Notes under the pieces: model-generated
The model's input: the letters and a program-made list of their open reading frames with translations, nothing else
What the model was told of the DNA's origin: nothing
Database searches by the model: none
Origin: Cocleimonas flava
GTDB taxonomy: Bacteria; Pseudomonadota; Gammaproteobacteria; Thiotrichales; Thiotrichaceae
DNA length: 64,000 nt
Direction: 5' to 3'
NCBI RefSeq assembly: GCF_004339015.1
Contig: NZ_SMFQ01000005.1
Coordinates: 558,001 to 622,000, forward strand
Shown: in pieces, positions 1 to 64,000 of the stretch
Layout of the letters: every line of letters starts with the position of its first letter
How positions within the stretch are numbered: the stretch's first letter is position 1
Program-made: the position numbers and the translations under genes

Positions 1-390
1 TACTGGAGCAATAGCTTTACAACTACCAGAAGAGATGTAACCAATAACTGCATCTACTTCGTCTTTTTGAACCAATTTTTTATAATCAGCTACTTTCTGT
101 TTACTGTTCTCATCAACAAAAATCGGAGCTATTTGCGCGCCGGCTAATCCAACAGATGAATACGCACCAGGTAATTGCCCTTTATTAATCGCATCAATCA
201 AAAGCTCTGCCGCATTACGAGCTGGAATACCAAAAGGTCCCGCAGCACCCCCAGATAAAAATGTAACTACGCCCAGCTTTACTTCTTTTTTATCTTCCGC
301 CACAGCCGAAGATGAGAATGCAGATACTACAAAAGCCGACGCCATCACTGAGGCAAGCAATCCTTTTTTTAACAATCTATCTTGAAACAT
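1..390 (-). CDS. Branched-chain/amide-type ABC transporter periplasmic binding protein, N-terminal part
   Basis: The first 130 codons are seen; the gene runs off the window start. An N-terminal signal peptide (MFQDRLLKKG start, hydrophobic core, cleavage likely after SAVA) is followed by VKLGVVTFLSGGAAGPFG, typical of the start of Peripla_BP_6 (LivJ/urea-type) binding proteins, then a stretch ending VIGYISSGSCKAIAPV that fits the ligand pocket of this fold. A perfect Shine-Dalgarno AGGAGGAGTT abuts the ATG. It should capture an amino acid, amide or similar solute for an ABC importer encoded beyond the window. A sigma-54 promoter and paired palindromes lie upstream, so the two-component system at 2.0-5.1 kb is its likely activator. 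The ligand cannot be told from this fragment. Confidence 0.88.
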   Translation of the reverse strand, partial: MFQDRLLKKGLLASVMASAFVVSAFSSSAVAEDKKEVKLGVVTFLSGGAAGPFGIPARNAAELLIDAINKGQLPGAYSSVGLAGAQIAPIFVDENSKQKVADYKKLVQKDEVDAVIGYISSGSCKAIAPV

Positions 391-460
391 AACTCCTCCT
401 AAAAAAATCATTTAATTTCCAAGCAACAAGAAAATATTCTGTTATTGCTGCCAACTAGGA

Positions 461-477
461 TTGCAACAAGTGTGCCA
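461..477 (-). promoter_or_regulatory. Sigma-54 (-24/-12) promoter
   Basis: On the minus strand the site reads TGGCACACTTGTTGCAA. It has the invariant GG-N10-GC spacing and matches the sigma-54 consensus (TGGCAC-N5-TTGCA) at every key position. It lies about 75 bases upstream of the ATG at 390 and downstream of two palindromes suited to an NtrC-type activator. The response regulator at 2.0-3.4 kb carries the sigma-54 contacting motif, which makes the assignment coherent. Confidence 0.85.
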
Positions 478-530
478 AAAGAATAAGTCGTTGATTAATA
501 TAGATATTGTTTTTTATGGCGTGTTATTTT

Positions 531-577
531 GATCGGATAGCGCTCGATCAAAAACGATCACTTGGCGGATACCGCTC
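531..577. promoter_or_regulatory. Paired activator palindromes (candidate UAS for the NtrC-type regulator)
   Basis: Two 15-bp sites, GATCGGATAGCGCTC (531-545) and TGGCGGATACCGCTC (563-577), resemble the cleaner palindromes GAGCG-N5-CGCTC found before the kinase gene (5108-5122 and 5178-5192). Their centres are 32 bp apart, about three helical turns, and 60-110 bp upstream of the sigma-54 promoter, the usual place for enhancer sites. The binding protein is inferred from context. Confidence 0.7.
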
Positions 578-610
578 ATTTAGATTATTTAATAAATAAA
601 ATTAGAATCA

Positions 611-652
611 AAAAAGGCCGCTCAGAAAAACGTGATCTGAGCAGCCTTTTTT
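611..652 (-). terminator. Intrinsic terminator, bidirectional
   Basis: An inverted repeat with arms AGGCCGCTCAGA and TCTGAGCAGCCT (one mismatch) is flanked by A and T runs on both sides. It sits downstream of the kinase/regulator/binding-protein operon, which ends at 820, and separates it from the sigma-54 unit. Confidence 0.8.
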
Positions 653-819
653 GTTATTTTTCTTCGAAAGAAAATAGGTCTTTTAAGCAATTTTTTGAGA
701 CAGCAATGTAGTTAGATGTATTGAGTCATCCAGAGAAATAAATATTGAGTTAAAAAATAAAAGGAAATGTAAAAAGAAATATAAGAAAACTCTCCAAATA
801 AGAAATATATTGGACAAAA

Positions 820-2049
820 TTATTCGGGCATAAATACAAACCAGTCCCCTAATAGAACTTTCGCTGGTGCGTAATCATTATTCAGAATGGTTTTTCCAAT
901 AGCTTGCGCTTGCATCATTTGGTGAGTTTTGGGATCCATTTTTGAAGAGAACCCCTTTGGGTCTTCTGGCAAATTCACTACTAAATTTTCCAACGCAAGT
1001 TGCAGTGCTTTTTTATCTTTAACGCCTTTAGCAATGCGTAACGCTTCACCAATAGCAATAATTCCGGCATAAGCACCTTCCGCAGCGTAGCTAGGAAATC
1101 GACCAGCCCTTTCATAAAAACCATTAACAAAATCACGATTTGCTTTTGTTTCTGGCCAGTTAACGTGATGCCTTGCAGATAAGATGATACCAAGAGGCAT
1201 CTCATCTCCCATCTCAGCCAACGTTTCATAATTGCCACCAGTATCAAAGTTCATCACCTGAGATTGATCAAATAAACCCAATGGTTTTGCTTGCTTGATA
1301 AACGTAACAAAGTCTTGCCCCCAATGCCCATTGATAACGATATCGGGCTTACTTCTATTGATTTCATGGATATAAATAGAATAGTCGGTTTCAAATAATT
1401 TCGGCCAGAACTCACCCACCACTTCAAAATTAAACCTCTGCTCTTTTAGAAAAAAGCGCAAATCATCCCACGCCTGATAGCCATATTCATAATCAGGGCC
1501 AATGAATGCTATTTTCAGCTTCTTTTTGGTCTTGAAGTTGCTTTGAATGTATTTAGCACCGGCTCGCATAGACTGCCGTGTGCCGTTATTCACCCTAAAA
1601 TAATAAGGATGTAACGATTCATTAATCAAACTAGGAGAAGCATGATCAGTACCGATAAAGAACACCTTATTTTCTCGTGAAATATCTGTCACAGCCAATG
1701 CTATTTGCGAACTAACTACCCCACAGAGGAAATCAACCTTGTCCTTATTAATAAAGTTACGTGCAATCTGTACTGCTCGATGTGACTTTGATCGTGTATC
1801 ACCAAATAAAACATCGATATCAGGGTAGTCATATTTTTTAGAGCTTTTAAGGTCAGCCAATGCCATTTTAATTGCAATAAGACTATCTCGGCCATACAAC
1901 CCACCGGGACCAGCCAAAGGAAACATACACCCAACCTTTACAGTCTCTTTATCCAAAGGGGAAGCTTCTGCTGAATAAACGGGGTTGAATATCCCAAGTA
2001 TTGTTACTGAGATGATAAGTAAAAAAATATGCGCTACTTTTCTTTTCAT
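820..2049 (-). CDS. Periplasmic binding protein of the Peripla_BP_6 family, co-sensor candidate
   Basis: The 409-residue protein has a signal peptide (hydrophobic core around residues 8-24) followed by VKVGCMFPLAGPGGLYGRD, the typical first strand and ligand loop of amide/branched-chain-amino-acid binding proteins. Later segments (FLCGVVSSQIALAVTD, FIGTDHASPSLI, YFRVNNGTRQS) follow the same fold. The gene starts one base after the response-regulator stop, so it is the third gene of the kinase operon. There are no permease or ATPase genes next to it, so it probably does not feed a transporter. It more likely presents ligand to the periplasmic domain of the kinase, as inferred from operon structure. 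It could alternatively serve the ABC system starting at 390. Confidence 0.85.
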   Translation of the reverse strand: MKRKVAHIFLLIISVTILGIFNPVYSAEASPLDKETVKVGCMFPLAGPGGLYGRDSLIAIKMALADLKSSKKYDYPDIDVLFGDTRSKSHRAVQIARNFINKDKVDFLCGVVSSQIALAVTDISRENKVFFIGTDHASPSLINESLHPYYFRVNNGTRQSMRAGAKYIQSNFKTKKKLKIAFIGPDYEYGYQAWDDLRFFLKEQRFNFEVVGEFWPKLFETDYSIYIHEINRSKPDIVINGHWGQDFVTFIKQAKPLGLFDQSQVMNFDTGGNYETLAEMGDEMPLGIILSARHHVNWPETKANRDFVNGFYERAGRFPSYAAEGAYAGIIAIGEALRIAKGVKDKKALQLALENLVVNLPEDPKGFSSKMDPKTHQMMQAQAIGKTILNNDYAPAKVLLGDWFVFMPE

Positions 2050-2050
2050 T

Positions 2051-3379
2051 CTACAAACCTAATCTCTGTATACGTCGTTTTAAAGCATGCCTTGATACTC
2101 CAAGCTTTTCTGCAGCCAGCCCCTTCTTGCCGTCACACTCTATCAAGGCACGTCTTACCAAATCACGCTCAGCATCATCCATCGCTTCTTTAATAGAGTC
2201 TGGTGATGTTTTTTTGATATCTTGGCGGTCTATCGGCAGCCACTCGGGTAATATTTTTTCGCCGGGGTATAAAATTGTTAAACGTTCGATAATATTTTTT
2301 AACTCTCTAATATTCCCCGGCCAATCATATTCTTCGAATATCTTTTTAATATCATCGGACATAACCAGAGGATTACAGCCTTCGCGACTCGATAAGCTTT
2401 GATTAAAAAAGCTCGTTAACAGCCAAATATCGTCCCTTTTTTGACGTAATGCAGGAATCTCAATAGGGATGACATTTAAGCGAAAATACAAATCTTTCCT
2501 GAACGTTCCGTTATCTACATTTTCTTGCAAATTCCGGTTAGTGGCAGCAATCACTCGTATATTCGCTTCTTTTTCCCTAGTGGATCCAACTGAGCGGTAT
2601 TTCCAAGACTCCAGAAAGGTCAATAATTTTGCCTGTAACAATAGCGGCATTTCGCCTATTTCATCCAGGAATAAAGTGCCATTTTCAGCAACTTCAACTA
2701 ATCCCGCTCGATTCGAATCGGCACCTGTATACGCCCCTTTTTCAACACCAAATAGCTCTGCTTCAATCAGATGCTCAGGTAAAGATGAGCAATTAATTTC
2801 AACAAATGGAGCATCCTTATTGCCTGACTTATTATGAATTTCTTTAGCGACTAATGTTTTGCCTACACCTGTTTCTCCAAACAGCAACACTGTTTTCGCT
2901 TTACTCTTGGCCACTATTTCCAGATTCGTGAGTAGGTCAAGCATGATAGGACTTTCACCGATTAAACTAGCCGAAGTAGTAGACTTTTTCCGATGATATA
3001 AAACTTCTTTTTTTAATCTCTTTTGCGTCAACGTGTTGTTGATTAATAAAACCAACTCTTCCACATCAAAAGGTTTAGATAGGTAGTCAACCGCACCCAG
3101 CTTCATTGCACTTACTGCATCTTTTGTCTGACCATGCGCTGAAATCATGATGACAGAAACATCAGGATTGATTTTTAGCATCTGCTCCAAAACTTCTAAA
3201 CCAGACATATCAGGTAATTTAAGGTCTAATAAAATGATATCTGGTTTTTCGGATTGGACCATTGATAGCCCTGATTCACCATCATAGGCTTCGACACAAT
3301 CTATATTTGATTGCCTCAGTGTGAATGACAATGATTTGGCAAGCTGCACTTCATCATCGATGATCAAACATCTAATCAT
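2051..3379 (-). CDS. NtrC-family sigma-54-dependent response regulator
   Basis: Three domains are visible: a receiver (residues 1-120, acidic pair DDE near the start, phospho-acceptor Asp in ILLDLKLPD, Lys in LSKPF), an AAA+ ATPase (about 135-370, Walker A GETGVGKT, sigma-54 contact motif GAYTGA instead of the commoner GAFTGA, Walker B GTLFLDEIGEM), and a C-terminal Fis-type helix-turn-helix (GLAAEKLGVSRHALKRRI). The ATG at 3379 overlaps the kinase stop; an in-frame GTG nine bases upstream is possible. Likely target sites are the GAGCG-N5-CGCTC palindromes at 531-577 and 5108-5192, and the sigma-54 promoter at 461-477 is a probable regulated promoter. Confidence 0.93.
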   Translation of the reverse strand: MIRCLIIDDEVQLAKSLSFTLRQSNIDCVEAYDGESGLSMVQSEKPDIILLDLKLPDMSGLEVLEQMLKINPDVSVIMISAHGQTKDAVSAMKLGAVDYLSKPFDVEELVLLINNTLTQKRLKKEVLYHRKKSTTSASLIGESPIMLDLLTNLEIVAKSKAKTVLLFGETGVGKTLVAKEIHNKSGNKDAPFVEINCSSLPEHLIEAELFGVEKGAYTGADSNRAGLVEVAENGTLFLDEIGEMPLLLQAKLLTFLESWKYRSVGSTREKEANIRVIAATNRNLQENVDNGTFRKDLYFRLNVIPIEIPALRQKRDDIWLLTSFFNQSLSSREGCNPLVMSDDIKKIFEEYDWPGNIRELKNIIERLTILYPGEKILPEWLPIDRQDIKKTSPDSIKEAMDDAERDLVRRALIECDGKKGLAAEKLGVSRHALKRRIQRLGL

Positions 3380-5057
3380 AATTGACACTCTCTTCTATAT
3401 TTCTTTCTGTATTTTCTGTCACGGGAAATTTGATTTTAACTGACGTACCTTCACCGACAGTACTGTCAATATCAAGCACACCATCGTTAGTTTTAACGAG
3501 CTGAACACATATAGCCAACCCCAGCCCAGTACCACCTGCCTTGGTCGTAAAGAAAGGTTGTTTCACTTTATCCAGATCTTCCGCTTTTATACCGTGCCCC
3601 GTATCAGTCACGGTAATCTCAGCGACGCGATTATTTTGTACGGCCTTCAACCTTAAATGACCGCCGTCAGGCATTGATTTCAAAGCATTCAAAATAATAT
3701 TCATTAGAATTTGACGAATTTGCCCAGGATCTACATGAATCTCAAGGGATCGCTGACCGAGCAGACTAATTTCAACACCCGCCTCTAAAGCAGTTGCAGA
3801 AACCAGAACCTGAACATGTTTAAAAATATCTCGAATGACGACATGCTCTTTCTTTGGCTCTCTAGGCCGCGCATAATTCATGAACTCTTCAACAATTGCA
3901 TCGGTACGATTTATTTCATTATCGATCGCTTCCAGCATATTTTTGCGTTCAGGGTCTTTTTCAGAACAAATCAAACCATGAACGGTTGTGCTAATAGTTG
4001 CCAGTGGGTTACGAATTTCATGGGCAATACCAGTAGCAAGGTTTCCCAAAGCCGCGCGCCTTTCAACATCGACTCTTGACGTTACCATTGCACTTAGTTG
4101 CTCGCTCATATTGTTAAAAGAACGAGCCAAGATGCCTAATTCTCCGGGGATATTACCATCGACACGAACACCAAAATCACCTCTGGCTATGGCTCTTGCA
4201 CCTTTAATGAGTGGTGCTATGATGCGAGTCAATCGTTGCGACATGTTATAAAACAGCCACATCACAAAAAGACCAGATAGGATAACCAGAAAAAGCAACC
4301 AATAGCGGATTCCCGGATTTGAAATTTGCGGACCGTTTTGTTTGAGCCCAATCGACCAACCGGGCAAAAATGAATAAGGTTTGGTAAATAGCTTACTTTT
4401 GTCTACCTTAACGCCAACCACATTTAATCTATCGCCGTTTGAAGTAATAATGACGGGTTCATACAAACCTGTTCGGTATAAAGATGTTGTTAATTCGGTT
4501 AATGACGTTAACCGTATTCTTAGCGCAATAACTCCAATAGACCTACCTTTTCGAACCATTGTCTTATAGATATAAAACCATCCTGGCTTGCCTGAGGAAG
4601 GTGGAATAGGCTTGGAAATATTTACCCCATTAATTGAAGCATCTTCAAATAAAAGTTGGGCTTTTTTCTCCATTGATTTCGGCAAGGACCATTTGTAATT
4701 GCCTGCTAAATCATAAAACTCAACGCTATAGATATCAGTATCACTGGTTTGAAAGTACAAAAAGTCTAAAAGTTGTTCAGGTATTTTCTCTATTTCAGTC
4801 CCTGAAAATAACTTATCTATTCCTTGTAAATCATCAAGATCATTTAAATGTTTGATCTGAGTTGCAATAAAGCTATTGATCTTAACTACTGTCGCCTGAA
4901 TTTCACCTTCGATTTTTTCATCGATTAATCGATTATTAAGCGATGAATTGTGACTGTCGTACAAATATGCGATAACGATTAAAGGTAAAATTGAAGCTAT
5001 CAAGGAACCCCATAAATATCTTTTAACTAACGTGAGTCGCCCCCAATAAGAAACCAA
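3372..5057 (-). CDS. Membrane sensor histidine kinase (DctB/NtrB-like architecture)
   Basis: The 561-residue protein has a transmembrane helix at about 12-30, a large periplasmic sensor region (about 35-250, Cache-like in size), a second helix near 253-272, a HAMP segment, then HisKA with the phospho-acceptor His in GIAHEIRNPLA and a HATPase domain with N box (NIILNALKSMPDGG), G1 (DTGHGI) and G2 (GTGLGLAI). The start is a TTG preceded by AGAGGG at proper distance; no early ATG exists. It overlaps the regulator gene by eight bases. The partner binding protein is encoded at the end of the same operon, suggesting ligand sensing through a binding protein. Confidence 0.92.
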   Translation of the reverse strand: MVSYWGRLTLVKRYLWGSLIASILPLIVIAYLYDSHNSSLNNRLIDEKIEGEIQATVVKINSFIATQIKHLNDLDDLQGIDKLFSGTEIEKIPEQLLDFLYFQTSDTDIYSVEFYDLAGNYKWSLPKSMEKKAQLLFEDASINGVNISKPIPPSSGKPGWFYIYKTMVRKGRSIGVIALRIRLTSLTELTTSLYRTGLYEPVIITSNGDRLNVVGVKVDKSKLFTKPYSFLPGWSIGLKQNGPQISNPGIRYWLLFLVILSGLFVMWLFYNMSQRLTRIIAPLIKGARAIARGDFGVRVDGNIPGELGILARSFNNMSEQLSAMVTSRVDVERRAALGNLATGIAHEIRNPLATISTTVHGLICSEKDPERKNMLEAIDNEINRTDAIVEEFMNYARPREPKKEHVVIRDIFKHVQVLVSATALEAGVEISLLGQRSLEIHVDPGQIRQILMNIILNALKSMPDGGHLRLKAVQNNRVAEITVTDTGHGIKAEDLDKVKQPFFTTKAGGTGLGLAICVQLVKTNDGVLDIDSTVGEGTSVKIKFPVTENTERNIEESVNYD

Positions 5058-5107
5058 ATGTAATCCCTCTAATTATTATTCTAAATATTGCACAGACTAA
5101 CAGATAA

Positions 5108-5192
5108 GAGCGTATACCGCTCAAATCTTTAATTATTTAGAGTATTTATTATTTTAGATAGAGAATTTCAATGTTTTGAGCGATTATCGCTC
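5108..5192. promoter_or_regulatory. Two perfect GAGCG-N5-CGCTC palindromes before the kinase operon
   Basis: GAGCGTATACCGCTC (5108-5122) and GAGCGATTATCGCTC (5178-5192) are perfect 5-bp-arm palindromes, 70 bp centre to centre. They lie 50-135 bp upstream of the kinase start. Related sites occur before the sigma-54 promoter at 461-477. No good -24/-12 sequence was found between these sites and the kinase gene, so autoregulation may act on a sigma-70 promoter. Confidence 0.65.
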
Positions 5193-5241
5193 CTAACCAA
5201 GAGAAAACTGAATTGATAAAAAGCCTATTAAAACCACACTT

Positions 5242-6516
5242 TTAGATGATATTTTTATTCGTTAAATCATCAATTAATTTTTGTAGTTCGACAGCAGCGG
5301 TACTAGTAGCGTTTTTGCTTTTACTTTTTACCTTCTTAACACTTCGCTTCTTTTCTGGTTTTGAGTTCGAAACAATTTTAATTTTAGGATTCTTGTGTGT
5401 TGTTTTGGCCACCACCTTTGCCTTACTCATACTTTTACCAAACTCCCGCTCATAAAACGCTACTAACTCTGGATCTTTAGTATTTGAGTTCACAACAGTA
5501 GGAGCGTGTTTCGATGAGCTATTTACTTCATTACCGAACACCTGCTTATAAAATGCAACTAACTCTGGGTCTTTAGATGTTGACGTTACCTTCGCTAGTT
5601 GAACTTTTTTAGACTGGTAATTTATCTTAGATTTATTTTTAATTCTTTTTTTAGCGACTATTTGTTTTACAGCCTGTCTTGTCGTTTGTTTAGATAGGCT
5701 CTTTTTCTGCTTTCCAAAAACATCCATATAAAACGCAACCAATTGAGGATCTTTTCCTTTCAACTTAGGATTTGGCGCTTTATTTAATCCCTTTATTGCC
5801 ACTACCTGGGTAGGCGTGTATTGCTTGACCTTAGACTTTGAAGCCAGCTTAGTTAATTGAGCATTGCTAGGCGTGGGACTCTTCTGCACGACGTTCTTTG
5901 TTGATGTTTTTTTCAATGCCATTGTTGCCAATGGTGTAGGTCGTGAAGATAGTTTTTTCTTTTGGCTTTTCATGACATTTGCATAAAAGGCCATCAACGC
6001 AGCATCATTTGCATTTGCTTTAGGTGCTACAGTCTTAGTGACTGGTTTTTGTTCATGTTTAGCAATTAAACGCTTATTGTTAACTGCAACAGGTTTTGCT
6101 TTTGCCACAACAGCTTGTGTCGCTCTTGGTTTACTGAATGGCTTCACCAGAGGTTTACTCTGCGGCTTGTTCACTGCTTGCGGATGAGTTCTGGCCGGAG
6201 TCGGTTTTTGATAGGCAACTGCCTGCGACTGCTCTATTGATTCATCCGTGTAATCTTGAACCAGAATCACATTAGAATAACTGCTTCGAGAAGACGACTC
6301 ATCAATAACGATAACGTCACGCTGGTTTGAATAATCGATAGGCGCACCTTCATAAACAACAACTTCAATAGGAGCAACCCTGTACATATCTCTGGCTTGC
6401 GCATTACTGATTGTCAGCACACTTGCAAATAAAACAATACCCGGCAACAAAAGATAAGAACGTGCATGCGGAAGCTCAGCTTTTGAACTGACTGAGATAG
6501 AATCAAACTTTTTCAT
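5242..6516 (-). CDS. Unknown exported Lys/Pro/Ser-rich protein with four DPELVAFY repeats
   Basis: I do not recognise this 424-residue protein. The ATG at 6516 is preferred: TTGAGG lies nine bases upstream, and the earlier in-frame codon at 6531 is a TTG within that ribosome site. An N-terminal hydrophobic stretch (SYLLLPGIVLFASVLTI) ending at NAQA looks like a signal peptide. The rest is basic and low-complexity with four spaced repeats: NDAALMAFYANVM, KDPQLVAFYMDVFGK, KDPELVAFYKQVFGN and KDPELVAFYEREFGK, joined by Lys/Ser/Val linkers of varying length. The C-terminus is a short acidic/aliphatic helix (AAVELQKLIDDLTNK). It may bind a partner or a surface polymer through the repeats; this is inference. 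Confidence 0.75.
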   Translation of the reverse strand: MKKFDSISVSSKAELPHARSYLLLPGIVLFASVLTISNAQARDMYRVAPIEVVVYEGAPIDYSNQRDVIVIDESSSRSSYSNVILVQDYTDESIEQSQAVAYQKPTPARTHPQAVNKPQSKPLVKPFSKPRATQAVVAKAKPVAVNNKRLIAKHEQKPVTKTVAPKANANDAALMAFYANVMKSQKKKLSSRPTPLATMALKKTSTKNVVQKSPTPSNAQLTKLASKSKVKQYTPTQVVAIKGLNKAPNPKLKGKDPQLVAFYMDVFGKQKKSLSKQTTRQAVKQIVAKKRIKNKSKINYQSKKVQLAKVTSTSKDPELVAFYKQVFGNEVNSSSKHAPTVVNSNTKDPELVAFYEREFGKSMSKAKVVAKTTHKNPKIKIVSNSKPEKKRSVKKVKSKSKNATSTAAVELQKLIDDLTNKNII

Positions 6517-6930
6517 ACTTATATACCTCAAGAGACCACGTTCCAGTTTTCACCATATAGCAAAATCACAATTTTAAAAATAGTAGATTTGTACTAGAAG
6601 CAGAGGATTTAAGAGTGCATGCATTTGTAACAGGACAGCCTCTCAACAGACTATAGTTAGATGAAAATATCTACAAAATAATATAAACATCAGTCTGTTA
6701 CCTTTAGCAATTTTCATTAAGGCACCCCCCTACTTTGGAGCACTTTTTTTATAAACGACTAACAGTAAAAACACGATAAATGGAGGGATTCAATAATTCT
6801 ATAAAGAATTAAGCAAAACTGCCGTCATACTCAAACATTACGAACTAGAATCTAACAGTACTAGATTTTTTATCTAAAGATCGGTAGCTCGCTACCACCA
6901 GATTTTCTTACACATAAGCAGGTATTTAAC
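6517..6930. other. Intergenic region between divergent genes, with one C-rich repeat and a small hairpin
   Basis: This gap of about 410 bases lies between the start of the repeat protein and the start of the enolase-family gene. It contains a C-rich element (6721-6750), a short palindrome GGTAGC-TC-GCTACC (6883-6896) 35 bases before the downstream ATG, and an imperfect TCTA...TAGA dyad near 6850. No gene was found. The C-rich element faces the downstream gene, so it could act on its leader transcript. Confidence 0.5.
6721..6750 (+). repeat. C-rich terminator-like repeat, copy 1
   Basis: It reads GGCACCCCCCTACTTTGGAG followed by CAC and seven T. It is the same element found at about twelve other places in the window. 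Here it lies between two divergent gene starts, so it does not close any visible plus-strand gene. Confidence 0.75.
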
Positions 6931-8082
6931 ATGATAAACCCACACCATAAAGACCTCGATTTATCGATCACGATTAAGCAATTAGATGTTGTGATCAAAC
7001 GATTCAAGATCGAAACTCCGGTTAAAACCTCTTTTGGAACGATGACGGAAAGGCCTGCCGTTTTTGTGCGCATTCAAGATGATCAGGGTGCTTTTGGCTA
7101 TGGGGAGATTTGGTGTAATTTTCCCGCATGCGGAGCCGATCATCGCGCCAAGTTATTTGCCTCAGAAATCATACCGCGGGTTCAAGATAAACATTTCGAT
7201 TCACCCCGAGCGGCATTCGAACAGATAACAAATTCAATGCATATACTGGCACTGCAAACAGGCGAGTTTGGTCCGATAGCGCAAGCAATTTGCGGTCTGG
7301 ATATCGCAATTTGGGACCTTGTTGCAAAACGCCACAACATCGCTTTACATAATCTACTTAATGAATCGACAAATGACATTGATGTTTATGCCAGTGGTAT
7401 TAATCCCAAAAATACTGGTGAAACAGTTGCCAAGCTGCAAACGATGGGACACAGCCGTTTCAAACTGAAAATTGGGTTTGGCAAAGAAACTGATCTCAAC
7501 AACCTTCAGGATGCAAGAGACACCATGTCTGACGGTCAGGAGCTGATGGTCGATGTCAATCAAGCGTGGGATATCGAGACAGCCTTAAACGAATTACCTG
7601 ATGTTCAAGCGTTTAATCCTCGCTGGATTGAAGAACCTTTAAGAAAAGACGCACCGATAAACGACTGGATGGCTTTCAAAGAGTCCTGCACCACTAACGT
7701 TGCAGGCGGAGAAAACTTTGATGACATGCTTGAGTTTGATCAGGCAATCGATGGCAACTGGATGGATATCTTTCAACCCGATGTTTGCAAATGGGGTGGC
7801 ATCACCAAAGGCCATGAGGTTGCTGTCAAAGCCAACCAATCAGGCAAAGTCTATTGCCCGCATTCACTAGGAGGCGGTATTGCCCTTGCGGCATCAGCTC
7901 ATATTTTAGCCGCCAGCGGCTCTGGGGTTCCGGGCGTTTTAGAAGTAGACAACAATCACAATCCATTGCGTGAAGATGTCTTCCCTATCACTCCAGTCGA
8001 TGGTCAAATATCGCTCGCTGATTTACCTGGTTTAGGCGTAGAGACTGATGTTCTCGATCATTACTTTAAAAACCCAGATTAA
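6931..8082 (+). CDS. Mandelate racemase/muconate lactonizing enzyme-type enolase-superfamily protein
   Basis: The 383 residues match the superfamily: an N-terminal capping region, then a barrel with the KxK acid/base motif (FKLKIGFG), metal ligands in VDVNQAW, IEEPL and AGGENF, and a conserved late His (CPHSLGGG). Such enzymes abstract a proton alpha to a carboxylate, giving dehydration, racemisation or cycloisomerisation. The family includes sugar-acid dehydratases and mandelate racemases. The next gene is a D-2-hydroxyacid dehydrogenase about 80 bases downstream, so a hydroxy or keto acid pathway is likely. The exact substrate is unknown. GCAGGT lies before the ATG. Confidence 0.85.
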   Translation: MINPHHKDLDLSITIKQLDVVIKRFKIETPVKTSFGTMTERPAVFVRIQDDQGAFGYGEIWCNFPACGADHRAKLFASEIIPRVQDKHFDSPRAAFEQITNSMHILALQTGEFGPIAQAICGLDIAIWDLVAKRHNIALHNLLNESTNDIDVYASGINPKNTGETVAKLQTMGHSRFKLKIGFGKETDLNNLQDARDTMSDGQELMVDVNQAWDIETALNELPDVQAFNPRWIEEPLRKDAPINDWMAFKESCTTNVAGGENFDDMLEFDQAIDGNWMDIFQPDVCKWGGITKGHEVAVKANQSGKVYCPHSLGGGIALAASAHILAASGSGVPGVLEVDNNHNPLREDVFPITPVDGQISLADLPGLGVETDVLDHYFKNPD

Positions 8083-8162
8083 AACCTAAAAGCAGGAAGC
8101 AAAACTTCTATTAATCATCTATAAGACATCCATAAACGACAAAAACAGTAGCAGGAAAAACT

Positions 8163-9110
8163 ATGCAAAATCTATTCGTCACCGGAAAAATAACGCCCGC
8201 AATGGAAGAGCAACTTAGCACAGCGTTTTCGCTTCAATTTGCTTATGATTTAGATGATCCGGCAAGCTGGTTACAAACACACGGTGAAAGCTTCAAATAC
8301 GTCCTCACTAGCGGGCACGAAGGTATCAAACCAGAATTTATGGATGCACTTCCTAATCTTGAATTAATCAGTAATTACAGCGTTGGTTACGATTCGATTA
8401 ATATTCCGCTAATAAAAGAGAAAGGTATTCTAGTCACACATACCCCTAATGTGTTGAATGCCGAAACCTCTACTACTGCACTATTACTGTTACTCGCATG
8501 TTATCGCGACTTTAACTTCAATGAAGCGCACGCACGCTCGGGACGATGGGAACAAGGCAAAGCGCCCCTATCGCGCTCAGCAGATAATCGCACTATCGGC
8601 ATTCTAGGATTAGGTCGTATCGGACAAGCTATCGCTGACAAACTAACGCCATTCAATACACGTATTCTTTACCACGGACGCAGCAAGAAAGACGTCCCTT
8701 ACGAATACTTCCCCAAGCTCATTGATATGGCACAGGAAGCCGATGCAATGATTTGTATCACCACCGGCGGCCCAGAAACCAAACATCTAGTTAACCGAGA
8801 AGTCATGGAAGCATTAGGTCCCGAGGGTGTGCTCGTCAACGTATCCCGTGGTAGTGTGGTTGACGAATCAGCAATGATCGATTGTTTAGAAAATGGCAAA
8901 CTGGGCTGGGCGGGTTTAGACGTTTTTGAAAACGAGCCGGTAATCCCCAAAAGATTACGAGACTTAAAAAATACGGTACTGACACCACATATCGGCAGCG
9001 CCACTCAGGAAACACGCACCGCAATGGGAAATCTTGCGGTCGAGAATTTATTGCAGCATTTGCGCGAAGGAACGGTGCTTACTCCAATTCCCGAATGTGT
9101 TGAGAGCTAA
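8163..9110 (+). CDS. D-2-hydroxyacid dehydrogenase (glyoxylate/hydroxypyruvate reductase type)
   Basis: The 315-residue protein has the NAD(P)-binding motif GILGLGRIGQAIADKL and downstream family signatures (VNVSRGSVVDE, then LDVFENEP and LTPHIGSAT with the catalytic His). It interconverts a 2-keto acid and a D-2-hydroxy acid. Residues YHGRSKK after the second strand suggest an NADP preference, an inference from the Arg/Lys pair. It follows the enolase-family gene in the same direction and is closed by a C-rich terminator-like repeat at 9147. Confidence 0.9.
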   Translation: MQNLFVTGKITPAMEEQLSTAFSLQFAYDLDDPASWLQTHGESFKYVLTSGHEGIKPEFMDALPNLELISNYSVGYDSINIPLIKEKGILVTHTPNVLNAETSTTALLLLLACYRDFNFNEAHARSGRWEQGKAPLSRSADNRTIGILGLGRIGQAIADKLTPFNTRILYHGRSKKDVPYEYFPKLIDMAQEADAMICITTGGPETKHLVNREVMEALGPEGVLVNVSRGSVVDESAMIDCLENGKLGWAGLDVFENEPVIPKRLRDLKNTVLTPHIGSATQETRTAMGNLAVENLLQHLREGTVLTPIPECVES

Positions 9111-9146
9111 TGACTGATTGAATAATGGATAAATAATAAAGAAGAT

Positions 9147-9178
9147 AGCCACCTCCCTACTTTGGGGCGTTTTTTTTG
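9147..9178 (+). terminator. C-rich terminator-like repeat, copy 2
   Basis: GCCACCTCCCTACTTTGGGG is followed by CG and eight T, just after the D-2-hydroxyacid dehydrogenase and before the convergent GntR gene. A short stem (CCC/GGG) is possible. It is a member of the window-wide repeat family, with one C-to-T change in the C run. Confidence 0.7.
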
Positions 9179-9229
9179 TTAGACCTATTTTGGGTTAGAA
9201 CAGCTTTTAGCTAAAACAGTCAGGTTGGC

Positions 9230-9976
9230 TTAAAACAATGAAGGTTTACTTTCTTGCAATAAAAGACTCGGAATCAACAAATGTTGTTTGATGATTTCGA
9301 TTGCCTTTTCTTGATTGCGATCGAGTAAAGCCTCAACCAGATCGTCATGCTCTTGTCTATTGGCATCATAAACTCCGTGATCAGACATATTCTTTTTCAG
9401 CCATAGATTTCGATACCGGGAGGCTTTTTCATAAAGAGACCGCCTCACCTGTAATAACGTTGCAGAACCACAGCCACTGGCAATCGCAGTATGAAATTTT
9501 TGATGTATTGCTTCCCACTGTTGTACGTCATCGTCTGTTTTTTCTAATAAATCTCCTGATTTCTTCAGAAGGTGATTAGCCGCAACAATCGAAGCCTCCC
9601 ACTCATCATTCCCATTGGCAATGGCTAGCTCAACGCAAAGCGCCTCAATATGTGATCTGGTTTGATAGATGTCTATCATCTCTGCCAAGGAAATAGGATG
9701 TACTTTAAAACCTCGTTGATTTTCTACAACCACCAGCTGTTCCACCAAAAGCTGAGATAATGCTTCACGCAAAGGGCTTATTCCGACGGCATAGCGTTCT
9801 TTTAGAATAGCCATTTTAAGTTTTTCGCCAGGCGCAAAATAACCACTGAGGATATCGCCCTTTAACTGCTGAAGCACCTGAGAGGAAAAACTATCAGTCG
9901 TTTCAGAGGGATTTACTATGGGCTTAGCTGTGGATTTATCGATATTTTTAGTCATTGATGAAATTACAGAACCCAT
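9230..9976 (-). CDS. csiR: GntR/FCD-family regulator, probable CsiR (GlaR) of glutarate catabolism
   Basis: An N-terminal winged helix (LKGDILSGYFAPGEKLKMAILKERYAVGISPLREALSQL) is followed by an FCD ligand domain with metal-binding His residues (FHTAIASGC and EHDDLVEALLDR). It is divergent from csiD, the arrangement of the E. coli csiD control region only in part, so the name rests on context. The ATG at 9976 is chosen; a TTG at 9985 and an ATG at 9955 are alternatives. Palindromes in the shared promoter region are candidate operators. The expected role is repression of csiD-lhgO, relieved by glutarate or 2-hydroxyglutarate. Confidence 0.8.
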   Translation of the reverse strand: MGSVISSMTKNIDKSTAKPIVNPSETTDSFSSQVLQQLKGDILSGYFAPGEKLKMAILKERYAVGISPLREALSQLLVEQLVVVENQRGFKVHPISLAEMIDIYQTRSHIEALCVELAIANGNDEWEASIVAANHLLKKSGDLLEKTDDDVQQWEAIHQKFHTAIASGCGSATLLQVRRSLYEKASRYRNLWLKKNMSDHGVYDANRQEHDDLVEALLDRNQEKAIEIIKQHLLIPSLLLQESKPSLF

Positions 9977-9996
9977 TAAAGTCAATTAAAGTGATT

Positions 9997-10087
9997 AGAA
10001 TAGACGTATTCTATTCTTTATTGACATAAAAGTTAAATGACTTAAATAAACCAAAATATTGACATTAATATAAAATGTCGACATTAT
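9997..10087. promoter_or_regulatory. csiR-csiD divergent promoter region with two palindromes
   Basis: AGAATA-GACG-TATTCT (9997-10012) and the perfect 12-bp palindrome AATGTCGACATT (10074-10085) lie in the divergent spacer. A plausible csiD promoter has TTGACA at 10059-10064 and CATTAT at 10082-10087, spaced 17 bases. The second palindrome overlaps the -10 region, a position expected for a repressor site. Confidence 0.55.
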
Positions 10088-10120
10088 TCGCTATCACTTT
10101 TCACCACAAATGAGATCGCC

Positions 10121-11086
10121 ATGAATTCGCCAGACCTACACCTTATTAATAATGCTAAACCAGAGGGGTTCAGCGTTAAGCCTTCTTCAGCCAGTGCACG
10201 TCTTCAGGTTGTTACTTTGTCTCAAGAAACCATTGCTGCTTTCAAAAAAAAATGTGAAGACTTTCCAGTTCAAGCGCTCGAATACAAACCCTTTCTACGG
10301 TTTGCAATTGCAGAAACGCTCAATGAACTGACTAAATTTACTTTGGGAGAGACCTTAAACAGCATAGTAAAAAGTCGCGAGACAGGTGCCTTTTTACTTG
10401 AGTATGAAGGCCAACCAACAACGCCTGAGGAAGCGTATGAAACAGGTGATTTTCATGTTCAGCTATCAACCGCAATCTCTCATATCGTTGGCTTACCCAA
10501 TCATGACGCGATGATGAATAAATATTATGCGCGCTTCACGGTGGAAAACAAAGACAACAGCGATAGCTACTTACGCCAGGCACATCGTCGTATGGAGCTA
10601 CACAACGATGGCACCTATGTTAATGAGAAAACAGATTTCGTATTAATGACGAAAATGGCTGAAGAAAATATGGAAGGTGGTGACTCACTCATCTTGCATC
10701 TGGATGACTGGGAAGAGTTAGACAAATTTTACAATCACCCTCTAGCGAAACAAGATATGCAATGGGGCTCACCTCCGAGTAAAAACACACCGACTAAAGT
10801 CTATCACCCCGTTTTTCTTGATGAGGATATCGATGGTGATAAGGGTGGGCCACGTTTGTCCTTTATTGATCAATTTGTCGAACCACAAAATCGTGAACAA
10901 GGTCTATACCTGTATGAAATGGGCAAATCCTTAGAAGCAGATACAAACTGCATTAGTGTTCGAGTGGATGTCGGATCAATGCTGGTGTTACAAAACAACA
11001 TTTGGCTCCACGGACGCGATAAGTTTGTCGCAAACGAAGGCTTGCGTCGTGAGTTGCTTAGACAGCGTGGTCACTTCACAAACTGA
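10121..11086 (+). CDS. csiD: Glutarate 2-hydroxylase (Fe(II)/2-oxoglutarate dioxygenase CsiD/GlaH)
   Basis: The 321-residue protein is full length for CsiD. It carries the HxD iron-binding motif (ELHNDGTYV), the distal His (WLHGRDKF) and the Arg-rich end that binds 2-oxoglutarate (LRRELLRQRG). CsiD converts glutarate to L-2-hydroxyglutarate using O2 and 2-oxoglutarate. The downstream lhgO product oxidises that compound, so the pair forms the coenzyme-A-independent glutarate route of lysine catabolism. gabD/gabT, which often follow, are absent here. Confidence 0.93.
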   Translation: MNSPDLHLINNAKPEGFSVKPSSASARLQVVTLSQETIAAFKKKCEDFPVQALEYKPFLRFAIAETLNELTKFTLGETLNSIVKSRETGAFLLEYEGQPTTPEEAYETGDFHVQLSTAISHIVGLPNHDAMMNKYYARFTVENKDNSDSYLRQAHRRMELHNDGTYVNEKTDFVLMTKMAEENMEGGDSLILHLDDWEELDKFYNHPLAKQDMQWGSPPSKNTPTKVYHPVFLDEDIDGDKGGPRLSFIDQFVEPQNREQGLYLYEMGKSLEADTNCISVRVDVGSMLVLQNNIWLHGRDKFVANEGLRRELLRQRGHFTN

Positions 11087-11166
11087 TAGCCTTTTAGCGC
11101 TTATTCCACGAAAATAATGATCGATAAAAATAGCCTGAAGCCTAGTGTTTCTCAAAGAGGTAGATT

Positions 11167-12381
11167 GTGAGTGCTACAAAATATGACTATGTAATTGTTG
11201 GCGGAGGTATTGTCGGTTTATCTACTGCCATGCAGTTACAGCAATCTTTTCCTGAGAAAAAAATACTCTTATTAGAAAAAGAAAACCAATTCGCCAAACA
11301 CCAAACCGGCCATAACAGCGGAGTTATTCATGCTGGCGTCTATTACGCTCCCGGAAGTCTGAAGGCGGATTTTTGCAAACGCGGCGTTGCAGCAACTCTG
11401 TCATTTTGTGCCGAACATGATATTAAAGTCGAACAATGCGGCAAGCTTTTAGTAGCGACCAATGAACTCGAATTAGAACGTATGGATTCATTGTTTGAAC
11501 GCTGCCTAGAGAATGGTCTTGATGTTGAGCTATTAACCCAAGCACAGCTGAAAGAACGCGAACCAAATATCATCGGCCTCGGTGCAATTTTTGCCAAGGA
11601 CACCGGCATTGTTAACTACCAACAGGTCAGCATGGCAATGGCCAAACAGTTTGAAAAACTGGGAGGTGAAGCGCGCTTAAATCATGAAGTCACTGATCTT
11701 AATGAATCTACAGACCATGTGACAGTGTTCGCAAACCATGATGGCAAGAGCGAGGAATTTAAAACAGATTTTTTAATCACTTGTTCGGGATTAATGGCCG
11801 ATAGAACCACCCGAATGCTAGGGATAAAAACGGACTTCCAGATCATCCCATTTCGTGGTGAATACTACCAACTACCCGCAAAATACAACAATATTGTTAA
11901 GCACCTGATTTACCCTATTCCTGATCCAGAATTACCTTTTTTAGGGGTACATCTTACACGCATGATTGATGGAACAGTCACTGTAGGACCCAATGCCGTA
12001 CAAGGCTGGAAGCGTGAAGGTTACGGAAAAATTAACATCAGCCTACACGATGTATTAGACATGATTCGGTTTAAAGGTTTTTGGAAAGTGCTACAAGCTA
12101 ACTATAAGACTGGCCTTGTTGAAACCTGGAACTCATGGTGGAAACCCGGCTATCTAAAGCTGGTTCAAAAGTATTGCCCCCAATTAACCGTCAACGATTT
12201 AACACCTTATCCCGCAGGGATTCGTGCCCAGGCTGTGATGAGTGATGGCACCTTAGTACATGATTTCTTGTTTGCAGAGAGCCCTAGAAGCTTACATGTA
12301 TGCAATGCGCCTTCACCCGCAGCGACATCTGCAATTCCGATTGGGGAATATATTATTAATAGACTGCCAGTCAGTGATTAA
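11167..12381 (+). CDS. lhgO: L-2-hydroxyglutarate oxidase/dehydrogenase
   Basis: The 404-residue flavoprotein begins with the FAD-binding motif YVIVGGGIVGLSTAMQL and contains the family segments HNSGVIHAGVYYAPGSLKA and PFRGEYYQLP, plus a C-terminal GIRAQAV stretch. The start is a GTG with GAGGT seven bases upstream. It oxidises L-2-hydroxyglutarate made by CsiD to 2-oxoglutarate and passes electrons to the quinone pool at the inner membrane face. A C-rich terminator-like repeat follows 40 bases after the stop. Confidence 0.94.
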   Translation: MSATKYDYVIVGGGIVGLSTAMQLQQSFPEKKILLLEKENQFAKHQTGHNSGVIHAGVYYAPGSLKADFCKRGVAATLSFCAEHDIKVEQCGKLLVATNELELERMDSLFERCLENGLDVELLTQAQLKEREPNIIGLGAIFAKDTGIVNYQQVSMAMAKQFEKLGGEARLNHEVTDLNESTDHVTVFANHDGKSEEFKTDFLITCSGLMADRTTRMLGIKTDFQIIPFRGEYYQLPAKYNNIVKHLIYPIPDPELPFLGVHLTRMIDGTVTVGPNAVQGWKREGYGKINISLHDVLDMIRFKGFWKVLQANYKTGLVETWNSWWKPGYLKLVQKYCPQLTVNDLTPYPAGIRAQAVMSDGTLVHDFLFAESPRSLHVCNAPSPAATSAIPIGEYIINRLPVSD

Positions 12382-12420
12382 TACAGCATAAGACAATCAG
12401 TACAATAGCTTAAATATATC

Positions 12421-12451
12421 AAAGGCACCCCCCACCTTTGGGGCCTTTTTT
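12421..12451. terminator. C-rich terminator-like repeat, copy 3, probably bidirectional
   Basis: AAAGGCACCCCCCACCTTTG is followed by GGGCC and a T run. AAAGG and CCCC can pair with GGGG and CCTTT, so this copy forms a recognisable hairpin. It lies between convergent lhgO and the TSUP permease gene. Confidence 0.75.
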
Positions 12452-12472
12452 CTTATTCGGTTGTAAGTATCA

Positions 12473-13246
12473 CTACATATTCTTTGATAAAAATTGCACG
12501 ATAAAAACAATGCCTAAAAGTAATAGAACCGACCAGATGACCTTCTGAAAAGTATTTGCATTCAATTTTCCTGAGAACCAGGTGCCAACCAACGTAGCGA
12601 ATAAAGCCACCGGCATCATCACAAAGAAAAGCCCAATAACTCTCGGTGTAACAAGCCCAGCGCCAAAGTAGCCAAATGGAATGAAAATTCCACTTAACAA
12701 AAAGAAGCTATGAATCGTGCCCTTAAACTGTGCTGGCGACCATCCACGTAAGCTACCGTATATACCAAACACAATCCCACGAAACGCGTATGCTCCACCG
12801 AGCACACCTGCCAAAAGCCCGAAGAAATAACTCCAGCCATTTGCTTTCAACTGAATCTTTTTTGCCGGAGATAAAAACCAGATTGCCATGATAATAAGCA
12901 CGCAACCCAGAAGGCTTTTCACCAGCTCATTATCGGTAACTCCAAGTAGCAATATGCCAAATGGAAATCCCAATAGAGCCATACTGGCTGTTCGCTTTAA
13001 TGAGCCAAATTGAACGTGCGCCCTATCTTTCCACAACGCCACAAATGACATCAACGTGGAAATAAAAAGTATAAAGGGAACCGCTTCACTGATATCAATC
13101 ATCAGTGATAACAGTGGGACAGCAATGACGCCATCCCCAAAACCTATTGCGGCTCTGGTAAACAAAGCCAGCAATACGATTAAAGCAATCCAGAAAACAT
13201 TTGGGTCAGCGATAACGAGGTTAATTGAAGAGAGAATATAATCCAT
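12473..13246 (-). CDS. TSUP/TauE-SafE family membrane permease
   Basis: The 257-residue protein has about eight hydrophobic helices and the family's N-terminal motif FTRAAIGFGDGVIAVPLLSL, followed by a duplicated GLLAGVLGGAYAFRG half. TSUP proteins move sulfite, sulfoacetate or other small organic anions, mostly outward. It is the last gene of the minus-strand operon of SDH-like and hydratase genes, so it may carry the substrate or a product of that pathway. The cargo is not known. Confidence 0.85.
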   Translation of the reverse strand: MDYILSSINLVIADPNVFWIALIVLLALFTRAAIGFGDGVIAVPLLSLMIDISEAVPFILFISTLMSFVALWKDRAHVQFGSLKRTASMALLGFPFGILLLGVTDNELVKSLLGCVLIIMAIWFLSPAKKIQLKANGWSYFFGLLAGVLGGAYAFRGIVFGIYGSLRGWSPAQFKGTIHSFFLLSGIFIPFGYFGAGLVTPRVIGLFFVMMPVALFATLVGTWFSGKLNANTFQKVIWSVLLLLGIVFIVQFLSKNM

Positions 13247-13289
13247 ATTTTTATTAAAGCCCCGTAGGTAGCTAAACCATCAAACGCAT

Positions 13290-13625
13290 TTATTCGGCAT
13301 TGCTATTTTTGCCACCAATAGGACTAAAGTCCGCAGGGATTAAAATTTTATTCTCGATATGACTTACCAAAGGTCTCATCTGAACAGCGTAGTTTAGCCA
13401 TTCTTCGCTTGCTTGTAGTTCTGCTCTGCGGCTATAGCGATCATCCATTGAATCGTAACCCCACATGTGTACGATCTGGTTTAAAGGGCCAATATCCGTA
13501 TAAAAATAACCAACCATATTGCCCAATATACGGATTTGCACATCTTTACCTAATTCTTCGTAGAGTTTCAGGAAGGGTTTTACATTGCCATTTTTTAGTG
13601 TGTATATTCTTTCATCGATAAACAT
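13290..13625 (-). CDS. NIPSNAP-family small protein
   Basis: A 111-residue protein starting MFIDERIYTLKNGNVKPFLKLYE with the central IVHMWGYDSMDDRYSRRAEL segment is typical of the NIPSNAP (dimeric ferredoxin-like barrel) family. The ATG at 13625 is preferred to the in-frame TTG at 13640. NIPSNAP proteins often sit beside catabolic enzymes, but no general reaction is established. Here it lies between the hydratase beta subunit and the TSUP permease. Confidence 0.85.
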   Translation of the reverse strand: MFIDERIYTLKNGNVKPFLKLYEELGKDVQIRILGNMVGYFYTDIGPLNQIVHMWGYDSMDDRYSRRAELQASEEWLNYAVQMRPLVSHIENKILIPADFSPIGGKNSNAE

Positions 13626-13677
13626 TTCAGAGTCTCGCAAAGTATTAGTATTCAGGTAATTTAATTAGAGAAGTTAT

Positions 13678-14358
13678 TTAGATAAGCTCGTCGCTACGAT
13701 CGTCTGTTTCACCATAACGGCTCAGTGCAGGCTTCTTTAAACCTTCATAAAGCTTATCCAGTTTTTGATTGATCTTTTTGCCTTCCTGTTCGAACAAGCT
13801 ATTGCCTTTAAGATCACTATCTACGATAAAAGGACCGAAGTTTTCTACATCGAAAACCCACATCGCCTGTGCATTACCAAGCTCTTCGTACCACTCGACC
13901 TGTCTAACTTTTTTAATACCTCTACCCAATAAAGCGCCTGTTCCGTAACCTACGGTTGTCAAGTAAACAGCACCTGCCGGAACATAGAGTTCTTTATATT
14001 GTTCGCTGGTCATTCCGCCTTTGCCGATAATGATTTTTGCACCGGATTTCTTAAACCAATCAGTCATCCATTTGGCAAAACGGAAACTGGCTGTCGCCGT
14101 TACACCACCGACATTAAAGGTTCCGTCAGGCTCAATCGCTGCAGCAGGCGAACAATGGAAATTCACATTACTAAGCGCAGGTAAGTCTAGGGGAATATCA
14201 AAACCATCTTCTAAAACACGTTTGTAAACGCCTTCTCTGCCGGTATAAATAACGCCGTCCAGATAAACGATGGTGCCTATTTCCAGTTTTTCCAAATCTT
14301 CCTGTTGCACAGGAACCTGAAGCCTAACTTCTTTGAATTCTTTATTTGTATCAGCCAT
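13678..14358 (-). CDS. Class I fumarase/tartrate dehydratase-type hydratase, beta subunit
   Basis: The 226-residue chain has the C-terminal-domain signatures of two-subunit class I hydratases: YTGREGVYKR, NFHCSPAA and GKGGMT. Together with the alpha subunit it would add or remove water on an unsaturated dicarboxylate. The ATG at 14358 follows a perfect GGAGGA six bases upstream; the earlier ATG at 14373 overlaps that site and the alpha-subunit end, so it is rejected. The pair could act on fumarate, tartrate, mesaconate or a related acid; the SDH-like genes upstream favour the product of that dehydrogenase. Confidence 0.88.
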   Translation of the reverse strand: MADTNKEFKEVRLQVPVQQEDLEKLEIGTIVYLDGVIYTGREGVYKRVLEDGFDIPLDLPALSNVNFHCSPAAAIEPDGTFNVGGVTATASFRFAKWMTDWFKKSGAKIIIGKGGMTSEQYKELYVPAGAVYLTTVGYGTGALLGRGIKKVRQVEWYEELGNAQAMWVFDVENFGPFIVDSDLKGNSLFEQEGKKINQKLDKLYEGLKKPALSRYGETDDRSDELI

Positions 14359-14360
14359 GT

Positions 14361-15296
14361 CTATTCCTCCCATCCTGTTGTCTCACGTCTCATATAAGGC
14401 GTAAACCAGTTTGGATCTGTACGATAAGTTACTGTGCCATCGGCATGTATGCGAGCCGTTGCACGCCTTGAAGAAAGACAGAACATGTGCACGCTCATTG
14501 GCATACCACCGGTGTGGGTGTAACCCACTTCGATATGGCAATCCGCAACCATCGAGGCGCCGACAAAGCCCATCGCACCCATACCAATGTCATTACCCAT
14601 TTCTTTGAGTTCTTGTTCAAGTTTGGCAATCTCAGGATCAGGATTAGCCTCCCCCACAGTGCGCAAACAAGCTGCCTGCTTACCCAGAACCATCGTCGTA
14701 TCTTTTGAACCGCCAAGACCAATACCAACAACTGCCGGCTGACACGCTAAACCACGTTTACCAAATGAAACTAACGTATCGAGGAAAAATCGCTTAATGC
14801 CGTCAATACCATCACCAGGAAACAACATTCTGTAGTCTGTACCGAAGAGTCCACCCTTATGCACGGTGGTAATGTCGATCCAATCTACTCCTGGCTCAAA
14901 ACTCCAGTCGATTTCTGGTGAGTTAATACCCACGTTATTATTGTGATCTGTTCTCCATAGTGGATGAACGCGATTAGGACGTAACGGGATATCGTGCGTT
15001 GCTTGTGCAGTTGCTTCACGCAATGCTCTTTCTATTGCGATTGGACCGCCTTCAAATTTAGCTTCATTTCCAACTTTTACGTAATAACGAGGCAGGCCAG
15101 AATCGGCACACATCGGGCGACGATCTTCGGTAGCCGCATCCCAGTTTTCCATCATTGTCTTTAGAACAAATTTGGATAAACCATCCTCTTTTTGAACCAT
15201 GAACTCGATACCCTTTCGATAATCTTGTGGGATATCGATCGCCGCTTTACCCATAATCTGGTAAGCGGTATCTTTAATTACTTTATTAGAAATCAT
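14361..15296 (-). CDS. Class I fumarase/tartrate dehydratase-type hydratase, alpha subunit
   Basis: The 311-residue protein resembles TtdA/FumA N-domains. Three Cys candidates for the [4Fe-4S] cluster are present: in MCADSGLP, in LACQPAVVGIGLGGS and in VHMFCLSSRRA. Length and motifs fit the alpha chain of a heterodimeric hydratase. The ACQP segment replaces the usual ACPP, and the residues around the first Cys differ from fumarase (CADSGLPRYYVKVG), so the substrate may not be fumarate. The beta-subunit start lies two bases after this stop, and the SDH-like flavoprotein is the gene upstream. Confidence 0.9.
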   Translation of the reverse strand: MISNKVIKDTAYQIMGKAAIDIPQDYRKGIEFMVQKEDGLSKFVLKTMMENWDAATEDRRPMCADSGLPRYYVKVGNEAKFEGGPIAIERALREATAQATHDIPLRPNRVHPLWRTDHNNNVGINSPEIDWSFEPGVDWIDITTVHKGGLFGTDYRMLFPGDGIDGIKRFFLDTLVSFGKRGLACQPAVVGIGLGGSKDTTMVLGKQAACLRTVGEANPDPEIAKLEQELKEMGNDIGMGAMGFVGASMVADCHIEVGYTHTGGMPMSVHMFCLSSRRATARIHADGTVTYRTDPNWFTPYMRRETTGWEE

Positions 15297-15336
15297 CGTG
15301 TGGTCTCTCTTAATATTCTGTTATGTATTTGTATGC

Positions 15337-17088
15337 TTAGCGCTTAACTTCGGGAGCGGTTTCCGAGTAATCATCAATTAATGATTCACCTGGTTTGATA
15401 ATCGAAAAGTTAACCGGTGTATGAGTAACGCCGAAGTTGCCAGATTGATTCCGGGCAACGGTAAAGTAGGAGTCTTCCATCTTTCCCGGCTCGGGGAAAT
15501 CTTCACGACAATGTGCGCCTCGGGAGTTCTCGCGGGATAAGGCAGCAGCCGCTATTACTAGCGAGATTTCGATCAAATTATATAAATTCAACCAGTCATG
15601 CCAGGTTGGATTAAATACGGTATTTTCTGCACCGATACCATTTTCGAGCAATTCCTCACGTAATTCCTCAACTCTTGAAATACCTCTCTGGATACCTTCT
15701 GCGGTTCGCATAACGCCAACATCTTCCCACATAATATCCATGAGCTTTTCGCGTAGATCATTCACATTTACGCCACCTTGTGGTGATGTGAATGGCAGCA
15801 GTGCCCGATCGATTTCTGCTTTGATAATGTCTTCATCGGCTTCCTGAAGCTCATCAATATCGGCAACATACTCAGCCATCGCTTCACCAGAAACACCACC
15901 GTAAACGGTAGAGTTGGCAACGCCGTTTCCGCCCAGTCTATTTGCTCCGTGAATTCCGCCAGCATCTTCACCAGCTACGAACAAACCTGGTAATTCTGTT
16001 TTAGTATCGGTATCACAGATCAAACCACCCATGAAATAATGTGCCGTTGGTACGACCTCTACCAATCCTCCTGCCAGATCAAAGCCACAGTCAGCACAAC
16101 GCTTTACCATGCCTTTGAATTTTTTCTTAACATCCTCAACACCAAGATGACTCATGGCGATATAAACACCGCCATTTGGCGTGGTGTTTCCTTTTCGCAT
16201 TTCGGCATAAATACCACGACTTACGATGTCTCTAGTGGCACGTTCACCACGTTCATCGTAGTCAAACATGAAGCGTTCTTTATTGCCATTTAGCAAATGC
16301 CCGCCAGCACCACGCAACCCTTCTTCCAGCACTGTGCCTGTCATGCGGGTATCTTTACCCGCCAACAATCCGGTCGGGTGAAATTGCACCATTTCCATGT
16401 CACGCAGCGGCAAACCAAGGCGTAAAGCCATCGCTAAGCCATCCATGCTCTTCTCACCCGATGGTGTGTAATAGCGATACATGGTTGGACCACCACCGGT
16501 TGCCAGCAATACAGCTTTTGCTCGAACCAGACGCATTGAACCGTCGCGCATATTGACCATCAGCACACCAGCCAGCGCATCACCTTTTTTATTCGGTATT
16601 AACGCCAGTGCTCTATGCTCTTCAAGACGATCTATCGGCAGCGCGAGTACTTGTTCCATCAGACGGCTGATAATCTCTATTCCGGTAAGGTCGCCTTTAT
16701 GCACTGTGCGATCCGCTGTTTGTCCTGCAAATGCTTTATGATGCAATGAGCCATCGTCTTCTCTATCGAAGAAGCAGCCTATCTCATTTTCAAGCTCTTG
16801 CACTCGGGTTACTGCAGTCTCACAAAGTTTCCATGCCAAATCCTGATCAGGCAACCATTTACCGCCAGCAATGGTGTCCATGAAATGGCGTTCAACAGAA
16901 TCATCATCACTCATTGCAACGTTGTAGCCGCCCTGTACCATTCGAGTACAACCGCATTTACCCATCAAGCCTTTCACAGCGATGCTGATTTTTAGATCTG
17001 GATTAGCTTTATAGGCGTGTAATGCTGCTAATAAGCCAGCTCCACCAGAGCCAATAATTAAAATATCGGTATCGTTTCTTTCTATCAT
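15337..17088 (-). CDS. Succinate dehydrogenase/fumarate reductase-like flavoprotein subunit
   Basis: The 583-residue protein has the FAD motif ILIIGSGGAGLLAALHAY and all dicarboxylate-binding landmarks of SdhA/FrdA: QFHPTGL, TGTVLEEGLRG, the Arg in RATRDIVSRG, TAHYFMGG and GANRLGGNG. At the place of the His that carries FAD covalently in SdhA (SHT-QGG) it has Cys47 (GCTRMVQGG), so covalent histidyl-FAD is not expected. The ATG at 17088 follows the preceding stop by two bases; an upstream TTG is rejected. It should oxidise succinate or a substituted succinate for the hydratase encoded next. Confidence 0.9.
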   Translation of the reverse strand: MIERNDTDILIIGSGGAGLLAALHAYKANPDLKISIAVKGLMGKCGCTRMVQGGYNVAMSDDDSVERHFMDTIAGGKWLPDQDLAWKLCETAVTRVQELENEIGCFFDREDDGSLHHKAFAGQTADRTVHKGDLTGIEIISRLMEQVLALPIDRLEEHRALALIPNKKGDALAGVLMVNMRDGSMRLVRAKAVLLATGGGPTMYRYYTPSGEKSMDGLAMALRLGLPLRDMEMVQFHPTGLLAGKDTRMTGTVLEEGLRGAGGHLLNGNKERFMFDYDERGERATRDIVSRGIYAEMRKGNTTPNGGVYIAMSHLGVEDVKKKFKGMVKRCADCGFDLAGGLVEVVPTAHYFMGGLICDTDTKTELPGLFVAGEDAGGIHGANRLGGNGVANSTVYGGVSGEAMAEYVADIDELQEADEDIIKAEIDRALLPFTSPQGGVNVNDLREKLMDIMWEDVGVMRTAEGIQRGISRVEELREELLENGIGAENTVFNPTWHDWLNLYNLIEISLVIAAAALSRENSRGAHCREDFPEPGKMEDSYFTVARNQSGNFGVTHTPVNFSIIKPGESLIDDYSETAPEVKR

Positions 17089-17090
17089 GA

Positions 17091-17432
17091 TCAAATCGCT
17101 CTCAATAAGAAGGCTAAAGCCACAAAAAATGCTATTGCAACTGCCACTGCGGCAAATGTTTTCTGTCCGGGTTTCCAGGGCAAGAATTCAAGTGCAAGTA
17201 ATCTCAGGCCGCCAAATAAATGCACCGCCAATAAAAACACTAATCCGAACTCAGCAAACTTAACGATTGGCTGCTCCGCCCAGTGCAACATGCTATCTAG
17301 CGATTCAGGCTCATTCAGTGCCAGACTAAGAATGTAAAAATGCGCAGGAAGAAATAACGCAAGCGCTATACCCGAAACGCGATGAAGAATATAGGCGTAC
17401 CAGAGGGGTTGATTTCTATGTGTTTTAATCAT
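17091..17432 (-). CDS. SDH-like membrane anchor subunit (second of two)
   Basis: A 113-residue protein with three predicted membrane helices. The HRVSGIALALF segment and the later HLFGGLRLLALE segment carry His residues typical of haem and quinone sites in SdhC/SdhD-type cytochrome b anchors. It overlaps the upstream anchor gene by four bases (ATGA) and is followed by the flavoprotein gene. The role is electron transfer from the iron-sulfur subunit to quinone in the inner membrane. Confidence 0.82.
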   Translation of the reverse strand: MIKTHRNQPLWYAYILHRVSGIALALFLPAHFYILSLALNEPESLDSMLHWAEQPIVKFAEFGLVFLLAVHLFGGLRLLALEFLPWKPGQKTFAAVAVAIAFFVALAFLLRAI

Positions 17433-17761
17433 GACATCACCACCGCGTAAACTGCTTTACTACCAAGACCCAATAACAAAATAACAATCGCCGTAGTAAT
17501 CCAGTTAAGGCGCGCGCCTGTTACCCCCAGCCATTCATAAATGACCACTCTTAAACCTATCGCCGCATGGATTGATAAGGCCACGACAAATAAGCCGTAG
17601 ATCAAGCCCCAGAAAAAACTACCTTGAGTGCGACCCAGTATTTCACCGGAAGATAGACCGCCCTGAATAGCGTAAATCATGACGCCCAGATGAAGTAACA
17701 CCAATGGCGCCATCAGCATCGCAGTCAAACGTTGTGCAATATATAATTTGATACTGAGCAC
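17429..17761 (-). CDS. SDH-like membrane anchor subunit (first of two)
   Basis: A 110-residue protein with three predicted helices. AQRLTAMLMAPLVLLHLG and HAAIGLRVVIYEW are typical of SdhC/FrdC-type anchors. It starts with GTG, with GGGGAG about eight bases upstream at the end of the iron-sulfur gene. Both anchors in this operon look SdhC-like, which suggests a duplicated anchor rather than a classic SdhC/SdhD pair. Confidence 0.82.
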   Translation of the reverse strand: MLSIKLYIAQRLTAMLMAPLVLLHLGVMIYAIQGGLSSGEILGRTQGSFFWGLIYGLFVVALSIHAAIGLRVVIYEWLGVTGARLNWITTAIVILLLGLGSKAVYAVVMS

Positions 17762-17763
17762 TA

Positions 17764-18492
17764 TTACATCTCCCCTTTTAGTGTTGCTATTGCTGCCGCT
17801 TTTTTCAGGCCAGCAATAGAACGAGTAGGATTGAGGGTATTAGGACAATAGGTAGTACAACCTTGTTGGGAATGACAAGATTGACAGCCACCGTCTCCAG
17901 TAACAGCCTTAAGACGCTCTATTCTGCCACCATCTCGAACATCATTGACTAAGGTCCAGGCTCTGTTAAGCGCTGCAGGGCCTAAATAACTAGCATCATT
18001 TTCTACAACATCACAGGATGCGTAACACACGCCACAGTTAATGCATTCAATACCTGCATTGGCTTCGCGACGGGATTTTTCCTTGGGTGAGATAATCTGG
18101 ACTGAATCGTCACGCGTTTTAGTTGGAACAAAATGGCCTTTCGCCTTGGTCCATTTTTCAAAAAACTCATTCAAGTCACAGGCAAGGTCTTTAATGATCG
18201 GCATGTTTCTTAAGGGTTCGATAGTGATGGTATCGCCATCCATAACCTTTGAAACATGCGTACGACAGGTCCAGCGCGGTTTGCCGTTAACTGTCATCGC
18301 ACAGGAGCCACACATACCCACACGACATGCAAAACGGTAGGATAAATCAGGCTCTAGATTACGCTGAATCCAGGTCACCACATCTAATACTGTTTGGCTT
18401 TCTTTGGCGGGTACTTCGTATTCTTTCAGAGCGCTATTCGAGTTATCACCACGACTAAGCAATACCTTTATCGTTTTACCTTTATTTGCCAC
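17764..18492 (-). CDS. SDH/fumarate reductase-like iron-sulfur subunit
   Basis: The 242-residue protein has the [2Fe-2S] motif CRVGMCGSCAM with a further Cys in RWTCRTHV, a ferredoxin-type motif CINCGVCYASCDVV, and a last cluster region GCQSCHSQQGCTTYCPNT. This is the order seen in SdhB/FrdB. The start is GTG, supported by GGAGAG upstream. It is the first gene of the eight-gene operon, and an 18-bp perfect palindrome lies 20 bases upstream. Confidence 0.92.
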   Translation of the reverse strand: MANKGKTIKVLLSRGDNSNSALKEYEVPAKESQTVLDVVTWIQRNLEPDLSYRFACRVGMCGSCAMTVNGKPRWTCRTHVSKVMDGDTITIEPLRNMPIIKDLACDLNEFFEKWTKAKGHFVPTKTRDDSVQIISPKEKSRREANAGIECINCGVCYASCDVVENDASYLGPAALNRAWTLVNDVRDGGRIERLKAVTGDGGCQSCHSQQGCTTYCPNTLNPTRSIAGLKKAAAIATLKGEM

Positions 18493-18511
18493 TTAATCTC
18501 TCCATTAGTCC

Positions 18512-18529
18512 CTTGAGTGATCACTCAAG
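18512..18529. promoter_or_regulatory. Perfect 18-bp palindrome upstream of the SDH-like operon
   Basis: CTTGAGTGATCACTCAAG is a perfect dyad 20-37 bases before the GTG start of the first operon gene. Its position in the 5' untranslated region or promoter suggests a repressor operator. The nearest regulator gene is the LysR gene at 18753-19673, though perfect unspaced palindromes are less typical of LysR sites, so another regulator is possible. Confidence 0.55.
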
Positions 18530-18752
18530 CTTATTCTTGCTCAACAACAGACAAGCAATACTTGTCGTTGCTGATGTTGGATAAGATTTAATAACAAAAG
18601 AAAGTCTTGATCAAACGAATAAAATTGTAGATTTTATTAAGTAATGGTTTATTTAAAATAACGCATTTATCAACATACAGAATGACTTAAAATTCTAAAG
18701 TCATGACTAAATAATATGAAAAATACAGTTAAAGAATTTTTTAAAATAGCGG

Positions 18753-19673
18753 TCAGCTTTTTGTGGTTTGAGAAGGGTCTAACATGGCTTTGGTGACCCC
18801 AGACTCCTCAACAATCTGAATAAGTTTTTCCCACAAAAGCTCTATAAGCAAATGCTTGCTGGTATCTCGACGATAAAGCACGCCCAGCACGCGTTTAAAA
18901 GACGTATCCTCAAGTGGAATGATATTCAGATGTTCATGTTCCGGTTTTGAACAGCAATTCAACGGAACGATAGATACACCAAGGTTATTCATAACCATTG
19001 CCGCAGTGGCCTCTAAAGTATCGAGCTCCATGGTTTCATGAACATGAATATTATTTTCGATTAACCAATGATCAATATCCTTTCCTACCCAGGCTTTTCT
19101 CGCATAGCGGATAAACGATTGAGTCCGAAGGATTTCCATGGGATCAGTCATCTCAACTTCTTTGGAGGTTAAAACCACAAAGGGTTCTTCGGTAAACGGA
19201 CGCCAGATCAAATGCTCATAGATAGTGGGTGGCTCTGTCATTACTGCAACATCAAGAAAGCCTCTATCGACTTGTGCATATAAATCGTCAGATAAGCCGG
19301 GATAGATGCGGATGTGCAAATTATCGTGATCATCCTGTAAGGTTTTAATCGCCCTTGGCATTATCCCAGTGGTAGTGGTTGGAACCGTTCCCACTGTGAG
19401 GTTTTCTAACGTATCAAGCTCACCTTCTAAGGATGGTTTTAATTCTTCGTAATGTTTGATCAGCTTCAACGCCTTGGGGATTAAGGCATATCCGGCAGGA
19501 TTCAATACCGGAGGACGCTTGGTACGATCAAATAGAGGCATATCAAGCTCGTCCTCTAATGCCTTCATTTGTTGGCTCACGGCGGCAGGTGTTAAGTAAA
19601 CAGCTTCGGCTGCTTTAGCAAAAGTTCCAAGTTCAGCAATTGCTATAAGGGTTTTAAAACGACGAACACCCAT
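18753..19673 (-). CDS. LysR-family transcriptional regulator
   Basis: A 306-residue protein with a classic LysR N-terminal helix-turn-helix (LIAIAELGTFAKAAEAVYLTPAAVSQQMKALEDEL) and a substrate-binding domain (VGTVPTTTTGIMPRAI, SIVPLN). The ATG at 19673 is chosen over the TTG one codon upstream. It lies just upstream of the SDH-like operon in the same orientation, so it is the likely activator of that operon. It could also be linked to the TctCBA/ThDP operon on its other side. Confidence 0.9.
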   Translation of the reverse strand: MGVRRFKTLIAIAELGTFAKAAEAVYLTPAAVSQQMKALEDELDMPLFDRTKRPPVLNPAGYALIPKALKLIKHYEELKPSLEGELDTLENLTVGTVPTTTTGIMPRAIKTLQDDHDNLHIRIYPGLSDDLYAQVDRGFLDVAVMTEPPTIYEHLIWRPFTEEPFVVLTSKEVEMTDPMEILRTQSFIRYARKAWVGKDIDHWLIENNIHVHETMELDTLEATAAMVMNNLGVSIVPLNCCSKPEHEHLNIIPLEDTSFKRVLGVLYRRDTSKHLLIELLWEKLIQIVEESGVTKAMLDPSQTTKS

Positions 19674-19761
19674 CAATGTATACCAGAATTATAGTTAAGA
19701 GGACCTTTATCATAGGACATAAATAACCACTTTATATCAATTAAATATTAATCAATATATA

Positions 19762-19790
19762 AAGGTCACCCCCCTACTTACAGGCACTTT
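19762..19790 (+). repeat. C-rich terminator-like repeat, copy 4
   Basis: AAGGTCACCCCCCTACTTAC is followed by AGGCAC and six T. It lies between two minus-strand genes, with its T run facing the end of the ThDP gene. No plus-strand gene ends here, so in this orientation it is not a gene terminator. Confidence 0.72.
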
Positions 19791-19795
19791 TTTAA

Positions 19796-21421
19796 TTAGT
19801 GACCACTTCCAGAAGGCGCTGGTAATCCTTCAATTCGCACATTAACACAGGCGGGCAGTCCGCTATCAATCGCTCGTTTTAACGCTGCATCCAGGTCAAA
19901 TGGGTCTGTCACATATTCACCGTGACCACCTAAACCTTCTACAGCTAAGTCGTAACGTGTTTCATCAAGCTCACAGCCAATCAGGCGATCTTCACCATAT
20001 TCCCTGAGCTGAAGTTGCACCTCAGCATTCCATTTGGCATCGTGTCCTATCACCGCTACCAGTGGAAGCTTATTGCGCACGGCTGTTTCAAATTCGCTGA
20101 AATGAAAACCCGCAGTACCATCGCCCATCAATATAAAAACAGTAGAATCAGGATGACTCGCTTTCGCGCCAATCGCATAGCAAATACCGCCACCAATAGC
20201 ACCGGAAATGCCATTAATGATTCGCTTAGGAGCGGACAAGAATGCCTGTGACCACTGACCAAATTCACCACCATCACACACTAATATTGCATTTTCTATG
20301 CCTGACATTGCTCGTTGTACAGAGGTACACAAAGAGGCAGGATGAATTAAATCAGATACGATATCGTCAGCATCTTCCCCACGCTCTGTAATGACATTTG
20401 TTACCCTATCCATCCATCTTTGTCTGTCAGATGTCGGCGCGACCTGACAAGCACTCAGTGATTCAGCAAGACTTTTAACACTAGCAATTTCAGTCAGAAC
20501 AATTCGCTCACCAAGAGCCTGTCGCGCGCGCTCAAGCATTTGCTTATCAGGATCAACAACCAAGACCCTGCAATCTGCGCCGAATGAATTAGCATTAGCA
20601 AAACTCAAGGTAAAATCAACAGACTTACCCAAAATCACTACAACGTCTGATTCAAGCAATACATTACTAAAATCGCCCAAGGAAGGATCCTTAAGTCCGC
20701 GCGGACTTTCCATACTTACAACGGGCACCGATAAGGCCGATGTCAGTTTAGAATGTAATTCGCCGATTCTTGTTTCAGTTAATGCAGGACCTGTAATAAT
20801 CAGTGGACGTTGTGCGTTTTGTAACTCATTTTTAATCTGCTCAACAACTGCATCTGATGATGCTTCTCTATCAGGAGAGTAATCGCTCACACCGCTTAAC
20901 TTCGATGTATCCACTTCCTGTTCAAGAAGATCCTGAGGCAGAGCTAAATGTACAGGACCCGGACGACCTGAACGCGCTGTTTTAATCAAAGCACTAAGAT
21001 CATCTGGAATCGTTTCAACAGAAACAGAACGTTTAGATAGCTTGGTTAACGGAGTAGCAATTGCTACCTGATCAAGCTCTTGAAAGGCACCCATACCATC
21101 TTTGGAAATAGGTGAATCACCACTGATCAATATCACCGAGCTCTCAGCACAAGTCGCCGAATACAATGGCGCCAGGCCATTGGCAAAACCTGGGGCTGCT
21201 GGCAATAGAGCCACCCCTATTTCATCATTCAATTGTGACCAGGCATCTGCCATAAAAACTGCAGCAGCTTCGTGCCTTACATGTATTAAACGAATGCCTA
21301 CATCAATGATTGCATCAAAAATAGGCATGATTTGATTGCCAGATAAAGTAAAGATTGTCTTTACTCCGGCCTCAGCTAAACCTTCAGCAACAAGATTTGC
21401 TCCACGTTTACTTTTCGTCAT
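19796..21421 (-). CDS. Thiamine-diphosphate-dependent enzyme (acetolactate synthase/benzoylformate decarboxylase-like)
   Basis: The 541-residue protein has the three domains of the family. The catalytic Glu is in HVRHEAAAVFMA (about residue 51), and the ThDP/Mg motif begins GDGTAGFHFSEFE and closes with HDAKWN, where most relatives have NN. It would decarboxylate or ligate a 2-keto acid. It is the last gene of the tctC-tctB-tctA transcript, starting 55 bases after tctA, so its substrate probably derives from the acid imported by that carrier. It lacks features that would let me call sulfoacetaldehyde acetyltransferase or a specific decarboxylase. Confidence 0.85.
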   Translation of the reverse strand: MTKSKRGANLVAEGLAEAGVKTIFTLSGNQIMPIFDAIIDVGIRLIHVRHEAAAVFMADAWSQLNDEIGVALLPAAPGFANGLAPLYSATCAESSVILISGDSPISKDGMGAFQELDQVAIATPLTKLSKRSVSVETIPDDLSALIKTARSGRPGPVHLALPQDLLEQEVDTSKLSGVSDYSPDREASSDAVVEQIKNELQNAQRPLIITGPALTETRIGELHSKLTSALSVPVVSMESPRGLKDPSLGDFSNVLLESDVVVILGKSVDFTLSFANANSFGADCRVLVVDPDKQMLERARQALGERIVLTEIASVKSLAESLSACQVAPTSDRQRWMDRVTNVITERGEDADDIVSDLIHPASLCTSVQRAMSGIENAILVCDGGEFGQWSQAFLSAPKRIINGISGAIGGGICYAIGAKASHPDSTVFILMGDGTAGFHFSEFETAVRNKLPLVAVIGHDAKWNAEVQLQLREYGEDRLIGCELDETRYDLAVEGLGGHGEYVTDPFDLDAALKRAIDSGLPACVNVRIEGLPAPSGSGH

Positions 21422-21476
21422 TTTGTTTTGTCTCAGATGTATTTAAAACAGATAGTTGTATGAGTTTTTGAAACTC

Positions 21477-22988
21477 TTATTCTTGATTTCCGTGCTCTAC
21501 CGCTTCAGCCTTTTTCTTGCCTAAACCGGAACGGATAATTGCAACTATGGTTATGATCGTGAGTGTCCAGAAGAACCAGGTAATTGGGCCTCTAACGAGT
21601 ATTTCCCCAGAACCACCAGACATTAGCATCGACTGCCTAAAGTTATCTTCCAGTAGCGGCCCAAGGATAAAAGCAATAAGAAACGGTGCTGCAGGTATGC
21701 CTTTACACAGCATGACATATCCCAACCAACCCATCGCAAACATTACACCTACATCGAAGATATTGTTATTAACCGCGTAACAACCGTATACACAAAGCAC
21801 CATTACGGCGGGGAATAAAATACCTCGTGGAATATCAGCAACATACCTGAATGCACGAATAGCTACCGAACCTATTAAAAACAAAAAGACCGAACTGATG
21901 ATCAAGCCCATGAACAATCCATAGATGATATCCGGACTATTCAAAAACATCATGGGTCCAGGCTGTAAGTTATGCACCATGAAAGCACCAATGATTACCG
22001 CAGTGATGACATCCCCTGGAATACCCAGTGCTAGAAGCGGTATCAACGTAGCCCCTGCTACACCATTGTTTCCAGATTCAGATGCGGCAACGCCTTCGAT
22101 TTCACCTTTACCAAAGTTTTCTTTGTTCGGTGATTTTCGTCGAGCCTCGCTATACGAGAGAAACGCTGAAGGGGCTGCTCCAATACCCGGGATACTCCCG
22201 AGGAAAACACCGATAAAGCTACCTCTTACGATAGATTTAAAACAACGTTTATATTCTGCAAATGTCACCCATTCTTTACCGAGACTTTGCGTTTCACCTT
22301 CATTCGATTTGGGATTCCAAACCATTGCTAATATTTCAGGTATTGCAAATAAACCAATCAACACAGCGATGAAGTTCAATCCACCCATTAGGTTTGGATC
22401 ATTCAGTGTAAATCGATTAGTGCCGTAGACTAGATCGAGCCCTATGGTGGCGAGTATCAACCCAAACAAAGCGCTGACAATACCTTTCAGCAAACTATCA
22501 CCTGAAACACCCGCAATAATTGTTAGCGAGAATAAAATCAGGGTAAAAAACTCTGGTGGTCCGAACTTTAATGCAAACGCAGCTAACCAACCCGCACACA
22601 GTATTAGCGCCAGATTAGAGATTAGATCTGCAGTACAAGAAGCCCATAACGCCATCCCCAAAGCTTTGCCCGCTTGCCCATTTTTAACCATCGGATGGCC
22701 ATCAAGAATGGTCGCACTAGAGGCTGGCGTACCCGGTGTTTTAATAAGAATAGCCGGAATACTACCGCCAAAAATCCCCCCTTTATAAACACCCAATAAC
22801 AATAAAATACCTGTAATTGGCTGCATTGCAAAAGTAAAAGGAAGCGTTAATGCCACTGCCATTGTTGCCGACAAACCTGGAATAGCACCCGCTATAACAC
22901 CAATTAAAACGCCGCCTGCCAACGCAAACACACTCTCAAAATTCGCAACTAACTCAAAACCCGCTGCAAGGTTTTCTAACAATGTCAT
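21477..22988 (-). CDS. tctA: Tripartite tricarboxylate transporter large membrane subunit TctA
   Basis: The 503-residue protein has about twelve helices and family signatures GAIPGLSATMAVAL near the N-terminus and IPGIGAAPSAFLSY plus ALGIPGDVITAVIIGAFM in the middle. It is the channel-forming subunit of a sodium- or proton-driven TTT uptake system. It overlaps tctB by four bases (ATGA). Substrate is a carboxylate; the neighbouring ThDP enzyme and SDH-like module suggest a di- or tricarboxylic acid. Confidence 0.93.
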   Translation of the reverse strand: MTLLENLAAGFELVANFESVFALAGGVLIGVIAGAIPGLSATMAVALTLPFTFAMQPITGILLLLGVYKGGIFGGSIPAILIKTPGTPASSATILDGHPMVKNGQAGKALGMALWASCTADLISNLALILCAGWLAAFALKFGPPEFFTLILFSLTIIAGVSGDSLLKGIVSALFGLILATIGLDLVYGTNRFTLNDPNLMGGLNFIAVLIGLFAIPEILAMVWNPKSNEGETQSLGKEWVTFAEYKRCFKSIVRGSFIGVFLGSIPGIGAAPSAFLSYSEARRKSPNKENFGKGEIEGVAASESGNNGVAGATLIPLLALGIPGDVITAVIIGAFMVHNLQPGPMMFLNSPDIIYGLFMGLIISSVFLFLIGSVAIRAFRYVADIPRGILFPAVMVLCVYGCYAVNNNIFDVGVMFAMGWLGYVMLCKGIPAAPFLIAFILGPLLEDNFRQSMLMSGGSGEILVRGPITWFFWTLTIITIVAIIRSGLGKKKAEAVEHGNQE

Positions 22989-23464
22989 GGCAACCTCAAA
23001 AACTCACCTTGAGGAATAGCCATTCCTGCAACATGAGCAAAAAACATATATAAAACGAGCGGAATAACTACCGCTGAAATGAGGGCTGTTCGTGGATGAG
23101 ATGTTTTGATCAATACCGCCAAAGCGACAAACGAAATCATTGACGTCCACACAAGCCCTAATACAGGAATTGCAGCAACATAAGCAGCCATCAAGACAGC
23201 TAAGAATGCAATTCGCTTATAACATCCTTTAGTCGGCAATAGTTCTGCAACACTATCCTTAACGGCACTTCTTCCCGAGATCATCAGAGCAATACCGGTG
23301 ATTCCCAAAAGAACGCTTAAAACCTCCGGCCAAAATACGGGAGATAACACTATATTCGTCACATTAGAGGGCGCAGTAACACCATAAGGAATTGCTACAA
23401 AAAGCAGAAATAAAGATAGAATTAATGAGGCCAAACCCGTACTAAAATAAGAGTTGTTTAACAT
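22985..23464 (-). CDS. tctB: Tripartite tricarboxylate transporter small membrane subunit TctB
   Basis: A 159-residue protein with four hydrophobic helices, the size and pattern of TctB subunits, directly between tctC and tctA. It pairs with TctA in the inner membrane. A stem-loop between tctC and this gene may lower its expression relative to the binding protein. Confidence 0.85.
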   Translation of the reverse strand: MLNNSYFSTGLASLILSLFLLFVAIPYGVTAPSNVTNIVLSPVFWPEVLSVLLGITGIALMISGRSAVKDSVAELLPTKGCYKRIAFLAVLMAAYVAAIPVLGLVWTSMISFVALAVLIKTSHPRTALISAVVIPLVLYMFFAHVAGMAIPQGEFLRLP

Positions 23465-23496
23465 TACAAAACCCTTTGTAAAAAATATGCAAAAGA

Positions 23497-23522
23497 ACAG
23501 CCTTGAGGAATTTCAAGGCTGT
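23497..23522 (-). other. Intercistronic stem-loop between tctC and tctB
   Basis: Arms ACAGCCTTGA and TCAAGGCTGT form a perfect 10-bp stem with a 6-base loop, 19 bases after the tctC stop and with no T run. Such elements commonly stabilise the upstream binding-protein message. Similar stem-loops follow the binding-protein genes at 41.5 kb and 47.8 kb. Confidence 0.7.
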
Positions 23523-23540
23523 AGATGGAGAGGAGGCTTA

Positions 23541-24551
23541 TTAGCCCTCTACCCTCATGCCTAGCTCATCGACTAATGCTTTGAACTGATTGTACTGTTT
23601 ATTAATAAACTCCTTTGATTCTTCAGGACTCATTAAACGGATAACTGAACCGCGCGCTTCCATCTTCTCTTTAAATTCTTTATTAGAAGTGGCTGTTCCT
23701 AACCATTTACCCCAGGATGCTGCTATATCATCAGGCAAGTCATCAGGACCAGCGACACCCGTCCAACCAACTAACTGCTCTAAATTTGGCTTACCAAGAT
23801 CTTTTGAAGTAGGCGCATCAAAACCTGCTACAGGCTCTGCTGTTGTTACTAACAGAGGCTTAAGCTGCTTATTCTTTACAAAACTAGCTAAGGCTGATGA
23901 ATTAGTACAAACAAATGTAGCAGTACCGGTTAAAACAGCCGTTGCAGCACCTCCGCCACCTTTCATCGGAAGATGTGTTGCCTGTTTCACTGGATTTTCC
24001 AAACCAAACTCTTTGAGCACCATCGCCGCTGCTAATTGCAACAAACTACCTACACCAGAAGAGCTATAACTTACGCTGCCTGGCTTAGCCTTTGCTCTAG
24101 CTACCAAATCTTCCATCGAATTTATATCGCTATCCGCTTTTACAGCACAGGCAACAGGGTTTATTTCATAAATTCCAACAAATCGAAAATCTTCCAATTT
24201 ATAAGGAAGCGTGGCTTTTATCGCAGGGTTTACTGTGTGAGTACCTACTCGAGCAAACAACATGGTATATCCGTCTGCTTTAGCATTCTGTACCGCTACT
24301 GAACCAATCGCCCCACCAGCGCCAGCCTTATTAACCATTACCAATGGCTTTCCAACTTCTTTACTCAATGGTTCAGAAATAGTTCGCGCTGAGATATCAG
24401 TCGCTCCACCAGGGCCGTATGGAATTATCATACTGATGGGGCGAGAGGGATAATCGGCCGCAAAAGCACTATTGCTTAAAAAAACGACACTCATCGCTGC
24501 TGAAATTAATAGTTTCGATTTGTTCATTTTTATTTTTTTTAGTAAATACAT
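23541..24551 (-). CDS. tctC: TctC/Bug-family periplasmic solute-binding protein
   Basis: The 336-residue protein has a signal peptide (cleavage after SAFA) and Bug-family motifs: YPSRPISMIIPYGPGGATD at the mature N-terminus, and VNKAGAGGAIGS. The ATG at 24551 is supported by AGGAG five bases upstream, giving a slightly long N-region; the inner ATG at 24527 has no ribosome site. It binds a carboxylate and delivers it to TctAB. First gene of tctCBA and the ThDP enzyme. Confidence 0.92.
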   Translation of the reverse strand: MYLLKKIKMNKSKLLISAAMSVVFLSNSAFAADYPSRPISMIIPYGPGGATDISARTISEPLSKEVGKPLVMVNKAGAGGAIGSVAVQNAKADGYTMLFARVGTHTVNPAIKATLPYKLEDFRFVGIYEINPVACAVKADSDINSMEDLVARAKAKPGSVSYSSSGVGSLLQLAAAMVLKEFGLENPVKQATHLPMKGGGGAATAVLTGTATFVCTNSSALASFVKNKQLKPLLVTTAEPVAGFDAPTSKDLGKPNLEQLVGWTGVAGPDDLPDDIAASWGKWLGTATSNKEFKEKMEARGSVIRLMSPEESKEFINKQYNQFKALVDELGMRVEG

Positions 24552-24902
24552 TCTGTCTCCTTGATTTTTTTATGAATACCAAGCAATGAATACTAAAAAA
24601 CCTGCTAGCATTTTTACTTAGCGTCCTCCTTTTAAAAAAGGGTTTCAAACTTATATAACTTTTTAGAATTTATTGAATAGAGATATAAGAGCCGTTTTAA
24701 TATAGGCTTTTTTAAAAGGTTTAACTCAAATAGTTTCTTTACATTAAATAAAGAAAAATTTTAGAAAGCTAAAATAAGCTATGAATAATTTTCCTGATAA
24801 ATTTGCTTTATCTAAAAAATTGAAAACATTAAAAACTAAAAAACGCTGTAACATCAATTACTTTGCATAAATTGATTGAGAGATAAAGATTTGCCCATTT
24901 TC
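24552..24902. other. Intergenic region before tctC
   Basis: This 351-base AT-rich gap carries the tctC leader with a GGAGG-bearing mini-frame (24570-24611). Nothing else stands out. A 29-codon frame at 24781-24870 on the plus strand lacks a ribosome site and was rejected. The tctC promoter must lie here but no convincing -35/-10 pair was identified. Confidence 0.4.
24570..24611 (-). CDS. Possible 13-residue hydrophobic leader peptide before tctC
   Basis: The frame reads MLAGFLVFIAWYS then TAA. GGAGG lies 13 bases before the ATG, which is rather far, and the stop is 18 bases before the tctC start. It could couple translation or be chance in AT-rich DNA. Only the ribosome-site-like GGAGG in the leader makes it worth noting. 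Confidence 0.2.
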   Translation of the reverse strand: MLAGFLVFIAWYS

Positions 24903-25781
24903 CTAATCGTAGCTTTGTAATATTTTTTCGATTTCCTTTTGCAAACGATCAACTATCCTGCTTTTAGAGCAATCCTTACGAGTAAGAATACCTAATTCGC
25001 GAGCAATGTAAGCAGTCCCTAATGGTATTTTTCTGAGTTTCGCAAAAATCGGATCTGGAGCACAAAGATTAGGGACAATAGCTACTCCAAGATTGTGCGT
25101 AACCATGTATGTCAGCGTTTCTATCGAATCAATCATCATAACTCCATGCATTTGAAGTTTATTCTGTGATAACCACTGCTCGATAACTACGCCTGCAGCA
25201 GTATGTCTATTTTGTTGAATGAATGGATTCTCACTTAGTATCTTTGATGGATCATTACCTTTAACTTCTGGTGAGGTTAATAACACTAACTCCTCTTCAA
25301 CAATAGCCTGCCAGTTTAAATTTTCATCAAATCGTTCGGGCTTACTGATAAGTGCCGCATCTATAGTTCCATAACTAATTTGATCAAATAAGTTATATGT
25401 CGTACCAGGTACAATTCGAACAAATAAATCGGGATAATTCTTCATTAAACCCTTTACAGAACGCGGTATAAGCTCTCGAATAGTTGATGGAATTGCACCA
25501 AGCGTTAATTCACCAATAAACTGAGCATCACCCACCAATCCCTCAAATATTGTTTCATAATCGTGAATAACTGATTTAGCTTTAGGGATTAATGCCAAGC
25601 CAAGCTGATTCAATCTTGGACTTTTTTCGTTACGATCGAACAATCTTACATCATAGATTTCTTCAAGGCGTTTCATCTGTTGACCGACAGCGGCATGCGA
25701 GATACAGACATTTTCAGCGGCAGCACTAAAACTTCCATATTCAGATATAGCCACAAGGGTTTTGAGTAATTTAATCGACAT
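24903..25781 (-). CDS. LysR-family transcriptional regulator
   Basis: The 292-residue protein has the LysR helix-turn-helix (LVAISEYGSFSAAAENVCISHAAVGQQMKRLEEIYDVRLF) and a ligand domain related to the LysR at 18753. The ATG at 25781 has TGAGGT upstream. It is divergent from comD, and a 21-bp perfect dyad lies between the two. It also lies upstream of tctC in the same orientation. It is the probable regulator of one or both units. Confidence 0.9.
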   Translation of the reverse strand: MSIKLLKTLVAISEYGSFSAAAENVCISHAAVGQQMKRLEEIYDVRLFDRNEKSPRLNQLGLALIPKAKSVIHDYETIFEGLVGDAQFIGELTLGAIPSTIRELIPRSVKGLMKNYPDLFVRIVPGTTYNLFDQISYGTIDAALISKPERFDENLNWQAIVEEELVLLTSPEVKGNDPSKILSENPFIQQNRHTAAGVVIEQWLSQNKLQMHGVMMIDSIETLTYMVTHNLGVAIVPNLCAPDPIFAKLRKIPLGTAYIARELGILTRKDCSKSRIVDRLQKEIEKILQSYD

Positions 25782-25839
25782 TATTTACCTCAATTCAAAC
25801 TCTTAAACAACGTATTAGCATATATAGAATAGCTCACCA

Positions 25840-25860
25840 AAGTAAAATTATATTTTACTT
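25840..25860. promoter_or_regulatory. Perfect dyad between LysR gene and comD
   Basis: AAGTAAAAT-TAT-ATTTTACTT has 9-bp perfect arms around three bases. It is about 60 bases from the LysR start and 90 from the comD start, the usual place for a LysR recognition site. The AT content raises the chance of coincidence, but nine matching pairs are unlikely by accident. Confidence 0.6.
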
Positions 25861-25947
25861 GTCCTTAAATATATTTGAATTGAATTAAATTAATTTTTAA
25901 TAAATTATTAACAAGAGTTTTTCGCAATTAATGAGTAAGGAGTAGCA

Positions 25948-26451
25948 ATGTCCATAGACGTAAACGAAAGAATTGTCAGTGATTTTGTAAAGAACAAAAT
26001 CGAATTAGTGACAACAGTGCCCTGTAAACAATTGGCCACAACAATTGAAAAAATAGACGAAAATAAAGACATATACCATATTCCCTCAAACAAAGAAGAC
26101 GAAGGGATGGGCATTTGCGCTGGTGCATTTATGGGCGGTAAACGTTCTGCAATTATTATGCAAAACACCGCTATTGGCGTCACTATAAACACCTTGGCCA
26201 CATTGACACAATATTATCGTATACCACTTCCGATGTTGATTAGTTACCGCGGTGAACTAGGTGAACCAGTTGCTTGCCAGGTTGAGATGGCCCTTCATAC
26301 AAAAGCATTGTTGAAACAAATGAATATACCCACATACCACTTTCATAACGAGAGCGATGTGGAAGAGTTAGATAAAATTTTACAGTATACATTTATGTGC
26401 AATAAACCCGTTGCGATATTAACTGACGCGACTTTTTGGAAGGGGTACTAA
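25948..26451 (+). CDS. comD: Sulfopyruvate/phosphonopyruvate decarboxylase-type ThDP enzyme, alpha subunit
   Basis: The 167-residue protein matches ComD-type alpha chains: a possible catalytic Glu in NKEDEGMGICAGAFMGGKRSAIIMQNT and LISYRGELGEP. AAGGAG lies upstream. With the beta subunit it would decarboxylate a 3-substituted pyruvate, for example sulfopyruvate to sulfoacetaldehyde or phosphonopyruvate to phosphonoacetaldehyde. No sulfolactate dehydrogenase, Xsc or phosphonate gene is next to it, so the substrate stays open. The TSUP permease at 12.5 kb is a weak hint towards sulfonates. Confidence 0.82.
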   Translation: MSIDVNERIVSDFVKNKIELVTTVPCKQLATTIEKIDENKDIYHIPSNKEDEGMGICAGAFMGGKRSAIIMQNTAIGVTINTLATLTQYYRIPLPMLISYRGELGEPVACQVEMALHTKALLKQMNIPTYHFHNESDVEELDKILQYTFMCNKPVAILTDATFWKGY

Positions 26452-26453
26452 TC

Positions 26454-27017
26454 ATGATTCGTTCAGAAATAATAAAAAGCTTAATTCCAGTAATTTCAGA
26501 TCATTTTGTCGTATGCAATATTGGTTTACCCAGTCAAGAACTACATATGATGGATGACCAGTCGACTAACTTTTATATGTTAGGAACTATGGGATTATCT
26601 TCATCGATTGGCTTAGGTGTTGCCTTAGCACAAAAACAAACAGTTATATCAATTGATGGCGATGGCTCGGTGTTAACTAACTTAGGTACGTTGCCGACTA
26701 TTGCGAACAACGTAACTGATAACTTCATATTGCTGATAATTGATAACGGGAGCTACGGTTCAACGGGTGATCAGCCGACATATGCCGGCCAAAAAACGTC
26801 ATTAACAGCAGTAGCTTTAGCCTGTGGTTGCGAGAATGTTATTGAATGCCAAGCAGAAGAAGCCGCTGAAGTTATGCAGAAAGCCATCGATAGTAAAAAA
26901 ATGACAATAATCGTGTGTAAAAGCGAATCAGGAAATATTCCTGTGCCCGTTATTACTATGGACCCTGTCATAATTCGTCATCGCTTTATGACTGAATTAA
27001 CGAAGCGGAATACTTAA
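26454..27017 (+). CDS. comE: Sulfopyruvate/phosphonopyruvate decarboxylase-type ThDP enzyme, beta subunit
   Basis: The 187-residue chain carries the ThDP/Mg motif starting GDGSVLTNLGTL and closing with DNGSYGSTGDQPT, as in ComE. The ATG at 26454 is preferred because GGAAGGGG lies eight bases upstream and the comD stop two bases before; the in-frame TTG at 26436 is inside comD. Alpha and beta chains are both needed to build the active site. A strong intrinsic terminator follows. Confidence 0.84.
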   Translation: MIRSEIIKSLIPVISDHFVVCNIGLPSQELHMMDDQSTNFYMLGTMGLSSSIGLGVALAQKQTVISIDGDGSVLTNLGTLPTIANNVTDNFILLIIDNGSYGSTGDQPTYAGQKTSLTAVALACGCENVIECQAEEAAEVMQKAIDSKKMTIIVCKSESGNIPVPVITMDPVIIRHRFMTELTKRNT

Positions 27018-27041
27018 TCAAACAATCAATTGACTTAAAAT

Positions 27042-27090
27042 AAAAGCTCGTCACGATAACTAAAAATTAAGTTATTGTGACGAGCTTTTT
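27042..27090 (+). terminator. Strong intrinsic terminator after comE
   Basis: Two 20-base arms (AAAAGCTCGTCACGATAACT and its near-perfect complement with one mismatch) flank a loop of eight bases and end in a T run. It lies 25 bases after the comE stop. Confidence 0.92.
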
Positions 27091-27283
27091 AACTAGAATT
27101 TTCGCAATAAATCTAAATCTACGCGGCCTTTCACGAATATCACAAACTCTCGTAAATCTGGGTTAGTCTTATAAATAATGACAAACAACTTTACTGATAA
27201 GCTAAACTATTAAGAAATTAGTTAGATTTTTAAATCAGTAAATATACGCTCTAAAAATAATTAAATTTACAGTTAAGAATAGG

Positions 27284-27323
27284 CAAAAATGCCACCCCCC
27301 TACTTTGGATGACATTTTTTTCG
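27284..27323 (+). terminator. C-rich terminator-like repeat, copy 5
   Basis: AAAAATGCC precedes ACCCCCCTACTTTGGATGAC and a T run. AAAAATG can pair with CATTTTT and CCA with TGG, so a hairpin is possible. It sits between convergent comE (already closed by its own terminator) and the LacI-type gene. Confidence 0.72.
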
Positions 27324-27447
27324 TTTTTTACCGTACCTAGTATAGAACCACTCTACCGCGTTAATAATAAAATGAAGTGTCGTTCAATAGTCAGAGTAGA
27401 AATTCAACGAGTGGCAATAATTTATCGCTTTTAAGATCAATATTTTT

Positions 27448-28476
27448 TTAAGGTAAATTATCCCGTAAGAATATATCGACTTTCACTTCTTCTGGGTATG
27501 GAGCGCTTTCGTTACCACGGTAGTGGTTAGTTAATATTTTCAAAGCATCTTGTGCTTCTTTTGCAGCTTCCTGATTAATCACTGCATTCATAGTGCCATC
27601 TAAAAGGTATTCACGAGAATAAGAGGTTAATTCATGCCCGACCCAGATTATTTCTTTTTCCTTTTTGGAGTCTCGTAAAGCACGACCTATTCCCCTCGTT
27701 CCACTACCCACACTATAGATAGCCACAAGATCTTTATACTCCTCGATAATTTCAATGGCTTTTTTGTAAGCCTCTTCGTATCTATCCAGAGTTTCTAGGT
27801 TATGTATCACTTCTAGTTGCGGACTATAATCCCGCAAGGCACTAATGAATCCGAGCTCTCGCTCTTGATGATCAGAATAGATGAAACTTTGACTGCCTTT
27901 GAATACAGCCACGCTTCCTGACTTGTTATTCGCCATCATGGAAATCAAATGAGCTGAGGTACGACCTGCAGCACGATTATTCGGCCCGACATGCCCAATA
28001 GTGCGTTGACTATTAAAGCTAGAAACCATCGTGACTACTGGAATTTTTTGATTACAAATATTATTAATGGACTCTCGCACAAAAGGATCTTCCATTGGCA
28101 TCACTGCTATGCCATCTGTCTTTTTTGACACCTTATCCAATAATTCAGCCAGAGATTTTGGATCAAAGCTTCTTACTCTATGACACTTGATGGTAATACC
28201 GTCTCTTTTATAACCATCACTTAGGCTCATAACATTATCAGCAAGGTGATTTAAGAAACTTCCAGAGCCATCAGGCAAAATCACATCAAACTTGAGGGGT
28301 TTATGAGGGTTCGAGCCACCTTGAATCTCATCAACTGCATCCCAGATACGCTTAGCTGTAGTGACAGATACTCCTGAGCGGCCATTGATTACTCTATCTA
28401 CCGTGGCAATACTGACACCTGCTTTTTCGGCGATATCTGATTGTTTAGCCCATACTTTAGACACATTAACATCCAT
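27448..28476 (-). CDS. LacI-family transcriptional regulator of the xylose operon
   Basis: The protein of about 342 residues has a LacI helix-turn-helix (QSDIAEKAGVSIATVDRVINGRSGVS) and a sugar-binding periplasmic-type core (GIAVMPMEDPFV, IGHVGPNNRAAGRTSA, VGHELTSYSREYLLDG). The ATG at 28476 has AAGAG at proper spacing; the ATG at 28485 abuts it. It is divergent from xylB and probably represses the xylB-xylA-ABC operon until xylose or a xyloside binds. Confidence 0.88.
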   Translation of the reverse strand: MDVNVSKVWAKQSDIAEKAGVSIATVDRVINGRSGVSVTTAKRIWDAVDEIQGGSNPHKPLKFDVILPDGSGSFLNHLADNVMSLSDGYKRDGITIKCHRVRSFDPKSLAELLDKVSKKTDGIAVMPMEDPFVRESINNICNQKIPVVTMVSSFNSQRTIGHVGPNNRAAGRTSAHLISMMANNKSGSVAVFKGSQSFIYSDHQERELGFISALRDYSPQLEVIHNLETLDRYEEAYKKAIEIIEEYKDLVAIYSVGSGTRGIGRALRDSKKEKEIIWVGHELTSYSREYLLDGTMNAVINQEAAKEAQDALKILTNHYRGNESAPYPEEVKVDIFLRDNLP

Positions 28477-28503
28477 TAGAATCATCTCTTAATATCATAA
28501 TGA

Positions 28504-28661
28504 CATTATTACTTTTTTATATCTATAAAATAATAACTTTCTTTAGCCATGATCAGCCAACGTCAAAATGAAGTATTTTAGAGGTGTTTTTTCTATAATT
28601 ATTGACAACACATCTATAATACATCAGTATCACATCTTAATCACGTCATTTTAACGTCATT
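28504..28661. promoter_or_regulatory. lacI-type gene/xylB divergent control region
   Basis: Two features stand out: the palindrome TTTTATA-TC-TATAAAA (28515-28530) near the regulator start, and a tandem ACGTCATTT repeated with about 11-base spacing near 28645-28665 before xylB. A TATAAT lies at about 28614. Either repeat may be the operator; AT richness makes the first less certain. Confidence 0.4.
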
Positions 28662-28679
28662 TAAACATCAAGGTTTATT

Positions 28680-30146
28680 ATGTATTTGGGTTTAGATCTA
28701 GGCACTTCTGGTTTAAAAACTGTTCTCTGCAACGAGGACCAACAGATTATTGCCCAGAATAATGTGCCTTTATCTGTCAGCAGACCTCACCCAAAATGGT
28801 CTGAGCAAAATCCAGAGGATTGGTGGAACGCGGTAGTTTCTTCACTAACTCAATTAAAAGCATCAAACCCAGATGAAATGATGCAAGTTAAAGCAATAGG
28901 TTTAGCAGGACAAATGCACGGAGCGGTTCTGCTTGACGATGAAGGCAATGTTTTACGGCCTGCAATACTTTGGAACGATGTTCGATCGGCCACAGAATGT
29001 GAAGAGCTCGAAAAGTCAGAGCCTAACTTCAAGGCACTTTCAGGCAACCCTGCGTTCCCAGGATTTACATCACCCAAATTAATGTGGGTAGCGAAACATG
29101 AGCCAGAGGTTTTTGCCAAGGTAGCAAAAGTATTGCTGCCCAAGGACTATATTCGCTTCCGCTTAAGTGGTGAATATATCTCGGAAATGTCAGATTCTGC
29201 AGGAACCTTATGGCTAGATGTTAAGAATCGAAAATGGTCAGAAAGATTACTTGCTGCTACGAATTTAAATTTATCCCATATGCCAAAATTAGTAGAAGGC
29301 TCTGCTGAAGGCGGCAAAGTAACTGATGAACTTTCTCAAAAATTTGGCCTTCAACAAAACGTAATTATTGCCGGCGGAGCTGGCGATAATGCCGGCGGCG
29401 CAGTAGGAATCGGAGCAGTATCTCCAGGTCAGGCATTTTTATCGCTAGGTACTTCAGGCGTGATATTTGTCTGCAACGAAAGTTATTTACCAAAACCTGA
29501 AGCTGCCATACATACTTTCTGCCACGCACTGCCAAACACTTGGCATCAAATGAGCGTGATGCTTAACGCCTCATCTTGTTTAGATTGGCTAGCAGAATTA
29601 ACGAATACTAAAGATGTTTTAACACTATTAAACGAAGTAGAACAGATAGCTGACGAACCATCAGACATTATATTCCTCCCTTATCTGACTGGCGAAAGAA
29701 CCCCACATAACGATGCTGATGCAAAAGGTGTTTTCTTTGGCATGACGGCCACCACCAAACGAGCAAATCTGGGATTAGCAGTACTAGAAGGGGTTGCCTA
29801 TGCGTTCGCAGATGGACTTGACCCACTTCTGGAATCAGGTGCAACAATCAATCAAATTTCAGTGATTGGTGGCGGAGCTCGAAGCGAATTATGGGGGCAA
29901 ATACTCTCTGATGTTTTAGGGCAGGAACTTACTTATCACGAAGATGCAGAAAGCGGCCCGGCTTTTGGCGCTGCTCGATTAGCAAGACTAGCCTTCACAG
30001 GTGAAGACGTTTCTAAAATCTGTACAACACCACCTGTTAAAAACACTATCAAACCAAATCCAACAAAACAACAGTATTACAAACCTAGGCTGGAACGCTT
30101 TAGACGTTTGTATACCTCCTTAAAACCTGAATTTAGCAGTCTGTAA
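28680..30146 (+). CDS. xylB: Xylulokinase
   Basis: The 488-residue FGGY kinase starts [14 protein letters not shown] and has the xylulose-binding [13 protein letters not shown], the catalytic Asp in [14 protein letters not shown] and the ATP-site [12 protein letters not shown]. Length and motifs match XylB. It phosphorylates D-xylulose made by XylA, whose gene starts five bases after the xylB stop. First gene of a seven-gene operon. Confidence 0.94.
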
Positions 30147-30151
30147 AAATT

Positions 30152-31465
30152 ATGAATAAATTTTTCCCTGATGTAGAAACGATCACTTACCAAGGCACTG
30201 ATCATAAAGAAGACCTTGCTTTTAGACATTACGATGCCAATCAAGTAGTTCTTGGTAAAAGCATGAAAGAACATTTGCGCTTTGCCGCATGCTATTGGCA
30301 TACATTTTGTTGGTCAGGCGATGATGCTTTTGGCGGACAAACACTGATGAGGCCGTGGTTTGAACCGGGTGACGAAATGCAACAAGCCGAACTTAAAATG
30401 GATGTTGCCTTTGAATTTTTTGAGAAACTCAGCGTACCTTATTACTGCTTTCATGACCGAGATGTATCACCTGAAGGCTCGACATTGGCAGAAACGGTCA
30501 GCAACTTCGACAAATTAGCAGAACGATTACAGCAAAAGCAGGAAGAGACAGGTCTGAAGCTCCTTTGGGGAACTGCAAATCTTTTTTCTCATCGCAGATT
30601 CATGTCAGGAGCTGCTACAAACCCAAATCCAGAAGTTATGGCATTTGCAGCGGCACAAGTTAGGCAAGCAATGAATGTTACCCATCAACTTGGTGGTGAA
30701 AACTATGTACTCTGGGGTGGTCGCGAAGGCTACGATACGCTTTTAAACACTAAATTCCAGCACGAGACCAATCAAATGGGGCGCTTCCTCAACATGGTTG
30801 TTGAGCACAAACATAAAATTGGATTTAAGGGCAACATTCTGGTCGAACCAAAACCACAGGAACCCACTAAACATCAATACGATTATGACAGCCAATCCGT
30901 TCACGCCCTATTACTCCAACATGGTTTACAAGATGAAATAAAGGTCAATATTGAAGCGAATCACGCGACTCTAGCGGGTCACAGCTTTGAGCATGAACTC
31001 GCATATGCAACTGAAAACGGTATTTTTGGCTCTGTCGATATGAATAGAGGCGACATGCAAAATGGCTGGGATACCGATCAATTCCCAAATAGCGTTCCTG
31101 AAATTAGCCTCGCTATGTACATCATTCTCAAAGGTGGGGGGTTTGGTAAAGGCGGGATAAATTTTGATGCGAAAGTTCGTCGCCAATCAATAGATTCAAA
31201 CGATTTATTCCACGGACATATAGGAGCCATGGATGTTTGTGCAAGAGGTCTATTAAACGCCGCAAACATGATCGAAGATGGTGGACTGGATAAAGCTAAA
31301 GACTCTAGATATGCAGGCTGGAACGAAGAGTTAGGCAAAGACATACTTGCCGGAAACTTAAGTCTGGATCAGTTAGCAGACAAAGCTGTCCAGCAAAATC
31401 TAGACCCTCAGCCAGTGTCAGGCAAACAGGAATTATTAGAGAATTTAGTGAATAGATTCTGCTAA
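30152..31465 (+). CDS. xylA: Xylose isomerase
   Basis: The 437-residue protein is a full-length class II xylose isomerase: [47 protein letters not shown] (metal ligands), and [19 protein letters not shown]. It converts D-xylose to D-xylulose for XylB. Confidence 0.96.
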
Positions 31466-31513
31466 ACCTATAAAAACAACTAAGCTCATTTTACGTTATA
31501 GAGGTAAATACTT

Positions 31514-32569
31514 ATGCGAACACTTAAAGGCCCCGCGTTATTTTTAGCGCAATTTGCCGGTGATGAAGCACCATTCAACACACTAGAAAATATCGCCAAA
31601 TGGGCCGGTGACTTAGGCTTTAAAGGAGTGCAAATTCCATCATGGGATGCTCGTTTAATCGATTTAGATAAAGCAGCCTCTGATAAGTCATATTGCGATG
31701 AAATTGTGGAGACTTTAGCTAAGCACGGTTTAGAAATCACAGAATTATCAACTCACTTACAAGGGCAGTTGGTAGCAGTTCACCCCGCTTACGATAAAAT
31801 GTTTGATGGCTTCGCACCTGAGCATGTACACAATGATCCCGTAGCACGACAGGCCTGGGCAATAGATCAAATGATGAAAGCCGCACAGGCTTCAGCTAAT
31901 TTCGGACTTACTGATCATGTCACTTTTTCTGGCGCTTTATTGTGGCCTTATATGTACCCCTGGCCTCAACGCCCTGCTGGTTTAGTAGAAATGGGGTTCA
32001 AAGAATTAGCAGAACGCTGGTTACCTATTCTTGATGAATTTGACCGCTGTGGCGTGAATGTCTGCTACGAAATTCACCCGGGCGAAGACTTACACGATGG
32101 CGTTACTTTTGAGATGTTCCTGGAAGCGTGTAACAACCACCCTCGCGCAAATATTCTGTTTGATCCATCACACTTTTTATTACAGCAATTAGATTACCTA
32201 GAGTTCATCGACATTTATCACGATCGAATCAAAATGTTCCATGTGAAAGATGCAGAATTTAACCCTACAGGTCGACAAGGCGTTTATGGCGGCTATCAAG
32301 GCTGGACTGATCGTGCTGCCCGCTTCCGCTCTTTAGGCGATGGTCAGGTAGATTTTAAGGGAATCTTTTCAAAACTCAGCCAATATAACTTTGATGGTTG
32401 GGCCGTGATTGAATGGGAATGCTGCTTAAAGCACCCCGAAGCAGGTGCACGAGAAGGCGTTAAATTCGTTAATGACCACATCATCCAGGTTACGGACAAG
32501 GCCTTCGATGATTTTGCTGACGCCGGAACGGATGATGAAGCTAACCGACAGATTCTTGGACTGAAGTAA
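31514..32569 (+). CDS. Sugar phosphate isomerase/epimerase-type TIM-barrel protein
   Basis: The 351-residue protein belongs to the AP-endonuclease-2/xylose-isomerase-like barrel family. It has CYEIHPGEDLHDG, ILFDPSHFLLQQLDY and KMFHVKDAEFNPTGRQG, with metal ligands at Glu, Asp/His, His and Glu in IEWECC. Such proteins often pair with Gfo/Idh oxidoreductases in pathways for unusual sugars or 3-keto-glycosides. It lies between xylA and the Gfo/Idh gene, so it may act on a xyloside or on an inositol-like side substrate. The reaction is not known. Confidence 0.85.
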   Translation: MRTLKGPALFLAQFAGDEAPFNTLENIAKWAGDLGFKGVQIPSWDARLIDLDKAASDKSYCDEIVETLAKHGLEITELSTHLQGQLVAVHPAYDKMFDGFAPEHVHNDPVARQAWAIDQMMKAAQASANFGLTDHVTFSGALLWPYMYPWPQRPAGLVEMGFKELAERWLPILDEFDRCGVNVCYEIHPGEDLHDGVTFEMFLEACNNHPRANILFDPSHFLLQQLDYLEFIDIYHDRIKMFHVKDAEFNPTGRQGVYGGYQGWTDRAARFRSLGDGQVDFKGIFSKLSQYNFDGWAVIEWECCLKHPEAGAREGVKFVNDHIIQVTDKAFDDFADAGTDDEANRQILGLK

Positions 32570-32582
32570 GGAGATAATAATC

Positions 32583-33734
32583 ATGTCGAAAAAAATTCGC
32601 TTGGGTATGGTAGGAGGTGGCGAAGGCGCTTTTATTGGCGCTGTTCATCGCATTGCTTCCCGTATTGATGATCGTTATGAACTCATTGCTGGCGCTTTAT
32701 CATCTGATCCAGAAAGAGCCGCACGCTCGGCAGAAAATCTGGGCATTCATAGCTCCCGCTCATATTCGACCTTTACAGAAATGGCTATTGCAGAGAAACA
32801 ACGCGAAGATGGCATAGACGCCGTTTCTATTGTTACTCCCAATCACATGCACTTCCCGGTTGCTAAAGCGTTTTTAGAACAAGGAATCGCTGTGATTTCC
32901 GATAAGCCTTTAACGGTTTCACTGGAAGAAGCTTTAGAACTTGAAGAAATCGTCAAAGAAAGTGGATGCTTTTTTGCGGTAACTCATAACTACACAGGCT
33001 ACCCATTAGTGCGTCAGGCAAAGCACATGGTTGAAACTGGCGAACTAGGCAATATCCGTTTAGTGCAAGTTGAGTACGTGCAAGACTGGCTAACCGTTAA
33101 AGAAGAAGATGGCGGCAACAAGCAAGCAGAATGGCGTACAGATCCTACTCGCTCAGGCCCAGGTGGTTGCTTAGGCGACATTGGAACACATGCATTCAAT
33201 TTAGCGCGTTTTATTTCCGGACTAAAAGTAGAGGAAGTATCAGCAGATTTGACCAGTTTTCTGCCAGGCCGACAGGTCGACGACAATGTCCATGTAATGA
33301 TGAGACTTGAAGGACAAGCTAAAGGCATGCTGTGGTCTAGTCAGGTTGCACCTGGTAATGAGAACAACCTTAAAATTCGAATTTATGGAGATAAAGGCGG
33401 ATTAGAATGGCATCAGGAAAACCCCAATAAATTAATTTTTTCACCATTTGGAGAACCAAGTCGTACATTAACACGAGCTGGTCATGGCTTATCTGATGAA
33501 GCCAACCGTCTTATTCGAACCCCGGCGGGTCACCCAGAAGGCTATCTCGAAGGTTTCGCAAATATTTATACCGACATTGCTGATGCCTTACTTGAATGCC
33601 AAGCAGGTGCGTCACCAGAATCAGTGATGAAGCTCATTCCTGATATCGAAGCCGGTATTTCAGGCATGAAATTCATCAACTCGGTAATTAGCTCGTCACA
33701 AGAAAATGGCAAATGGGTAAAACTTGATGCATAA
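32583..33734 (+). CDS. Gfo/Idh/MocA-family NAD(P)-dependent oxidoreductase
   Basis: The 383-residue protein has an N-terminal dinucleotide-binding motif GMVGGGEGAFIGAVH and the family's EKP-like segment (ISDKPLTVSLEEA), with conserved GGCLGDIGTHAFNLARF. It probably oxidises a hydroxyl of a sugar or glycoside. It follows the isomerase-type barrel by 13 bases and precedes the ABC ATPase, so it belongs to the same pathway; the substrate is not identified. Confidence 0.9.
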   Translation: MSKKIRLGMVGGGEGAFIGAVHRIASRIDDRYELIAGALSSDPERAARSAENLGIHSSRSYSTFTEMAIAEKQREDGIDAVSIVTPNHMHFPVAKAFLEQGIAVISDKPLTVSLEEALELEEIVKESGCFFAVTHNYTGYPLVRQAKHMVETGELGNIRLVQVEYVQDWLTVKEEDGGNKQAEWRTDPTRSGPGGCLGDIGTHAFNLARFISGLKVEEVSADLTSFLPGRQVDDNVHVMMRLEGQAKGMLWSSQVAPGNENNLKIRIYGDKGGLEWHQENPNKLIFSPFGEPSRTLTRAGHGLSDEANRLIRTPAGHPEGYLEGFANIYTDIADALLECQAGASPESVMKLIPDIEAGISGMKFINSVISSSQENGKWVKLDA

Positions 33735-33758
33735 CTGTAAATCACAGGTCGCTACTTT

Positions 33759-35255
33759 ATGAGCTCTCCCGTTCTTCAATTAAGCAATATAGTTAAGGAG
33801 TTTTCGGGCGTCCGTGTTTTGCACGAAATTACCTTAGATGTTCTTCCTGGCGAAGTACTCGGAATATTGGGTGAAAATGGCGCCGGTAAGTCGACGTTAT
33901 TAAAAATCATTAGCGGCATTTACACAAAAACCAGCGGCACTGTTTCCGTCAATGGAAAAGTAGTAAACCTGAAAACGCCTGTTGATGCTAAAAAGCTTGG
34001 CATCGCAATGATCCCGCAAGAGTTTAACTTAATTAGTTCACTAAACGTTTTTGAGAATATATTTCTTGGTAGCGAAATTAAGTCAGGTCTTTTCCTCAAC
34101 AAAAAAACCATGCGGGAACAAACCCATGAGCTTTTAAAAGAACTGAAAACAGACCTTGATCCAAATGCATTAATAGAAGATTTAACCGTTGCGCAAAAAC
34201 AAATGGTTGAAATTGCCAAAGCATTAGTGAGCAATGCAAACATCCTGATTATGGATGAGCCGACAACAGTGCTCACCGAACACGAAGTACGTATTTTATT
34301 TGAGTTAGTTGAAAGACTCAAAGCCCGCGGTGTAACAATATTATTTATCTCTCACAAATTAAAAGAAGTTAAACAGCTCTGCGACCGATTGGCAATTTTA
34401 CGCGATGGTCACTTAATCAGCCTGGATGAAGTCACCGGCCTAAATGAAAAAGACATGGCACGTAAAATGGTTGGCCGAGAACTCAACCAGATTTATCCTG
34501 AAAAATCTGCCCCGCAGGAAGAAACTGTACTGAAGGTAAGCAACTTATCCATTGATGGCGTATTAAAGAACATCAATTTTGAGTTAAAAAAAGGCGAAGT
34601 TCTGGGGTTTTCTGGTTTAGTTGGCGCAGGTCGCACGGAAACTGCTGAAGCCATTATGGGTCTACGTCATAAAGACTCAGGAGCACTTGAAGTCAATGGC
34701 AAAAGGGTCGAGGTAAACAGCCCTGTTGAAGCAGTAAACCTCAGATTGGCGTACCTGTCGGAAGACCGACAAGGTAAGGGCCTAATTCTTAATTTTGACA
34801 TACCCAAAAACATCACTCTGATTTCTTTGAAAGCCTATGTAAAGGGCTTAATAAACAAATCTTTAGAACGCAAGAAAGTGAAGGAATTCGTTTCACTATT
34901 TGACATCAAAGCGGCTTCACTAGACACAAAACTCATCAATTTGAGTGGTGGCAACCAGCAAAAAGTATACCTATCTAAATGGATGGACACATACCCTGAA
35001 ATTCTGATTCTCGATGAGCCAACTCGCGGCATTGATGTAAACACGAAAAAGGATATCTACCATTTCATAAGACAGCTAATCGATGATGGCTTATCCGTTA
35101 TTTTTATTTCATCCGAGTTAGAGGAAATTATTGGCTTATCTAATCGCGTGATTGTGATGCGCTCTGGTGAAATTATGGGCGAGCTCACCGGGGAAGATAT
35201 CAACGAAGAAGAAATTATGTATCACGCCGCTGGTTTGACAAGGCAAACTGCTTAA
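33759..35255 (+). CDS. Sugar ABC importer ATP-binding protein (RbsA/XylG type)
   Basis: A 498-residue two-domain ATPase. The first domain has Walker A GENGAGKSTLL, a signature-like VAQKQMVEIAKA and Walker B ILIMDEPTT. The second has the usual degenerate P-loop GLVGAGRTETA, the signature LSGGNQQKVYLSKW and ILILDEPTRGID. It energises uptake of a monosaccharide, likely xylose given xylBA. Confidence 0.94.
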   Translation: MSSPVLQLSNIVKEFSGVRVLHEITLDVLPGEVLGILGENGAGKSTLLKIISGIYTKTSGTVSVNGKVVNLKTPVDAKKLGIAMIPQEFNLISSLNVFENIFLGSEIKSGLFLNKKTMREQTHELLKELKTDLDPNALIEDLTVAQKQMVEIAKALVSNANILIMDEPTTVLTEHEVRILFELVERLKARGVTILFISHKLKEVKQLCDRLAILRDGHLISLDEVTGLNEKDMARKMVGRELNQIYPEKSAPQEETVLKVSNLSIDGVLKNINFELKKGEVLGFSGLVGAGRTETAEAIMGLRHKDSGALEVNGKRVEVNSPVEAVNLRLAYLSEDRQGKGLILNFDIPKNITLISLKAYVKGLINKSLERKKVKEFVSLFDIKAASLDTKLINLSGGNQQKVYLSKWMDTYPEILILDEPTRGIDVNTKKDIYHFIRQLIDDGLSVIFISSELEEIIGLSNRVIVMRSGEIMGELTGEDINEEEIMYHAAGLTRQTA

Positions 35256-35288
35256 AACATTGAATAAATATTTACTCAGGAACAACAA

Positions 35289-35348
35289 ATGATCAGCAAA
35301 AAATCAATAAGACATACGAATCAAATAAATAGAGTGACTCTAAAATGA
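35289..35348 (+). CDS. Possible 19-residue coupling peptide before the ABC permease
   Basis: The frame starts MISKKSIRHTNQINRVTLK and its TGA overlaps the permease ATG by three bases (ATGA). CAGGAAC lies just upstream. The permease gene itself has only a weak ribosome site, so translation of this frame could deliver ribosomes to it. It could also be chance; conservation in relatives would decide. Confidence 0.35.
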   Translation: MISKKSIRHTNQINRVTLK

Positions 35349-36283
35349 GTAAGATTGATTGGTCAAAATACGCACCTTTGATTGCCCTAATTGTGCTCGT
35401 TGCAATTTCAGCTATGGCTAGTGAGCACTTTTTAGCAGCACGAAACATCTCCAATGTCTTAAGACAGGTATCTTATACAGGCATTATCGCTTTAGGCATG
35501 ACTTTTGTGATTATCGCTGGCGGTATAGATTTATCAGTCGGTTCAATGCTGGCGTTAGTCGGCGTGCTAACTGTGATGATTCTCAATGCTGTGGGTGAAG
35601 GCTGGTTTGCCGTGGTGTTAGCCATCGGTGCGGCGATTGCATTGGGTGCTTTATTTGGTTTAATTAATGGCGCCATAGTTACCAAAGGCCGAGTCGCAGC
35701 CTTTATTGCCACACTTGCAACCATGTCAATTTTCCGATCATTGACGTTATATATCAGCGATGCTGGCGAGATTGTTTCTACTAATCAAAAGTATCCAGAT
35801 GTCGGTGGAGGCTACTTTCTTTCGGTACCAAACCCAGTCTGGGTGTTTTTATCACTCGCTATAATTTTCCACATATTACTCAACCACACCGCTTTTGGAC
35901 GTCATGTTTGCGCAATTGGTTCTAATGCGACCGTTTCTGCTTATTCTGCGATTAAAGTTAAAACAATCTATTTAATCACCTTTGTAATTACTGGCGCTAC
36001 CGTAGGTATTTCTGCCGTGATGCTGTCATCCCGACTTAATTCTGTAAGCCCCGGCGACGCTGGTTTATTTTACGAATTAGACGTTATTGCAGCGGTCGTT
36101 ATTGGCGGTACATCTCTAGCAGGTGGCAAGGGAACAATCTGGGGAACGGTGATTGGTGTCATCATTTTAGGAATCATAAACAACATGCTGAATTTGTTAG
36201 GTGTATCAGCATATCTACAAGGCACGGTAAAAGGTCTTGTGATTTTAGTCGCAGTGTTAGCACAGTACAAACAAACCCGCTAG
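35345..36283 (+). CDS. Sugar ABC importer permease (RbsC/XylH type)
   Basis: The 312-residue protein has about eight to ten hydrophobic helices and the family motif GMTFVIIAGGIDLSVGSM, then GRVAAFIATLATMSIFR and VIGGTSLAGGKGTIWGTVIG. Length fits RbsC-type permeases. It follows the ATPase by 90 bases. Confidence 0.93.
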   Translation: MSKIDWSKYAPLIALIVLVAISAMASEHFLAARNISNVLRQVSYTGIIALGMTFVIIAGGIDLSVGSMLALVGVLTVMILNAVGEGWFAVVLAIGAAIALGALFGLINGAIVTKGRVAAFIATLATMSIFRSLTLYISDAGEIVSTNQKYPDVGGGYFLSVPNPVWVFLSLAIIFHILLNHTAFGRHVCAIGSNATVSAYSAIKVKTIYLITFVITGATVGISAVMLSSRLNSVSPGDAGLFYELDVIAAVVIGGTSLAGGKGTIWGTVIGVIILGIINNMLNLLGVSAYLQGTVKGLVILVAVLAQYKQTR

Positions 36284-36410
36284 CCAACACTGTCACATGA
36301 AAACTTGAGTAGGAAGTGGTGTGGCATTCAACACATCAAATAATACTTAAGTGAAAAGTAGTCATTGTTTTAAATAAACAATTTTGTGTTAACACTATAG
36401 GAGAGTAGAA

Positions 36411-37373
36411 ATGAAAGGTGTTTTAAAAGTAATAACAATGAGCATCATATTAATGATGGTGCCTTTAACTGGTATGGCAGCAGATAAATATAAAATCGGT
36501 GTCAGCGTTCCATCTGCTGATCACGGCTGGACAGCTGGTTTACTATGGTGGGCAAAAAAGGCGACTGATGAACTGGCGGCTAAAGACAGTCAACTTGAGT
36601 TTTTTGTAGTAGCAGCAAGCTCAGGTACTAAGCAGGTAGGTGATGTTGAAGATCTTATGATCAAAGGAATAAATGCACTAGTTATCTTGCCGCACAACCC
36701 TGCTACTTTACAAAAAGTAATCGAAGAAGCTTATGCTGAAGGTATCTATACGGTTGTGGTTGATCGCGAATTAGCAAACCCAGCTCAAGATGTCTTTATT
36801 GCTGGAGATAACCCAGGTTTAGGCCGTGTTGGCGCAGAATGGTTAGCGAAAGAAATGGGCGACAAAGGAAATATAGTAGTGTTAGAAGGAATGCAGATAC
36901 CTATCAACAAGCAACGTGTGGATGCCTTTAACGAAGTAATTTCAAAGCATTCAGGGATTAATATTCTTGATTCACAACCTGCTGACTGGTCAACTCAAAA
37001 AGCACTTTCAGTCATGGAAAACTTCTTACAAAAACACAAAAAGATAGATGCTGTTTGGTGTCAAGACGACGATATGCTTAAAGGTGTAATGCAGGCAATT
37101 AAAGAGTCTGGTCGCACTGATATAAAAACGGTACTAGGTGGAGCTGGTTCAAAAGACATCATTAAAATGGTTATAGACGGAGACCCGGTTGTCCGCGCAA
37201 CAGTGACTTACAGCCCATCAATGATCGCATCAGGAATTGCACTTGCAGTAGCTGGCGTCAAAGACGAAACTCTTGGCAATCTTTATCATAAACCAACCCG
37301 ACTTATTCTCGGCGCAGAGTTAGTGACCAAAGAAAACGCTAAAGATTACTACTACCCTGATTCGGCTTACTAG
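36411..37373 (+). CDS. Sugar-binding periplasmic protein (RbsB type)
   Basis: The 320-residue protein has a signal peptide (cleavage after GMAA) and family features: KIGVSVPSADHGWTAGLLWWA, DLMIKGINALVILPHNP, VVVDRELANPAQDVFIAGDN. It delivers a pentose or related sugar to the permease encoded upstream. TAGGAGAG precedes the ATG. The gene is last in the operon and separated by 127 bases, so a secondary promoter may raise its level. Confidence 0.93.
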   Translation: MKGVLKVITMSIILMMVPLTGMAADKYKIGVSVPSADHGWTAGLLWWAKKATDELAAKDSQLEFFVVAASSGTKQVGDVEDLMIKGINALVILPHNPATLQKVIEEAYAEGIYTVVVDRELANPAQDVFIAGDNPGLGRVGAEWLAKEMGDKGNIVVLEGMQIPINKQRVDAFNEVISKHSGINILDSQPADWSTQKALSVMENFLQKHKKIDAVWCQDDDMLKGVMQAIKESGRTDIKTVLGGAGSKDIIKMVIDGDPVVRATVTYSPSMIASGIALAVAGVKDETLGNLYHKPTRLILGAELVTKENAKDYYYPDSAY

Positions 37374-37391
37374 ATCTTTTTGATGAAAAAT

Positions 37392-37421
37392 AACAGGCAC
37401 TTACTTCTTTAAGTGCCTGTT
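37392..37421 (+). terminator. Hairpin after the sugar-binding protein gene
   Basis: Perfect 12-bp arms AACAGGCACTTA and TAAGTGCCTGTT with a six-base loop, 18 bases after the stop. The following T run is short, so it may be a weak terminator or mRNA-stabilising stem. Confidence 0.75.
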
Positions 37422-37475
37422 TAACAGCTTTACATTCACAACTTAAAACATTCAAATAATCATTAATTCACAGTA

Positions 37476-37538
37476 AAAAAGTGCCTCAAAGGTGGGGGGT
37501 GGCTTTCCATGTCACCCCCCACCTTTGAGGCACTTTTT
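37476..37538. repeat. C-rich repeat, paired form with perfect 26-bp arms (copy 6)
   Basis: Left arm 37476-37501 and right arm 37513-37538 are perfect inverted copies around an 11-base spacer. Each arm is a complete C-rich element (A or T run, GTGCCTCAAAGGTGGGGGGT and its complement). It would form a very stable hairpin with T runs on both strands, hence a bidirectional terminator. It also shows how single copies could derive from a symmetrical element. Confidence 0.9.
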
Positions 37539-37826
37539 CATCTCATTTATTATCTGTTTTTTAAGCTAAGCACCCCAAGCAACATCCATTATTGTAACTA
37601 GTCATATTTCATTTCCACCTTAAGTTTTATCCCTAATACCTTAACCATCTAAAAGAGACAAAACCAAACAAGAATAAGTAAATAAAAGACCATAAGTTTC
37701 TATTCAGAAATTCGATCTATAAATTCATTTAAGTTATTATTAGCCCCTTGGAACCGCAAAAATACTCAGTAGCAATATCTCTACTGGGCTAGGCCGGTTA
37801 AATAAAATTTATAGGGAAAACAAGTC

Positions 37827-39278
37827 ATGACTGAATCTCCATTTAAACTCGATCGTCGCACCAAGATTGTCGCCACTTTGGGACCATCTTCAAGCGATGA
37901 AGCCTCTATTAGAAGCTTATTAGATGCAGGGGTGAGTGTATTCAGACTGAATTTTAGTCATGGAACCCACGAAGAACAAAAAGCCAGACTAGACTGTATT
38001 CGCAAGTTAGAAAAAGAAGTGGGTCGCCCCGTAGGTATTTTGGCAGATCTTCAAGGCCCAAAACTAAGAATTGGCACGTTTTCAGAAGACAACGTCCACC
38101 TAGACGTTGGCCAAACCTTCACGCTTTATCTGGATGAGCACCGAGGAGATAGTACAGGCGTCAAACTACCTCACCCTGAAGTCTTCGCAGCTCAGAAAGT
38201 AGGCGAAGAACTATTGGTTGATGATGGTAAAATTCGCTTGCGCATTACTGAACTCACTTCCAACAAAATGGTTACAGAAGTCATGGTTGGCGGAATAATC
38301 TCGGAACGTAAAGGAGTGAACGTCCCCGGCGTTTCTCTACCGATCAGCCCGCTGACGAAAAAGGATCGTATTGATCTTAAGTATGCATTAGAGATTGGGG
38401 TTGAATGGGTTGCTTTATCATTTGTTCAACGTGTCGAAGATCTGATTGAAGCCCGTGAGTTAATCGGTGGAAAAGCAGGTTTACTGGCGAAATTGGAAAA
38501 ACCTTCTGTACTAGATGATCTAGAAAATATCGTTAAACACTCTGATGCCATAATGGTAGCAAGAGGCGATTTGGGCGTTGAGCTACCTCCAGAACGTGTT
38601 CCATCTATTCAAAAACGAATTGTCCAGGTCGCTAGATCTCAAGGCAAGCCAGTTATCGTTGCGACTCAAATGCTCGAGTCTATGATTCATCACCCTATTC
38701 CTACCCGAGCAGAAGCGTCGGATGTTGCCACAGCGATTTACGATGGTGTTGATGCTGTGATGTTATCTGCTGAAACTGCAGCCGGAAGTTACCCTGAAGA
38801 AGCCGTTTCAGTAATGGGGCGAATTATCAGCGAAACTGAAAGCGATAAGAATTATCGTCAGATGCTACAAATATACCCACTCATTGGTGAAATCTCTGAT
38901 GCGGATGCGATTGCAATTGCAGCATCTCAAATTGCCAAAGATAGAGAATGTGTTGCTGTAGTTACTTTTACCAGCACAGGCTCAACAGCCTTACGTGCTG
39001 CTCGTAATCGTGGTGTTGTTCCAATACTCGGATTAACACCATCGGATCATGTCGCACGAAAGTTATCGCTGGTTTGGGGTGTGTATTCCATTCAAACCAA
39101 AGATGTTGCTTCCTTCTCTGAAATGGTTGGCAAGTCGGTACGTATGGCTATGAGAAAAGGCATAGCAAAATCGGGAGATAGAATAGTCGTTACAGCAGGC
39201 GTACCATTCGGAACACCAGGCTCTACCAACACGATTCGTTTAACCAAGGTTTCGGAAAACTACGAAAAAGAAGAATAA
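37827..39278 (+). CDS. pyk: Pyruvate kinase
   Basis: The 483-residue protein starts with RRTKIVATLGPSS and contains RLNFSHG, ILADLQGPKLRIG, the catalytic Lys in LLAKLEKPSVL, MVARGDLGVELP and the KPVIVATQMLESMI and SAETAAG segments. It converts phosphoenolpyruvate to pyruvate. It sits between the xylose and uronate islands and could be co-expressed with either, since the Eda pathway ends at pyruvate and glyceraldehyde-3-phosphate. It is monocistronic with its own terminator. Confidence 0.97.
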   Translation: MTESPFKLDRRTKIVATLGPSSSDEASIRSLLDAGVSVFRLNFSHGTHEEQKARLDCIRKLEKEVGRPVGILADLQGPKLRIGTFSEDNVHLDVGQTFTLYLDEHRGDSTGVKLPHPEVFAAQKVGEELLVDDGKIRLRITELTSNKMVTEVMVGGIISERKGVNVPGVSLPISPLTKKDRIDLKYALEIGVEWVALSFVQRVEDLIEARELIGGKAGLLAKLEKPSVLDDLENIVKHSDAIMVARGDLGVELPPERVPSIQKRIVQVARSQGKPVIVATQMLESMIHHPIPTRAEASDVATAIYDGVDAVMLSAETAAGSYPEEAVSVMGRIISETESDKNYRQMLQIYPLIGEISDADAIAIAASQIAKDRECVAVVTFTSTGSTALRAARNRGVVPILGLTPSDHVARKLSLVWGVYSIQTKDVASFSEMVGKSVRMAMRKGIAKSGDRIVVTAGVPFGTPGSTNTIRLTKVSENYEKEE

Positions 39279-39311
39279 TGTAGATTACATCACTGAAACG
39301 TAAATATTATA

Positions 39312-39344
39312 TTAAAAGAGCCGAATATTATTCGGCTCTTTTAA
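39312..39344. terminator. Intrinsic terminator after pyk
   Basis: Perfect 15-bp arms TTAAAAGAGCCGAAT and ATTCGGCTCTTTTAA with a three-base loop. The arms end in T runs on both strands, so it can act in both directions. Confidence 0.92.
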
Positions 39345-39377
39345 TGAGAAAAAGGAAAGAATGGTAAGTAAGGGAAA

Positions 39378-39404
39378 AAACGCCCCCTACTTCACATCAA
39401 ATTT
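39378..39404 (+). repeat. C-rich repeat, degenerate copy 7
   Basis: ACGCCCCCTACTTCACATCA lacks the later T run and the GRGGC part. It is next to the tctA stop codon. It looks like a decayed member of the family. Confidence 0.5.
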
Positions 39405-40904
39405 CTATTGAAGCTGCGGCTTAGCAACCTTTTTCCTAAGCATCTTGATTAGTGGAATTAACCAAATCAGGATAGTGAGTACACCAAGCGTAGCTGAAAT
39501 CGGTCTAGAGAAAAACGCTAACAATTCGCCGTCTGCTTTTATCATCGATGATAAGAACATCTCTTCGAGCATTGCACCTAATACGATACCTAATATTGTT
39601 GGCGCAATCGGAAAACCATTCTCTTCCATAATGTAAGCTAAAACACCCATTGCTAACATGATAACAACTCCAAATACTGAGTTTGTTATCGCAAAAGAAC
39701 CGACTAAACAGAAAATCAAAATAGCGGGCATCAGCATCCGAGAAGGAATTTTAAGCAACTGCGATGAAAGCCTTATAGCGAGGTAGCCTAGAGGTAAAAG
39801 CAATAGATTAGCCACAAAAAATGCGATAAAAACAGCATTCAGTAACTGTGGATTTTCCTGAAAAATCATTGGCCCAGGATTCATGCCCTTCATATAAAGC
39901 ACACCTATCGCAATCGCCGTAACAGAATCACCCGGTATACCAAATACCAGTGCAGGAACCCAGGCACCTGCTAAACCTGCATTGTTTGCCGAACCCGCAT
40001 CAACCAAGCCTTCTACATGACCCGTTCCGTATTTTTCTTTCTCTTTCGATGTGCGTTTTGAAACACCATAAGAAACCCAGGCTGCAATGTCTGCACCTGC
40101 ACCTGGTAGAACGCCGGTCACAGCTCCAATTGAGCTGCCTCTAAAAACATTAAATTTGTATTTAAATAAAACACCACCAACCCCTTTGAACAAATTAGTA
40201 AGCGATTGTACTGGCACTTTAGGGCGCGAATTATTTTTAGCTGCCACAAAACGAAGCACTTCTGAAATGGCAAACATACCAATCATGGCAGGAATAAAGC
40301 TCACTCCTGACAACATCTCTGTACTACCGAAAGTGAAACGAGGATGTCCAGAGATAAGATCAATACCAATAGTGGCAATGAACAGGCCAATCAATAAAGA
40401 TACAAAACCTTTTAACGTTGAACCACTAGAGACAACAACTGCACTAGAAAGCCCTAAACATGCTAACCAAAAATATTCATAAGAAGAAAATTTGAAAGCA
40501 AATTCGGCCAATGCAGAAGTCGCCATCATCAGTACTACTGCACCGATGAGACCACCGATAATAGAAGTGGTTAAACCAACACCCAATGCTAACTGTGCCT
40601 TTCCTTTTCGGGTCATGGCGAATGCTTCATCGCAATAGGCGGCGGAGGCAGGTGTACCGGGAATACGGAGCAACGCGCCAGGAATATCGCCGGCAAAAAT
40701 TGCTGTGGCAACAGTCGTTACAATGGCTGCAATCGCAGGCACTGGATCCATAAAGAAGGTTACAGGAATAAGAAGTGCGGTTGCCATGGTGGCAGTTAGA
40801 CCCGGAATTGACCCAACAACTAATCCAAAAGCAGCGGCACCGACCATTACCATTAATACGTAAGGGTCAAAAATTAATGAGAGTCCACCAATAAACGCAT
40901 CCAT
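39405..40904 (-). CDS. tctA: Tripartite tricarboxylate transporter large subunit TctA (second system)
   Basis: The 499-residue protein has about twelve helices and the family motifs GSIPGLTATMATALLIP, GVLPGAGADIAAWVSYG and VFGIPGDSVTAIAIGVLY. It is related to, but clearly distinct from, the copy at 21.5 kb. It is the last gene of a tctC-tctB-tctA operon next to the uronate genes, so a sugar acid is a likely substrate. Confidence 0.93.
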   Translation of the reverse strand: MDAFIGGLSLIFDPYVLMVMVGAAAFGLVVGSIPGLTATMATALLIPVTFFMDPVPAIAAIVTTVATAIFAGDIPGALLRIPGTPASAAYCDEAFAMTRKGKAQLALGVGLTTSIIGGLIGAVVLMMATSALAEFAFKFSSYEYFWLACLGLSSAVVVSSGSTLKGFVSLLIGLFIATIGIDLISGHPRFTFGSTEMLSGVSFIPAMIGMFAISEVLRFVAAKNNSRPKVPVQSLTNLFKGVGGVLFKYKFNVFRGSSIGAVTGVLPGAGADIAAWVSYGVSKRTSKEKEKYGTGHVEGLVDAGSANNAGLAGAWVPALVFGIPGDSVTAIAIGVLYMKGMNPGPMIFQENPQLLNAVFIAFFVANLLLLPLGYLAIRLSSQLLKIPSRMLMPAILIFCLVGSFAITNSVFGVVIMLAMGVLAYIMEENGFPIAPTILGIVLGAMLEEMFLSSMIKADGELLAFFSRPISATLGVLTILIWLIPLIKMLRKKVAKPQLQ

Positions 40905-40914
40905 AAATAATTCT

Positions 40915-41412
40915 CTAAAAACCGAGTGGGCCGATAGGTAATGGCACTAAAAGCCATACACCAAATAATAATTTACTCACACCTGTCATAAACAGTGCGG
41001 CAATAAAAGAGGCGACAACACCATTTTGAAGTCGTAGAAACAATACAAGTAAAATCGAAAACGCCGTTATTACAAACCCTAATGTATCCACAAAGAAGAT
41101 GTAAAAAAGTATGCTTAAAATTACGACGAAAAAATTGATAACCGAACGAGGCTTTTCGCGCCATCCAGCAATCGTTAGTAAGTTGGACTCTTTGCTTATA
41201 GCTTCTTCTATTGGGCTAGAAGCTGTACGTTGTTTATATCCACTAACGACGAGAAGGCAGCCACAAATAATTAAACCAACACCAATTAATACGGGAAAAT
41301 CTGAGGCGCCGAAACGTTGTCCGTGCAAAGCAGGAAATGTTCGAGTGTAGATGATTTCTGCGATAGCAAAAACAATCAAGAAAATGCCAAATACTGCATC
41401 ATTAAATTTCAT
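40915..41412 (-). CDS. tctB: Tripartite tricarboxylate transporter small subunit TctB (second system)
   Basis: A 165-residue protein with four hydrophobic helices, MKFNDAVFGIFLIVFAIAEI at the start and the GASDFPVLIGVGLIICG loop typical of TctB. It lies between tctC and tctA, ten bases before tctA. Confidence 0.86.
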   Translation of the reverse strand: MKFNDAVFGIFLIVFAIAEIIYTRTFPALHGQRFGASDFPVLIGVGLIICGCLLVVSGYKQRTASSPIEEAISKESNLLTIAGWREKPRSVINFFVVILSILFYIFFVDTLGFVITAFSILLVLFLRLQNGVVASFIAALFMTGVSKLLFGVWLLVPLPIGPLGF

Positions 41413-41450
41413 TGAATGCTTGGCTCCTGAATATGGTGAGAATAATGAAA

Positions 41451-41489
41451 GTACCTCTATTACTGATTGTTATCTAGCAATAGAGGTAC
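41451..41489 (-). other. Intercistronic stem-loop between tctC and tctB (second system)
   Basis: Perfect 11-bp arms GTACCTCTATT and AATAGAGGTAC around a 17-base loop, just after the tctC stop. No T run follows, so an mRNA-stabilising role is more likely than full termination. Confidence 0.68.
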
Positions 41490-41504
41490 CTTTGAACAAA
41501 AAAC

Positions 41505-42491
41505 TTACTTAGCAAGACCAACAGCTTTCATCACAACACCAAGTGACTCATCGCTTTTCTTCATCCAGCTTTTAAAGTCATCGCCCGCTTTATATGTCAT
41601 TCCAAAGCCGCGACCATCCATAAACTTTTTGAAATCATCTGAATGCCAAACTTTGTTCATTGCTGCGCTTAACACATCTGTTTCAGCTTTAGGTAAACCA
41701 GCTGGAGCAACAATACCGCGCCATGATGCCATTTCCCACTCAGGGCCACCCACTTCTTGCAAAGTAGGAACATCAGGGAAAGCAGCTAGACGCTCTGAAG
41801 ACATAACACCGATTGCTTTCACTTTACCTGCAGATAACAAACCAGACGCTTCTACGATTGAACAAGTAACAACATCAACACCTTCTGCAACCAACTCTTG
41901 AAGACCACCTGCTGAACCTTTCGAAGGAACCCATGGTACTGCAGACTGCTCTAAACCAGACTTGTTTAGCATACCTGCCAGAGCAAGATGCCAAATACCA
42001 CCTTGACCTGTACCAGAAGCTTTATGCTTGCCAGGGCTAGCTTTAGCCGCATTAATTACTTCGCCTGCATCTTTCCACTCTGAATCTGCACGTACGATAA
42101 CGCCAGCTGGGTCAGTATTGTAAAGTGCAATAGGCGTGTACTTTTCATACGTTAGATCGGTTAAACCAGCCCAATGCATCATGCCTGTTTCTACTGTTGC
42201 TACGCCGATGGTATATCCGTCAGGTTTTGCGTTTGCAATTGCAGAGTGACCTACGACTCCGCCTCCGCCAGTGCGGTTAACTACATTAACAGGCTTGCCT
42301 AATTCTTTTTGTAACAAACTACCAATAATACGACCTGTGGCATCAGTTCCACCACCCGCTCCCCAAGGAACGATTAACGTAATTGGACGCTCAGGATATT
42401 CTGCCATAGCAGGCGCAGTTACTGCCGCCAAAAGTGTTGTTGCAGCAACTATACCTGCTGTTGTGCGAATGATTTTTTTAAATGATTTCAT
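41505..42491 (-). CDS. tctC: TctC/Bug-family solute-binding protein (second system)
   Basis: The 328-residue protein has a signal peptide (cleavage after APAMA) and Bug motifs YPERPITLIVPWGAGGGTD and VNRTGGGGVVGH. GGAGGAATAACT precedes the ATG. It delivers a carboxylate, probably a sugar acid, to TctAB. Four phased TTACAA repeats lie 30-70 bases upstream. Confidence 0.93.
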   Translation of the reverse strand: MKSFKKIIRTTAGIVAATTLLAAVTAPAMAEYPERPITLIVPWGAGGGTDATGRIIGSLLQKELGKPVNVVNRTGGGGVVGHSAIANAKPDGYTIGVATVETGMMHWAGLTDLTYEKYTPIALYNTDPAGVIVRADSEWKDAGEVINAAKASPGKHKASGTGQGGIWHLALAGMLNKSGLEQSAVPWVPSKGSAGGLQELVAEGVDVVTCSIVEASGLLSAGKVKAIGVMSSERLAAFPDVPTLQEVGGPEWEMASWRGIVAPAGLPKAETDVLSAAMNKVWHSDDFKKFMDGRGFGMTYKAGDDFKSWMKKSDESLGVVMKAVGLAK

Positions 42492-42522
42492 AGTTATTCC
42501 TCCGTTAAACTTTCTCTTATAA

Positions 42523-42560
42523 TTACAAACAATTTACAACTTATTTACAAATAATTACAA
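42523..42560. promoter_or_regulatory. Phased TTACAA direct-repeat array (tctC/kduD promoter region)
   Basis: TTACAA begins at 42523, 42534, 42545 and 42555, giving spacings of 11, 11 and 10 bases, so all lie on one face of the helix. The array is in the divergent spacer between tctC and kduD. Similar arrays occur at 48.9, 49.1 and 53.2 kb, next to other uronate genes. The likely binder is the GntR regulator at 49179, by inference. Confidence 0.6.
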
Positions 42561-42695
42561 TATACTATTTATAGCAGTTATACACTAATTATTCCTATTC
42601 ATAAGCAACTAATAATTAATGGTTTAACGTTTTTCTATTAAAAATAAAAATGATACACAGGACTTAAGACTCTACAAACACGATAAGGACACATC

Positions 42696-43460
42696 ATGAA
42701 AAACGTATTTGATTTAAGTGGACAAACAGCCTTGGTCACTGGGTGCAAACGCGGCATTGGCAAAAGTATGGCAATAGCTTTGGCTGAAGCAGGTGCAGAT
42801 ATTATTGGTGTGAGTGCAAGTCTCGAAGCAGAAGGGAGCGATATCGAACGAGCAGTGACAGCATTAGGTAGAAAATTTTCATCCTATGCATGCGACTTCT
42901 CTGATCGTGATGCACTTAAATCGTTCGCCAATCAAATTAAAGTGGATGGTCATAAACCAGATATTTTAGTCAACAATGCGGGTACCATAAAAAGAGCGCC
43001 AGCTGCTGAGCATGAAGATGACTTATGGGATGAGGTCTTAGAAGTTAACCTAAGCGCGCAGTTTGTAGTAAGCCGTGAGATTGGCCGAGACATGATCAAG
43101 CGAGGTAGTGGCAAGATCATTTTCACCGCTTCTTTACTGACTTTCCAGGGTGGCATTACTGTCCCAGGCTATGCGGCATCAAAAGGAGGAATTGGCCAAT
43201 TAACCAAAGCTTTGGCGAATGAGTGGGCATCAAAAGGCATTAACGTAAATGCAATCGCTCCGGGTTATATCGCTACTGACAATACTCAGGCATTACAAGA
43301 TAATCCTGAACGTTCCCAATCTATACTCGAACGTATTCCTGCAGGCCGCTGGGGAAAACCTGAAGATTTCGCAGGGCCTGTTGTTTTCCTTGCTTCGTCA
43401 GCCTCAAATTATGTGCACGGAACTATTTTGACAGTAGACGGCGGCTGGATGGGGCGTTAA
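42696..43460 (+). CDS. kduD: KduD-type 2-deoxy-D-gluconate 3-dehydrogenase/diketouronate reductase (SDR)
   Basis: The 254-residue classical SDR has TALVTGCKRGIGKSMA, NNAGTIKRAPA, the active-site YAASKGG and the KduD-like C-terminal IPAGRWGKPEDFAGPVVFLAS. KduD interconverts 2,5-diketo-3-deoxygluconate and 2-keto-3-deoxygluconate (KDG) in unsaturated-uronate breakdown. It is divergent from the second tctCBA operon. Its KDG product would feed KdgK and Eda in this island. Confidence 0.88.
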   Translation: MKNVFDLSGQTALVTGCKRGIGKSMAIALAEAGADIIGVSASLEAEGSDIERAVTALGRKFSSYACDFSDRDALKSFANQIKVDGHKPDILVNNAGTIKRAPAAEHEDDLWDEVLEVNLSAQFVVSREIGRDMIKRGSGKIIFTASLLTFQGGITVPGYAASKGGIGQLTKALANEWASKGINVNAIAPGYIATDNTQALQDNPERSQSILERIPAGRWGKPEDFAGPVVFLASSASNYVHGTILTVDGGWMGR

Positions 43461-43504
43461 CCCACAATTAAAGTTGGAGGCAAACAGGAACCAAACCTAT
43501 CAAC

Positions 43505-44416
43505 CTAAGTTGCCCCATCCTTTTTTGCTTTGAATTTTAAACGTCTTTCACGATACCAGATAATAAGTCCTGAAATAATGATAACGAGCGCACCCAGAAT
43601 GGTAAATTCATCAGGCACCTCATCATAAAATATGAAGCCTAAAATGGTCATATAGATAATAAAACTATAAGAATATGGCATCAAAACTGAAGCTTCTGCA
43701 TGCTTATGCGCCCGGGTCAGTAGCTCGTGCCCAGCCCATGAAGCGAAACCCACCCATGTCATCAACATCAACGCTTTCAGGGTCACCGGCTGCCATAACC
43801 ATACAGCAAAGGGCAGAAAGACAAGCGCACCGACCAAGCCGGTAAAAAACTGCAACACATGAGGACGAACTTTAGCGGCAAGCTTTCGAGTGATGATCGA
43901 ATAGATAGCCATTGCTATTGCAGCAAACAGAACCAGAAAAGACGCCCAATGAAAGCTCTCATTGAAAGGAGAGACAATAATAACAACGCCAACAAATCCC
44001 ATAAAAATAGCGAACCAACGCCAAGGTCCAACACGCTCACCTAAAATAGGTCCTGAGATCAAACTAACAAAAATAGGAACCGTAAACAGAATCGCTGAAT
44101 ACATACTCAAGGTTAAATACTTCAACGAGTAAAAAACACAGGCTGTAACACTAGCCAGCATTGCGCCACGAATAACTAGCAGCCAAAAGTGATCTTTAAT
44201 CTCGTTTTTATCAAAGCCTCGAAACGAAATTTCAGTGGTACCAATCGCCAATTGAAAACTATAGCGAATAAACGCTAACTGAAAAGCGGGATACCCTAAT
44301 AACACCAACCACTTGGTTGTTCCATCCGTCAAAGAGAAGAACAAATAAGCAATCAGTATTAATAAAATACCGAAATTAACTCTATCCGGTATTTGCGGCG
44401 CTGAAACAACTTTCAT
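43505..44416 (-). CDS. DMT-superfamily (EamA) membrane transporter
   Basis: The 303-residue protein has about ten hydrophobic helices in two EamA repeats. The ATG overlaps the stop of the upstream dehydrogenase by one base (TAATG), so the two are co-translated. Substrate unknown; the context suggests a sugar acid or metabolite exporter. Confidence 0.85.
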   Translation of the reverse strand: MKVVSAPQIPDRVNFGILLILIAYLFFSLTDGTTKWLVLLGYPAFQLAFIRYSFQLAIGTTEISFRGFDKNEIKDHFWLLVIRGAMLASVTACVFYSLKYLTLSMYSAILFTVPIFVSLISGPILGERVGPWRWFAIFMGFVGVVIIVSPFNESFHWASFLVLFAAIAMAIYSIITRKLAAKVRPHVLQFFTGLVGALVFLPFAVWLWQPVTLKALMLMTWVGFASWAGHELLTRAHKHAEASVLMPYSYSFIIYMTILGFIFYDEVPDEFTILGALVIIISGLIIWYRERRLKFKAKKDGAT

Positions 44417-45318
44417 TACTTTTTATCACTCGAATTAGCAAATGAGGTCTGATAAAAATCGACCATCTTTGGCACCAGATCTTCTCCCTGACCATTATCT
44501 ATCGCTGCTTGCAAAGCAGCCAAAGATGAAGGTGCAATTGCCGGAGTGACACCTGCATCTTCTGCCATTTTTTTATAATAACCGACATCTTTTGCCGCAT
44601 TTTTTATTGAGAACTCTAATACATCTGGATTTCCATCCACAGCATAGGCTTTGATGAAATCCATGATGCCAGAATTTGCAGGCCCAACTGACAATACATC
44701 ATAGACTGTCTGCCGCGGAATTTTAGCGACATCAGATAAGGCAAATACTTCTGAGACCATATTTGCAGTAGTCATAGCGATAAAATTATTAAACAGCTTT
44801 ATGGTGTGCCCTGCGCCAGATCCACCTAAATAGAAGACGTTTTCTCCCACTTCCTGCAACACTGGTTTAACACGCTTAAAAGCATCTTCATTGCCTGCTG
44901 TCATGATATTCAGCAAACCCTGTTTAGCATGAGCAGGGGTACGCCCTAGTGGAGCATCCAGATAGTCTCCGCCAGCTACTGCAACCTCTGCGGCTAACGT
45001 TCGAGTACTCTCAGGCAAAGAGGTGCCAAAATCTATGACGATAGCGCCTGATTTCAACCCAGCTATGACACCTTCATCCCCTCGCATACGACTTTCGACT
45101 TGTTCACTGGTTCCCATACATAGCATCACCACATCAGAGTTTTCTGCTACTTCACGCGCACTGAATACTTCAGTTGCACCACGAGATACTGCTGCATCAA
45201 CATTGGTACGCGAGTGATTTGCCATAACAACGAGCGCATAACCTTTTTCCTGAAATCGCTCTACCATCGCTGATCCCATCAAGCCTAAGCCGATAAATCC
45301 TATTTTTGGTTTTGTCAT
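44416..45318 (-). CDS. Beta-hydroxyacid dehydrogenase (GarR/3-hydroxyisobutyrate dehydrogenase type)
   Basis: The 300-residue protein has the NAD(P) motif GFIGLGLMGSAM, the substrate motif DAPLGRTPAHAKQG and the catalytic Lys in GAGHTIKLFNN. Family members reduce tartronate semialdehyde or oxidise beta-hydroxyacids, and some reduce 4-deoxy-5-hexoseulose uronate from alginate. In a uronate island any of these is possible. GAGGTAAATA precedes the ATG. Confidence 0.88.
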   Translation of the reverse strand: MTKPKIGFIGLGLMGSAMVERFQEKGYALVVMANHSRTNVDAAVSRGATEVFSAREVAENSDVVMLCMGTSEQVESRMRGDEGVIAGLKSGAIVIDFGTSLPESTRTLAAEVAVAGGDYLDAPLGRTPAHAKQGLLNIMTAGNEDAFKRVKPVLQEVGENVFYLGGSGAGHTIKLFNNFIAMTTANMVSEVFALSDVAKIPRQTVYDVLSVGPANSGIMDFIKAYAVDGNPDVLEFSIKNAAKDVGYYKKMAEDAGVTPAIAPSSLAALQAAIDNGQGEDLVPKMVDFYQTSFANSSDKK

Positions 45319-45439
45319 ATTATTTACCTCTATTTGCCTTTGAAAAAAATTTGCGTTTCATGATAGTTTTTTATGATGAACGTTTAATAGTGAATGTTTT
45401 ATGAAAAATTCATAACTAATCTATAGATAAGGTTTAAAT

Positions 45440-45469
45440 GCCCCCCCCCTACTTTCAAGCGTTTTTTTT
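45440..45469 (+). repeat. C-rich terminator-like repeat, copy 8
   Basis: Nine C residues then TACTTTCAAGCG and eight T. It lies upstream of the minus-strand dehydrogenase start, so it does not end a plus-strand gene. Confidence 0.72.
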
Positions 45470-45513
45470 GTACTTAGCCAACAATCACCATGACTAACAA
45501 GCAACCAAATTCA

Positions 45514-45648
45514 TTAATAATTCGGCTCGTACTTATTAGGGTCTAACTCATTTGGGTCCAGCTACAACAAGGTACATGCAATAACAATAGTGCAACAACC
45601 TAGAAGCAATAGAGTTGATCCTTCAATGATAGTGCACGTGTGAATTAA
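45514..45648 (-). pseudogene. Possible remnant of a small membrane protein
   Basis: Reading on the minus strand gives IIEGSTLLLLGCCTIVIACT followed by LL, an in-frame TAG, then LDPNELDPNKYEPNY and TAA. A hydrophobic helix followed by an Asp/Pro/Asn tail looks protein-like, but there is no ATG and the stop splits it. I do not recognise the protein. It could be a decayed gene or chance. Confidence 0.3.
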
Positions 45649-45686
45649 TCAGCAAAAACTATTATCTGAATAACAATCAAAATTTA

Positions 45687-45716
45687 GAATTAAGCGAGAG
45701 GGTCGCTTAATTCCTT
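45687..45716. terminator. Hairpin terminator candidate downstream of the TRAP operon
   Basis: Perfect 11-bp arms GAATTAAGCGA and TCGCTTAATTC around GAGGG, with CTTTT on the plus side and a weaker TAAATTTT on the minus side. It lies 155 bases beyond the dctM stop in the minus direction. Confidence 0.65.
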
Positions 45717-45790
45717 TTCATATAACTCTATTATTAAACCGCTCGAACTGCACACACAAATATTGAATCTGTGCTTAAGAAATAATCCAA

Positions 45791-45821
45791 ATACACCCCC
45801 CTACTTATAGGGCGTTTTTTT
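45791..45821 (+). repeat. C-rich terminator-like repeat, copy 9
   Basis: ACACCCCCCTACTTATAGGG is followed by CG and seven T, 50 bases after the minus-strand dctM stop. The T run is on the plus strand, opposite to the gene it follows. Confidence 0.72.
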
Positions 45822-45871
45822 AAATATGTATCTGGATCATTTTCACTTAACTTACTTCAATGGTTACACGG

Positions 45872-47182
45872 CTATTTAACTGAGCCAGGCATCAGTTGAT
45901 TCGGCAACCACAGTGCTATCTCTGGAAATAAGATGATCAACAATAAGATAAGCAACATTGGAATTAAAATGATAACCACTTCCTTAAGGACCTTCACAAC
46001 ATTCATCCCACCAATGGAGGCGGAGATCAGCAGACAGAGTCCATAAGGCGGAGTCACCAAACCGAATGCAAGCGAGATGATACCGATAATTGCAAAGACA
46101 ATCGGCGATATATCGGCCTGAAGAGCAACAGGCAAAAGAACAGTACCGAGAATGATAATAGTTGGAATGGCATCGATAAACAAACCAAAGAACAAAAATA
46201 GGAATGCAATAACCAAGGATGTGCCGATTGTCCCAAGTTCCATATTTGTCATCACAGAAATAATAAGACGTGGCACATTATAATAAGCGAGCAACCAACC
46301 GAAAACGGATGCCGTACCTATCGCAAATAAAGAAATAGATGCGAAACGTCCAGTATCATAAAGGATTGTGCCTACTTCACGTGGGGTAACCGTTCTGTAT
46401 ACCACCATGCCTAAAAATAGAGAGTAGAAGGCTGCGATAATGGCACTTTCGGTCGGTGTAACGATACCTGCAACGATTCCATAAATAACAAAGACCGGCG
46501 TTAACATGGCTAACGCAGCGCCTTTAAACGCTTTGAAGGCTGTACCAAAAGTCGGCTTCATCGCGATAGGGTAATTGTAAACTTTGGCGTAGCCATAAAC
46601 CGTCGCCATCAAAGCGAAACCGATCATTAACCCGGGAATAGCACCTGCCAAAAACAGAGCGCCGACAGAAACCTGCATCACGCCACCCCAAACAATCATC
46701 AGAATACTAGGTGGAATGATTACACCCATCACCGATGAACAGGCAGTAATCGCAATCGCAAAACGGGTGTCGTAACCCTCTTTGATCATTGAAGGAATGA
46801 GGATTTTTCCGCAACCCGCAGCATCGGCTGTTGATGAGCCAGATATACCTGCGAACAACATGGAAACCGCCACATTCACGTGCCCCAAACCACCGGGCAT
46901 CCACCCTGTTAACACTCTGGCCAAATCGATTAATTTGTCGGTGATTTTCCCCGAATTCATTAAGTTAGCGGCGAGTAAAAAGAAGGGAACAGCCAAAAGA
47001 ATAAATGAATTATACGACTGAAACATACGGTCGATAATGATGAATGGTGTCAGCCTGATATCAAGCAGCACTACCGGAATGGTTGCGATACCTAAAGCAA
47101 AGGCAACGGGTACTCGTAGAATGACCAATAATAAAAAACTGCCAACTAATAAGGCACATGCTACTCCTGTAGTAAGAATCAT
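45872..47182 (-). CDS. dctM: TRAP transporter large membrane subunit DctM
   Basis: The 436-residue protein has about twelve helices and DctM signatures: VPFFLLAANLMNSGKITDKLI, MLFAGISGSSTADAAGCGKILIP and FIDAIPTIIILGTVLLP. It carries the substrate with sodium-driven transport using the DctP binding protein. It overlaps dctQ by four bases. Genes beside it suggest a hexuronate or aldonate. Confidence 0.94.
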   Translation of the reverse strand: MILTTGVACALLVGSFLLLVILRVPVAFALGIATIPVVLLDIRLTPFIIIDRMFQSYNSFILLAVPFFLLAANLMNSGKITDKLIDLARVLTGWMPGGLGHVNVAVSMLFAGISGSSTADAAGCGKILIPSMIKEGYDTRFAIAITACSSVMGVIIPPSILMIVWGGVMQVSVGALFLAGAIPGLMIGFALMATVYGYAKVYNYPIAMKPTFGTAFKAFKGAALAMLTPVFVIYGIVAGIVTPTESAIIAAFYSLFLGMVVYRTVTPREVGTILYDTGRFASISLFAIGTASVFGWLLAYYNVPRLIISVMTNMELGTIGTSLVIAFLFLFFGLFIDAIPTIIILGTVLLPVALQADISPIVFAIIGIISLAFGLVTPPYGLCLLISASIGGMNVVKVLKEVVIILIPMLLILLLIILFPEIALWLPNQLMPGSVK

Positions 47183-47673
47183 AATACTGCTCTTTTGTTA
47201 GCTTTGTATTGCTGAAAGGCTTCAACAAAACGGAATAAAGAAAAAATGCCCCAGAATAATCCTGCGAGTGGGACTGTAATGTGTGTAACCATGAGATTTG
47301 CATTCATCATTACAGAATGCTGAATGCCGCCGAATTTTGCATATTCAATCCCATACCAGGCAAACAGAAAACCAAAACCGCCAACCAGCAATAGAACAAT
47401 GGATTTTTGTATTAACAATATCAGAGGATTAGGGCTATCTGGCAACACCTGAACGTCGAAATGTGTACCTTCCCATACGGCCAATACCGAACCGATCATG
47501 ACCACCCAGACAAAGATAAAAGTGGCCAGCTCTTCAGTCCAAAGAAAAACAGGGATAATGCCGGTGTAACGAGCAATTACCTGCATTGCCACAGGAATCA
47601 CAAGTGACCCTACCAATACCGCTAAAATGATTCTTAGTCCGGTACAGAAAGCTTCTAAACTGCGTTTGATCAT
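47179..47673 (-). CDS. dctQ: TRAP transporter small membrane subunit DctQ
   Basis: A 164-residue protein with four helices and the DctQ-like RYTGIIPVFLWTEELATFIFVWVVMIGS segment, whose WxEE pattern is conserved in the family. It lies between dctP and dctM and binds DctM in the inner membrane. Confidence 0.9.
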   Translation of the reverse strand: MIKRSLEAFCTGLRIILAVLVGSLVIPVAMQVIARYTGIIPVFLWTEELATFIFVWVVMIGSVLAVWEGTHFDVQVLPDSPNPLILLIQKSIVLLLVGGFGFLFAWYGIEYAKFGGIQHSVMMNANLMVTHITVPLAGLFWGIFSLFRFVEAFQQYKANKRAVL

Positions 47674-47712
47674 GATTGACCCTCAAAGGGCAGATGAGAA
47701 TGAAAAATAGAA

Positions 47713-47745
47713 GCATCTCTAAGGTCGATAAAACCTCAGAGATGT
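47713..47745 (-). other. Intercistronic stem-loop between dctP and dctQ
   Basis: Arms GCATCTCTAAGGT and ACCTCAGAGATGT pair with a few mismatches around a seven-base loop, 50 bases after the dctP stop. It matches the stem-loops after the two tctC genes, so the binding-protein message may be kept in excess. Confidence 0.62.
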
Positions 47746-47797
47746 TCTAACTGATGTATCTAAAATTACTTATTACTAATTTTTTAATAACGGTCAA

Positions 47798-48796
47798 TTA
47801 CTTAGTTGCGCGAATTGCACCTAGTAATTCAGTTGCATTGATACCCGCTGCAAATTTATCCTGCACTGGCTTAACCATGTCTAGAAGCTTCTCACGACCT
47901 TCAAACTCAGATACTTTGATCTGACCAGCATCAACCATTTCTTTCAGCTTGATACCATCTTCACGTGACTCTAGCTCACGACCATATGCACCAGCTTCTT
48001 TACCTGCTTTCTTGATTGCAGCTTGTAGTTTCTCTGGAAGTTTACGGAAGCTCTTACCGCTAAATACGATAGGACGTACAGTAATTGTATGAGAGGTTAG
48101 AGTAACGTTTGGCGCAACTTCGTAAAACTTTAAGTTCTGGATACTTGCTGCTTCGTTCTCAAAGCCGTTAATAACACCTGTTTGAATTGCATTGTAAACT
48201 TCGTTATATGCGATAGCAGAAGGTGAAGCACCGATAGCATCAAAAATCTGAGCCTGTATTGGAGCACCCATCACACGCATCTTATGGCCTTCCAACTCCT
48301 TCATATTCATAATTGGCTTGCTTGACAATAGGTTACGTGTTCCACCGCCAGCATAACCAACAATAACGATATCTGCTTTTTCAGATAACTCTTTCTCAAG
48401 AGGAGCAAGAATGTCGCTAGATAAAACAGTATTCCAGTGATCTAAGTCACGAAACAAAAAAGGCATATCCATTAACGGAATAGATGGTGCAAATCTTGCC
48501 ATATTGGAAGGCGCTAGAATGGTGTAGTCAATTGCAACACCTTGATTTAGGAAAGTGACATAGTCCTTTTCAACACCCAACTCACCATTTAAACGTAAGT
48601 CAAACTTCACATCTCCGTCGTAATACTCATTAACCAGATCAGCAAACTTAACCATAGTTTTAGTGAAGGTATGCTTGTCATCGAACATACTCGCGCCACG
48701 TAAAGTCTCTGCAGAAACAGATGTAACGAAAGTTGAAAGTACTACGCCGACTAGTGCAGTTTTAAGAATTGTTTTTACTTGTTTTTTAAAAATCAT
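47798..48796 (-). CDS. dctP: TRAP transporter periplasmic binding protein DctP
   Basis: The 332-residue protein has a signal peptide (cleavage after SVSA) and DctP motifs: SMFDDKHTFTKTMVKFADLVNEYYDGD, the LEGHKMRVMGAPIQ segment with the conserved Arg that binds the carboxylate, and YNAIQTGVINGFENEAASI. GGAGAAATT precedes the ATG. Phased TTGTAA repeats lie about 85-130 bases upstream. Confidence 0.94.
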   Translation of the reverse strand: MIFKKQVKTILKTALVGVVLSTFVTSVSAETLRGASMFDDKHTFTKTMVKFADLVNEYYDGDVKFDLRLNGELGVEKDYVTFLNQGVAIDYTILAPSNMARFAPSIPLMDMPFLFRDLDHWNTVLSSDILAPLEKELSEKADIVIVGYAGGGTRNLLSSKPIMNMKELEGHKMRVMGAPIQAQIFDAIGASPSAIAYNEVYNAIQTGVINGFENEAASIQNLKFYEVAPNVTLTSHTITVRPIVFSGKSFRKLPEKLQAAIKKAGKEAGAYGRELESREDGIKLKEMVDAGQIKVSEFEGREKLLDMVKPVQDKFAAGINATELLGAIRATK

Positions 48797-48880
48797 AATT
48801 TCTCCTTGGATAATTTGGACTAAATCAACAGTTAAAAATACTCAACGCCATTGATGTCTCAGCGTAACTATAGTAAGAAT

Positions 48881-48928
48881 TTGTAAAATGTAAATAAATA
48901 ATTTGTAATTAATTGTAAACAGTTGTGT
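48881..48928. promoter_or_regulatory. Phased TTGTAA array, dctP side
   Basis: TTGTAA begins at 48881, 48903 and 48913, with weaker copies near 48888 and at 48923 (TTGTGT). Spacings are multiples of about 10-11 bases. Its likely role is operator for the GntR-type regulator encoded on the other side of the spacer. Confidence 0.55.
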
Positions 48929-49103
48929 TTGCAAATTATCACGACTAAATATTTTTAACGCGACAAAAACCTAAGCTAATGATATTAATGACAAAAATAT
49001 AATTTTTATCGCATTTTCAATACAATGTACGTATAGCATTAAGTTCTAAGAGGCACGATTAAACGCAATCAAAACCTGCATTTAGAACCAATAAATCCCT
49101 AAT

Positions 49104-49158
49104 TTACACACTTTTATTTACAAATATTTTACAAATAACTATACTCTTTGCTTTACAA
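49104..49158. promoter_or_regulatory. Phased TTACAA array, gntR side
   Basis: TTACAC at 49104 and TTACAA at 49118, 49129 and 49153 lie 20-75 bases before the gntR ATG, which suggests autoregulation. Spacings are 14, 11 and 24 bases, two of them near whole helical turns. Confidence 0.5.
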
Positions 49159-49178
49159 CCTCATTTAAAGGCGAAAGT

Positions 49179-49913
49179 ATGAGTGAGCAATCATTAACTT
49201 TTAAAGACAGTTCTTTGTCTGATAGTGTTTATGAAGAATTAATACAGCTGATCGTACAAGGTGAGTTTGGTATTGGGAAAAAGCTTCCCACTGAACATGT
49301 CCTTAGCGAAAGATTAAACGTTTCTCGCCCTATACTCAGACGAGCACTCAAGCAACTACGTAATGACGATGTTATCGTTTCACGTCAGGGCTCGGGATCG
49401 TTTGTTAAACGACGCCCAGAATTAGCCGTTCTTGATTTTGCTCCCATCGGTTCTATCGCTGATATTCAACGAACATTTGAATTTAGAGCTGCAGTAGAAG
49501 GAGAAGCTGCATATCACTGCGCGATCCGAAGAACGGAAGAAGAACTTTTGCAAATTCAAACAGCAATACAAATGCTTGACGACTGCATTAAGAATAATGA
49601 ATTAGGTTCGGATGCGGACGTAGTCTTTCACGAAGCCATTTGTAGAGCTTCGCACAACCACTACTTCACTGCTGCACGTAACTCAATGAAACCCAATATT
49701 TTAACCGGAATAAATTTAACCCGGAATTTGTCGCTACTAAAACCAAAAACGCGGTTAGAGCTAGTGCAACAAGAGCATTATCATATTGTTGATGCTATCG
49801 AACGCAAGGATGGACCAGCTGCTCGCGAAGCCATGCGAGCGCATATAGACAATGCTCGCATGCGAGTATTCGAAGGAAACCCATCTAACAAAAGTGTATT
49901 AGACGAAAATTAA
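49179..49913 (+). CDS. GntR/FCD-family regulator of the hexuronate island
   Basis: The 244-residue protein has an N-terminal winged helix (SVYEELIQLIVQGEFGIGKKLPTEHVLSERLNVSRPILRRALKQL) and a C-terminal FCD domain with metal ligands in VVFHEAICRASHN and EHYHIVDAIERKD. UxuR/FadR-like. It is first in an operon with kdgK and uxuA and near four phased-repeat arrays. Mannonate, KDG or a uronate is a likely inducer. Confidence 0.9.
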   Translation: MSEQSLTFKDSSLSDSVYEELIQLIVQGEFGIGKKLPTEHVLSERLNVSRPILRRALKQLRNDDVIVSRQGSGSFVKRRPELAVLDFAPIGSIADIQRTFEFRAAVEGEAAYHCAIRRTEEELLQIQTAIQMLDDCIKNNELGSDADVVFHEAICRASHNHYFTAARNSMKPNILTGINLTRNLSLLKPKTRLELVQQEHYHIVDAIERKDGPAAREAMRAHIDNARMRVFEGNPSNKSVLDEN

Positions 49914-49955
49914 TGCGCAATAATTAATACACAACAATTTAAGAGATTGCTTTAT

Positions 49956-50870
49956 ATGAAGTCACTACTAGGTATCGGCGAATGCATGCTGGAACTATCA
50001 TCAGTTCACGACAATCTTTGGCAGCAAAACTTTGCCGGAGACGTATTCAATACGCTTTGGTATGCGAAAGCACTCGCATCAGAAGATATTTCCATCCGCT
50101 TCTTTACTGCGATTGGTGACGATCACAGCTCGGAAGAAATGGTTGCATTTATTAAAGGCTCCGGAGTTTTATGTGACAACATCCCTAGAATTAAAAATGG
50201 TGTTCCGGGCTTGTACCGTATACATCTAGATGGTGCAGAACGATCGTTTAGTTACTGGCGCGACACCTCAGCAGCAAAGCAGATGATGAAGCAAGCTGAA
50301 CTTCTTTGGGCGCAAGTAGCCGATGCTGATATCGTATATTTATCAGGGATCACTATGGCTATCTTGCCAGATGAAGACGCTGAAACGCTCATCGCTGGTT
50401 TACGTTCTGCGCTTAAACCTAATGCAATTATTGCCTTCGACCCCAATATTCGTCCTCGTTTATGGGCAAGCGAAGAAAGGATGAAAGATATCATTACAAG
50501 AACGGCTGCTATCTCGGATCTTATCCTTCCGAGTTTTGAAGATGAGCAAGTCACCTTTGGTGATAAAACCCCAATGGAAACAGCAGAACGCTATCGAGCG
50601 CTTGGCGTTAAACAGATTGTTGTTAAGAATGCAGAAAGTGAAACCTTATTTGTCGAAGGCGAGAAAGTTGAATACTTTCCTGTAAAAGAAATCGAGGGTG
50701 TTACTGATACCACCGCCGCCGGCGACTCCTTTAATGGTGCTTATTTTGCTGAATATATGCGTTCAGGTGATATTGCAAAATCCATATCACTTGCGCAAAA
50801 ATGCGCCGGCACTGTCATCTGTGAAAAGGGTGCTTTGATTCCTTTTGAGACTGTTCAGGCTAGCGTTTAA
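49956..50870 (+). CDS. kdgK: 2-keto-3-deoxygluconate kinase (PfkB family)
   Basis: The 304-residue sugar kinase has the N-terminal GIGECMLELSS of KdgK-like members, AGDVFNTLWYAKAL, FDPNIRPRLW, and the active-site motif TDTTAAGDSFNGAYFA with catalytic Asp. The ATG at 49956 with AAGAGA nine bases upstream is preferred to the TTG at 49947. It phosphorylates KDG to KDPG for Eda. Confidence 0.9.
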   Translation: MKSLLGIGECMLELSSVHDNLWQQNFAGDVFNTLWYAKALASEDISIRFFTAIGDDHSSEEMVAFIKGSGVLCDNIPRIKNGVPGLYRIHLDGAERSFSYWRDTSAAKQMMKQAELLWAQVADADIVYLSGITMAILPDEDAETLIAGLRSALKPNAIIAFDPNIRPRLWASEERMKDIITRTAAISDLILPSFEDEQVTFGDKTPMETAERYRALGVKQIVVKNAESETLFVEGEKVEYFPVKEIEGVTDTTAAGDSFNGAYFAEYMRSGDIAKSISLAQKCAGTVICEKGALIPFETVQASV

Positions 50871-50929
50871 ATTACACTCTACATTACTATTTATAAGACT
50901 CCCTACACAACTTAAGACAAGGCAAAAAC

Positions 50930-52099
50930 ATGAAACGAACATGGCGTTGGTTTGGTAAAAATGATCCTATCTCTCTTGAAAATATTAAACAAGCGGGAAC
51001 TCAGGGTATTGTCAGTGCGCTTCATGATTATCCCGCCGGAAAAACCTGGCTTAAAGAAGATATTCTAGAGCACAAACAACAAATTGAATCAGCAGGTTTA
51101 ACCTGGGATGTCTGTGAATCGATCTGGATGAGCGACGAGATAAAACTCAAAGGTGCATCAGCAACAGAAGAAGTAACTGCCTGGAAAGAAACGCTCAAAA
51201 ACCTCGGTGAAGCAGGAGTGAAAACGGTCTGTTACAACTTTATGCCAGTCGTTGATTGGACTCGTACAGACCTGGAGCATTCGCTTACCGGCAAAGGCAT
51301 CGCGTTACGCTTTGATATGATCGATTTCGTCGCATACGATGTTTTTGTGTTAAAACGCCCTAATGCTGATCAGGACTATGAAGAATCAACAGTATCTCTA
51401 GCGAAACAAAGACTCGCCGAAAAGTCTGCCGAAGAAATAGCGCAACTCGAAAAAAATATCATCGCAGGTTTACCGGGTGGTGCAGAAAGTCATGGTGGCG
51501 GTGAATTCTCAAAACGCATCGCAAATTTTGACAGCTTAAGTGACAACGATATGCGTGATAATTTAGTCTCGTTTCTTGAAGCTGTTATTCCAACTGCCGA
51601 AAAATATGGAATAACATTGGCGATTCACCCTGATGATCCACCGTTTCCACTGTTTGGTTTACCGCGAATTGTCTCTACAGAAAATGATCTGGATTACCTA
51701 TTCGAGACAGTGCCAAGCCCCGCGAACGGACTTACGTTTTGTGTTGGCTCCTTTGGTTCTCGACCCGACAATGACTTGGTTAAAATGGCAGGCAAATACG
51801 CAGACCGCATTCATTTCACCCATCTTAGAAATGTGATTCGCAATAAGGACGGCTCGTTCTATGAGGCAGAACATTTAGAAGGTGATCTGGACATGATCGC
51901 TATTATCAGAGCTTTGCTAACTGCCGAGTCGCACGAGTCCAGAACGTCTGAAATATTTATGCGACCTGATCACGGCCATTTACTGGAATTTGAAAAAGAT
52001 TCTAAAGTTAATCCGGGTTATTCGTACTTAGGCCGCTTAAAAGGCATGTCGGAGCTTCGTGGCGTAATGCAAACCGTAGAGCATTTTACTGCCGCATAA
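50930..52099 (+). CDS. uxuA: Mannonate dehydratase
   Basis: The 389-residue protein is full-length UxuA: TWRWFGKNDPISL at the start, TVCYNFMPVVDWTRTDL, LAIHPDDPPFPLFGLPRIV, LTFCVGSFGSRPDND and FMRPDHGHLL near the end. It dehydrates D-mannonate to KDG. Fructuronate reductase (uxuB) and uronate isomerase (uxaC) are not in the window, so mannonate arrives by another route or those genes lie elsewhere. Confidence 0.97.
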   Translation: MKRTWRWFGKNDPISLENIKQAGTQGIVSALHDYPAGKTWLKEDILEHKQQIESAGLTWDVCESIWMSDEIKLKGASATEEVTAWKETLKNLGEAGVKTVCYNFMPVVDWTRTDLEHSLTGKGIALRFDMIDFVAYDVFVLKRPNADQDYEESTVSLAKQRLAEKSAEEIAQLEKNIIAGLPGGAESHGGGEFSKRIANFDSLSDNDMRDNLVSFLEAVIPTAEKYGITLAIHPDDPPFPLFGLPRIVSTENDLDYLFETVPSPANGLTFCVGSFGSRPDNDLVKMAGKYADRIHFTHLRNVIRNKDGSFYEAEHLEGDLDMIAIIRALLTAESHESRTSEIFMRPDHGHLLEFEKDSKVNPGYSYLGRLKGMSELRGVMQTVEHFTAA

Positions 52100-52142
52100 A
52101 ACCCTTATTCAGATCACTGAAAAATAGTGCCTGGTTTTTCGT

Positions 52143-53045
52143 TTAGTTTGCTGAGAAATTCATTCTTGGCAATTCTATACCCGTAACACCCGGCACTTTT
52201 AACGCAAATAAACCACCAGCATTGGGCTGGTGCGTACCTTCCGTAATATCCTCCCCCAATGATGTCACATACAATGTATCCATATTTGAGCCACCAAAAG
52301 CAATGCGAGTCGGCTTTTCAACAGGGAACTCAATCTTCATATCGACTTTTCCTTCAGGTGTAATACGCACCAATTCCCAGCCACTTATTCCTGCCATCCA
52401 GTAGCACCCATCTGCATCGATAGCGGCCCCATCCGGTCTTCCATCTAATTCTTTGGTATCAAGAAATACTCGCTTGTTAGACCAAACGCCGTCATCCAAA
52501 TCATAATCGTATGCCCAGATAGTTTGAACAGCAGCAAACGAATCTGAAACATAAGCAGTATCTCCATTTGGTGAAAATGCCATACCATTGATAATATGAA
52601 AACCACTCATAACCGCATTCACTTCAAGCTCGCTACTTAATGAATACATGGTGCCGGAGGGGTCATTGACATGATCACCATTGGTGCGCATCGTTCCTGC
52701 ATAAAAGCGCCCTATTAAATCAACACTACCATCATTAAATCGTTGATTAATCGATGCAACATCTGGACCACTCAATAGTAATTTATGTTCAGTATCGGGG
52801 AAAAACTCATAGAATCCGGAAGTCAGAGCTAATACCAGAGACGCTCGATTTGTCAGGGCAAAACAACCTAAGGCTTCACCCATATCCCAGCTTTTATTTG
52901 TATTTTTAGCGGGATCAAAACAATGTAGAACACCTGCAGAGATATCAACCCAATATAGAACTTGTTGCTGTGAACACCAGATAGCACCTTCGCCAATCTG
53001 AGCCTTAGCATCTAAAACACAATCAATCGGCAATGACATCTTCAT
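52143..53045 (-). CDS. SMP-30/gluconolactonase-family lactonase
   Basis: The 300-residue six-blade propeller has the metal ligands expected: Glu in IGEGAIWC, Asn in FHIINGMAFSPNG, and Asp in AYVSDSF, plus NDGSVDLIGRFYAGTM. It hydrolyses a sugar lactone to an aldonate. Its lactone could be mannonolactone or galactarolactone in this island. A phased TTGTAA array lies in the divergent spacer to the next SDR. Confidence 0.9.
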   Translation of the reverse strand: MKMSLPIDCVLDAKAQIGEGAIWCSQQQVLYWVDISAGVLHCFDPAKNTNKSWDMGEALGCFALTNRASLVLALTSGFYEFFPDTEHKLLLSGPDVASINQRFNDGSVDLIGRFYAGTMRTNGDHVNDPSGTMYSLSSELEVNAVMSGFHIINGMAFSPNGDTAYVSDSFAAVQTIWAYDYDLDDGVWSNKRVFLDTKELDGRPDGAAIDADGCYWMAGISGWELVRITPEGKVDMKIEFPVEKPTRIAFGGSNMDTLYVTSLGEDITEGTHQPNAGGLFALKVPGVTGIELPRMNFSAN

Positions 53046-53394
53046 AGGTCTCGTCTCTTAATATCTGAAAAATAAGTCAACGTTATAAATTAATGCTCAC
53101 AAACCTTTCTTCAAAGTTAATTTAGTCGACAAATCTTTTATACCGCCTTTTTATAAAGCTGTCACTATTTTGTAATTAATTTGTAAATGTTGTTGTAAAT
53201 ATTTGCATTATACTCAAACCGCACTAGAATATAATGATCAACAAAATTGAAAATAATAAGTCAATACAATCGGTGCAGTTGCTTGCTTCAAAAGAAGGAC
53301 CTGAATCAAAACACTATAACTAGCTTTATCAAATATAAATCCCGAGCTTAGTTAATTTAAATAGTCATACGAACAAGACGAATAGGAGTCAGAA
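53046..53394. other. Divergent region between lactonase and SDR genes
   Basis: This 349-base gap carries a phased TTGTAA array (53170-53198). A 29-codon frame at 53234-53323 starts MINKIENNKSIQSVQLLASK; it has no ribosome site and may be the start of a lost gene. No other feature stands out. Confidence 0.45.
53170..53198. promoter_or_regulatory. Phased TTGTAA array, lactonase/SDR side
   Basis: TTGTAA begins at 53170, 53181 and 53193 (spacing 11 and 12), followed by TTTGCA at about 53202. It is about 125 bases from the lactonase start and 200 from the SDR start. Fourth array of the island. Confidence 0.55.
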
Positions 53395-54141
53395 ATGAAT
53401 ATGAAAGGAAAAACAGCAATCGTAACAGGCGGCGGACGTGACATCGGACGCGCATGTGTGATGCGTTTAGCAGAAGCCGGAGCAAATGTAGTAATCAACT
53501 ACCACAGTAGTAGCGAAGGCGCTGACTCTGCCGTATCAGAAATTGAAGCTGCCGGCGGAAAAGCAATTGCCATGCAGGGCGACATGACAAATCAGGCAGA
53601 TGTTGACGCATTGGTTGCTAAAACCGTTGAAACATTCGGCAGCATTGATTCATTAATCCACGTAACAGGTGGTTTAGTAGCTCGTAAGACAACCGAAGAA
53701 TCAACACTTGAACATTGGAACACAGTAATGTCTTTGAACTTAACGTCATTATTCATGACCGTTAAAGCGTGTACTCCTCACATGGGTGAAGGCAGTTCAA
53801 TCGTTACGTTTGCTTCTCAAGCAGGCCGTGATGGTGGTGGCCCTGGCGCTACAGCTTATGCTGCATCTAAAGGCGCAGTAATGACTTACACACGTGGCCT
53901 GGCAAAAGAATTAGGACCAAAAATTCGCGTAAATTCATTATGCCCAGGCATGATCGATACAGATTTCCACAACATCTTTACCAAAGATGAAGTACGCCAA
54001 CATGTTGCTAATATCACACCATTAAAACGTGAAGGTACTTCTGAAGAAGTAGCCAACCTAACGGTATTCTTAGCCTCAGATGAAGCATCTTTCATGACTG
54101 GAAATAACGTTGATATCAATGGCGGCATTTCTTTCTCTTAA
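53395..54141 (+). CDS. Short-chain dehydrogenase/reductase, uronate or aldose type
   Basis: The 248-residue SDR has AIVTGGGRDIGRACVMRL, HVTGGLVARKT (His-Val instead of the usual NNAG), active-site Ser in FASQAGRDGG and YAASKG. The altered NNAG-like motif is a mild oddity. It may oxidise an aldose to the lactone hydrolysed by the SMP-30 enzyme, or reduce 4-deoxy-5-hexoseulose uronate. It is about 180 bases upstream of eda, in the same direction, with a terminator-like hairpin between. Confidence 0.88.
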   Translation: MNMKGKTAIVTGGGRDIGRACVMRLAEAGANVVINYHSSSEGADSAVSEIEAAGGKAIAMQGDMTNQADVDALVAKTVETFGSIDSLIHVTGGLVARKTTEESTLEHWNTVMSLNLTSLFMTVKACTPHMGEGSSIVTFASQAGRDGGGPGATAYAASKGAVMTYTRGLAKELGPKIRVNSLCPGMIDTDFHNIFTKDEVRQHVANITPLKREGTSEEVANLTVFLASDEASFMTGNNVDINGGISFS

Positions 54142-54162
54142 TACCAGAAAAGATCAAGTTGA

Positions 54163-54212
54163 GGGGGCGTGATTAATACAATCACACCCCCCTACTTTGA
54201 GGCACTTTTTTT
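54163..54212 (+). terminator. Hairpin with C-rich repeat, copy 10
   Basis: GGGGGCGTGATT and AATCACACCCCC pair (one bulge), and the second arm continues into the C-rich core CCCCCCTACTTTGAGGCAC and seven T. This copy has gained a left arm that gives a true stem-loop terminator. Confidence 0.8.
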
Positions 54213-54320
54213 CGCATTTACAAATCCATACCCTTCGACCCATTACTTGCCAAGTGATTGTTAAATGAGTCGTTAAATTAAAATCAATAGAAGCATTCAT
54301 TCAGCAAAAGGCAGAACCTA

Positions 54321-54962
54321 ATGAGCAATAACGTATTATCACCACAAGAGATAATGACTCTCTCTCCTATCATTCCTGTCATAGAAATTGAAGATGTCTC
54401 GCAATCAATTGATTTGGCAAATGCCTTGATAGCAGGTGGAATAAATGTGTTAGAAATTACACTGAGAACACCCGCAGCAATGGACGCAATAAGCCTGCTC
54501 GCGAAGGAAGTTCCCTCAGCAGTGGTCGGCGCAGGGACGGTTTTAAACCCTAATGATTTAGCAAAAGTCCGGGATGCTGGCGCGTCATTCGCTATTAGCC
54601 CAGGCTGTACTGACTCATTATTACAAAGTGCAAAAGACATTAACTTCCCACTTATACCGGGCGTTTCAACAGGCTCAGAAATAATGAATGGACTTGATTT
54701 AGGTTACACTCACTTCAAGCTATTCCCAGCAACTAGCGTTGGTGGAATACCTTTATTGAAATCATTTTCTGGCCCATTCCAACAAGCAAAGTTCTGCCCT
54801 ACTGGTGGAATCAATGAAAACAATTACCTGGATTTTCTAGCTTTAGAAAATGTATTGTGTGCAGGCGGCAGCTGGGTTGCGCCTACGAAATTAGTCAAAT
54901 CTGGCGACTTTAATAAAATCACTGAAATAACCGCATCGGCATTAGCAAAATTCAAAAACTAG
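54321..54962 (+). CDS. eda: KDPG/KHG aldolase
   Basis: The 213-residue class I aldolase has VLEITLRTPAA (catalytic Glu), GAGTVLNPNDL, YTHFKLFPA (Schiff-base Lys) and KFCPTGGINENN. It cleaves KDPG made by KdgK to pyruvate and glyceraldehyde-3-phosphate. It completes the UxuA-KdgK-Eda route in this window. Confidence 0.96.
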   Translation: MSNNVLSPQEIMTLSPIIPVIEIEDVSQSIDLANALIAGGINVLEITLRTPAAMDAISLLAKEVPSAVVGAGTVLNPNDLAKVRDAGASFAISPGCTDSLLQSAKDINFPLIPGVSTGSEIMNGLDLGYTHFKLFPATSVGGIPLLKSFSGPFQQAKFCPTGGINENNYLDFLALENVLCAGGSWVAPTKLVKSGDFNKITEITASALAKFKN

Positions 54963-54966
54963 AAAA

Positions 54967-54995
54967 TCACCCCCCTACTTTCATGGGCTTTTTTT
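54967..54995 (+). terminator. C-rich terminator-like repeat, copy 11
   Basis: TCACCCCCCTACTTTCATGG is followed by GC and seven T, four bases after the eda stop. The stem is short, so it is called a terminator from position. Confidence 0.75.
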
Positions 54996-55204
54996 CAGAA
55001 TCAAACTGATGAAACTTTAGCTTTAGACATCCCTAATACTTATCCATCGGTAATGTTCAGCATTTCACCGGTGGATATTTATGTACCTTGTGACTCCACA
55101 AATACACGCTTGTCATCATTCCTTAACAATTTGTTAATATAAGTGAAACATTCCATACCTATTATCGCCGAGGATTAACTCACCACATCAATCAGGGAAC
55201 GTTC

Positions 55205-56482
55205 ATGAACATAAAAAACATAAAATTGTTATTGATTCTAACTTCAACTCTTATGCTTGCTACAACTAGCCTAAGTCATGCAGACGATACTAAAAAAGCA
55301 CAATTGGGACCTCGTCCTTTTTTCTTAGTCGATAATATGAAGGATGGAGACCTTAAGAAACGCTTAGCAAACTGTCAGAGTAAATCAGACTTTATCCGTT
55401 CTGATTTTTCAATTGGGCACCGCGGTGCTCCGATGCAATTTCCTGAGCACACACTCGAATCTTATAAAGCCGCTGCGACAATGGGAGCAGGAATTGTAGA
55501 GTGTGACGTTACATTCACTAAAGACAAAGAATTGGTTTGTCGCCACTCACAATGTGATTTACATACGACAACCAATATTCTGGAAACACCACTAGCAAGC
55601 AAATGCTCTGTGCCTTTCACTCCTTATAATGCTGAAACTGGCGCAAATGCTACTGCAAAATGTTGCGCCAGTGATATCACATTAGCAGAATTCAAAACAC
55701 TGAAAGGCAAAATGGATGCGTCAAATAAAAAAGCGACTACAGTTGCGGAGTATTTGAATGGCACACCTAAGTGGCGTACCGATTTATATGCTACACGCGG
55801 TACATTAATGACCCACAAAGAGAGTATCTCGTTATTTAAAAAACTTGGTGTAAAAATGACACCCGAACTTAAATCAGCAGATGTAAAAATGCCTTACATG
55901 GGCAAGTATTCTCAACAAGACTACGCTCAACAAATGATCAATGAATACAAAGAAGCCAATGTATCGCCAGACAATGTCTTTCCACAATCCTTTAATCTTG
56001 AGGATGTTAAGTACTGGATTGAGAAAGAACCTGATTTTGCCAAACAAGCCGTGTATTTAGATGATCGATATGACGGGAAATCATTTGATCACCGCTCACC
56101 AGCTACCTGGAGTCCTAGCATGGATAAATTAGTCGCTGACGGAGTGAAAATTATCGCACCACCATTATGGGTTTTGCTCGACACTGACGACAGTGGCAAG
56201 ATAATTCCATCTGTATATGCAAAAGAGGCAAAAACTGCAGGTCTGAAAATTATCGCCTGGTCATTAGAACGTTCTGGCAATCTAAGCAGCGATGATGGAA
56301 CAGCAGGTGGTTGGTATTACCAATCAATTAACGGCACAAAAAGCGACAAACCAGGTGTAATTAAGAACGAAGGTGACGTATTGACTGTACTGGATGTCTT
56401 AGCCAAAGATGTGGGGGCAATTGGCGTATTCAGTGATTGGCCTGCAACAACGACCTTTTACGCAAACTGCTCGGCTATGTAA
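55205..56482 (+). CDS. Exported glycerophosphodiester phosphodiesterase
   Basis: The 425-residue protein has a signal peptide (cleavage near LSHA) and the GDPD motifs [23 protein letters not shown] and [21 protein letters not shown], with catalytic His, Glu and Asp residues. It is longer than GlpQ (about 330-360), with Cys-containing insertions ([16 protein letters not shown]) that may form disulfides in the periplasm. It hydrolyses glycerophosphodiesters to glycerol-3-phosphate and alcohol. It is unrelated to the uronate genes upstream. Confidence 0.9.
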
Positions 56483-56487
56483 TCAAT

Positions 56488-56549
56488 AAAAAAATGCCTA
56501 TAAGTAGGGAGGTGTGTATGTTTACTACCCTACTTTGAGGCACTTTTTT
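56488..56549. repeat. C-rich repeat, paired but degenerate form (copy 12)
   Basis: A left arm AAAAAAATGCCTATAAGTAG and GGAGGTG faces a right arm CTACCCTACTTTGAGGCAC and T run, with several mismatches. It follows the GDPD stop and can act as bidirectional terminator. The spacer and mismatches show decay from a symmetrical form such as the one at 37476. Confidence 0.75.
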
Positions 56550-56576
56550 AGAGATTAGAAGTGCTATGATCACCAT

Positions 56577-57107
56577 ATGCATCAACTACTACTCAACCGC
56601 GATATTTATGACGAAGTCATGGAAAAGCGCCTGCCAGAGGCACGACGCTTTGCCTGGATTGTGACTGCAGACATTAAAGATTTACATTTAGATACAGGGC
56701 ATGGATTCGAGCCCTTACTGGCACTCTTATCTCGTTTAGTAGAGAGCGGCGTTGGTGTTCGCTTAATACATGCCAAGGAACCCGGACCACGCTTCAGAAA
56801 ACACTTCGATGATTACCCCGAATTATTTGAAAGCGAGTTATTTGATCGTATTCTCTGCCCGCGTGTTCATACCAAAGCCATTATTATTGACGGTATAGGT
56901 GCATTTGTCGGTAGTGCAAATCTAACCGGCGCAGGACTTGGCGCTAAACATAAAGACAGTCGTAATTTTGAAGCAGGATTTTGGTTTGAAGATCGCGAAC
57001 AACTGACTGAGTTGATGGCATGGGTAGATTCACTCTACCTTGGCGAACAATGTGGCAATTGCCGCAGGCGAGATTACTGCCCAGATCCTATTGATGAGAT
57101 GAATTAA
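56577..57107 (+). CDS. Single-HKD phospholipase D-like protein
   Basis: The 176-residue protein has one HKD motif, HTKAIIIDGIGAFVGSANLTGAG, and a C-terminal Cys cluster CGNCRRRDYCPDP that may bind zinc. One HKD per chain implies a homodimer, as in Nuc-type nucleases and some PLD helpers. No signal peptide is visible, so a cytoplasmic nuclease or phosphodiesterase is possible. Function not established. Confidence 0.85.
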   Translation: MHQLLLNRDIYDEVMEKRLPEARRFAWIVTADIKDLHLDTGHGFEPLLALLSRLVESGVGVRLIHAKEPGPRFRKHFDDYPELFESELFDRILCPRVHTKAIIIDGIGAFVGSANLTGAGLGAKHKDSRNFEAGFWFEDREQLTELMAWVDSLYLGEQCGNCRRRDYCPDPIDEMN

Positions 57108-57150
57108 ACCCTTCAACAAAAGACTTTATCTTCGTTTTTAAAAATGGAAG

Positions 57151-57181
57151 AAAAAAACGCCTATAAGTGGGGAGGTGCCTT
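57151..57181 (-). repeat. C-rich repeat, single copy in reverse orientation (copy 13)
   Basis: Seven A then CGCCTATAAGTGGGGAGGTG on the plus strand, so the minus strand reads as the C-rich core and T run. It is the only lone copy facing left. It follows the PLD-like gene. Confidence 0.7.
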
Positions 57182-57327
57182 TCAATATAATTAAATACCA
57201 ATATTTGCCAGATTTTCAAAATTAAATCGGAAATAAACACAATAGACCTGAAAATAGAGACAAACGGCCTAAATAAACACTCCAGAAATTACTTAGAGGT
57301 ATATACTGCACAAAAATACCCTCCCCC

Positions 57328-57347
57328 AAGTTATTACCCAATAACTT
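57328..57347 (+). promoter_or_regulatory. Leader hairpin before the SHOCT-type gene
   Basis: AAGTTATT-ACCC-AATAACTT is a perfect 8-bp stem with a four-base loop, 31 bases upstream of the next ATG. It may be an operator or an RNA leader element. Confidence 0.45.
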
Positions 57348-57377
57348 AACAACTATATTCTTTAAGGAATTCACTCA

Positions 57378-58196
57378 ATGCAACAACTCACTTCCGCTGG
57401 TCAAAATATCGTTAACGATTTGGCGCAACGTTATAACCTTAGTCAAGAAGCCGTTATTTATATGCTAGGAGCCGTCAATCAAGGCGGTGGCAGTATGGCT
57501 CAATTTAATTGCCCAGAACTCGGTGGATCAGGACAATGGATGCGAGGCGGCATGACCATGGTTGGCGACATGTTCAACAATGGTTTGAAAGCAACCGTTG
57601 ATAACCTTTGCAACGAACTATCAAATGCTCTGGCTAATACACAAATGTTTCCACCAGCACCCGTAGGCTCAAGAGCAAGCAATCAATGGTGGCCGGGTGA
57701 TCTTGGCTCTCCATCTAGTAGTGGCGCTCAAAATAATATTCGTTATGCCGTTTTTCCAAATCGACTTGCTATTGAACTTAATGGACAAGTGACAGTGTAT
57801 GACACGCTCGACAACAATATTGGTGGTGTTAGCCAACAGCAAGGCGGCGATACATCGCTTACGTTTAGTAGTCAGTACGGCACCATCGCAGTTGATACTT
57901 TACCGATAATATCAGGCGCGGGAATTGCCCCACAAAAGCAAACTAACTTTGCTCAAGCTTCTGATGTTACCAACCAAAATAGCAATGACAACTTTAGCCC
58001 TGCGAATACAAACAACACTATGCCAGAGCAAATACCAGAGCCAATGCCTAACAACATGAACAATTTGTCAGTAGATGATTCTTCAACAGATGGAATTATT
58101 GCGCTAATTGAAAAGATAGCAAAATTACATGAATCTGGTGCTTTGACTGATGACGAATTCAACACGAAAAAAACTGAACTGCTTTCGCGTATTTAA
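57378..58196 (+). CDS. Hypothetical protein with C-terminal SHOCT domain
   Basis: The 272-residue protein begins with a helical LAQRYNLSQEAVIYMLGAVNQGGGSMAQFN segment, has a central region including MRGGMTMVGDMFN and a Gly/Ser/Asn-rich linker, and ends with a SHOCT-type helical hairpin (IALIEKIAKLHESGALTDDEFNTKKTELLSRI). SHOCT domains are found at the ends of many membrane-linked or oligomeric proteins. No signal peptide is clear. I do not recognise its function. Confidence 0.78.
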   Translation: MQQLTSAGQNIVNDLAQRYNLSQEAVIYMLGAVNQGGGSMAQFNCPELGGSGQWMRGGMTMVGDMFNNGLKATVDNLCNELSNALANTQMFPPAPVGSRASNQWWPGDLGSPSSSGAQNNIRYAVFPNRLAIELNGQVTVYDTLDNNIGGVSQQQGGDTSLTFSSQYGTIAVDTLPIISGAGIAPQKQTNFAQASDVTNQNSNDNFSPANTNNTMPEQIPEPMPNNMNNLSVDDSSTDGIIALIEKIAKLHESGALTDDEFNTKKTELLSRI

Positions 58197-58247
58197 CAGA
58201 AATTTAAATATATTCAGAATAGAACAAGATTTCTCTAAGGTACTACC

Positions 58248-58739
58248 ATGAGTTTTTATGATTTAAGCATTTATGATCCTGCTGGAAACCCGATAAATAT
58301 GTCGGACTTCAACGGCAAAGCAGTGCTTATTGTAAATACCGCGACTAAATGCGGGCTAACACCCCAGTTTGATGGGCTTGAGTCTTTGTATCAAAAGTAC
58401 AAAGACCAAGGCCTGATAGTCTTAGGTTTTCCATGTAATCAGTTTTTAAGTCAATCACCTGAAAGCAACGAAACAGTTGTTGAAGTGTGCAGAATAAATC
58501 ACGGCGTCACTTTTCCGCTCACTGAAAAAATTGATGTTAACGGTGCAGACACTCATCCTATCTTTGTTTATTTGAAGAAAAAACTCGGCGGCATGCTTGG
58601 TAGCACTATAAAATGGAATTTCACAAAATTCCTTATTGCACCTGATGGAAAGCCATACAAACGTTTTAGTCCCAAGACAGAACCGGAAGATCTGGAAGCG
58701 GATATTATTGAAGTGTTAAAAAGCATTCACAATGCTTAA
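58248..58739 (+). CDS. Glutathione peroxidase-like thiol peroxidase
   Basis: The 163-residue protein has the peroxidatic Cys in NTATKCGLTPQFDGLE, FPCNQFLSQSP with the second Cys, and the WNFTKFLI segment, as in GPx-like peroxidases. A Cys-based catalysis with thioredoxin or glutathione is likely. The FLSQSPESNE stretch replaces the usual FGGQEPG loop, a local variation. It follows the SHOCT gene by 50 bases. Confidence 0.93.
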   Translation: MSFYDLSIYDPAGNPINMSDFNGKAVLIVNTATKCGLTPQFDGLESLYQKYKDQGLIVLGFPCNQFLSQSPESNETVVEVCRINHGVTFPLTEKIDVNGADTHPIFVYLKKKLGGMLGSTIKWNFTKFLIAPDGKPYKRFSPKTEPEDLEADIIEVLKSIHNA

Positions 58740-58800
58740 TTTATAGCACCTAATCCCAAACAATTAATTTAGTAACGAAAGAAAGTTACGTAGCTATAAC

Positions 58801-58840
58801 ACAGTCAAACCCCAACTTTTCTTAGAGTTTGACTGTTTGA
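58801..58840 (+). terminator. Intrinsic terminator after the peroxidase gene
   Basis: ACAGTCAAAC and GTTTGACTGT form a perfect 10-bp stem around a 16-base loop, followed by TTTGATAT. It lies 60 bases after the stop. Confidence 0.72.
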
Positions 58841-58912
58841 TATGAAATTTATAGAGCTATCGCCGAGCCTTCTTCCAATTTGATAGAAAAAAACCAAGCT
58901 TCCTCATGCTCA

Positions 58913-61900
58913 TTAGAGTCTTCTAGATACTCTAGCCTGCTGCTGATTGTATCCAATTAACAATAATATCATTGATAACAATACCAACATCCATTCGGAC
59001 AATGTAGGAATTGATGTTGGGGTATAAATAACTGGGGTACTCACTCTATTATCAAGTAAGTTGAATTCCTCAACAACTTCAGAACCATTTAAAGTCTCAG
59101 CTGCTGATGTGGCTTCGTTGATAATAGGCTCACGTGTGGCAAGTTGTGCCTGCGTGATCGTCCTTAAAGCAGTACAAGTGACAGATGAATTTGGAGCGAG
59201 TTCATCAATATCCAGATCAAAATCACTATCTCCCATACAAATCATAGTGTCTGCATCAATATTTTCATCGATCACTTTTAGATTCGCCAAATCCACATTT
59301 CCGGTATTGGTAAATGTAAAGGTATAAGTAATTTCACCCGCTTCTGTGATTACTTCTGGCTCAGCAGTTTTGATCATATTATATGAAGGATTTTGTATAA
59401 CGGGCGTAATGGTGCTGTTATCAGACTCATCTGTTTCTGCAAGTGAAATGATGCCTCCATTTCCATCAGGAGCTGTCGCTACTGATGTTGCAGTATTCTC
59501 TAATGCATCTCCCGCATTAATCTGATCTTGGGTCACTGTTCTCAAAGCGGTACAAGATACTGTTTCTGTGCCAACAGGCAAAGTATCAATAATCGCATCA
59601 GAATTAGCATCGTTGCTACAAGTAAGTGTTCCAGTGTCGATATTGATGTCAGTAATCACTAAATCCGTTAAATCTACATTACCATTATTTGTAAAAATAA
59701 ACTCATACGTGATGACACCTGGCTCAGATATATCCTCAGGGCTTGCAGTCTTGACCATATTAAATGCTGGTGTCTGCGTTATTGGTGTCACTGTACTGTT
59801 ATTTTCCAGATCAGATTCAACAACGTCTATAGTTCCATTAGGGCCTTTCACATTTGCTGTTGCGGTATTGGTTAAATCACTACCTGCGTTAATCTGTTCT
59901 TGAGTCACTTCTCTTGTTGCAGTACATACTTTAGTTGCACCAAGACCCAATGAATCTATACCCGCAATACCGTCACTATCATCGGTACACGCCAAAGTAG
60001 CAGCATCAATATTAAGATCATTTACCGTCAAATTAGTTAACAAAACATTACCTGAATTGGTAAAAGTAAATGTATAGGTAATATTACCCGGTGCTGTTAT
60101 TTCAGCAGGCTCAGCAGTCTTTACCATATCAAAAGCTGGTTGCTGAACGATGCTAGTTGTTACTGAGTTATCAGCGATATTGGTTTCATTGACATCTGTA
60201 ATACCGTCAGGACCTTTGACGTCAGGAGTGGCGGTATTGGTTAAGGCTATTCCAGCATTTATCTGATCTTGAGTAACTGTTCTCGTTGCAGTACATGCTT
60301 TTGTAGTAGCACCTACTTCTAGAACATCAATATTTACAGCCGTATCGCCATCCAGATCTCCCTCACAAACCAGGCTACCCGGATTAATGTCAGCATCCAT
60401 GACTGTCAGATTGGTTAAATCAACATTGCCCGTATTCGTAAAAGTAAAGGTATAGATTAAGCTCCCTGGCGCACTGATATTTTGTGCACTCACCGTTTTA
60501 ACCATATTAAACCCAGCATTTTGATCAACTGTCGTCGTTGCAGTGTTATCTAAGTCATCATCTTCCTCTACAACAACCGGATCACCGTTCGGAAGCGTAT
60601 ATCCTACATTGGCGGTAGGTACTGCTGTGTTCACCAAATCGATGCCAGAGTTAATCTGGTCTTGAGAAATTATTCTTTCAGCAGTACAGCTTTTAGTGTC
60701 TGTGCCCACGATAAGCAATGGAATACTTTCATCAGTATCTGTTTCATCATCATTGGAATCATCATCGTCTTCACAAACTAAAGAACCTGCGTCTATATCA
60801 AGGTCGCTAATACTGAGATCCAATAAATCGATATTACCGGTATTTGTAAATTCAAAGGTATAAGTAATTATTCCGGGTTCTGATATTTCACTTACATTTG
60901 CTGTCTTCACCATATTGTAACTCGGCGATTGAGTGACAGGAGTTTCAGCAGTGTTATCTGTCGTTGAGTTTTCTGTGGCAACATCTGTGCCATTTGGACC
61001 ATAAGCTGTCGGTGTCGCCGTGTTGGTTAGCGTCGTTCCTGCATTGATCTGTTCCTGACTGACTGCGCGAGTAGCTGTACACGATTTCGTCGCCGTGCCT
61101 ACCGGCAATGAATCTATCTGGGTTCCATTCGGACAAACCAGAGCTGAGTCAATATCATCATCAGCAACAGTCAAATTCGTTAACTCCACATTACCCGTAT
61201 TGGTAAATGTAAACGTATAGGTGATGTTACCCGGTGTACTGATGCTCGCAGGACTCGCCGTCTTCACCATATTGTAACTCGGTGATTGACTAACTGTTGT
61301 TTCAGCCGTGTTATCTGCGGTGGAATCTTCTGTGACAACACCTGTGCCATTTGGACCATAAGCTGTCGGTGTCGCCGTGTTGGTTAAGGTCGTTCCTGCA
61401 TTGATCTGTTCCTGACTGACTGCCCGAGTAGCGGTACACGATTGCGTCGCCGTGCCTACCGGTAATGAATCTATCTGGGTTCCATTCGGGCAATCAAGAA
61501 CTGAATCAATATCATTATCAGCAACGGTCAAATTCGTTAACGCCACATTGCCCGTATTGGTAAACGTAAACGTATAGGTGATGTCACCCGGAGAACTGAT
61601 GCTCGCGGGGCTTGCCGTCTTCACCATATTGTAACTCGGTGATTGAGTGACTGATGTTTCAGCCGTGTTATCTGCGGTGGAATCTTCGGTAACAACACCT
61701 GTGCCATTTGGACCATAAGCAATCGGTGTCGCTGTGTTGGTTAAGGTCGTTCCTGCATTGATCTGTTCCTGACTGACTGCACGAGTAGCGGTACACGATT
61801 GCGTCGCTGTGCCTACTGGCAATGAATCTATCTGGGTTCCATTCGGACAAACCAGAGCCGAGTCAATATCATCATCAGCAACGGTCAAATTCGTTAACGC

Positions 61901-64000
61901 CACATTACCCGTATTGGTAAATGTAAACGTATAGGTGATGTCACCCGGAGTACTGATACTCGCGGGGCTTGCCGTCTTCACCATATTGTAACTCGGTGAT
62001 TGACTAACTGTTGTTTCAGCCGTGTTATCTGCGGTGGAATCTTCGGTAACAACACCTGAGCCATTTGGACCATAAGCAATCGGTGTCGCTGTGTTGGTTA
62101 ACGTGGTTCCTGCATTGATCTGTTCCTGACTGACTGCACGAGTAGCGGTACACGATTTCGTCGCTGTGCCTACTGCCAATGAATCTATCTGGGTTCCATT
62201 CGGGCAAACCAGTGCCGAGTCAATATCATCATCAGCAACGGTCAAATTCGTTAACGCCACATTACCCGTATTGGTAAACGTAAACGTATAAGTAATGTTA
62301 CCCGGAGAACTGATACTCGCAGGGCTTGCTGTCTTCACCATATTGTAACTGGGTGATTGAGTGATTGATGTTTCAGCCGTGTTATCTGCGGTGGAATCTT
62401 CTGTGACAACACCTGTGCCATTTGGACCATAAGCTGTCGGGGTTGCTGTGTTGGTTAAGGTCGTTCCGGCATTGATCTGTTCCTGACTGACTGCGCGAGT
62501 AGAGGTACACGATTTCGTCGTCGTGCCTACGGGTAATAGATCTATTTGAGTACCATTCGGGCAATCAAGAACTGAATCAATATCATTATCAGCAACAGTC
62601 AAATTCGTTAACGCCACATTACCCGTATTGGTAAACGTAAACGTATAGGTGATGTTACCCGGTGTACTGATACTCGCGGGGCTTGCTGTCTTCACCATAT
62701 TGTAACTTGGACTTTGAGCAATAGTAGTTTCAGTGGTGTTATCCGTGGTGGAGTCTTCTGCTGCAAGACCTATTCCATTCGGGCCGTTTGCACTTGGCAT
62801 AGCTGTATTTAATAACGGAGTTCCCGTGTTGATCTGTTCTTGAGTAACAACACGAGTTGCGGTACACGACTTCGTTGCTGTGCCTACGGGTAATAAATCT
62901 ATCTGGGTTCCATTCGGGCAAACCAGTGCCGAGTCAATATCATCATCAGCAACGGTCAAATTCGTTAACGCTACATTACCCGTATTAGTAAACGTAAAGG
63001 TATAGGTGATACTGCCTGGCTCACTGATACTCGCAGGACTCGCCGTCTTCACCATATTGTATCTTGGCGATTGTGCTATTGGTGTGCTGGTGCTGTTATC
63101 TGAAGTATCAGATTCAGAAACCGGAGAAATTCCATCTAAATCTGTGGCTGACGCTGTAGCAGAATTAGTTATTGCCGTACCTGCATTTATTTGTGCCTGT
63201 GAAATTGTTCTCTCAGCAGTACACGTTTGAACACCATCAATTGCAAGATTATCAATAGCCCCATCTGAGTCAGAGTCGCCATTACAGACCAATGAATTTA
63301 CATCTATATCAGGGTCATTTACCGCTAAATTTGTCAGGTCAATATTACCTATATTCGTAAAAGTAAAAACATAAGTAATAATACCGGGAACTGTTATCGA
63401 GGAAGGTACTGTCGTTTTTTCCATGTTGAACGATGGATTTCTCGGTAAGGTCACTATGGTGGGGTCGTCGGGTTCACCATCTCCATTAATATCGACATTA
63501 TCTGCATCTGTAGGATCATCGGATACATCACTTGTGGAACCTGTCCCAGTAGGCCCATCTGCAGTAACTGTTGCTGTATTCGTAATGGTCCCTAAATCCA
63601 TATCTTCTTGAGTTATTTCATAAGTACCAGTTATTGAATTATCTGACCCGCCAACAGCTATACTAATAGGGTTACCAGAGATTGAAACAGCAGAGTTTGT
63701 ATCTACAACCACTATATTAGTTAAATCAACGCCACCAGTATTTTTAACATTAAAGATATAAGTAATCTCATCGCCAACTCCACCCACTTCTCCATCACTG
63801 TTAGTATCGGAAAATGCGGCAGCAGTTTTCTCTAATTCGATTAAAGGAATTAATAAGGTCTCAGTTTCAGCCACTTCAGGCTCATTCCTCTCATTTGGAC
63901 TGCTACCCGGAACTGTCGTTGAAATTGTATTGGTTGCCGTATTATCAATAGTGGAAATACCTGGTTGAACGGGGACTGTGAACACGAAGGAGATTGTTTC
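58913..64000 (-). CDS. Giant DUF11-type repeat surface protein with IPTL-CTERM tail (N-terminus beyond window)
   Basis: The open frame runs to the window end, so its start is not seen. At least 1,696 codons are visible. It consists of a DUF11-like unit and then about twelve roughly 119-residue units with the core MVKTASPASIS-PG-ITYTFTFTNTGN and a Cys pair around CPNGTQIDSL. Divergent units have Asp-rich DxDxDG-like stretches that may bind calcium. Six central units repeat exactly every 357 bases. The C-terminus has IPTLSEWMLVLLSMILLLIG and a basic tail (ARVSRR), an IPTL-CTERM sorting signal. It is expected to be exported, processed and displayed at the surface as an adhesin or matrix protein; this role is inferred. 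Confidence 0.93.
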   Translation of the reverse strand, partial: ETISFVFTVPVQPGISTIDNTATNTISTTVPGSSPNERNEPEVAETETLLIPLIELEKTAAAFSDTNSDGEVGGVGDEITYIFNVKNTGGVDLTNIVVVDTNSAVSISGNPISIAVGGSDNSITGTYEITQEDMDLGTITNTATVTADGPTGTGSTSDVSDDPTDADNVDINGDGEPDDPTIVTLPRNPSFNMEKTTVPSSITVPGIITYVFTFTNIGNIDLTNLAVNDPDIDVNSLVCNGDSDSDGAIDNLAIDGVQTCTAERTISQAQINAGTAITNSATASATDLDGISPVSESDTSDNSTSTPIAQSPRYNMVKTASPASISEPGSITYTFTFTNTGNVALTNLTVADDDIDSALVCPNGTQIDLLPVGTATKSCTATRVVTQEQINTGTPLLNTAMPSANGPNGIGLAAEDSTTDNTTETTIAQSPSYNMVKTASPASISTPGNITYTFTFTNTGNVALTNLTVADNDIDSVLDCPNGTQIDLLPVGTTTKSCTSTRAVSQEQINAGTTLTNTATPTAYGPNGTGVVTEDSTADNTAETSITQSPSYNMVKTASPASISSPGNITYTFTFTNTGNVALTNLTVADDDIDSALVCPNGTQIDSLAVGTATKSCTATRAVSQEQINAGTTLTNTATPIAYGPNGSGVVTEDSTADNTAETTVSQSPSYNMVKTASPASISTPGDITYTFTFTNTGNVALTNLTVADDDIDSALVCPNGTQIDSLPVGTATQSCTATRAVSQEQINAGTTLTNTATPIAYGPNGTGVVTEDSTADNTAETSVTQSPSYNMVKTASPASISSPGDITYTFTFTNTGNVALTNLTVADNDIDSVLDCPNGTQIDSLPVGTATQSCTATRAVSQEQINAGTTLTNTATPTAYGPNGTGVVTEDSTADNTAETTVSQSPSYNMVKTASPASISTPGNITYTFTFTNTGNVELTNLTVADDDIDSALVCPNGTQIDSLPVGTATKSCTATRAVSQEQINAGTTLTNTATPTAYGPNGTDVATENSTTDNTAETPVTQSPSYNMVKTANVSEISEPGIITYTFEFTNTGNIDLLDLSISDLDIDAGSLVCEDDDDSNDDETDTDESIPLLIVGTDTKSCTAERIISQDQINSGIDLVNTAVPTANVGYTLPNGDPVVVEEDDDLDNTATTTVDQNAGFNMVKTVSAQNISAPGSLIYTFTFTNTGNVDLTNLTVMDADINPGSLVCEGDLDGDTAVNIDVLEVGATTKACTATRTVTQDQINAGIALTNTATPDVKGPDGITDVNETNIADNSVTTSIVQQPAFDMVKTAEPAEITAPGNITYTFTFTNSGNVLLTNLTVNDLNIDAATLACTDDSDGIAGIDSLGLGATKVCTATREVTQEQINAGSDLTNTATANVKGPNGTIDVVESDLENNSTVTPITQTPAFNMVKTASPEDISEPGVITYEFIFTNNGNVDLTDLVITDINIDTGTLTCSNDANSDAIIDTLPVGTETVSCTALRTVTQDQINAGDALENTATSVATAPDGNGGIISLAETDESDNSTITPVIQNPSYNMIKTAEPEVITEAGEITYTFTFTNTGNVDLANLKVIDENIDADTMICMGDSDFDLDIDELAPNSSVTCTALRTITQAQLATREPIINEATSAAETLNGSEVVEEFNLLDNRVSTPVIYTPTSIPTLSEWMLVLLSMILLLIGYNQQQARVSRRL
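60910..63051. repeat. Six tandem 357-bp coding repeats
   Basis: The same landmark (CCATATTGTAACT and close variants) starts at 60910, 61267, 61624, 61981, 62338, 62695 and 63052, exactly 357 bases apart each time. Each unit encodes 119 residues. High nucleotide identity among most units, with the outer units more divergent, points to recent duplication or gene conversion and a risk of assembly collapse or copy-number variation. Confidence 0.92.

Follow-up and report, generated by a model that had tools for sequence, protein, structure and literature searches.

Gene organization of the locus

The window analyzed here is a stretch of 64,000 nucleotides from Cocleimonas flava. On its minus strand, between positions 12473 and 18492, all eight open reading frames of a compact operon were found: neighbouring genes are separated by 43 nt at most or overlap by 4-13 nt. 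The co-directional run reaches position 24551 and comprises 13 genes in the order TctC-TctB-TctA-ThDP-LysR-SdhB-SdhD-SdhC-SdhA-HYa-HYb-NIPSNAP-TSUP, with a gap of 260 nt between LysR and SdhB. The comDE genes are located 7.5 kb from the operon.

Table 1. Genes of the operon and of its surroundings in the C. flava window.
Feature	Position	Strand	Basis
TSUP (TauE/SafE-type) permease, candidate sulfite exporter	12473..13246	-	Pfam TauE 87 bits (cut-off 32.6)
NIPSNAP-family protein	13290..13640	-	Pfam NIPSNAP 94 bits
HYb, class I hydro-lyase beta subunit	13678..14373	-	Pfam Fumerase_C 90.6 bits
HYa, class I hydro-lyase alpha subunit, candidate 3-sulfoacrylate hydratase	14361..15296	-	Pfam Fumerase; TIGR00722 212 bits (cut-off 100.7)
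SdhA-like flavoprotein, candidate 3-sulfopropionate dehydrogenase subunit	15337..17094	-	profile scores, altered residues
SdhC-like cytochrome b subunit	17091..17432	-	TIGR02970 64 bits (cut-off 52.3)
SdhD-like membrane anchor	17429..17761	-	Pfam Sdh_cyt 36 bits
SdhB-like Fe-S subunit	17764..18492	-	TIGR00384 191 bits (cut-off 88)
LysR regulator	18753..19676	-	Pfam HTH_1 and LysR_substrate
ThDP enzyme, 2-hydroxyacyl-CoA lyase / oxalyl-CoA decarboxylase / acetolactate synthase group	19796..21421	-	profile models
TctA-like permease, tripartite tricarboxylate transporter	21477..22988	-	ORF; product so named in homologous loci L154 and L158
TctB-like subunit	22985..23464	-	ORF; in many loci its homologue is flanked by TctC and TctA
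TctC-like solute-binding protein	23541..24551	-	ORF; homologous loci
Second LysR	24903..25781	-	divergent from comDE; sequence cluster shared with the LysR at 18753
ComD, sulfopyruvate decarboxylase alpha subunit	25948..26451	+	TIGR03845 155.7 bits (cut-off 147.95)
ComE, sulfopyruvate decarboxylase beta subunit	26436..27017	+	TIGR03846 231.3 bits (cut-off 221.5)

Several products scored below curated cut-offs: the SdhA-like protein with its best model, PRK06263 TfrA (498 bits, cut-off 718), and with TIGR01812 (432 bits, cut-off 567); the SdhD-like protein with TIGR02968 (35.2 bits, cut-off 41.8); HYb with TIGR00723 (113.5 bits, cut-off 145); and the ThDP enzyme with NF058623 (260 bits, cut-off 600), PRK09259 (208 bits, cut-off 557) and its top model overall, PRK05858 (316 bits, cut-off 587). 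The closest solved structure to the ThDP enzyme is the 2-hydroxyacyl-CoA lyase 7pt1. The TctC-like protein gave no NCBIfam match. A ThDP enzyme, ComDE and TctCBA had already been named in a preliminary description of this DNA; the calls agree with the profile models, with the scores of both ComDE subunits above curated cut-offs and with the annotation of TctCBA homologues, respectively.

A second set of enzymes beside the TCA cycle

The preliminary description had proposed a complete SDH-like complex with a two-subunit hydratase, dedicated and parallel to the TCA cycle, unless the genome lacked another sdhCDAB and fumarase. The gene set is complete, and canonical SdhA/SdhB (G000:C2:742501-743315) and a FumA-type fumarase (a 505-aa ORF at G000:C2:259493) are both encoded elsewhere in the C. 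flava genome. The operon is therefore a paralogue and not the TCA-cycle set.

Residues of the SdhA-like protein were counted in the operon protein and its 80 closest relatives (n = 81), using E. coli SdhA numbering. H45 and T254 of E. coli SdhA, which we take to be the covalent-FAD histidine and a substrate-binding residue, respectively, are both replaced: Thr254 by Glu in 81/81 proteins, and His45 by Cys in all 73 located sites, the site being left unlocated by the script in 8/81. E260 is replaced by Ala in 80 of the 81, and the catalytic residues H242, E255, R258, R286, H354 and R399 are retained in every one. The active site of these proteins is altered in a family-specific manner. The family shares with complex II these catalytic residues and the grouping of four subunits (Fe-S, flavoprotein and two membrane proteins) in one operon; it differs from it by T254E, E260A, the Cys at the FAD-His position and an insertion of about six residues, and the operon protein is 31-36% identical to E. 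coli SdhA, FrdA and the canonical SdhA of C. flava.

T254E places an acid where the negative sulfonate of 3-sulfopropionate (3-SP), the substrate proposed below, would have to bind, unless the inserted loop, with its Arg/Lys, pairs with it; this is counted against 3-SP. When the covalent-FAD histidine is missing the flavin potential should drop, as in fumarate reductase mutants. A lower potential does not favour desaturation, and so also counts against 3-SP dehydrogenation.

Motifs of HYa were counted in 69 sequences and compared with four references. The Gln of CQDTG, which is presumably a substrate residue in class I fumarase and tartrate dehydratase, is present in 4/4 references and absent from 69/69 HYa sequences, its place being taken by G in 59 and by A in 10. 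All three cluster-ligand Cys motifs were found in 67/69 sequences; the remaining two each deviate at one motif. HYab thus resembles class I fumarase and L-tartrate dehydratase (7xky, TtdAB) in the cluster Cys motifs, in CxD[ST]G and in KGGM of the beta subunit, but differs in the missing Gln of HYa and in the score of HYb below the TIGR00723 cut-off.

That the operon is an ordinary second succinate dehydrogenase/fumarase set, be it TCA isozymes or a fumarate reductase, is very improbable. The overall architecture is identical, but Thr254 and the covalent-FAD His are substituted throughout the relatives examined, the genome already holds a canonical SDH and fumarase, and the operon SdhA-like protein is 31% identical to the canonical SdhA of the same genome.

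Conserved neighbours of the operon

Eighty homologous loci were collected, and the 41 long ones (at least 19.5 kb of sequence) were compared with 40 control stretches. SdhB was found in 40/41 long loci and each hydratase subunit in 39/41, against 0/40 controls. A TauE/SafE (TSUP) permease lay within about 10 kb in 26/41 long loci and a sulfite oxidase nearby in 7/41, each against 0/40 controls; when the queries came from sequences other than the 80 loci, the counts were 30/80 for TSUP and 6/80 for sulfite oxidase, both again against 0/40. Also frequent in the long loci were LysR (26/41 versus 3/40 controls), the ThDP enzyme (10/41 versus 0/40), and homologues of TctA (16/41 versus 3/40) and TctC (20/41 versus 1/40).

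No enrichment over the controls was seen for GabD-like ALDH (3/41 versus 4/40), 2HADH (1/41 versus 1/40), YeiH (2/41 versus 0/40), SsuA-type proteins (3/41 versus 0/40) or CuyA-like proteins (0/41 long loci; 2/80 overall). NIPSNAP was present in 7/80 loci and in 5/14 plasmid loci, and its enrichment was not significant (5/41 long loci versus 1/40 controls). Ldh-family and 2HADH matches, 25-37% identical, were found in three of the 80 loci each. None of the five sulfur-type neighbours occurred in 12/41 long loci, comDE was not found in the flanks examined of any of the 80 loci, and SuyAB was found near the operon in 0/80, homologues adjoining it only on plasmid loci. These absences, the low identity of the Ldh-family and 2HADH matches and the lack of enrichment from GabD-like ALDH to CuyA-like proteins are counted against the 3-SP reading given below.

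A class III CoA transferase is encoded between the hydratase genes in loci L031, L046, L053, L071 and L089; that of L053 matches, in each case below cut-off, the models for succinate-glutarate, oxalate and mesaconate CoA-transferases. The ThDP and CoA-transferase families match those of a system of oxalyl-CoA decarboxylase / 2-hydroxyacyl-CoA lyase with a formyl-CoA-type transferase, but both enzymes score below curated cut-offs and co-occur only in L071 and L089. The ThDP enzyme, the CoA transferase and NIPSNAP are unaccounted for by the 3-SP scheme given below and are counted against it.

Among 12 annotated plasmid stretches, TSUP was found in 10, a sulfate exporter in 7, an Ldh-family (ComC-like) protein in 5 and a UxaA (SuyAB-like) pair in 4. 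The SuyAB-like pairs adjoin the operon on four plasmids, two from Methylobacterium and two from haloarchaea; on the latter two, an SdhA-like protein with the Cys and Glu kept is encoded beside an ArgH-family lyase, the UxaA pair and TSUP. Downstream from the NT-26 operon lie a sulfolactaldehyde-reductase-like protein (just below cut-off) and an SSADH over cut-off, the gene types that a 3-SP feeder pathway would need. Homologues of the families of sulfolactate biomineralisation (SlcC/ComC, SuyAB, TauE), a process described for Chromohalobacter, Paracoccus pantotrophus and P. wurundjeri, flank the operon on several plasmids, but the available part of PMC12421959 does not assign the SDH-like complex and the hydratase to it.

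Candidate routes for sulfolactate in operon-bearing genomes

Xsc was found over cut-off in the C. flava genome, outside the window; together with ComDE, also over cut-offs, it would provide an end route that consumes sulfolactate. The sulfolactate dehydrogenase model NF040650 gave no match in this genome, which is counted against 3-SP; a 2HADH encoded at 8163-9110 is no more than a candidate. Among 26 operon genomes (C. flava and the genomes of 25 of the 80 loci), Xsc was found in 19 and a SuyA and SuyB pair in 4 of the other 7, so that 23/26 hold Xsc or SuyAB and 3/26 neither. In relatives, Xsc occurred in 15/18 with the operon versus 80/132 without it (two-sided p = 0.07); it is common in relatives lacking the operon too, which is counted against the 3-SP reading.

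A proposed route for 3-sulfopropionate

3-SP is succinate in which a sulfonate replaces one carboxylate. The TauE/SafE, sulfite oxidase, sulfate exporter, SuyAB-like, ComC/SlcC-like, CuyA-like and SsuA-family neighbours in other genomes, and ComDE in C. flava, point to a C3 sulfonate as the substrate, and best to 3-SP. From the paralogous gene set, its altered residues, the sulfur-type neighbours, ComDE and Xsc, we give a probability of about 0.58 to the operon being a dedicated C3-sulfonate route, most likely for 3-SP. This altered second copy of two Krebs-cycle enzymes probably serves only to degrade a sulfur-containing analogue of succinate, and the literature examined gives no genes for that breakdown. 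The sulfonated succinate among the substrates suggested in the preliminary description came close, with the difference that in 3-SP the sulfonate replaces a carboxylate instead of being added to succinate; its first guesses, methylsuccinate and tartrate, found no support.

In the proposed scheme, TctCBA would import 3-SP, the SdhABCD-like complex would oxidize it to 3-sulfoacrylate, the fumarate analogue, passing the electrons to quinone, and the class I hydratase would hydrate this to 3-sulfolactate, which corresponds to malate; the steps would form a sulfonate counterpart of the series succinate-fumarate-malate. We infer this direction of the reactions as well as the substrate. In C. flava, a putative dehydrogenase would turn sulfolactate into sulfopyruvate, from which ComDE would form sulfoacetaldehyde and Xsc, in turn, acetyl phosphate and sulfite. 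Other genomes would use ComC/SlcC and SuyAB to convert sulfolactate into pyruvate and sulfite. The sulfite would leave the cell through TSUP, a sulfite oxidase and a YeiH sulfate exporter being present as well in some relatives.

According to the available parts of the literature, 3-SP arises from homotaurine and, in Enterococcus gilvus, from sulfoquinovose/DHPS. Roseovarius nubinhibens ISM is described, with reference to a thesis, as degrading homotaurine via 3-SP, sulfoacrylate and sulfolactate, and the accessible text of that source gives bacterial 3-SP degradation as otherwise unreported (PMC11489063); the route of 3-SP breakdown in Bilophila is called unclear in the part available of PMC12890257. 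The R. nubinhibens intermediates equal those proposed here, but the genes are unnamed in the accessible text. This strain carries the operon (locus L031), and only two SdhB-type proteins were found in it at E 1e-10, the canonical one and that of the operon, which makes the latter its only non-canonical complex II. In Paracoccus wurundjeri grown on sulfofucose, a "fumarate and tartrate metabolism" cluster and a TauE homologue rise, as excerpted from PMC12421959; the cluster has 11 loci with TauE as the seventh, which is compatible with the order of the P. onubensis operon.

Other substrates and reactions

With sulfosuccinate as the substrate, the complex would yield sulfofumarate and the hydratase sulfomalate, and oxidation with beta-decarboxylation would lead to sulfopyruvate, joining ComDE/ComC/SlcC. 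Both carboxylates would be kept for the dicarboxylate-type enzymes and TctCBA, the sulfur neighbours are equally compatible, and a tartrate-dehydrogenase family protein, better suited to a dicarboxylate and counted against 3-SP, is encoded downstream in three gammaproteobacterial loci (L017, over cut-off; L020 and L024, by cluster). We nevertheless regard sulfosuccinate as unlikely: it bypasses the sequence from 3-SP over sulfoacrylate to sulfolactate that the accessible literature reports for an operon-bearing strain, and the MMSDH and SSADH/reductase neighbours better match 3-SP. A sulfur-free substrate, a C4/C5 dicarboxylate handled for instance by way of methylsuccinate, mesaconate and citramalate, would suit the enzyme families, TctCBA and the CoA transferase amid the hydratase genes. 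This is improbable, since the TSUP, sulfite oxidase, YeiH, SuyAB-like and ComDE neighbours would be left unexplained, as would the induction by sulfosugar in the available account of P. wurundjeri, if its cluster is the same; no citramalyl-CoA lyase was recognised among the neighbours inspected by eye.

The hydratase could also desulfonate directly, placing water on the carbon of 3-sulfoacrylate that bears the sulfonate; the resulting alpha-hydroxysulfonate would break up into malonate semialdehyde and sulfite, and MMSDH would form acetyl-CoA. The plasmid of Pseudomonas sp. MPC6 carries an MMSDH gene (695 versus cut-off 448.5) whose first base is the last of the HYb gene; TSUP, YeiH and a sulfite oxidase are encoded close by, and the stretch gave no SuyAB match. 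In Cupriavidus sp. P-10, an MMSDH homologue (60%) is encoded on the strand opposite SdhB, 1.4 kb upstream of it. The 3/26 genomes lacking both Xsc and the SuyAB pair would fit as well. MMSDH is not enriched, however (4/80 loci versus 4/40 controls, all 24-30% identical), the SuyAB and ComDE neighbours imply sulfolactate, and sulfolactate is named in the thesis as cited in the accessible text of PMC11489063, which makes direct desulfonation quite unlikely. Equally doubtful is a combined reading, in which a complex II-type enzyme and a class I hydratase were recruited for the sulfonate series proposed above and some members of the family use the hydratase to cleave the C-S bond by hydration alone, without ThDP, radical or PLP chemistry.

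Implications

The operon occurs in alpha-, beta- and gammaproteobacteria, and a relative in haloarchaea. If the 3-SP reading is right, specific genes would close the 3-SP route, its electrons would be fed directly into the quinone pool, and some genes annotated as sdh or fumarate hydratase would be sulfonate genes. The operon may also explain the Krebs-cycle-linked cluster in the sulfosugar proteome, as far as it is described in the available part of PMC12421959.

Gene organization and relatives of the operon

The operon, which encodes succinate dehydrogenase-like subunits, the alpha and beta subunits of a candidate hydratase (HYa and HYb), a NIPSNAP protein and a TauE/SafE-type permease (TSUP), forms the downstream portion of a run of 13 co-directional genes. 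TctCBA stands at the start of this run, which also contains genes for a ThDP enzyme and a LysR regulator. The preliminary description had set this operon apart from the TCA cycle, and this reading held: the same genome has both a canonical SdhA/SdhB locus and an ORF of the FumA type, so the operon is not the TCA-cycle set. SdhA of the window is 31% identical to the canonical SdhA of the genome. Xsc was also found in this genome, well over the model cut-off, and no GD_AH_C (SuyB-type) protein was found there.

Features of the window, with positions in nucleotides
Position	Strand	Feature	Remarks
6931-9110		Enolase-superfamily (MR-type) enzyme and D-2-hydroxyacid dehydrogenase	Dehydrogenase 3.4 kb past TSUP
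10121-12381		GlaH (glutarate dioxygenase) and LhgO (L-2-hydroxyglutarate oxidase)	Each over cut-off; a separate route beside the operon, from glutarate to succinate
12473-18492	minus	SdhB-, SdhD-, SdhC- and SdhA-like proteins, two-subunit class I hydro-lyase, NIPSNAP, TauE/SafE-type permease	8 genes
24903-27017		Second LysR, ComD and ComE	ComD and ComE both over curated sulfopyruvate decarboxylase cut-offs
27448-37373		Xylose/sugar catabolic cluster	LacI-type regulator, xylulokinase-like and xylose isomerase-like ORFs, ABC transporter (by eye)
39405-42491		Second TctCBA-like tripartite tricarboxylate transporter	Adjoins an SDR gene (by eye)
58913-63985		ORF of 1690 aa	Many similar internal repeats (by eye)

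A search with SdhA against GTDB species genomes yielded at least 587 relatives, the best 80 of which were taken. The gene content of these loci was derived from a homology-weighted gene call and tblastn, disregarding apparent antisense ORFs (e.g. cluster c13 over HYb). The closest relative among the matches listed belongs to an uncultured Cocleimonas (96% identical); comDE was not found in the examined upstream flank of its operon (L011, 1-2600), where a pyruvate-kinase-like ORF was seen by eye. At loci L015 (1377) and L038 (2520), a further, distantly related pair of class I hydratase genes lies approximately 5-7 kb upstream of the operon, 26-31% identical to that of the window.

Altered active sites in both enzymes

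Residues H242, E255, R258, R286, H354 and R399 of E. coli SdhA were conserved in 81/81 SdhA-like proteins, namely that of the window and the best 80 of at least 587. Thr254 was replaced by Glu in all 81 and Glu260 by Ala in 80, an invariance which partly reflects closeness, since the loci are the best 80 of that larger set. The Glu is preceded by an insertion of approximately 6 residues, and the motif TRMTG occurs in 68/81. His45, the site of covalent FAD attachment, was Cys in all 73 sequences in which a script located the site; among the other eight, the six examined start unlike the family, reflecting wrongly extended gene starts. The MAFFT alignment of the 81 placed the neighbouring Gly in this column, and the Cys was shown by a separate alignment. 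Haloarchaeal homologues (48-49%) kept both Cys and Glu, and position 260 is Glu in one of them.

All three Cys motifs of the hydratase cluster were found in 67/69 sequences. The Gln of CQDTG, present in 4/4 reference enzymes, was absent in 69/69 hydratases. We take the roles of Thr254 and His45 to be those in E. coli complex II, and that of the Gln to be the one in Leishmania fumarase. Because the former are replaced and the latter is lost, both enzymes carry substrate-site changes. On these active-site changes, together with the canonical copies, TCA-cycle isozymes were rejected.

Neighbouring genes in the homologous loci

Several genes were more frequent in the 41 long loci (at least 19.5 kb) than in 40 control stretches: TSUP (26 vs 0), TctC (20 vs 1), ThDP enzyme (10 vs 0) and sulfite oxidase (7 vs 0, one of the seven, in L082, being a fragment). 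The p-values of these comparisons are only indicative because the controls were hand-chosen at round coordinates from the family of Roseovarius nubinhibens only, the 80 loci spanning several classes; because several queries were drawn from the target loci and so match themselves; and because of the L082 fragment. Queries from outside the loci, the TSUP and the molybdoenzyme of plasmid copies, matched 30/80 and 6/80 loci, respectively, and 0/40 controls in each case.

No significant enrichment (41 vs 40) was detected for CoA transferase (6 vs 1), YeiH (2 vs 0), SsuA-type binding protein (3 vs 0), NIPSNAP (5 vs 1), GabD-like ALDH (3 vs 4), MR-type enolase (3 vs 1) or 2HADH (1 vs 1), and none of five sulfur-type neighbours was present in 12 of the 41. 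A CuyA-like protein occurs in 2/80 loci; for the copy in L023 the best model, under its cut-off, was D-cysteate sulfo-lyase. MR-type homologues lie near the operon in 5 of the best 80 of at least 587 loci, and a mandelate racemase family gene is annotated at the Sulfitobacter locus L154. The MR-type enzyme and D-2-hydroxyacid dehydrogenase of the window are possible sulfolactate-processing enzymes.

Plasmid-borne copies

Matches were found in 18 plasmid records, of which 14 were examined (12 annotated, 2 unannotated; H4, H9, H13 and H15 were left out). The 12 annotated stretches, whose gene tables are incomplete so that counts are lower bounds, contained a sulfite exporter in at least 10, a sulfate exporter in at least 7, TctCBA in at least 6, an Ldh-family (ComC-like) protein in at least 5, a UxaA pair (SuyAB-like) in at least 4 and sulfite oxidase or a similar molybdoenzyme in at least 3.

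The plasmids of M. radiotolerans and M. oryzae carry the operon along with a ThDP enzyme, and next in order come TSUP, a UxaA pair, a dicarboxylate symporter, 2HADH and an Ldh-family enzyme. That of M. nodulans carries SoxC, a molybdoenzyme, a sulfate exporter and TSUP, without the UxaA pair. The Natribaculum and Haloarcula plasmids encode SdhB and an SdhA-like protein that has the same Cys and Glu, grouped with a UxaA pair, TSUP and a lyase of the ArgH family. These stretches have no annotated class I hydratase, for which the ArgH-superfamily protein could substitute. The best model for the Ldh-family enzyme of the Haloarcula plasmid was L-sulfolactate dehydrogenase, under cut-off.

The NT-26 plasmid copy is followed by a protein resembling sulfolactaldehyde reductase (324 bits, cut-off 348) and by an SSADH that exceeds the TIGR01780 cut-off, as needed for feeding 3-sulfopropionate (3-SP) from its alcohol or aldehyde. 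In Pseudomonas sp. MPC6 the gene directly adjoining HYb encodes an MMSDH that exceeds its cut-off. Neither a sulfite nor a sulfate exporter was found in the plasmid stretch of Sulfitobacter S190, where TctCBA, LysR, an FAD-binding oxidoreductase and aconitase X lie closest to the operon.

Possible routes onward from sulfolactate

Xsc was found in 19 of 26 operon genomes (our own and those of 25 of the 80 loci, hand-picked and mostly isolates). Four of the seven others contain a SuyA and SuyB pair, the SuyB being 73-87% identical to that beside the M. radiotolerans operon; neither Xsc nor SuyAB was found in the remaining three (L030, L049 and L082). ComE exceeded its cut-off in 7/26. The SuyAB assignment relies on family membership, protein size, the pairing of the genes and the account of such homologues given in the portion of PMC12421959 consulted; no NCBIfam SuyB model matched these proteins. 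Among 150 genomes of the R. nubinhibens family, Xsc occurs in 15/18 with HYb vs 80/132 without, a weak co-occurrence (two-sided p 0.07, one-sided 0.048).

A role for the ThDP enzyme in place of Xsc was considered. Xsc was present in 6 of 11 ThDP-bearing genomes, too small and too related a set for a judgement (our own, L011, L018, L030, L048, L049, L054, L061, L071, L087 and L089; L058 and L083 were left out). A sulfolactyl-CoA lyase step, in which CoA transferase and ThDP enzyme would yield sulfoacetaldehyde and formyl-CoA, was not adopted because L071 and L089 are the only loci in which both genes were found.

Proposed pathway

Conversion of homotaurine to 3-SP, sulfoacrylate and sulfolactate in R. 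nubinhibens ISM is reported in a Konstanz thesis, as cited in an excerpt of PMC11489063. The operon is present in this strain (L031), where a class III CoA transferase gene separates HYa from HYb, and the strain has only two SdhB-type proteins, the canonical one and that of the operon. The Paracoccus onubensis operon (L050) comprises SdhB, D, C, A, HYa, HYb, TSUP, LysR and three ABC genes, with TSUP seventh of eleven; PMC12421959 describes in P. wurundjeri a 'fumarate and tartrate metabolism' cluster that rises on sulfofucose together with a TauE homologue, and we infer that this cluster is the same operon. In P. wurundjeri a 3-SP intermediate is not expected, so the inducer would have to be sulfolactate, sulfite or another shared signal.

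The SdhABCD-like complex would oxidize 3-SP with quinone to 3-sulfoacrylate, which HYab would hydrate to 3-sulfolactate. In our genome sulfolactate would be processed by a putative dehydrogenase, then ComDE and Xsc, and in others by ComC/SlcC and SuyAB; TSUP would export the sulfite. The Glu of the substrate site and the loss of the FAD-binding His sit less easily with this scheme, in which the ThDP enzyme, NIPSNAP and CoA transferase have no assigned step. For sulfolactate to be the hydratase product, the hydratase must act on 3-sulfoacrylate and the dehydrogenase on 3-SP, barring a later loss of carboxyl, and such a loss at a later step is what a sulfosuccinate route would involve. The CoA transferase between the hydratase genes raised a methylsuccinate/mesaconate/citramalate route, which was rejected as leaving the sulfur genes unexplained; by eye, no citramalyl-CoA lyase was recognised among the neighbours.

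The operon is likely (probability about 0.8) a dedicated organosulfonate operon, and conversion of 3-SP to sulfolactate is, somewhat beyond an even chance, its specific role. The parts of PMC11489063, PMC12890257 and PMC12421959 consulted name no genes for the oxidation of 3-SP. Known kinds of enzyme appear to have been varied here within a pathway apparently without assigned genes.
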